This document shows positions 1 to 21,270 of a stretch of DNA of 21,270 nucleotides, one piece after another. The stretch comes from a virus. Under the pieces are notes generated by a model that was not told where the DNA came from, ran no database searches, and saw nothing but the letters and a program-made list of their open reading frames with translations. The DNA is taken from positions 1-21,270 of the IMG/VR virus record IMGVR_UViG_3300032333_000172, one strand, 5' to 3'. Position 1 is the first letter of the stretch, and each line of letters starts with the position of its first letter. A program made the position numbers and the translations under genes.

Positions 1-441
1 CGGGAGTAGTACCCGTATCTTGAAATAATAGACCTGCGCGCCTGCTGATTCATTCTTAATCGAGAAGCTCCAGGCATAGATACCACTGTTCGGATCGGAG
101 TAGGCTTCTGAGAGCGACCAGGTAATACGCGGCCTATTAGACGACGAAAGATTCGACCCATCCGGCCAGAGCCATGTCTCGTCGTCATCGTTGTCGACGT
201 AGACCGAAAAAAGCATCTGCGGAACAACCCGTGAGGATGAGGTGGTAAGTGTTGCGTTGAGGTTCCAGGTAAAACCAGAGGCGGTCGACGGCGAGGTGAC
301 AGCGGTTTGATTCGTAAGGTTGACACTGAGCGATCCGCCACCGAGTGCGCCCGCGCTATAAAACGTGCCATCAATGTCTGTGGCTTGGATTTTCTGCTTG
401 TCCTTCACTACCAAGAGCTCTGCGTCGATTGTGTCAGTCAT
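1..441 (-). CDS. Beta-rich virion/tail protein, N-terminal part (runs off left edge)
   Basis: An open frame starts at an ATG at 441 and stays open to base 1, giving 147 residues of the N-terminal part; the 3' end lies outside the window. It begins MTDTIDAELLVVKDKQKI and continues with Ser/Thr-rich, beta-strand-like sequence containing VPQMLFSVYVDNDDDETW and ITWSLSEAYSDP. There are no membrane segments and no signal peptide. Its start lies 8 bases inside the end of the preceding propeller-type tail gene, so the two are probably translationally coupled. The composition (Gly/Ser/Thr/Asn-rich, few charged residues) and position in the tail module suggest a tail or fibre protein. I do not recognise a named family, so the function is inferred from context only. 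Confidence 0.75.
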   Translation of the reverse strand, partial: MTDTIDAELLVVKDKQKIQATDIDGTFYSAGALGGGSLSVNLTNQTAVTSPSTASGFTWNLNATLTTSSSRVVPQMLFSVYVDNDDDETWLWPDGSNLSSSNRPRITWSLSEAYSDPNSGIYAWSFSIKNESAGAQVYYFKIRVLLP

Positions 442-1837
442 TGGCGCCCCGTTCCCCGTCGAAGTACATCCGAAGGCCGTGCCAACTCCAAGCGTTCGGG
501 CCAGTTGATTCAGTAATACGGAACTGGATTGCTTTGCCACGACAGGTACTTGGTAGGGCGATCTTGATCTGTTCCATGTACCCGTGACCTTCTAGCATCC
601 AACTCTTGAGCTCGTGAAACACATCACTGGAGTCGAGAGCGTAGGAGATTTGAAAGACTGGATTGCCAGCGCTCTCTGCGAAACAGTGGAGCGTCAAGCC
701 TTGGAAGTCCTTGTCTGGTCCAGCAGGGAAGATAACGTCGTAGTCGTAGACCGCTGTTGTGACAGTTCCCGCTTGGGTGTAGATGTTCTTGGCTTTGTAG
801 ACCAGCGAGTCAGTCGTATTGTTGCCGAAGTAGAGGTTTTCTTCGTTGATCGTATTCGTCCAGGTTGCCATGACTGCTGACGGCCACCCTGTCAGTATGC
901 GCCAGGTATTATAGAGGGTATTAAATACCAGTACGACGTTCGAGTATGAGTTTGTTGTACCAACCCATAGATAGTATTCGTTATTCCAGAAGGCGGCATT
1001 GAGATTGCTGTAGCTGCTTGCGCTGACACCATCCCACCATGCTTGAACAGGACGAGAGATAAACTGTGCTTTGCTACCAGTACTCATCCACACACCCTGT
1101 TTGTTGGCAAAGAAGAGCCTGCCGTTGCCTGATGCAATGCTCCTATTCGACGTACAACCAACGTTATCTACCTTCGTGAGGTATGACTCGTCCCAGGCAT
1201 AGAACGCCTTGTCTGTGAACAGGTAGAGTGAATTAAAGGTAGCGTGCATTCCTGTGATTGCACCCGTGATTTCGTCGACAAAGTTTCCGTCGTCTGGGCC
1301 TGTGATGCTGGCATCGCCGGAGGTTGTGCCGTCGCCAAGGTCTGAGTAAGTAAACCGATTCGAGCTTGCACCACCGTGATTCGCGTAGTACATCCGGTTC
1401 TTATAGACCTCACAGTACTTCGGAGTAATTGAGACCGTTGACCAGAGAATACCATCGGCAGTCGATAACACCTGGTTCGTGCCATTGGTGATATACAGCC
1501 TGTCGTAGAACATTGCGTAGTCGCAGATTTCTGTTGAGTTCTGCCCTGTCCTACGGCTTGTCCACGTACCGACGACATCCTCGTAGATGACGCCGTTTGT
1601 CGCCATGAAGAGCTTATTAGAGCCAATGGCACTCTCGAATGGGAAGAGCCCTTGAATCGCTGTACTGCCCGCGTCGCTGCTGTGCTGGGCGTATTGCTTT
1701 GCCTTCGAGACACTGCCAATTGACGCGGCGTACTCAACGTTCAAAGCGTTTGGCGAATAATTCTCACCTGTAAAAAACGGCGATACGTTCGTCTTGATAC
1801 CACCCGTATGATTAAGAAGGGTGATTGCTTTCTGCAT
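434..1837 (-). CDS. Tail hub/stabilisation protein, P22 gp10-like beta-propeller (putative)
   Basis: This 467-residue protein is built almost wholly of repeated beta-strand segments. It has many aromatic/Gly-Asn turns of the kind NGVIYEDVVGTW, DRLYITNGTNQVL, KNRMYYANHGG, GRLFFANKQGVW and NEYYLWVGTTNSY, spaced roughly 40-60 residues apart as in a beta-propeller. The C-terminal ~110 residues look like a separate beta-sandwich. P22 gp10, the tail factor that plugs the head-tail channel after packaging, is a propeller-type protein of nearly the same length (472 residues), and it also follows the adaptor gene. The start ATG shares one base with the upstream stop (TAATG). The assignment rests on length, fold pattern and gene order, not on a motif; a different tail-tube or receptor-binding propeller is possible. 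Confidence 0.6.
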   Translation of the reverse strand: MQKAITLLNHTGGIKTNVSPFFTGENYSPNALNVEYAASIGSVSKAKQYAQHSSDAGSTAIQGLFPFESAIGSNKLFMATNGVIYEDVVGTWTSRRTGQNSTEICDYAMFYDRLYITNGTNQVLSTADGILWSTVSITPKYCEVYKNRMYYANHGGASSNRFTYSDLGDGTTSGDASITGPDDGNFVDEITGAITGMHATFNSLYLFTDKAFYAWDESYLTKVDNVGCTSNRSIASGNGRLFFANKQGVWMSTGSKAQFISRPVQAWWDGVSASSYSNLNAAFWNNEYYLWVGTTNSYSNVVLVFNTLYNTWRILTGWPSAVMATWTNTINEENLYFGNNTTDSLVYKAKNIYTQAGTVTTAVYDYDVIFPAGPDKDFQGLTLHCFAESAGNPVFQISYALDSSDVFHELKSWMLEGHGYMEQIKIALPSTCRGKAIQFRITESTGPNAWSWHGLRMYFDGERGAND

Positions 1838-2160
1838 TAGGTCAGCGACTCTCGAATCTCAACCGGAACATACTCAAAGTTCCGCTGTACCTTGCCACCT
1901 GAGTCTGTCAGCTTGATTTCAAGATCGAACGTGCCAGGCGTAGCTACCTCAGTTGTCGTAACACTGTATGTTGCAACGCCACCTGTTGCGCTCGTGATTG
2001 TTGCCGTGCCAGTAATCATGTTGGACGTTGTGCCACGCTTGCGCCCGTAGACGTTCACAATAGCGCTGGTCAGGTCAATCGGTGCGCCTGTTTCGTCCTT
2101 GATAGTGAACTTCCATGGACGTGTATCTCCGGTCTTTACTTGGATTGATTGGATGGCCAT
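1837..2160 (-). CDS. BppU-like Ig-fold baseplate/tail protein
   Basis: This 107-residue protein opens MAIQSIQVKTGDTRPWKFTIKD, followed by GAPIDLTSAIVNVYGRK and, near the C-terminus, GTFDLEIKLTDSGGK. The pattern of a short strand, then GDT, then 'D..G.PIDLT', then a second strand pair is typical of the N-terminal domain of the BppU baseplate upper protein family, an immunoglobulin-like sandwich common in phage tails. At this length it is a single domain. It starts at a TAATG junction with the upstream HNH gene and ends at a TAATG junction with the propeller-type gene. It is therefore expected to be co-translated with them as a virion component. Confidence 0.65.
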   Translation of the reverse strand: MAIQSIQVKTGDTRPWKFTIKDETGAPIDLTSAIVNVYGRKRGTTSNMITGTATITSATGGVATYSVTTTEVATPGTFDLEIKLTDSGGKVQRNFEYVPVEIRESLT

Positions 2161-2648
2161 TAGATTCCCTCTATTACGTTGAGCTTGGCGAAGCTACCAT
2201 ACAGTTCCGTTGCCTTACGGTTGTAGTCTATAGCGGCATCTATCGGGTTCTTGTGATACTTACAGTAAACTCTTTTGTTTTTCCCTTTTACCTTCTGAAA
2301 CATATCCACTCTCCAATATGTAATCCCTTTATTTATCCATTCGTAGACACCTTTGAATCCAGACTTGGCTGTGGGAACACGATTAGAGTTGTTTTGGCTG
2401 GATGTGCATACACGTAAATTAGAGCGTCTATTATCGAGACCGTTGTTATTTATATGGTCAGTGACCATCCCCTTAGATGTATTCATAATTTCTCGGTGCA
2501 TGTAAATGGTCTTACCATTAGCATCTCTCCTGGAGGCATACCCGTGTTTACTAGTAGTCATAAAATGCCATTTATGCTGATTGAGAGAATCGAAGTCAGC
2601 ATCATCTACCTTAGATGACATTCCCTGAGTTAGAGGTATACTTTTCAT
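2160..2648 (-). CDS. HNH-AP2 homing endonuclease
   Basis: A free-standing homing-type endonuclease of 162 residues. Residues ~20-90 hold an HNH core: YASRRDANGKTIYMHREIM, then VTDHINNNGLDNRRSNLR, where DHINNN...D.R..NLR is the classic HNH_3 signature with the catalytic His near residue 65. Residues ~97-150 (SGFKGVYEW... YWRV ... A.DYNRKATELYG) form an AP2 DNA-binding domain, the usual partner of this nuclease. Codon use is visibly more AT-rich than the flanking tail genes, which suggests separate acquisition. I chose the ATG at 2648. An in-frame TTG at 2654 would overlap the upstream stop as TTGA and sits at better distance from the GAGG at about 2658-2661. The downstream end forms TAATG with the BppU-like gene. 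Confidence 0.9.
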   Translation of the reverse strand: MKSIPLTQGMSSKVDDADFDSLNQHKWHFMTTSKHGYASRRDANGKTIYMHREIMNTSKGMVTDHINNNGLDNRRSNLRVCTSSQNNSNRVPTAKSGFKGVYEWINKGITYWRVDMFQKVKGKNKRVYCKYHKNPIDAAIDYNRKATELYGSFAKLNVIEGI

Positions 2649-2650
2649 CT

Positions 2651-3124
2651 TCAATTCGCCTCGTAGAAGAAGGCTGCTTCAAATCGTTTTGTTCCTGAAC
2701 TTGTCCACGATCCCGATGCTGGCGTTGGGTAGACATTAGCGGTTGTCGATGCAGCAACCGTATCTAATTCTCCAACCACTGATGTACCACCATTATCTGT
2801 TGTTCTGACAGCTACATACCGAAGACCATTCTTCGCTGCCACAGGCAATGTGAATGTCACCGTGGCCGCATTGCTCGTTCCACTGACATCGATAAGGATA
2901 TAAACATCCTTACCACGCTGCATATATTTCGCAATACTTGTGGTTGGTGTACCAGAAAAGCCTGTAGCTGCTGGGGAGAACGTTGACCAGGCTTCTGCTG
3001 ATGTTTTCGCTGCTGTTATAGAACCGCTGGCAATCTCTGTTCCGGCTGCTAGACCGTTAAAGTTTCCGTTGAGGTCGTTCCCGTAGACGACTTCACCTGT
3101 GTTTGACCATGATTTAAGACTCAT
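2651..3124 (-). CDS. Beta-sandwich tail/fibre-like virion protein
   Basis: This 157-residue virion-like protein has a short N-terminal helix-like segment with GEVVYGNDLNGNFNGLAAG. Its C-terminal ~110-residue beta-domain contains the recurrent phage signature 'W..FSPAATGFSG', 'YMQRGKDVYILIDVSGTSNA', 'VTFTLP' and 'FEAAFFYEAN'. This aromatic-Gly-Lys / Gly-Thr-Ser-Asn / Thr-Leu-Pro pattern is common in minor tail and fibre proteins of environmental phages, but no enzymatic role is known to me. A Shine-Dalgarno site (GCGAGGAATT) precedes the ATG. It lies between the 43-residue protein and the HNH-AP2 gene, inside the tail module. Confidence 0.7.
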   Translation of the reverse strand: MSLKSWSNTGEVVYGNDLNGNFNGLAAGTEIASGSITAAKTSAEAWSTFSPAATGFSGTPTTSIAKYMQRGKDVYILIDVSGTSNAATVTFTLPVAAKNGLRYVAVRTTDNGGTSVVGELDTVAASTTANVYPTPASGSWTSSGTKRFEAAFFYEAN

Positions 3125-3134
3125 AATTCCTCGC

Positions 3135-3266
3135 TTATGCTACGACTACTGTTCGGCTATCTGAACGGTCGAGTACGATATCGATCATCACGCGCGGGTT
3201 TAATCCAGTGACATCCTCGCCCGTGATGAAGTTCCCTGTATTGGCAGAGTTCGTGACGGTGGCCAT
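3135..3266 (-). CDS. Small 43-residue tail-module protein
   Basis: A short frame of 43 codons starts at the ATG that shares one base with the adaptor stop (TAATG) and ends at TAA. The product begins MATVTNSANTGNF and ends DRSDSRTVVVA. It fills what would otherwise be a 140-base gap between two tail genes. A Shine-Dalgarno-like AGGAAAG lies upstream within the adaptor tail. The DNA between the ATG and stop shows no other plausible use, and the overlap and position argue that it is translated. No family is recognised; it could be a short structural peptide of the head-tail junction. Confidence 0.6.
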   Translation of the reverse strand: MATVTNSANTGNFITGEDVTGLNPRVMIDIVLDRSDSRTVVVA

Positions 3267-3928
3267 TATTCACTTTCCTGACCAGCGTAGGAGATCATCT
3301 GCATCTCTGCCGATCCGTTGTTCTGGTAGTCGCCGATCATGTTCCGTACACCCATGTCGAAAGAGTTCTTATATGTGGCAGCGGTATTGAAGTCTCGCTT
3401 GTGCTGGTATGACTTGTACATCGCGTAGTCGATGAGCAGGTCGTGGTAGATCGTTGGCATGAACGGTGTATCAGCATCGAGCGCCATGTCGGTCGGTTCT
3501 TTGTAGAAGTCGTAGAGCATCCCGTAGACCGCATCAGGAACCGGATAGAGTTTGACCTGCATTTGGTATGTGGAAGAACGCCCTGCCTGGGTGTAGATAT
3601 TTGGCGTGCTGCGTTCGCTAGCAGTGTCGACGTGGGGATACGATGCCGTGAACTCGTTATAGTTGACTGGAGCGAGGCGTTGTTCGTAGCCGTCAGTTGA
3701 GATACGGAAGTTCACGAGCTTCTTGATGTTCGTCTCGGTCAGTGTGTAGGACTCAGTCCCCGCAACCGTATTGAACGTATTATCGAAGTCAATCAAGAAC
3801 GGCCAGTTGTTGGCGTTCGCAATCTCACGTTGTCCACGGTTCAGATACCGCTTGTATCGGCCAACCCATTCGCCATCTACCTCACCGAAGTCGTCTTTAC
3901 ATGTCTGAACAAGTTCTAGGAATGTCAT
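3266..3928 (-). CDS. Head-tail adaptor (P22 gp4 / gp6-like connector)
   Basis: A 220-residue adaptor ring protein that would dock beneath the portal. The N-terminus MTFLELVQTCKDDFG followed by ...YLNRGQREIANANNWPFL is the usual helical opening of phage adaptor proteins (a first helix, then 'N.gqreI....WpFl'). The middle is beta-rich (VKLYPVPDAVYGMLYDFYKEP), and a C-terminal helical stretch (DLLIDYAMYKSYQHKRDFNTAATYKNSFDMGVRNMIGDY) follows the family layout. It marks the resumption of the virion module after the sugar cassette. Its ribosome-binding site GAGGTG lies inside a hairpin at 3932-3954, so translation may be gated. Confidence in the family is good; the P22 comparison is by architecture. 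Confidence 0.8.
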   Translation of the reverse strand: MTFLELVQTCKDDFGEVDGEWVGRYKRYLNRGQREIANANNWPFLIDFDNTFNTVAGTESYTLTETNIKKLVNFRISTDGYEQRLAPVNYNEFTASYPHVDTASERSTPNIYTQAGRSSTYQMQVKLYPVPDAVYGMLYDFYKEPTDMALDADTPFMPTIYHDLLIDYAMYKSYQHKRDFNTAATYKNSFDMGVRNMIGDYQNNGSAEMQMISYAGQESE

Positions 3929-3931
3929 ATG

Positions 3932-3954
3932 AACAGCACCTCGGTGGCGCTGTT
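3932..3954 (-). promoter_or_regulatory. Hairpin sequestering the adaptor Shine-Dalgarno site
   Basis: On the minus strand AACAGCGCC pairs with GGTGCTGTT around a five-base loop ACCGA. The 9-bp stem is complete in RNA from the minus strand because one position is a G-U pair; the same position would be an A-C mismatch in plus-strand RNA. The GAGGTG ribosome-binding site falls in the loop and 3' arm, about 8 bases before the ATG at 3928. Folding would therefore hide it. No T-tract follows, so this is not a simple terminator. Confidence 0.5.
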
Positions 3955-3959
3955 TCCAT

Positions 3960-3999
3960 TAGCCTATGCAGTTGATTGTTTTACTTACAGTGTCAAGCT
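3960..3999 (-). promoter_or_regulatory. Two-box repeat, copy A (candidate phage promoter or operator)
   Basis: On the minus strand this 40-base element reads AGCTTGAC, then 17 unconserved bases, then CAACTGCATAGGCTA. The same boxes with the same 17-base spacing occur at 11473-11512. The first box contains TTGACA, a good -35 hexamer, but no canonical -10 hexamer lies at normal spacing, so a phage-specific promoter or activator site is possible. It begins at the stop codon of the mucin-like gene and precedes the adaptor gene. Confidence 0.45.
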
Positions 4000-6900
4000 A
4001 TCGCTCGAACGGAATGATACCAACCATGATGATATCCTGGACGACTGTCACACCTGCTGATGGACTTGTGGATGGGCTGGTTGATACGGAGGAACTCGGA
4101 CTTGGAGAGGAACTTGCACTCGAACTTGGCGAACTCGACGCGCTTGATGATGGTGACGGAGAGCTGGACGGACTGCTAGAAGTTGACGAACTTGCAGAAG
4201 AACTCGGAGAGGGTGAGCTACTGGGTGACGTGCTTGGCGAATTGGAAACACTGGAAGAAGGGCTTGGACTAGATGATGGGCTAGTACTTGGGGACGTCGA
4301 TACCGAACTGCTAGGAGACGGTGAGGAACTAGGTGAGCTGGAAACACTTGTTGAGGGTGAATTACTAGGCGACGGGCTGCTACTTGGAGACGTAGAGGTC
4401 GAAGAGGATGGTGAGGAGCTAGGACTTGGTGAAGCGGAAGCGGAACTTGAAGGTGAAGTAGAGACAGAGCTACTCGGGGACGGACTGCTGCTCAGAGATG
4501 CTGACGCTGACGATCCAGCCGTATACTCAACATACGCCCAGACACCAGATACCGCGATTGACCGGACGTTTGCTGCAGTCTCTTTGTACCCAATCTGCAT
4601 GGAGTCAAGCGTGGTCTGCGTCCAAGCGCTGCCATCGGGATCGTTGTACAGGGTGACAGGGTAATTTCTTGGAGCTGCCGTTGCATTTGTTTTCCAAGAC
4701 GTACTATTTGGAATAATCGCCGCTGATTGGTAGATCGTACCGCTTGAGGCTTTTTCGATCTCTACCTTTAACGCCGCAGTCGCATCACCAGCCACAAGGT
4801 TTGCAAACCGAGCACCGACATGAACAAGCGTTACAACATCGGACGAGCTAATTCCTGAATTCTCAACATTAAACAAGTCTTCGGCATTGAGTACCGCAGA
4901 GGCGTTGTAGCTTGTCGCATCGTCAGGTGTAACTTCATTGACACGAGTGAAGTTATTGGCATCGCCAGCCGTACCGCCTACTTGTACGAGAAATCCGTTT
5001 GCATCACCTGTTGCGCTTGGTTTAAGCAAAATAAGACTTCCAGCACCAGCCCAATCGTTCGTGTTGATCGCTACGTCATCGAAGTACCACTCACCAGTCG
5101 TTTGTGATTCTGCCTGTAGGTTTCCTCCGAGACACATTCGATCAGACGACGTGATAGTGAGTCCGGTTCCACTTGCGAATTCAGCTCCGTCAATCCGTGC
5201 CGAAACAGCATTGGCCGTTGCTCCGCCCGTGCTATCTTGCATGACTTCGACGCGGTACCAGATGTCCGCCGACAAAGCAGAGCTATCGGAGCCAATTTGA
5301 GTATCTGTACCTGTTATTTTCCAAAGCTCAAGGGCGCCACTGCTGTTGAGCTTTATAGCTATGTTGAAGTTTCCATTGTTGCTGAACGTAACATCGGAAA
5401 GCACGAAAATCGTATTATCAGCCGATGGGAGCGTGTGATACCGGAAATAGAATCGGTGGTAGGTAAGGTCCGCACCACCTCCGTTGTACATCTGGTAGCC
5501 GAGACCCTGACGAGTTGCGCTCGCAAGGCTGGCAATCTGCATTGCATAGCCGCCAGATCGGACGGTTGTACCCTGGATTGTTCCTGCTGTACCTGGGTTG
5601 CCTGTCCATTCGAGGTTCGCTGTGGCCGTATTCTGCTCGAAACCGCTAGACCATAGCCTTCCCTGGTTTGGTGCAGCACTAGGGCTTGTCGATGGAGAAG
5701 TTGATGGTGAGGTACTTGGGGAACTACTGGTAGATGTACTAGGACTCGTGCTCGGGGATGACGAAACACTGCTCGAAGGTGACGGGCTTGATGATGGGGA
5801 TGTCGAAGGGCTATTTGAAACTGACGAGCTTGGGGAGGGGCTGGAGCTTGGACTTGTGGAAGGTGAGTCTGAAACGCTACTCGATGGGCTGGGACTCGTT
5901 GACGGTGACGTAGATGTCGAGCTGGAAACGGACGACGATGGTGAAGGAGAAGAACTCGGACTTGTGGACGGACTTGTACTCGGGGACGTGCTGGGACTGC
6001 TCGAAACTGACGTACTTGGTGACGTACTCGGAGAGTTTGAGACGCTTGAAGACGGGCTCGGTGACGAGCTCGGGCTTGTAGACGTGCTGGTACTTGGGGA
6101 AGACGACGGTGACGGAGAGCTTGAAGGGGAGGTCGATGGGGAGGTGCTGGGGCTGGTGGATGGGGAAGTACTGACGGACGACGAAGGAGAGGGTGAACTG
6201 GAGGGACTCGTGGAAGGAGATGTGCTGACTGAACTTGAAGGGGAGGGAGAGGCGGAAGGCGACGTTGACCGTGAACTTGATGGGGAACTGGAAGGAGATG
6301 GGGAGCTACTCGGAGACGTGGATGGGCTTGTTGACGGTGAGCTGCTCGGGCTAGGGGAAGAGCTTGGAGAAGATGAGACACTGCTGGACGGGCTAGGTGA
6401 GGATGAAGGAGAGGTGCTCGGAGAATTTGAGACAGAAGATGACGGGCTCGGGGATGACGATGGCGAGGTTGACGGGGAGTGTGACGGCGATGTCGATGGC
6501 GACGATGACGCTCCACTTGCCTGCTTAAAGTTGATCGCTCCAACAACCCAGTCTGTCAGTGATCCGTTCGCCGTAGCTGTCCAGCCTGGTGTATACGTTG
6601 TGGCGGTTGCCGCAGCACCGTACTGAGCGTAGGCACCGTCTGTTGTTAGATCTTCTGCGGTTTCAGTGAATCCTGCGTTCGGAGTACCTGCATTATTCTG
6701 CTCGTTATGACAGAACGCCACGATCATCGTGTTGGCTACCGTCGTATCGAGCGTCCCGTTCATGTTGTCGTTCTGACCGGCTATAGCATTTTCATTGTCA
6801 ATGAACGAAGCCTGTAGAACGCCTGTGAACGACAATGACATACCCACTGTTTCAGGTGTCGAAGCGTCAAAACTCGCTTGAATAGCGTGGACGCCTGTTG

Positions 6901-7141
6901 CAGGTGCGATCAAATACCAAATTGTAAGGTTAAGATTTCCCGTTGGTTGCGTCCAGCTCGAATTCACTGATTGAGTCATCGCAACGCCGTTGTACGTTAC
7001 GCCCGTGACGGTATCAGTATCTTGGTTGACCGTTATGCCAACAACAAGAATACGGTTTGAACCAGAACAGGTATGATTCCAGCTATTTGTGGATGCGTTG
7101 GATTGGTAGTGCGACGCTGACGCATCAAATGCAATAGCCAT
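3998..7141 (-). CDS. Mucin-like Ser/Thr/Pro-repeat virion surface protein
   Basis: A 1047-residue protein with alternating folded and repetitive parts. Residues ~1-210 form a beta-sandwich-like domain (ILVVGITVNQ, VTGVTYNGVAMTQ, MSLSFTGV, DWVVGAINFKQ). Residues ~212-488 consist almost only of Ser, Pro and Thr in units like SPSTSPSSSPSPSSSVS. Residues ~489-690 look like a LamG/concanavalin-type jelly roll (AMQIAS, HRFYFRYHTLP, YRVEVMQDS, WYFDDVAIN). Residues ~690-875 form another beta domain ending WAYVEYTAG. Residues ~877-1028 are a second Ser/Pro/Thr tract, and a short hydrophobic tail (VVQDIIMVGIIPFER) closes the protein. There is no cysteine-rich or cell-wall anchor motif. The tracts look like extended, O-glycosylatable stalks, and the neighbouring glycosyltransferases make this the likely acceptor. 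It is probably a fibre or capsid-surface protein; the virion location is inferred. Confidence 0.8.
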   Translation of the reverse strand: MAIAFDASASHYQSNASTNSWNHTCSGSNRILVVGITVNQDTDTVTGVTYNGVAMTQSVNSSWTQPTGNLNLTIWYLIAPATGVHAIQASFDASTPETVGMSLSFTGVLQASFIDNENAIAGQNDNMNGTLDTTVANTMIVAFCHNEQNNAGTPNAGFTETAEDLTTDGAYAQYGAAATATTYTPGWTATANGSLTDWVVGAINFKQASGASSSPSTSPSHSPSTSPSSSPSPSSSVSNSPSTSPSSSPSPSSSVSSSPSSSPSPSSSPSTSPSTSPSSSPSPSSSPSSSRSTSPSASPSPSSSVSTSPSTSPSSSPSPSSSVSTSPSTSPSTSPSTSPSSSPSPSSSPSTSTSTSPSSSPSPSSSVSNSPSTSPSTSVSSSPSTSPSTSPSTSPSSSPSPSSSVSSSTSTSPSTSPSPSSSVSDSPSTSPSSSPSPSSSVSNSPSTSPSSSPSPSSSVSSSPSTSPSTSTSSSPSTSPSTSPSTSPSAAPNQGRLWSSGFEQNTATANLEWTGNPGTAGTIQGTTVRSGGYAMQIASLASATRQGLGYQMYNGGGADLTYHRFYFRYHTLPSADNTIFVLSDVTFSNNGNFNIAIKLNSSGALELWKITGTDTQIGSDSSALSADIWYRVEVMQDSTGGATANAVSARIDGAEFASGTGLTITSSDRMCLGGNLQAESQTTGEWYFDDVAINTNDWAGAGSLILLKPSATGDANGFLVQVGGTAGDANNFTRVNEVTPDDATSYNASAVLNAEDLFNVENSGISSSDVVTLVHVGARFANLVAGDATAALKVEIEKASSGTIYQSAAIIPNSTSWKTNATAAPRNYPVTLYNDPDGSAWTQTTLDSMQIGYKETAANVRSIAVSGVWAYVEYTAGSSASASLSSSPSPSSSVSTSPSSSASASPSPSSSPSSSTSTSPSSSPSPSNSPSTSVSSSPSSSPSPSSSVSTSPSTSPSSSPSPSSSVSNSPSTSPSSSPSPSSSASSSTSSSPSSSPSPSSSASSSPSSSASSSPSPSSSVSTSPSTSPSAGVTVVQDIIMVGIIPFER
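4058..4513 (-). repeat. C-terminal Ser/Pro/Thr low-complexity tract
   Basis: This stretch encodes about 152 residues of near-pure Ser, Pro and Thr with occasional Val, Ala and Asn (units such as SPSSSPSPSSSVSTSP). Adjacent units use different serine codons (AGT, AGC, TCT, TCC, TCA) and proline codons, so the repetition is clearer in the protein than in the DNA. It is the second of two tracts in the same protein. Confidence 0.85.
5678..6508 (-). repeat. Central Ser/Pro/Thr low-complexity tract
   Basis: This stretch encodes about 277 residues composed almost only of Ser, Pro and Thr in SPS/SPST/SPSSS units, with Val, Asn, Asp, His or Arg in a few places (for example SPSSSRSTSPS). Codon choice varies between units. 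The opposite strand reads as long acidic frames rich in Leu, Gly, Asp and Glu, which are a by-product of the repeat and not genes. Confidence 0.85.
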
Positions 7142-7145
7142 TACT

Positions 7146-7160
7146 TATCCCATCCAGTTG
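7146..7160 (-). promoter_or_regulatory. Box-2-like half copy of the two-box repeat (copy C)
   Basis: The minus strand reads CAACTGGATGGGATA, which matches 13 of 15 positions of the second box of the repeats at 3960-3999 and 11473-11512. The preceding AGC is also shared with the 11473 copy. It sits just upstream of the ATG of the mucin-like gene. The first box (AGCTTGAC) is not found 17 bases upstream, so this is a weaker, partial copy. Confidence 0.3.
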
Positions 7161-7162
7161 GC

Positions 7163-7198
7163 TGGACATAGGTTAGTTTATAGGGTATACTTGATGTA
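7163..7198 (+). promoter_or_regulatory. Sigma70-type promoter for a leaderless HNH gene
   Basis: TGGACA at 7163-7168 and TATACT at 7186-7191 are separated by exactly 17 bases, a strong -35/-10 pair for a housekeeping sigma factor. Six bases follow the -10 box before the ATG at 7198, so the expected transcription start is the A of that ATG. No Shine-Dalgarno sequence precedes the ATG, which fits a leaderless transcript. Confidence 0.55.
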
Positions 7199-7647
7199 TG
7201 TTCACAGAGAAAGAAACCACTAGGATATTTTCTAAAATATCTATCGACAAAGACACTGGCTGCTGGAATTGGACAGGGACTATTGATCAAGGGTACGGAA
7301 GGATATCTTTTAGAGGAAAGCAAATTCGTTCCCATAGACTCCTTTATATCTGGCGTCATGGAAAGATCGAAAAGTGGAAAAACAAGCAGTCCAAAGAAGT
7401 TGACCATATCTGCAAGAATAGAGCCTGCTGTAATCCTGACCACTTGAGGCTGGTTTCTAACAAGATCAACGTTCTTCGTGGATCTGGCCCAACCGCTATA
7501 AACTCTAGGAAAAATTGTTGTATTCATGGTCATCATAGTAGTTACTTCTATGTTATCGGTAATCGCAGAAGGTGCAGAGAGTGCAGAAGAATCCTTGACT
7601 CATCTGATAAAAGGAAAGCGTGGGCAAAAAAACGCTCATTGTCCTAG
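7198..7647 (+). CDS. HNH homing endonuclease (only plus-strand gene)
   Basis: A 149-residue HNH endonuclease. The order GCWNWTG (residues 21-27), GYGRISFRGKQIRSHRLLY (32-50) and VDHICKNRACCNPDHLRLVS (68-87) is the standard phage HNH pattern, with catalytic His70, Asn79 and His82. The CxxH/CxxC set near the end (CCIHGHH ... CRECR) probably binds zinc. It is the only gene opposed to the rest. It diverges from the mucin-like gene (56-base gap holding its promoter) and converges on the GalNAc-transferase-like gene, overlapping that gene's 3' end by 12 bases. The composition is AT-rich relative to the neighbours. This looks like an independent selfish element inserted between two cooperating genes. 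Confidence 0.92.
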   Translation: MFTEKETTRIFSKISIDKDTGCWNWTGTIDQGYGRISFRGKQIRSHRLLYIWRHGKIEKWKNKQSKEVDHICKNRACCNPDHLRLVSNKINVLRGSGPTAINSRKNCCIHGHHSSYFYVIGNRRRCRECRRILDSSDKRKAWAKKRSLS

Positions 7648-8577
7648 CCTCTCTTTATCATCATCAGTCCACCCAGGTGGCGCGAACTTATCTACCAACC
7701 ATTGCACGTCGTGAATCTGTTTCGGATGTTTCTTCTCCCAGAACTTATCCTTGATATACTTCTTGGTTTTCTCTACTGCCTTGCCACTTTGTTCGTATGG
7801 GAACCCAAAGTCGCCGCCCTGTGTTCGGAACATGTGGGCGTACCAGGTCTTGTGGTTGCACAGCACTCGTAAACCAGAGAGCCAGGCAGAACAAGCCAGT
7901 TCTATACCCTGATTCCCCCACGATCCCGCCCGTTCGTCACACAGTTCATACTTCCAATAGTTATGTCGGGTAGACATGAAGAACGAACCCTGGAGTGACA
8001 TGGTTTCGGTATAGCCGTATTTCTCTTTCATCTCCTGGTATTCAGGTCGTCGTGTGTAGTCTCGGAAATACTGGAAGTGCGGCTCGGCATCGAAACAATA
8101 CGAGGTGCTCTCGGGCCGTTCCTTACCAATCCAGACCACATCTTTCGTTGTCGGCTTACCACACTCGATACATACCCCAGAAGGCCCCTGGTAACGTCTG
8201 TGGCCGTCCTCGCATACCCAATCGAAGGCATGGAGGTTCCGCATGATTCCTACTGCAACCATGTCGTCACCAACCTCTTTGAAGAAGTCGAGCATCTTTC
8301 GGTCGAAGCCCTGGTCGAATGAGCAGTGCGCGTCCACCTTGGCGACGTATCGCGCCCTTGAGAGTCGTGCAAGTTGGTTCTGCATAGCCCGTTGTCCAAT
8401 GGGTTCGGTAACGTGGAAGATCTTTACCCGTGGATGGTCGGGGATACCAGGTTCAGGCCAATATCCATCCAAGCCAACGAGAATCTCTGACGAATCAGTT
8501 GTGTGCTCTAGTAAGTCCTGGACAGTTCGTACCAGAAACTCCTCATTGCGAGCAGGCACTAAGAAACTCAGTTCCAT
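7636..8577 (-). CDS. GT-A glycosyltransferase resembling polypeptide GalNAc-transferases
   Basis: A 313-residue GT-A enzyme. It opens MELSFLVPARNEEFLVRTV like GT2/GT27 enzymes. KVDAHCSF at residues 80-87 supplies a D-x-H metal motif, the form found in polypeptide GalNAc-transferases (GT27), whereas most GT2 enzymes have DxD. GSWGNQGIELACSAWLSGLR (218-237) followed by HMFR (248-251) parallels the WGGEN...R.W.CGG and HVFR regions of GT27. Residues ~122-139 carry a C...H...CxxC zinc-ribbon-like insertion (VCEDGH ... CIECG). No ricin-type lectin domain is present. It lies beside the Ser/Thr/Pro-rich gene, separated only by the HNH gene, so initiating O-glycosylation of that protein is a reasonable role. 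The start overlaps the upstream methyltransferase end by 10 bases. Confidence 0.8.
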   Translation of the reverse strand: MELSFLVPARNEEFLVRTVQDLLEHTTDSSEILVGLDGYWPEPGIPDHPRVKIFHVTEPIGQRAMQNQLARLSRARYVAKVDAHCSFDQGFDRKMLDFFKEVGDDMVAVGIMRNLHAFDWVCEDGHRRYQGPSGVCIECGKPTTKDVVWIGKERPESTSYCFDAEPHFQYFRDYTRRPEYQEMKEKYGYTETMSLQGSFFMSTRHNYWKYELCDERAGSWGNQGIELACSAWLSGLRVLCNHKTWYAHMFRTQGGDFGFPYEQSGKAVEKTKKYIKDKFWEKKHPKQIHDVQWLVDKFAPPGWTDDDKERLGQ

Positions 8578-9071
8578 TGCGTCACGTCGATGGTGTTACT
8601 GACTACCGACACCCACGGCTTGCTCTCTTTCCAGTCATAGCGGTACTTAAAGTGTGGCCAGACGTTCGGATAGCCATACTGCCCTTCATTCTCTGGCTCG
8701 GTATCGTGCATCACGATTAGATCAGCGTTGGTAAACTTGAGCGCATCATCTCCCCTAGTATGGGGATTGATGCCACGGTCAGCCGTGTGGTCGATAAAGA
8801 CAACGGAATAGTGGCGGTCGTAGTCGATGTCACTGAAGTCTTCTGTCTTTCGCACTCGGTGGTTGTTTGTGCGGAACTTCCAGGCGTAGTGATAGTACTC
8901 GGGATCGCTTTCGTAGGTAATAACTTTGCGATCGATACAGAGCCAGTGAATCAGGGCGGTACTATAAAACCCTGCACCAACCTCGCATACGTCGCCCGTC
9001 GTCGCTTGGATGGCCTTCATAAGCGTCAGCATGTGGGTGCTCATCTGTTTCTGGTTTCGTGCGATTCTCAT
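8568..9071 (-). CDS. Class I SAM-dependent methyltransferase-like protein
   Basis: A 167-residue protein with a Rossmann-type motif I, VCEVGAGFYST, at residues ~28-38. An acidic ribose-binding position follows in VITYESDPEYY, with VVFIDHTADRG (motif IV region) and DLIVMHDTEPEN after it. The VFIDH and MHDTE pair is usual in Methyltransf_24-type enzymes. It is short for the family, lacking an extra cap domain. It starts at an ATGA overlap with the upstream GT-A gene and is followed by the GalNAc-transferase-like gene. A role in methylating a sugar is inferred from context; the substrate is not readable. Confidence 0.65.
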   Translation of the reverse strand: MRIARNQKQMSTHMLTLMKAIQATTGDVCEVGAGFYSTALIHWLCIDRKVITYESDPEYYHYAWKFRTNNHRVRKTEDFSDIDYDRHYSVVFIDHTADRGINPHTRGDDALKFTNADLIVMHDTEPENEGQYGYPNVWPHFKYRYDWKESKPWVSVVSNTIDVTQWN

Positions 9072-9697
9072 GCGTACTCCTTAATTAACTCTGAAGCCTT
9101 GCCCCACCTGGGAATGTCGTACGCTTTCACGGGCCCCAAGTCTTTCCAGTGAGCTTTCTGTCGTTCTTCTGTCGCATCGTCGTGGTTGATCTGAATGATG
9201 CCGATAGTTGAGTACCATTCGACCATCTTTCGTTTCTTCACCTGTAGTACCTGGTCAATTCTCCAGCGTCCAAGTTCCCCGACATACGGCCAGACAGGAT
9301 GTTTGGCGAACCGTTCCTCAAGAGCCTCAATAGCTAATTCTCTCGGAGCAATAAGGGAGCAATTTGATACTCGATTGCGCCAGTTATAGGTTGGCTTCCA
9401 CCACATGAAGAGAGCCCAGCGGTGCTGGTTGTAGGCGAACTCGTCCATCTTGGGGCGAAACTCACTGAAGTGTTCTGGAGGATAGAGTACGTCGTCCTCG
9501 ACCACTCCTATGTAAGGCGTCGTGGCTTGTTTACAGCCGATCAGCAACTGTTCGTAGATCCTCTGATAGCCCTGCTTTTCCTCGTCGTGGAGGGTAATCA
9601 TTGGGTAGGGGAGTTTGTCTAGCTGCTCCTTATGAAACTTCGTCCACTTCTCGGGACGTTTGCCGGCCGTGATAAAGAGCAGGGTGAGATCGCTCAT
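9068..9697 (-). CDS. GT-A-fold glycosyltransferase, unclassified
   Basis: This 209-residue protein starts MSDLTLLFITAGKRPEKW. It has PYIGVVEDDVLYPPEHF at residues ~61-77, where EDD (67-69) is a DxD-like nucleotide-sugar/metal site at the end of a beta-strand. A later acidic/aromatic region (GRWRIDQVLQ) and a C-terminal KAYDIPRWGK follow. The arrangement is that of small GT-A enzymes seen in phage sugar clusters, but it does not match one CAZy family that I can name. Start and stop both overlap their neighbours (ATGA), so it is coupled to the GT2 upstream and to the methyltransferase downstream. Confidence 0.7.
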   Translation of the reverse strand: MSDLTLLFITAGKRPEKWTKFHKEQLDKLPYPMITLHDEEKQGYQRIYEQLLIGCKQATTPYIGVVEDDVLYPPEHFSEFRPKMDEFAYNQHRWALFMWWKPTYNWRNRVSNCSLIAPRELAIEALEERFAKHPVWPYVGELGRWRIDQVLQVKKRKMVEWYSTIGIIQINHDDATEERQKAHWKDLGPVKAYDIPRWGKASELIKEYA

Positions 9698-10440
9698 AGC
9701 GTCCTCGTGTGATAACGATTGACCATCGTTTTTCGGCTTAGGGTGTGAAAGAGACCAAACGGGTTAGTGTCCACGTCGCCCCCCTCGCAGTACTTACCGT
9801 TCGGGAACATGTAGAGGGCTGGTCGCTGGTCGTAACCAACCAACTCGTCGAAGTCTTTAATCTCGCCCGCTTCGTGGAGCTTGCGCCAAACCTTCGCAAA
9901 GTCACCGTCCTCACGTTGTGGGTAAGGTTTCCCGATTCTATCTTCCCGGTAGCCTCCCATCTTCTTGTATAGATCCCTGTGAATCGCAAACTGGTTGCGG
10001 TGTGGTGTGAACGTTAGCTTGTAGCTGTCTGGGAGCCCCCAGGCTCGGAGTACGTCCCTGTCTTGCGTCAGGTTGCCTTTCTCGTCGAGTACGGCGAACT
10101 CTCGGTTTATCCGTATATGATCGCCGGTAAAGTTGCGTGTCTTGTCGATGAAGTCCCTGGTAATAATGTGGTCGAGATCTGCCATCATGAGATACTCGCC
10201 AGTAGAAAGTCTTGCGCCTGTGTTACGTGCTACTGGCCACGTCCACGGTCGTGTGTCGTTCGTTTGGTGAATCCGCAGCCATGGTCTAGCCTCCGCCTCT
10301 ATCTTAGGATCACTGCCATCGTCAATCAGCAAGACTTCCGTATCGTCTGGAATACCGATCTTGTCAAAGTGAAGCAATTGCCGCCTGACAATCTCGTGAC
10401 TGTTGAGAACGGGGATGATGATGCTGACTTTATAGCTCAT
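9694..10440 (-). CDS. GT2 glycosyltransferase
   Basis: A 248-residue GT2 enzyme: VSIIIPVLNSHE (5-16), VLLIDDGSDP (36-45), PVARNTGARLSTGEYLMMADLDH (69-91, with DLD as the DxD motif), and YPQREDGDFAKVWRK as the late acidic motif. No transmembrane segment is present, so it should be cytoplasmic and soluble. The start codon lies 11 bases inside the end of the 340-residue virion-like gene. The donor and acceptor sugars cannot be read from the sequence. Confidence 0.85.
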   Translation of the reverse strand: MSYKVSIIIPVLNSHEIVRRQLLHFDKIGIPDDTEVLLIDDGSDPKIEAEARPWLRIHQTNDTRPWTWPVARNTGARLSTGEYLMMADLDHIITRDFIDKTRNFTGDHIRINREFAVLDEKGNLTQDRDVLRAWGLPDSYKLTFTPHRNQFAIHRDLYKKMGGYREDRIGKPYPQREDGDFAKVWRKLHEAGEIKDFDELVGYDQRPALYMFPNGKYCEGGDVDTNPFGLFHTLSRKTMVNRYHTRTL

Positions 10441-11452
10441 ACCCCGCCACCGTGACGTAGATATTCCCCGCCGAGGTGGTGACTAATAGATCTGCGGCAT
10501 CTTCGCCTGACTTGAGTGGGTTATTGACACTGTACGGAGCTGATAAGCCTGATCCCGCTTTGAACTCACCTTTGAGTCGTGGGTCATCGCCTGCGACGAG
10601 ATCGTCCTCAAAGGTGATCGTTGAGTCGGCTGACGTTTGGAAGTAGAGGTGTGTGACATACCATCGCTTCCCTGCTGCCGGACTCCACACGATACCGTCG
10701 GTGACTGCGCCTGTGTTTGAGTAGTATTTGTTTACTGCGGTTGCTCCAGATGGGAGCGATGACATTGGAATCGCACCACCAGAACCGAGTACCGCCGAAA
10801 CTGCTGCGCCGTTTGAGTCTTTGAACGCCGGAGTCGCTGGGGTCGGGATTGGGAACACCATCCCCTTGATTGCATTCTCGACACCCTCAACTGCCTTGAT
10901 GACTGCCGAGTCGTCTTGTTCTGGGGCTTCTGGTGTTGACTCGCGGACTACGGCAGCTAACTTGACCAGGTTGTCATTGATTGATCGGAGCCCAGCTTGC
11001 ATATCCCCGAGGTTGTCGATGGTAAACGACTTGGGAATATCTACCGTGATCTTTTCAGTCTCTGTCGCTGGTTGGCTCTTGATCTCTTTCGCGAGTGCTT
11101 TGACTGCTTTCGCAACGTCCGCTGTCTGTCGTTCTAGTTCTGCTGTGGAAACATCTGTGGAAACTGATCCCGTAACTACCTGGACTGCTTTGTTTGGGAT
11201 ATTCAGCTCAATGAGGTCAACAGACTTGATGAGTTGGTCGATACCCTTGCCGAGCAATGAGAGTGATTTAAGTACGTCACCGAAGTTACTGACCGATACC
11301 GATTCAACAGGGTTCTTGACGGTAACTTCTGCATCACTCGGCCATTGAACTGTTGGCGTTACCACGACCGAAGGACGTTGCTCTGCCATCTTCTGCATCA
11401 TGGCTGCGTGGTTTCTATCGTTCCGTTGCTGCATTATATCTTGTATAGCCAT
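10430..11452 (-). CDS. Virion protein with coiled stalk and C-terminal beta domain
   Basis: A 340-residue protein with two parts. Residues ~1-200 look helical and stalk-like and contain a repeated module: VSVSNFGDVLKSL and FTIDNLGDMQAGL, each followed by a hydrophobic heptad-like stretch. Residues ~235-340 form a beta domain (DGIVWSPAAGKRWYVTHLYF, STITFEDDL, VNNPLKSGEDAADLLVTTS, IYVTVAGYEL) like those at the ends of phage fibres or capsid decorations. It is the only non-enzymatic, virion-like gene inside the run of sugar enzymes and is preceded by repeat copy B. It could be a second glycan acceptor or the fibre that the cassette modifies. No named family is recognised. Confidence 0.65.
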   Translation of the reverse strand: MAIQDIMQQRNDRNHAAMMQKMAEQRPSVVVTPTVQWPSDAEVTVKNPVESVSVSNFGDVLKSLSLLGKGIDQLIKSVDLIELNIPNKAVQVVTGSVSTDVSTAELERQTADVAKAVKALAKEIKSQPATETEKITVDIPKSFTIDNLGDMQAGLRSINDNLVKLAAVVRESTPEAPEQDDSAVIKAVEGVENAIKGMVFPIPTPATPAFKDSNGAAVSAVLGSGGAIPMSSLPSGATAVNKYYSNTGAVTDGIVWSPAAGKRWYVTHLYFQTSADSTITFEDDLVAGDDPRLKGEFKAGSGLSAPYSVNNPLKSGEDAADLLVTTSAGNIYVTVAGYEL

Positions 11453-11477
11453 ACGCCTCGCGTTCGCTTGTATAGCC
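11440..11477 (-). repeat. Direct repeat pair GGCTATACAAG
   Basis: The minus strand carries GGCTATACAAG twice, at 11477-11467 and 11450-11440, 27 bases apart. The downstream copy is the start of the virion-like gene (ATG GCT ATA CAA G). The upstream copy overlaps the second box of repeat copy B. A small local duplication or a binding-site pair are both possible. Confidence 0.5.
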
Positions 11478-11512
11478 CATGCAGTTGGCTATTTACGTGT
11501 ACTAGTCAAGCT
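11473..11512 (-). promoter_or_regulatory. Two-box repeat, copy B (candidate phage promoter or operator)
   Basis: On the minus strand AGCTTGAC is followed by 17 unconserved bases and then CAACTGCATGGGCTA. The first box is identical to that at 3960-3999, the second differs at one base, and the spacing is equal. It overlaps the end of the upstream GT2 gene (CTTGAC TAG) and lies directly before the virion-like gene at 11452, the first gene after a break in the overlapping-gene chain. The shared architecture argues for a common regulatory factor. Confidence 0.45.
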
Positions 11513-12266
11513 GCAAATTGTCGCGTTTCCAGTCCAAATGTAGCTCTTTTTCGTTCCAAGCGGGCTGTTTCCAGTGTTTTTTGAATATCTCGTAGCGTTC
11601 ATCTGAGCGCACTGGCAGCCCCTTCTCCTTGAGGAAACGAGCCCCGCCGTGCCTCTCGTGGTAGTAGAGAACGTCTGGGACGTAGTAACAGCTAACCCAG
11701 CGCTTCTTCATCTCGTGCCACAGCCAGTCATCCTCATACCCAATGCCACATTCTCCGAATACCCCATCCTGATAGAAGCCAATATCTCGTAGCATGGCAG
11801 CACGAAACAGGCCGTATTGTGTCCAGGCCATATCGAAGTCCTTGTACATCTTCCCTGGATTCTCCGGCCATACCTGGTCAGCTTCTTCCAACCGCTGTGT
11901 TCCGTCGTATCTTCGAGGGTTATGTACACCGATACACCCGACTTCTTTTGGTGATCGAAGTAGCATATCGGACAGTGCTGCAATCGTACCTGGAATGTAC
12001 TGAATGTCCCCATCAAGTAAGAATATGAAGTCTGTTTTACCCACCATCTTCAATCCAGCATTTCGCCCTACTGATGGCCCCTTATTGGACACGTTGCGAA
12101 CTAGTGTCGCCCAGGTGCCGTACTTCTGTAGTCTCTCCCAACTGTCATCGTCCGATCCATTGTCTACCACGATCACATTCCAGGGTTCTTTCTTGAGTCG
12201 GCGTAGCGACTGCTCTACCACGTCGATCTCGTTCAGGTTCAGAATAATGACACTAACGGAGACCAT
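11502..12266 (-). CDS. GT2 glycosyltransferase
   Basis: A GT2 enzyme of 254 residues: MVSVSVIILNLNE (1-13), VIVVDNGSDD (31-40), NKGPSVGRNAGL (61-72), and FIFLLDGDIQY (80-90) with DGD as the DxD motif. A late GYEDDWLWHEMKKR motif supplies the catalytic-acid region. I set the start at the ATG at 12266 because a strong GGGAGGAAGT ribosome-binding site precedes it and the GT2 fold begins there. The open frame extends 53 codons further upstream but shows no relevant similarity and would overlap the zinc-ribbon gene. With this start, the overlap with that gene is 14 bases. Confidence 0.87.
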   Translation of the reverse strand: MVSVSVIILNLNEIDVVEQSLRRLKKEPWNVIVVDNGSDDDSWERLQKYGTWATLVRNVSNKGPSVGRNAGLKMVGKTDFIFLLDGDIQYIPGTIAALSDMLLRSPKEVGCIGVHNPRRYDGTQRLEEADQVWPENPGKMYKDFDMAWTQYGLFRAAMLRDIGFYQDGVFGECGIGYEDDWLWHEMKKRWVSCYYVPDVLYYHERHGGARFLKEKGLPVRSDERYEIFKKHWKQPAWNEKELHLDWKRDNLQLD

Positions 12267-12447
12267 ACTTCCTCCCACAAGACGCGCAGACGTGGCACTC
12301 TTTTTTGTACCCATCATGGTCAAGCCACAAATGCCACATCTTCCGTATCTTCTTGCCGCAGTCGTTGCACTCTGGCTCTCTATAGCTTGGATACATATTG
12401 ATATTCCACTTGTTTTGCATTGCAACTAGTTGGTCTGGCGTGATCAT
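12253..12447 (-). CDS. Small zinc-ribbon protein
   Basis: A 64-residue protein with CNDCGKK near residue 27 and ECHVCASCGRKYG near the C-terminus. The cysteine pairs (CxxC and CxxCxxC) and a nearby DHDGYKK suggest a zinc ribbon. No enzymatic motif is visible. Its start overlaps the HAD gene stop as ATGA. Its position between the activated-sugar genes and a GT2 suggests it belongs to the sugar operon, but its role is unknown; it may be a small nucleic-acid-binding or structural zinc protein. Confidence 0.65.
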   Translation of the reverse strand: MITPDQLVAMQNKWNINMYPSYREPECNDCGKKIRKMWHLWLDHDGYKKECHVCASCGRKYGLR

Positions 12448-13043
12448 AGGTAATCCTTCATGAATACTCGGGTGACATCGTGGTAGCTCGGCGTGATAAG
12501 CACGTGGGCGAGCGATGCCTTGGCTGCTGCTACTCCTGGCACTGAGTCCTCAACGATCACGGTCTCATCGGGAGTAACGCCGAACTTCATCATGGCTTTC
12601 TGGTATATCTCTGGGTTTGGCTTTGAGTGTTCTACATCGTCACTGCCATAGACTCGATGCGTGAACTTCAATAACCCACTCCGCTCCAGCATCCGATAGG
12701 TGGAGAGGCTGCGAGCATTTGAGCAGACACCGATCTTATACCCTTTACTCTTAAGCGCCTTGAGGAGTCGGTACTTTTCTTTGTCAACAGTACATCGCTC
12801 GTCAATGATCTCCTCGAAATAGTCGGCCTTAGCTACTTCTATGGAGTCGCATATGTTGAGTGGTGTCCCGAGTATTTCTAGCTTCCTCCATGTCGGTAGA
12901 CCGTTCAGAACGCTGTCGTGCAACTCTCTGGTGATACTGATGCCGTGATCGCCTAGAGCGCGTACAAACGCCTCGTAGTGCCACTCAACGGCAGGTACAA
13001 GTACCCCGTCAAGATCAAATAAGATTACTTTGATAGGCTTCAT
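12444..13043 (-). CDS. HAD-superfamily phosphatase/phosphomutase (beta-PGM-like)
   Basis: A 199-residue HAD hydrolase with all four motifs. These are VILFDLDGVLVP near the start (nucleophile Asp in DLDG), GVCSNAR (motif II), KPNPEIYQ (motif III Lys) and VIVEDSVPGVAAAKA (motif IV). The alpha-helical cap between motifs I and II is that of the beta-phosphoglucomutase/HAD-IA type. I chose the ATG at 13043, after GGAGGA, since the catalytic domain begins there; an in-frame extension to 13118 lies inside the nucleotidyltransferase gene and looks spurious. The 29-base overlap with that gene suggests tight coupling, as expected if it isomerises or dephosphorylates the sugar phosphate activated by its neighbour. 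Confidence 0.87.
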   Translation of the reverse strand: MKPIKVILFDLDGVLVPAVEWHYEAFVRALGDHGISITRELHDSVLNGLPTWRKLEILGTPLNICDSIEVAKADYFEEIIDERCTVDKEKYRLLKALKSKGYKIGVCSNARSLSTYRMLERSGLLKFTHRVYGSDDVEHSKPNPEIYQKAMMKFGVTPDETVIVEDSVPGVAAAKASLAHVLITPSYHDVTRVFMKDYL

Positions 13044-13707
13044 AGTCCTCCGGTGTTCCGAGTCCGTGCATGGCTTTGGCTTCGACTTCATAAATCCCCA
13101 CTGTCTTACCCATCGCAATATATTCGTTATAAACAGGACAAAGATAAAACTCTCCTTTCGTTCGGATGTTCTTTCGAATCATCTGGTCGGCTGCCTGTAA
13201 GAAGTCATGTCCGCTGCCGAAGTAGTAGACGCCACAGGTTGCATGATTTGAGATTGGTACCTTTTCAGCAACGCCAACTACCTCGCCATTCTTCACGCTG
13301 GCATAGCTCCACTTGGGATCGGTAGCTGGGAAGGTCAGGATGAGTCCGTCGTAGTTCTTTGCCTTCGCTAGGAAGTCATCAATCTTAAAGTCAATCAGTT
13401 GGTCAGAGTTGACGATCAGGAGTGGCGTATCGCTGTCGATATGCTCTCGTACCTTGAGCACCGTTGATACTGCGCCATCGGTCGGTTCATCCAACCTCAG
13501 TACGAACGATCCGCTCGGTAGTGAGTCTAGGAGCAGATCGTATCGAGAGACGAAGGTGAACAGATGGTCTTGTGACGGCCTGACGTTCGATATAACGGCA
13601 TCTATCATGCGTTGACGACCAACAGGAAGGAATGCCTTATACACGTCGTATCCGGCTTCTTTAAACCGCTTGCCTTCTCCGGCGAGAGGCACCACAATTT
13701 GCAACAT
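13015..13707 (-). CDS. Sugar-phosphate nucleotidyltransferase
   Basis: A 230-residue nucleotidyltransferase of the NTP_transferase type, which makes NDP-sugars from a sugar 1-phosphate and an NTP. It opens IVVPLAGEGKRFKEAGYDVYKAFLPV. PLAGEGKRF (residues 7-15) is the nucleotide-binding loop and YKAFLPV corresponds to the usual PKPLIPV with the conserved Lys. LLIVNSDQLIDF supplies the metal-binding Asp region. The C-terminus MHGLGTPEDYEAY is typical of polysaccharide-type sugar nucleotidyltransferases. It starts at a TAATG junction with the HNH gene and overlaps the HAD gene. Which sugar it activates cannot be read. Confidence 0.85.
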   Translation of the reverse strand: MLQIVVPLAGEGKRFKEAGYDVYKAFLPVGRQRMIDAVISNVRPSQDHLFTFVSRYDLLLDSLPSGSFVLRLDEPTDGAVSTVLKVREHIDSDTPLLIVNSDQLIDFKIDDFLAKAKNYDGLILTFPATDPKWSYASVKNGEVVGVAEKVPISNHATCGVYYFGSGHDFLQAADQMIRKNIRTKGEFYLCPVYNEYIAMGKTVGIYEVEAKAMHGLGTPEDYEAYQSNLI

Positions 13708-14252
13708 TATATTCCCCTAACCTTAATTATTTTCTTAATATATTCATAAAACTCAGCCTCCGTTAACTTTCCCTTCATGGTATTGGCAAAGAACGAACAC
13801 CAAACAACGTTCCCCTGAACGTATCCCCTGTCAGGTATCAATCTGTCCAGAGAGGCACTATTAGGGACTGTCTTTCCGACACGGGCACCCCATACTAGCT
13901 TTTCATTTGTGTAATAGCAGAGCCCACCCTGTTTATCTAACAGATCAAGGAGGTATTTTGTCGTTAGATTGGATTTAACTCCGGTATCTTTGCTTCTCCA
14001 TTGGGATATCCTGGTAGTGATCCAGAAATTAGGTTCAGAGTAATGCTTATCTTTATATGCGTTCTTGATGGCTTTTATCTTTTCCTTATTTTTTTCTACC
14101 CACAATCTCCTTGCGGCTTTTCCTTTGCCACTATCGTAGTGCTTTTTACGAACTTCCCTAGTTTTTTCTGGGTTCTTGGCCTGCCAATCCTTACTCTGTT
14201 GGTTCATACGTTCTTTATTTTTCTGGTAGTATTCTTTGCTATATGTGCTCAT
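13707..14252 (-). CDS. HNH-type endonuclease with basic coiled N-terminus
   Basis: A 181-residue protein. The N-terminal ~70 residues are extremely Lys/Tyr/Asn-rich (KEYYQKNKERMNQQ, KNKEKIKAIKNAYKDKHY), a pattern common in phage HNH proteins. The C-terminal part CYYTNEKLVWG ... SASLDRLIPDRGYVQGNVV ... NTMKGKLTEAEF is the compact HNH fold with the S-x-D-R and GY..GNV signatures. The sequence is clearly AT-rich compared with neighbouring sugar genes. No Shine-Dalgarno site precedes the ATG, but an extended -10 box lies at 14259-14264. The gene sits between the FkbM methyltransferase and the nucleotidyltransferase and ends with TAATG, so it is a likely mobile insertion in the operon. Confidence 0.85.
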   Translation of the reverse strand: MSTYSKEYYQKNKERMNQQSKDWQAKNPEKTREVRKKHYDSGKGKAARRLWVEKNKEKIKAIKNAYKDKHYSEPNFWITTRISQWRSKDTGVKSNLTTKYLLDLLDKQGGLCYYTNEKLVWGARVGKTVPNSASLDRLIPDRGYVQGNVVWCSFFANTMKGKLTEAEFYEYIKKIIKVRGI

Positions 14253-14267
14253 ATAGTCATTATACCA
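14252..14267 (-). promoter_or_regulatory. Extended -10 promoter giving a leaderless HNH transcript
   Basis: The minus strand reads TGGTATAAT (extended -10; TATAAT at 14264-14259), then GACTAT, then the ATG at 14252. Six bases separate the -10 box from the ATG, so transcription should begin at the A of the start codon. No good -35 hexamer is visible, which the extended -10 can compensate for. The geometry is the same as at the plus-strand HNH gene. Confidence 0.45.
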
Positions 14268-14291
14268 CAATGATAAATGGAATAAGAATAT

Positions 14292-14942
14292 TTAGCATAC
14301 CTTCCCCTCGGGAATGTACTCGAACATCTCCCATGTCTTTTCGAGAAATGGTCGGACTACATACTTCACCCCTGTAGTTTCCAGCACTCTACCGAAGTCG
14401 TAGAAATGCTGAATGTCGTTATGCTCGACGAACAAGATCGGTTGGTGTTTCTTGATCGTTTCTACTGCACCAGCCAACACTCGTGCTTCCATATTCTCCG
14501 CGTCAATCTTGATAAGGTCGGGGGCCAGATCAAACGAGTCCAGCGTCGCACACTCTATATCACCGCCATCAGTGCAGTAGCTCGCACCCATATTATGTGG
14601 TTGCTCAACAGACGAGACCGTCCCCTCAGCATTGGAGAGGGCAACCTGGTGCTTCCAGGCATATGGTGCGCTCTTTGAGAGTCTCCGATAGTTCTCAGCG
14701 TTCGGCTCAAAGCAGGCGATGTCTTTGACACCCATTACGTCACGAAAGAATACGGTATGGTTTCCAATGTTCGCCCCAACGTCCACCACGCTCTTCAACT
14801 TGCCAGTGTAGTGCTTAAAAATGTGGTTCAGCAATGGAGTCTCGTAGAACTCACCCCTAGCAAGGTAGTTCGATATGTATTCGGTCGGTTCGTAGCCATA
14901 GACGTGGCACTTCATACCGCCCCATGTGACGGTGTATCTCAT
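14292..14942 (-). CDS. FkbM-family methyltransferase
   Basis: A 216-residue SAM-dependent methyltransferase of the FkbM type. VVDVGANIGNHTVFF (from residue 52) is motif I, CFEPNAENYRRL is motif II, and LIKIDAENMEARVLAGA is the FkbM signature. ILFVEHNDIQHFY near the end matches the motif that follows it. FkbM enzymes O-methylate sugars and other small acceptors, which fits a capping step in glycan synthesis. I chose the ATG at 14942, which overlaps the upstream GT2 stop as ATGA; a GTG two codons earlier is less likely. After it, about 39 bases separate it from the HNH gene. Confidence 0.88.
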   Translation of the reverse strand: MRYTVTWGGMKCHVYGYEPTEYISNYLARGEFYETPLLNHIFKHYTGKLKSVVDVGANIGNHTVFFRDVMGVKDIACFEPNAENYRRLSKSAPYAWKHQVALSNAEGTVSSVEQPHNMGASYCTDGGDIECATLDSFDLAPDLIKIDAENMEARVLAGAVETIKKHQPILFVEHNDIQHFYDFGRVLETTGVKYVVRPFLEKTWEMFEYIPEGKVC

Positions 14943-15484
14943 ACCCACTTCCCCTCGAAGTAGATACGGTTCTCGTCCGACAGTGGCGCATGTCTAGCTG
15001 GCCTATGGATAATCTTCCCTGGCAAACAGGTTATTTCGTAGCCCGCTTTTTTGATTTGCTTGCCATAGTCCGCGTCTTGGTGGCCTGGTTCTTTGTAGAA
15101 CTCGTCGGTTTGTCCGATGGTTGCGTAGGCTCGTCGTGAGAGTACAAGGAACGCAGAGTAGTCAGGATTGCTACTAGGATCAGTACAATAACCACCGCCG
15201 ATGCCACCCCAGCAAATGAGTGTGTCATTCATTTCTCCAATCTTAAACGCGCCGACATCTGATAGTGTGTCAGCCCATCCCGCTGTTACTTCAACGTCAT
15301 CATGCAACAGGGTAATGTAGTCACCTGTTGCCATCCGCATCCCGTAGTTGATCTTCTCGTTCAGTCCACCGTCGTGATCGACAACAATCACCTCGCAATC
15401 AGTTGTGTGTTGGTTGATTGAGTCGAGGCAGCGTTTCAAGCCGTCCGGTCTCCCCCGTGTAGGGATAACGATCGAAAGTCTCAC
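14939..15484 (-). CDS. GT2 glycosyltransferase (GTG start)
   Basis: A compact GT2 enzyme of 181 residues: LSIVIPTRGRPDGLKRCLDS (3-22), VIVVDHDGG (32-40), ATGDYITLLHDDVEVTAGW (52-70, with HDD as the DxD equivalent) and PGHQDADYGKQIKKAGYE near the C-terminus. The GTG at 15484 is preferred. It overlaps the methyltransferase stop as GTGA, follows AGGAAA at suitable distance, and places the fold at residue 1. The longer frame from 15538 adds 18 residues of unrelated sequence. Confidence 0.85.
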   Translation of the reverse strand: MRLSIVIPTRGRPDGLKRCLDSINQHTTDCEVIVVDHDGGLNEKINYGMRMATGDYITLLHDDVEVTAGWADTLSDVGAFKIGEMNDTLICWGGIGGGYCTDPSSNPDYSAFLVLSRRAYATIGQTDEFYKEPGHQDADYGKQIKKAGYEITCLPGKIIHRPARHAPLSDENRIYFEGKWV

Positions 15485-16152
15485 AGTGGTTTCCTGACTC
15501 GAATGTAATGCGTTGTCCCTTTGCGGATCGGATAACACTCGACAATAGAGAAACCAACTTCGTGCATCAGTTGAGCCAGCTCTGACTTACGGTAGAAGTA
15601 GTGGTGCTCGTCGTAGAAGTCATAGCCATTCCAAGGGAGTGGAATATCTCGGTAGTGGATGTACTGTGCATACCGTCCCTCGTTCGGATGGTATGTCCCC
15701 TGTAACTCTTTCATGGGCGTTGTGCAGATCAGCTCACCGCCTGGTTTGAGTGCATCGTAGAGCTTCTGGATCACCGGTACGGGGTTATAGTTCAGATGTT
15801 CGATCACCTCAGTGAAGTAGATACGATCAAAGTTATTGAGAAACAACTCGTCTGTCTCAAGATTGACTTTCCTAAAGCCAATACCCTGCCGAGCAAACTC
15901 GACCTCATTATGTAGCTCTGGCATCGCGTCGATGGCATAGACGTTGTGTCCCTGTGATCGCAAGTATGTGGCGAACGTTCCGTAGGCACAGCCAGCATCG
16001 AGGATGTTCAAATTCTCACCCATCGGCTGGTGCGCTAAGAAACTGTACAAGTCGGCCAGTGTCTCATCGTACACGCCACGATTGTCGTGTTGTTTCAGTC
16101 TGCCGTCTGGATTTGCAGCCTTTGCGAGTGCTTTGTCGATTGAGCAGATCAT
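15481..16152 (-). CDS. Class I SAM-dependent methyltransferase
   Basis: A 223-residue methyltransferase. NILDAGCAYGTFATYL (residues ~49-64) is motif I, YAIDAMPELHNEVEFA the ribose-binding region, and FTEVIEHLNYNPVPVIQKLYDALKPGGELICTTP the motif IV to post-motif segment of the Methyltransf_11/23 type. The VIEHL sequence is characteristic of small-molecule and sugar methyltransferases of this group. The start overlaps the GT4 gene as ATGA and the stop overlaps the GT2 gene as GTGA. A glycan substrate is inferred from the neighbours. Confidence 0.85.
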   Translation of the reverse strand: MICSIDKALAKAANPDGRLKQHDNRGVYDETLADLYSFLAHQPMGENLNILDAGCAYGTFATYLRSQGHNVYAIDAMPELHNEVEFARQGIGFRKVNLETDELFLNNFDRIYFTEVIEHLNYNPVPVIQKLYDALKPGGELICTTPMKELQGTYHPNEGRYAQYIHYRDIPLPWNGYDFYDEHHYFYRKSELAQLMHEVGFSIVECYPIRKGTTHYIRVRKPL

Positions 16153-17237
16153 TGGAGTGCTCCCTCGAATTCAACTAGCCATTCTTTGGCGATTGTAGAC
16201 CAGTTTGAATACTCGCGTGACTCATTCATCATCTTCTGTCGCATAGGCTCCTTAGACTCGCTTGTAGCGCGTAATAGGGCTATACAGCCGTTTGTCCACT
16301 GTTCCATGGACTCTTCTGGCAGTGCAACGCCCCCTTGGATGCTGTTGTAGTACCCTCGGTCGGTCTTAAAGCCATATTTCACGGTCTCAGCAACAGCGGC
16401 AGTCGGTATGACACATGGGATAGCTCCAGCGATCTGCGCCTTGATAGCCGTGATACAGCTAATCTCTGGCCACCACGTCGGATACGCCCAAACATCTGCT
16501 TCCAGCATCTCTTTAGCGACCTCTTTGTGTGAGATTCTGCCTAAGTGCGTGATACCTTCCTGCTGCATTGCCTGTTCGAGGTCTTCTTTGACGTTCTTGA
16601 ACGCTGCCATACTCTCCTCGCCTTGTTTCTTGGCGATGGACTCCCAGGTGTTCCAGCCGTAGGCAATGTGAAGTGTTGCATCTGGGACTGCCAGCTTGAT
16701 CTTCGGCCAATTCTCTAGCAGTTCCTTCAATCCTCGGTCGTAGCTTGAGCCGTAGAACAGTCGATGTGGTACTCGGTCTACTTTCTGGTTGAATTGGTCA
16801 ATGTTCACACCGTTTCTGGTGAGGTAGATGAACTTATTCTCTAGGGTTCCATACAGCCGACGGTGCCACTTCGATAACACCATGGCTTTTGAGGCTCCAA
16901 GGTTCAGCGAGTTGATGACTTCCTCCTCTGGGGTCGTGTCATGCAACCACTGGTAGCCCTTCTTGTAGTTCTTGCCCATCTTCCACGGCATGAGTGAGCG
17001 CCACCCGATGAAAATTTCTGTTGCCTCGCCTGTATAGTCCAAGAAGTCTACATACTTCACACCGTCGTATGTTCCAGCGTCATCTTCACACCGGTTGAAT
17101 ACCGTCGTCTCATGTCCGAGCTTGGCAAACTCACGGGCAATATTGATAACTGCCTCTTCGGATCCTCCAATACCTGTTGCTTCGTTCTTGGGCGACCATG
17201 CTTCATGTGAGTCACCACAGAAAATAGTTATCTTCAT
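16149..17237 (-). CDS. GT4 (GT-B fold) glycosyltransferase
   Basis: A 362-residue GT-B enzyme. The N-terminal domain starts MKITIFCGDSHEAW and carries GGSEEAVINIAREFAKLGHETTVF, the usual acceptor-side opening. The linker (NKFIYLTRNGVNIDQF) leads to the C-terminal donor domain, in which HLGRISHKEVAKEMLEADVWAYPTWW followed by EISCITAIKAQIAGAIPCV matches the GT4 sugar-nucleotide pocket. I prefer the ATG at 17237 over the one six codons upstream because it gives the same ATGA overlap as its neighbours and begins with the first beta-strand. It is the only clear GT-B enzyme in the cassette. Confidence 0.88.
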   Translation of the reverse strand: MKITIFCGDSHEAWSPKNEATGIGGSEEAVINIAREFAKLGHETTVFNRCEDDAGTYDGVKYVDFLDYTGEATEIFIGWRSLMPWKMGKNYKKGYQWLHDTTPEEEVINSLNLGASKAMVLSKWHRRLYGTLENKFIYLTRNGVNIDQFNQKVDRVPHRLFYGSSYDRGLKELLENWPKIKLAVPDATLHIAYGWNTWESIAKKQGEESMAAFKNVKEDLEQAMQQEGITHLGRISHKEVAKEMLEADVWAYPTWWPEISCITAIKAQIAGAIPCVIPTAAVAETVKYGFKTDRGYYNSIQGGVALPEESMEQWTNGCIALLRATSESKEPMRQKMMNESREYSNWSTIAKEWLVEFEGALQ

Positions 17238-17686
17238 TGCAGCTCCTCTTGCCAACCTGCTACCTTAGCTCTACCTAGCGCCATATCTGATAACATCTGT
17301 GCCTCCTTGAAATGATCCATATATGCATGGTTGGCTATCTGATGAGTAATTCTTTCCAAAAACACCGACTTAATAACACCCTTAGAATGTCTGCATGATA
17401 AGTCGCTAATAAGATGGAAAGCTTTTATAAGATCGCTGAATGTCTCGCGCGTGCCACGGTACTCCATGTCTTCTGTGTAACCTTGTTCATCTACATAATT
17501 GAAGCCGCATTCCAGTACTAATTCTTTGACTTCATCTATAAATTCACCAGAGACTCTAAGTGTAATGCCCTGTTCGTCCCTGAAATAATGCCACGAGCGA
17601 TCATCTATAAGAATTTCCCTATATAACTTATCTAATATGTCCTCTTGTCTTCTGGGAGTTTTAGCATCAATTCTAATGTGTCTCAT
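17234..17686 (-). CDS. Unknown AT-rich gene inside the sugar cassette
   Basis: A 150-residue protein starting MRHIRIDAKTPRRQEDILDKL. It contains SWHYFRDEQGITLRVSG near residues 32-48, EYRGTRETFSDLIKAFHLISDL in the middle and a helical C-terminal half. I do not recognise a family. The pattern of W.YFR....ITLR then a tyrosine-rich middle faintly resembles lanthipeptide-dehydratase C-terminal domains, but not convincingly. The codons are more AT-rich than those of the flanking glycosyltransferases. It is stitched in by ATGA overlaps on both sides, so it should be expressed with them. Confidence 0.7.
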   Translation of the reverse strand: MRHIRIDAKTPRRQEDILDKLYREILIDDRSWHYFRDEQGITLRVSGEFIDEVKELVLECGFNYVDEQGYTEDMEYRGTRETFSDLIKAFHLISDLSCRHSKGVIKSVFLERITHQIANHAYMDHFKEAQMLSDMALGRAKVAGWQEELQ

Positions 17687-18375
17687 TTGATTGGCCTCTC
17701 GATCTTGTCAGCAATGTGGATGTCGTGCTGCTTAATATACTTCCCGTCTTCAACGATACCAACGTGGCGCATGATCTTGGCGTGTCCGGCAACCACTCCC
17801 TCAACCTGTGTGACTGTGAACCCTTGCGCGATGCAGTCTTGGTAGAACTCGAAGTCTTCACCACCGAAACCGTCAGCCTTGCCGTACAGTACTTTCTTAC
17901 CGTTCCTGAGTCGGTCAAAGGCTTGCCCACCGCGTCGGAAGTATGGTCGGGATAGTTTCTCGAAGACCGATACCTCAACGAGCGTGCAGCCTAAGCCAGC
18001 CCACATGATCGGCTTACCTGCCGTGTCATCGCCTGGCATCCAGTTGTCGTAGGCGACGTTCCCCGTGTTCTTTCCTTCACCGGATGTGTAGTGGCTTGGG
18101 TAGTCAATCAAGGTAATTGGCTCTTGTTTATCTAACATAGCCTGTACGCCACCCACTGGGATGATTACGTCGTCATCTACCATGAGCAGGTGCGTGAAAG
18201 GTACACCTGAGTCGAGGGCTTGCTCTACTAACTGATTCCGACAATCTGGAATTGGTAGGTCTGTGGTGTAGAACTTGGCGTGTTGAATCCGTGCCAACTC
18301 TCGGTCAAGTGCGGCGATGGTCTTCGTAAACAACGTGCCTCTCGTTGGGATAAGGACAGCAAGTAAGGGCGTCAT
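17683..18375 (-). CDS. GT-A glycosyltransferase, first of the cassette
   Basis: A 230-residue protein with a GT2-like opening MTPLLAVLIPTRGTLFTKTI, then THLLMVDDDVIIPVGGV (residues ~61-77), where VDDDV is the DxD motif. GFGGEDFEFYQDCIAQGF supplies the late acidic motif, and GHAKIMRHVGIVEDGKY follows near the end. I set the start at 18375 because the fold begins there and it overlaps the upstream stop as ATGA. The frame continues 42 codons further upstream into the 80-residue gene in another register, with no meaningful sequence. Confidence 0.82.
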   Translation of the reverse strand: MTPLLAVLIPTRGTLFTKTIAALDRELARIQHAKFYTTDLPIPDCRNQLVEQALDSGVPFTHLLMVDDDVIIPVGGVQAMLDKQEPITLIDYPSHYTSGEGKNTGNVAYDNWMPGDDTAGKPIMWAGLGCTLVEVSVFEKLSRPYFRRGGQAFDRLRNGKKVLYGKADGFGGEDFEFYQDCIAQGFTVTQVEGVVAGHAKIMRHVGIVEDGKYIKQHDIHIADKIERPIK

Positions 18376-18614
18376 GCGTACCTCGTCCAGTGATTCAATT
18401 CGTTTACATCTACAATATACTCTCGTTTCGTCTGCTCGTCTCGGATACGCACCATCCCATCCTGCTGTTCCTGATTCTCTACCTTGTACATGTGGCTCCA
18501 TTTCACTCGCAGCCAGGTCGGCCCTTGACCGTAATTCCTCACATTCGCCCAGCCACGTTGAAACGAACCTTTATCTTGGTTCTTTACCCATTCGGGCGTA
18601 CTCCATGTTCTCAT
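18372..18614 (-). CDS. Hypothetical 80-residue protein
   Basis: An 80-residue protein that opens MRTWSTPEWVKNQDKG and ends VDVNELNHWTRYA. It is rich in Trp, Arg, Lys and Gln and contains WLRVKWSHMYKVEN and MVRIRDEQTKREYIVDV, which look like beta-strands. A good Shine-Dalgarno site (AAGGAGA) lies 7 bases before the ATG. It is the first gene after the capsid protein and its stop overlaps the first glycosyltransferase start. I do not recognise a family; it could be either a minor capsid-associated protein or part of the sugar operon. Confidence 0.7.
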   Translation of the reverse strand: MRTWSTPEWVKNQDKGSFQRGWANVRNYGQGPTWLRVKWSHMYKVENQEQQDGMVRIRDEQTKREYIVDVNELNHWTRYA

Positions 18615-18641
18615 GCGCTGTTCTCCTTTTCTCTACTCGCC

Positions 18642-18657
18642 GAGGGACGGATCCCCC
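18642..18657 (-). other. Hairpin in the gap after the capsid gene
   Basis: On the minus strand GGGGGA and TCCCTC can pair (one G-U) around the tetraloop TCCG. It lies 28 bases after the capsid stop and upstream of the 80-residue gene. There is no T-tract, so it is more likely a transcript-stability or attenuation element than a Rho-independent terminator. It is short and may be chance. Confidence 0.3.
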
Positions 18658-18684
18658 AGGCCAGTAGACAACCGGCTATACGCT

Positions 18685-19563
18685 CTATTGTGCGTACGAG
18701 AAGGCAACACCGTGGTTGTCACGGTATTCTTTGACGCCGTACAGCATCTGACCGATGAGTTCATCAGCGAGCTGTGGCGCATTTCGCCAGTGTTCCATTT
18801 TCTTGTCGACTTGCTCGGCATGAATGAACGCTTCTTTGTGCACCATAAGTGCGCGTGAGAGTGTTCCTGCAACAACCGAGGTGGTCTGCAAGTTGGTCGT
18901 GACGTATACAGGAATACCGTATACCGAACCGAACAAGCCATTGGCACCGATACCATTGGTAACACGGTTTGCACCGTCTTGAGCAATGGAGTCGTAGCGT
19001 GTGAACTTGTCGATCAATCGCAGATCTTCGATGCCATAAGGATCAATGATAAACGAGCGATCTTGCTGTGGCGCATCTGCCAAGTCGAGGAATCGGATTG
19101 CCCGAACCAAGTCTGTGTCAGTGATACCCGAACCAGTACCAGCGGTTGCACCAACAGTCTGTGACAGACCTGAGTACAAGGCTAGAAGGCTAGAGTCGAG
19201 TGCTTTTGCTAAGCCAAAGCCAATTTTTTGGGTGTACAGGCTCATCATATCGTATGAGCTTTGTACGCGAGCAATGTCTTCCAATGTGACGCGGATACCC
19301 TTGTGGGTGTCGACGACGAGGCTGATATCAGTCTCAGTCGTTGCGGTTGATGGGAGCTCAGTGTTCGCTGTTTTTGTCGTTGCGCTCATGTTTGAAAGCA
19401 ACGGGATGTGCAAGGTGTCGCCCTTGCTCTTGATGTCGCCATATCCTGAAACGTCGAAGAAACGATTAGCAGCAACCAGGTTATTCTGGGTTGCTTTTTG
19501 TACTAGATCGCTCCACAACTCTGGGATGTAGACGGCAACTGTGCCAATGCCAGTATTTGCCAT
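18685..19563 (-). CDS. Major capsid protein (HK97-type fold)
   Basis: A 292-residue coat protein. After a short N-arm (MANTGIGTVAVYIPELWSD) come GDTLHIPLL, ATTETDISLVVDTHKGIRVTLEDIA and the alpha-helical spine helix region YDMMSLYTQKIGFGLAKALD. RSFIIDPYGIEDLRLIDKFTR and SVYGIPVYVTTNL follow, both of the form seen in the P-domain and A-domain of HK97-type capsids of the P22/T7-like group. The C-terminus holds GQMLYGVKEYRDNHGVAFSYAQ. It directly follows the scaffold gene, with an AAGGAT ribosome-binding site. No protease or delta domain is visible, consistent with a separate scaffold. Confidence 0.9.
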   Translation of the reverse strand: MANTGIGTVAVYIPELWSDLVQKATQNNLVAANRFFDVSGYGDIKSKGDTLHIPLLSNMSATTKTANTELPSTATTETDISLVVDTHKGIRVTLEDIARVQSSYDMMSLYTQKIGFGLAKALDSSLLALYSGLSQTVGATAGTGSGITDTDLVRAIRFLDLADAPQQDRSFIIDPYGIEDLRLIDKFTRYDSIAQDGANRVTNGIGANGLFGSVYGIPVYVTTNLQTTSVVAGTLSRALMVHKEAFIHAEQVDKKMEHWRNAPQLADELIGQMLYGVKEYRDNHGVAFSYAQ

Positions 19564-19580
19564 AATTTATCCTTGTAAGC

Positions 19581-20300
19581 TCAAGCGTTTGCCAGCTCTT
19601 CTTGCAGTCGTGTCCAGTTGGCTTTCGTCTCTTGTTCAGAGAGGCTGCCAGCGCGGAACTTCTTCAAGATGTCTGACTCACCGCCTGAGTCTTTCTTCGG
19701 CACTGGTGATCCAGGCCGAGATGCTATTTTTGAATCGATAGACTTGTATGCTTCGTCCCTACCAGCTGCCCGTGCGGCGTCTACTGCCTGTGGTGTGCTG
19801 CGCCCCTTCGCAATGAAGTAGGCTGTAGTCAATGGGTCTTTCAGTCGTCCTAGTTCGTCCTTCTGTTCCGTCAGTACCTTAGTTGCTTCTCCCACGTACT
19901 GGTCAAAGTCTGGGTACTGTCGGCGCATCTGTTCGATCTGGGTTGCGGATCGCTGCTCTTGTACGAACTGCGAGATACCCGACAACCGCTGGTCAACTGC
20001 TTTTCCCATGAGATCAACGAGTTTCTGTTCGGCTGCTGGATCAAGTCCAGTCTCTCCGCTCATTTCCTGTTGACCGTACGATGGTTGTTGCGCTGTTGCT
20101 TGGCTGTAGGCTTCCTTAAACTGTTTCAGTTGGTCATTGACCTCTTTGAAACGGTCATACGGTACGCTTCGGCCATCTCCTGCTTCCTCTGGCTGAGTGT
20201 TAGCGTCTTCACTGACGGGAGCCGATTCCACTGGCTGACTTGTTTCGGTTGGCGAGTCCGATGCGGTGGTCTCCGCTGCTACGCCTTGGTCTTCTTCCAT
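19581..20300 (-). CDS. Capsid scaffolding protein
   Basis: A 239-residue protein. The first ~50 residues are acidic and low-complexity (TETTSP/ASD/EDA-rich). Then comes VPYDRFKEVNDQLKQFKEAY and a Gln-rich segment, a long helical middle (LVDLMGKAVDQRLSGISQFVQEQ, RRQYPDFDQYVGEATKVL), and a charged C-terminus (KKFRAGSLSEQETKANWTRLQEELANA). This acidic-start, coiled-helix, basic-patch-end layout and the place between portal and coat genes are those of phage scaffolds, which template procapsid assembly and leave. The ATG follows TAGGAGA at normal spacing. Confidence 0.82.
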   Translation of the reverse strand: MEEDQGVAAETTASDSPTETSQPVESAPVSEDANTQPEEAGDGRSVPYDRFKEVNDQLKQFKEAYSQATAQQPSYGQQEMSGETGLDPAAEQKLVDLMGKAVDQRLSGISQFVQEQRSATQIEQMRRQYPDFDQYVGEATKVLTEQKDELGRLKDPLTTAYFIAKGRSTPQAVDAARAAGRDEAYKSIDSKIASRPGSPVPKKDSGGESDILKKFRAGSLSEQETKANWTRLQEELANA

Positions 20301-20348
20301 ACAGTTCTCCTACACTTGGTATCGCGGTTGTGTCCGCGTGGATAACTA

Positions 20349-20365
20349 GGTGACGGGATGTCACC
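20349..20365 (-). other. Perfect hairpin GGTGAC/GTCACC in the scaffold leader
   Basis: On both strands GGTGAC and GTCACC form a perfect 6-bp stem around a five-base loop (ATCCC on the minus strand), with the potential to extend by GGG. It lies midway in the 128-base gap before the scaffold gene. It may be part of a leader structure or an operator; no T-tract follows. Confidence 0.4.
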
Positions 20366-20385
20366 CGAGTCGAGGCTGGTAAGGA

Positions 20386-20430
20386 AACAGCGCGTAACCT
20401 TATACTCCAGCCCCTACTCGGGGCGCTGTT
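20386..20430 (-). other. Nested hairpins directly after the 66-residue gene
   Basis: The minus-strand transcript carries AACAGCGC at 20430-20423 and its exact complement GCGCTGTT at 20393-20386. Between and overlapping them, GCCCC GAGTA GGGGC forms a perfect 5-bp hairpin (20424-20410). The outer arm begins at the stop codon of the 66-residue gene. No run of T follows either arm, so a simple intrinsic terminator is unlikely; an attenuator or RNA-processing site before the scaffold and coat genes is possible. Confidence 0.4.
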
Positions 20431-20629
20431 ATATCCCGACTTCTTGTAAAACTTCTTTGTGGTATTGGATCTTGCCTTGCAGGTTCGTGATCTTTACGGG
20501 ATCAGTCTCGTACACGAGCTGCTTTGTGAGCTCCTGGACGCGGTGATCCCACCTACGCCGTAACTCCACACCAACTGGATGCTTACCAAAGAACTGAGCC
20601 GCGCCGTTGTTCAGTTCTTGCTCGGTCAT
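20429..20629 (-). CDS. Small 66-residue protein between portal and scaffold
   Basis: A 66-residue protein starting MTEQELNNGAAQFFGKHPVG and including LRRRWDHRVQELTKQLVYE and a helical C-terminal half (KITNLQGKIQYHKEVLQEV). Short helical proteins of this kind are frequent between portal and scaffold genes in short-tailed phages, where the function is usually not known. It overlaps the portal stop as ATGA. It is probably a virion or assembly component; this is inferred from position. Confidence 0.7.
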   Translation of the reverse strand: MTEQELNNGAAQFFGKHPVGVELRRRWDHRVQELTKQLVYETDPVKITNLQGKIQYHKEVLQEVGI

Positions 20630-21270
20630 GCTGGCATAGCCTCCGCCTCTTGTGGCTGGTCTTCTACCTGTCCGCGTAGCTGATTCATATGGTCAACCAA
20701 GAGCTGCTGTTCTTCTGGGTGTCGAGCAGCGAAGTCTGGACCATTAATCTCTTGAGCAACCTGTTCGAGTTCCTGTGCTGCTGCCTCTTTTGCCATCTGT
20801 TCTTTGGATTTCTTTACCTGGTCAGCATCGATATCGAAGGCGTCAAGGATGAGGGTATCGAGCTTGTCTTGGTCGATGGATGGGTCTTGGTCAAAGAGCT
20901 GTTTCAATTGGAGCAACTTCTCACGCTTGGCAGTCTTTGGTTCCACGAACGTGCTCATTGGGGAGACTTTGAAATCGAAGCTAAACTGTCGCATCGTGGT
21001 TGGATCGTACTGTCGCCATTCCAAGTCTTCATCACCACTGATTGCAAAGACCATTTCCTTGTCGATGTACTGCTGAATGTTCGAGATGGTCTGCTCACCA
21101 ATCTGTTGAATAGCGTCGTCGATGAGGATGGATTGTGTCTTGAATCGAAGCGATGTCTGTTCGGCGGCTAACGATGCACCTGTTGCGGTATTGCCACCTT
21201 GTACGCCTACGTCATTCCCACCAATCACTGCATCGTTTACACCGGACCGAACCTGCATATCTCGGATAAC
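20626..21270 (-). CDS. Portal protein, C-terminal part (runs off right edge)
   Basis: 214 residues of an open frame that continues beyond base 21270; the N-terminal part lies outside the window. The visible sequence begins VIRDMQVRSGVNDAVIGGND and has GGNTATGASLAAEQTSLRF, a hallmark of portal proteins near the crown/stem region ('TATE.sl..eq.slR'). It then has DDAIQQIGEQTISNIQQYIDKEM, KVSPMSTFVEPKTAKREKLLQLKQLF and a Gln/Glu-rich helical end. It would form the dodecameric ring through which DNA is packaged. Terminase genes are expected upstream, to the right of this window. Confidence 0.88.
   Translation of the reverse strand, partial: VIRDMQVRSGVNDAVIGGNDVGVQGGNTATGASLAAEQTSLRFKTQSILIDDAIQQIGEQTISNIQQYIDKEMVFAISGDEDLEWRQYDPTTMRQFSFDFKVSPMSTFVEPKTAKREKLLQLKQLFDQDPSIDQDKLDTLILDAFDIDADQVKKSKEQMAKEAAAQELEQVAQEINGPDFAARHPEEQQLLVDHMNQLRGQVEDQPQEAEAMPA

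Follow-up and report, generated by a model that had tools for sequence, protein, structure and literature searches.

Animals and protists are regarded as the main bearers of mucin-type peptide O-glycosylation, and to our knowledge few cases are known in which virions are glycosylated by phage enzymes. In Gram-positive bacteria, serine-rich repeat adhesin loci, which also feature accessory Sec, place a cluster of glycosyltransferase (GT) genes beside the gene for a Ser-rich repeat protein whose modification is believed to be cytoplasmic. Among phages, the virions of mycobacteriophages carry glycans on capsid and tail-tube subunits (Freeman et al. 2023, as cited in PMC12619734), while in the archaeon Methanobrevibacter smithii, one protein has been predicted from structure to be a polypeptide GalNAc-transferase in the passages of PMC10939349 that concern it. 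Among open-licence papers, we found none that describes a phage mucin-like protein together with GTs.

The locus studied here lies in a stretch of 21,270 nt from an uncultured tailed phage (IMG/VR record IMGVR_UViG_3300032333_000172; hereafter, the window), in which the coat and SU10-type adaptor genes are separated by 14,756 bp, filled by a glycan-synthesis cassette and a mucin-like gene. The portal C-terminus, a 66-aa ORF, a scaffold-like ORF and the coat gene follow one another on the minus strand, leftward to 18685. We think it probable that the region encodes a pathway dedicated to O-glycosylating a mucin-like, fibre-like protein of the virion. The features are as follows.

18685..19563, minus strand: major capsid protein, left flank of the cassette (phrog_267, E=1e-47; PF25209)
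18372..18614, minus strand: 80-aa ORF, overlapping the following one when that is called from its first start; no family over cut-off
17683..18501, minus strand: GT-A-like glycosyltransferase candidate, GT272 (DDD-type motif; no Pfam or PDB support)
17234..17686, minus strand: 150-aa ORF in the tight operon
16149..17255, minus strand: group 1 (GT-B) glycosyltransferase (PF00534, E=7e-6; phrog_2170, E=3e-8; relative in L005)
15481..16152, minus strand: SAM methyltransferase (PF13489, E=2e-24)
14939..15538, minus strand: GT2-type glycosyltransferase (PF00535, E=5e-11)
14292..14948, minus strand: FkbM-type methyltransferase (PF05050, E=1e-14; TIGR01444 over cut-off)
13707..14270, minus strand: 187-aa ORF, HNH-type endonuclease-like by eye, from sequence reading only; no family hit
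13015..13707, minus strand: sugar nucleotidyltransferase, NDP-sugar pyrophosphorylase (NTP_transferase, PF00483, E=9e-9; PDB 4evw, E=4e-14)
12444..13118, minus strand: HAD-family phosphatase or phosphomutase (PF13419, E=5e-29; beta-phosphoglucomutase-like family, E=1e-27, under its cut-off)
12253..12447, minus strand: 64-aa Cys-rich ORF
11502..12425, minus strand: GT2-type glycosyltransferase (PF00535, E=6e-19)
10430..11452, minus strand: 340-aa protein; no family hit and no relative in the fetched loci
9694..10440, minus strand: GT2-type glycosyltransferase GT248, core block (PF00535, E=7e-12)
9068..9697, minus strand: GT-A-like glycosyltransferase GT209, core block (PF00535, E=0.006)
8568..9071, minus strand: methyltransferase-like MT167, core block (family profile weakly matches PDB 3ntv, E=0.03)
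7636..8577, minus strand: polypeptide-GalNAc-transferase-like GT313, core block (profile against PDB, E=3e-12; model pLDDT 94; Z 23.8-27.4)
7198..7647, plus strand: antisense HNH homing endonuclease at the 3' end of GT313 (PF13392, E=7e-11)
3998..7141, minus strand: mucin-like protein, proposed acceptor (sequence composition; middle domain common to other repeat proteins)
3266..3928, minus strand: SU10-type adaptor, right flank of the cassette (PF24175, E=2e-23)

Together, the coat and adaptor families and the gene content of the junction confirm that the cassette is real, as a preliminary description of this DNA had proposed, and gene order places it, as also proposed, inside the virion operon and adjoining the mucin-like gene. 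The set of GTs in that description is present, its count rising from six to about seven GT-like genes: four exceed the Pfam cut-off, that at 16149-17255 falls 0.4 bit under it, that at 9068-9697 is marginal, and that at 17683-18501 is counted from its motif alone. The three methyltransferases, the nucleotidyltransferase and the HAD enzyme were all recovered, the third methyltransferase (8568-9071) by a weak profile match, and a 1047-aa Ser/Thr/Pro-repeat protein completes the inventory. A likeness to P22 was not upheld, as the coat (phrog_267/PF25209) and adaptor (SU10_adaptor) match other families. All cassette genes lie on the strand of the virion genes, except the antisense HNH gene, whose relatives occupy the same place in L022, L024 and L273; neighbours overlap by 1-173 nt or lie at most 70 nt apart, the exception being 494 bp at the same HNH gene. 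The true starts of GT272 and of the GT at 11502..12425 probably lie downstream of 18501 and 12425, respectively, and the 340-aa protein is possibly structural. Searches of the phage's DNA against Rfam gave no match, and promoter- and terminator-like sites were not commoner than in shuffled sequence.

The cassette has two parts: the core, at 7636-10440, is widespread, and the additional genes at 11502-18501 were not found as a block in relatives. Homologues of GT248 occur at many GT313 loci (L240, E=5e-102), those of MT167 at 47 loci, the window's own MT167 protein being without a family hit, and the L240 copy of GT209 is 75% identical, with an EDD motif invariant within the GT209 family. The GT209 profile had no match in the PDB, and GT272 gave no sensible one.

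It is GT313 that links the locus to mucin-type glycosylation. The first PDB matches of its phage-family profile were polypeptide GalNAc-transferases (E=3.3e-12), and the best 50 Foldseek matches of its structure model all belonged to the same family. Against 29 polypeptide GalNAc-transferase entries, the model scored Z values that all fell in the listed range, over 257-274 residues, leaving a clear gap to the next-best GT (Z 19.3 over 183 residues). Further, D82 and H84 of the DxH metal motif and the distal metal-binding H248 are invariant in 35 relatives and align with the DAH/DSH motif and the GHVFR His of GalNAc-transferases. GT313 thus resembles the GT27 enzymes of animals and protists in predicted fold, DxH and distal His, and in having a Ser/Thr/Pro-rich repeat protein as its likely acceptor, but it is cytoplasmic and viral, with about 16% identity. 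It also lacks a ricin-type lectin domain, all 313 aa being taken up by the catalytic fold, and the WGGEN motif is not kept in its family, which has WG[QSN][QMV]GxE instead; hence, the predicted catalysis may involve a donor sugar and an acceptor that differ from those of GT27. Longer relatives carry an additional GT-A-like domain. The M. smithii protein is a prokaryotic one that was likewise predicted from structure; it differs in being archaeal and non-viral, with no repeat-protein partner in the passages of PMC10939349 concerned.

The putative acceptor comprises an N-terminal domain, two Ser/Thr/Pro repeats (431 aa, of which 306 are S/T), a middle beta-rich domain and a short C-terminus. All six Ser codons are used in the repeats, in balance, and the middle domain is common to other repeat proteins (E=8e-96). 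The structure model of this domain was poor, not good enough for a structure search, so the argument for a virion role of the repeat protein draws on gene position and the lack of a signal peptide: a hydrophobicity scan found no N-terminal hydrophobic segment, and 85 of 86 viral repeat proteins likewise have no such signal. As in the serine-rich repeat adhesin loci, a Ser-rich repeat protein adjoins a GT cluster, whereas here the initiating enzyme is of another type, the genes are phage late genes, and no accessory Sec genes (SecA2/SecY2), signal peptide or wall anchor were found among the cassette genes and in the repeat protein.

For 44 viral loci, the sequence extends 5 kb to either side of GT313; in 42 of these, a Ser/Thr/Pro-rich ORF lies within that distance, at a median of 63 bp where it is downstream. 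In the reverse direction, SPSx-repeat records are strongly enriched for GT313, which is encoded in 8 of 93 SPSx-ORF records, against about 340 per 2.9 million contigs, and SPSx repeat number ranks the GT313-positive records high (exact p=6e-6 for the first batch and p=0.004 for the second). This reverse test stands in as the baseline for Ser/Thr/Pro-rich ORFs, as the search for unselected control phages with the window's HNH164 yielded two loci only. Long SPSx proteins without GT313 on the same contig also occur, for example in L347.

From these observations we infer the enzyme-substrate pairing, the virion location and the biological role of the product. In the host cytoplasm, GT313 would place the first sugar onto Ser/Thr of the Ser-Pro-Ser-rich repeats, the other GTs would lengthen the glycan, and the methyltransferases would cap it, with the nucleotidyltransferase/HAD pair supplying an activated precursor. 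Late co-expression with the coat and adaptor would then allow the glycosylated, stiff "bottle-brush" protein to be incorporated into the virion, either as a fibre or to decorate the surface, where it might serve adsorption, protection or mimicry of surface glycoproteins. The earlier suggestion of a virion-directed product gains support from a GalNAc-transferase-like enzyme with a near-constant Ser/Thr/Pro-rich neighbour.

Alternatively, the virion targets of the GTs might be the coat, tail proteins or the 340-aa protein, with the repeat protein a mere neighbour. The cassette directly follows the coat gene, and it is far larger than that of L275, making other targets possible; mycobacteriophages, in the literature cited by PMC12619734, similarly have GTs amid virion genes, with sugars expected on virion proteins. 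However, those phages modify coat and tail-tube subunits, whereas this one has a dedicated repeat protein and a GalNAc-transferase-like enzyme. Across very different coat families (phrog_267, phrog_1328 and phrog_14242), it is the repeat protein that stays with GT313, in most cases no more than 5 kb away, and the reverse test ties the repeats to GT313, which leaves this alternative unlikely. Less likely still, the cassette would alter the glycans of the host envelope in the course of infection, so as to exclude superinfection or mask receptors. Two of the GTs have GtrB-like PHROG matches, and clusters related to the cassette adjoin genes for Ig/cohesin/dockerin-type surface proteins on Patescibacteria chromosomes. 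Yet the cassette has no flippase or polymerase, sits among virion genes, and includes, in GT313, an enzyme resembling those that modify peptides. No Gtr flippase (GtrA) family hit was obtained, and a simple hydrophobicity scan of the cassette products found no signal peptide and no clear membrane segment, including the multi-pass kind of a membrane GT, in contrast to O-antigen conversion systems. That the GTs glycosylate modified bases of the phage genome, phage GTs being able to hypermodify DNA (Pyle 2024, via PMC12619734), is very improbable given the late virion gene setting, the polypeptide-GalNAc-transferase-like key enzyme and the absence of any recognised base-modification gene within the 21-kb fragment.

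Beyond this phage, GT313 occurs in at least 340 IMG/VR contigs, with no relatives found among 50,697 GenBank phages. Outside viruses, its close homologues come almost only from Patescibacteria. The candidate explanation that all Patescibacteria loci are prophages was rejected: in 16 genomes scanned for terminase, no match lay near GT313, and cellular genes flank GT313 in a closed chromosome. Some bacterial records are phage, as a MAG contig (L203) has the ORF layout of a viral contig (L251). The chromosomal copies mean that virions are not the sole setting of the module. The recurrence of the GT313/repeat-protein pairing in many uncultured phages and some Patescibacteria suggests that the particles of these phages are supplied with a phage-made, sugar-coated "mucin", and Patescibacteria are possibly their hosts. 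More tentatively, at somewhat under an even chance, the phages behind these contigs would form a widespread group possibly infecting Patescibacteria and coating the virion through a self-contained mucin-type pathway (GT27-like transferase, elongating and capping enzymes, SPSx "mucin"), with the module having moved repeatedly between phages and Patescibacteria chromosomes. If true, the GalNAc-transferase-like enzyme and the Ser-Pro-Ser-x repeat protein would give many phages a mucin-like coat, and would make a small, soluble initiating glycosyltransferase available for study. They would also serve to mark a large group of uncultured phages, and raise the question of how the module came to be common to phages and Patescibacteria.

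The cassette had been described as spliced into the junction, but a recent insertion peculiar to this phage is contradicted by L275, from a different sample, which has portal, scaffold, coat and adaptor in common with this phage and the same coat-cassette-mucin-adaptor order. The slot is recurrent, since cassettes lie in or beside the coat-adaptor region of L303, L008, L022 and L253/L265 as well: in the more distant L008 in the same junction, in L022 after the coat, with GT genes within the virion gene region in L275, L008 and L022, as here. An assembly artefact, which the preliminary description had raised, is accordingly most improbable, even for a 21-kb metagenomic fragment whose 11502-18501 block was not found in relatives, given these independent contigs, which contradict it for the core, and the mostly overlapping genes on one strand. 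Coat-adaptor gaps with no GT cassette in them measure 298 bp in CHP58, an empty junction, and ~1 kb in L084; those of CRP-603 and L146 measure 4.2 and 4.6 kb, respectively. The coat protein query found no relative among viral contigs and the L275 portal query retrieved only itself, so we found no cassette-free contig of the same species, and the evidence for an empty site comes from the distant relatives CHP58 and L084. Divergence within the coat alignment was too great to allow a pattern scan. Of the two parts of the cassette, the core alone is found as a conserved block elsewhere; these copies, from late regions of phages or from Patescibacteria, likewise adjoin repeat proteins.

On the minus strand of this 21,270-bp fragment, which constitutes the entire IMG/VR entry, genes run from the portal C-terminus through a 66-aa ORF, a scaffold-like ORF, coat, cassette and mucin-like gene to the SU10-type adaptor; beyond it lie a 157-aa ORF, an HNH gene and genes matching phrog_1084 (function unknown) and phrog_3287 (virion protein). 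Between the coat stop (18685) and the adaptor start (3928) lie seven glycosyltransferase (GT)-like genes, a HAD enzyme, a nucleotidyltransferase whose sole PDB relative found was an NDP-sugar pyrophosphorylase, and three methyltransferases, the assignment of one being weakly supported. The same stretch holds the 1047-aa repeat protein, small ORFs and an HNH gene in antisense orientation; most neighboring cassette genes overlap, by 1-173 nt. This content and order bear out the glycan cassette that the preliminary description placed between the capsid and adaptor genes. Mid-cassette, a 340-aa gene (10430-11452) that may encode a structural protein had no family match and no relative among the loci compared.

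We regard dedicated O-glycosylation of the mucin-like virion protein as the best reading of the cassette and a probable one. What the analysis shows is a predicted fold with its motif, a gene order and a co-occurrence; that the enzyme is active, which sugar it uses, what it modifies, and that its product serves on the virion are inferences. The polypeptide-GalNAc-transferase-like gene (GT313) adjoins the repeat-protein gene; viral contigs yielded no fewer than 340 relatives, of which the closest is 71% identical. Polypeptide GalNAc-transferases were the first matches in PDB sequences (1xhb, 3.3e-12) of a profile built from 35 viral relatives, and they made up all of the best 50 Foldseek matches to an AlphaFold2 model (pLDDT 94). 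DALI-like re-alignment placed all 29 such entries at Z 23.8-27.4; the next-best GT scored 19.3, with 183 residues aligned. GT313 has in common with GT27 the predicted GalNAc-T fold and the DxH metal motif and distal His, which are invariant among the 35 relatives; unlike GT27, it does not keep WGGEN and has no lectin domain, and, because of these two features, its sequence falls outside strict GT27 membership. Predicted fold and motif nonetheless suggest a polypeptide-GalNAc-transferase-like enzyme, presumably catalytic. Many relatives (L007, L011, L014, L018, L019, L275 and others) carry an additional fused domain of ~200 aa (YYTDN...EHDV), which looks like a further GT-A domain and by eye resembles the separate GT209 of the window.

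Related antisense HNH endonuclease genes recur at GT313, at or just past its 3' end in four contigs including the window and inside it in L040, such that GT313 looks, from gene positions, like a recurrent homing target.

HNH genes at GT313 in viral contigs
Window, 7198-7647, antisense, at or just past the GT313 3' end
L022, 10870-11364, antisense, at or just past the GT313 3' end
L024, 10928-11455, antisense, at or just past the GT313 3' end
L273, 10946-11308, antisense, at or just past the GT313 3' end
L040, 10547-11038, antisense, inside the GT313 gene

At another locus (L216, 315-2999), a protein with intein-splicing and LAGLIDADG domains lies upstream of the GT cluster.

Ser-Pro-Ser-x (SPSx) repeat proteins adjoin GT313 in most loci. 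Where viral loci had 5 kb present on both sides, a Ser/Thr/Pro-rich ORF lay within 5 kb in 42/44; where one was downstream, its median distance was 63 bp. In a reverse test, viral stretches were chosen by DNA pattern for the repeat, with GT313 not considered. The first pattern found GT313 in 4/46 SPSxSPS-ORF records, precisely the four richest in repeats (exact p=6e-6), with no full-length GT313 and one partial weak match in the 49 other records of that scan; a second, longer pattern found it in 4/47 (rank p=0.004). Together, the two patterns gave 8/93, with L404, one of these hits, belonging to a contig that the forward search had already brought up (L039). Among contigs overall the figure is ~1 in 8,500, from a count that is a lower bound since that scan was pattern-limited, so the enrichment is roughly several-hundred-fold. 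Strong as the link is, it has exceptions: long SPSx proteins occur without GT313 on the same contig (e.g., L347). In the window, all six Ser codons occur in the repeats at balanced frequencies, indicating that the protein sequence is what is maintained, not a slipping DNA repeat; Ser/Thr account for 306 of 431 repeat residues, and the middle domain recurs in other SPSx proteins (E as low as 8e-96), whereas the repeats differ in length. Of the rival readings, glycosylation of other virion targets seems unlikely, conversion of the host surface somewhat more so, and DNA modification by the GTs highly improbable. Among open-licence papers, we found no description of a phage system of mucin-like protein and GTs; the nearest reports are of glycosylated virions in mycobacteriophages (cited in PMC12619734) and of a GalNAc-transferase predicted for M. 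smithii (PMC10939349), and the stem "glycosyl" is absent from the main text of a recent patescibacterial phage genome paper (PMC13059738).

The preliminary description had further proposed that the cassette was spliced into the coat-adaptor junction, to be checked in related contigs. Cassette-free junctions do exist: Mastigocladus phage CHP58 has 298 bp between coat and PF24175 adaptor, and the gaps are ~1 kb in L084, 4.2 kb in CRP-603 and 4.6 kb in L146. The same order as in the window nevertheless occurs in L275, from a different metagenome, whose proteins match the window's portal (4e-18), scaffold (3e-6), coat (3e-6; PF25209) and adaptor (1e-20; PF24175); there a shorter GT cassette, with GT313 and a 779-aa SPSx protein as its last genes, separates coat from adaptor. 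L303 runs portal, GT313, SPSx protein, adaptor; L008, with a different coat family (phrog_1328), runs coat, SPSx protein, cassette, HNH, adaptor; and L022 (coat phrog_14242) runs coat, cassette, repeat protein, tail fibre protein. This module thus turns up repeatedly in the coat-adaptor interval, and a splice peculiar to this phage is not supported. These independent contigs also make assembly error, which the preliminary description had named as a possible refutation, very unlikely for the core order, and an artefact explains the cassette only with very small probability. None of these relatives has the 11502-18501 block as such, and it may be a later addition.

A survey of 84,980 species genomes from bacteria and archaea gave 44 loci with GT313 relatives, the majority in assemblies named as Patescibacteria lineages; of 286 further genomes sampled from the phylum of one carrier, 3 (~1%) have it. 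A closed Patescibacteria chromosome carries a GT313 cluster with SPSx proteins that has VanW-like, solute-binding, chaperonin, ChlI and DprA genes at its flanks. Viral and bacterial sequences are intermixed in the GT313 tree, whose well-supported branches require no fewer than 11 switches, and the window groups with L022 (99/99), the antisense HNH gene being common to both. This distribution and tree suggest, without proving, a Patescibacteria host and repeated module exchange. Patescibacteria clusters with SPSx proteins are chromosomal in L195, L198, L225 and L305-L312; in the first two they lie close to surface proteins of the Ig/cohesin/dockerin type, and nearly all of their SPSx proteins have no N-terminal hydrophobic signal. 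Some bacterial records may be misbinned phage, as L203, a contig in a Patescibacteria MAG, shares its ORF layout with the IMG/VR viral contig L251; L203 is a phage binned with Patescibacteria, through either a host link or misbinning.
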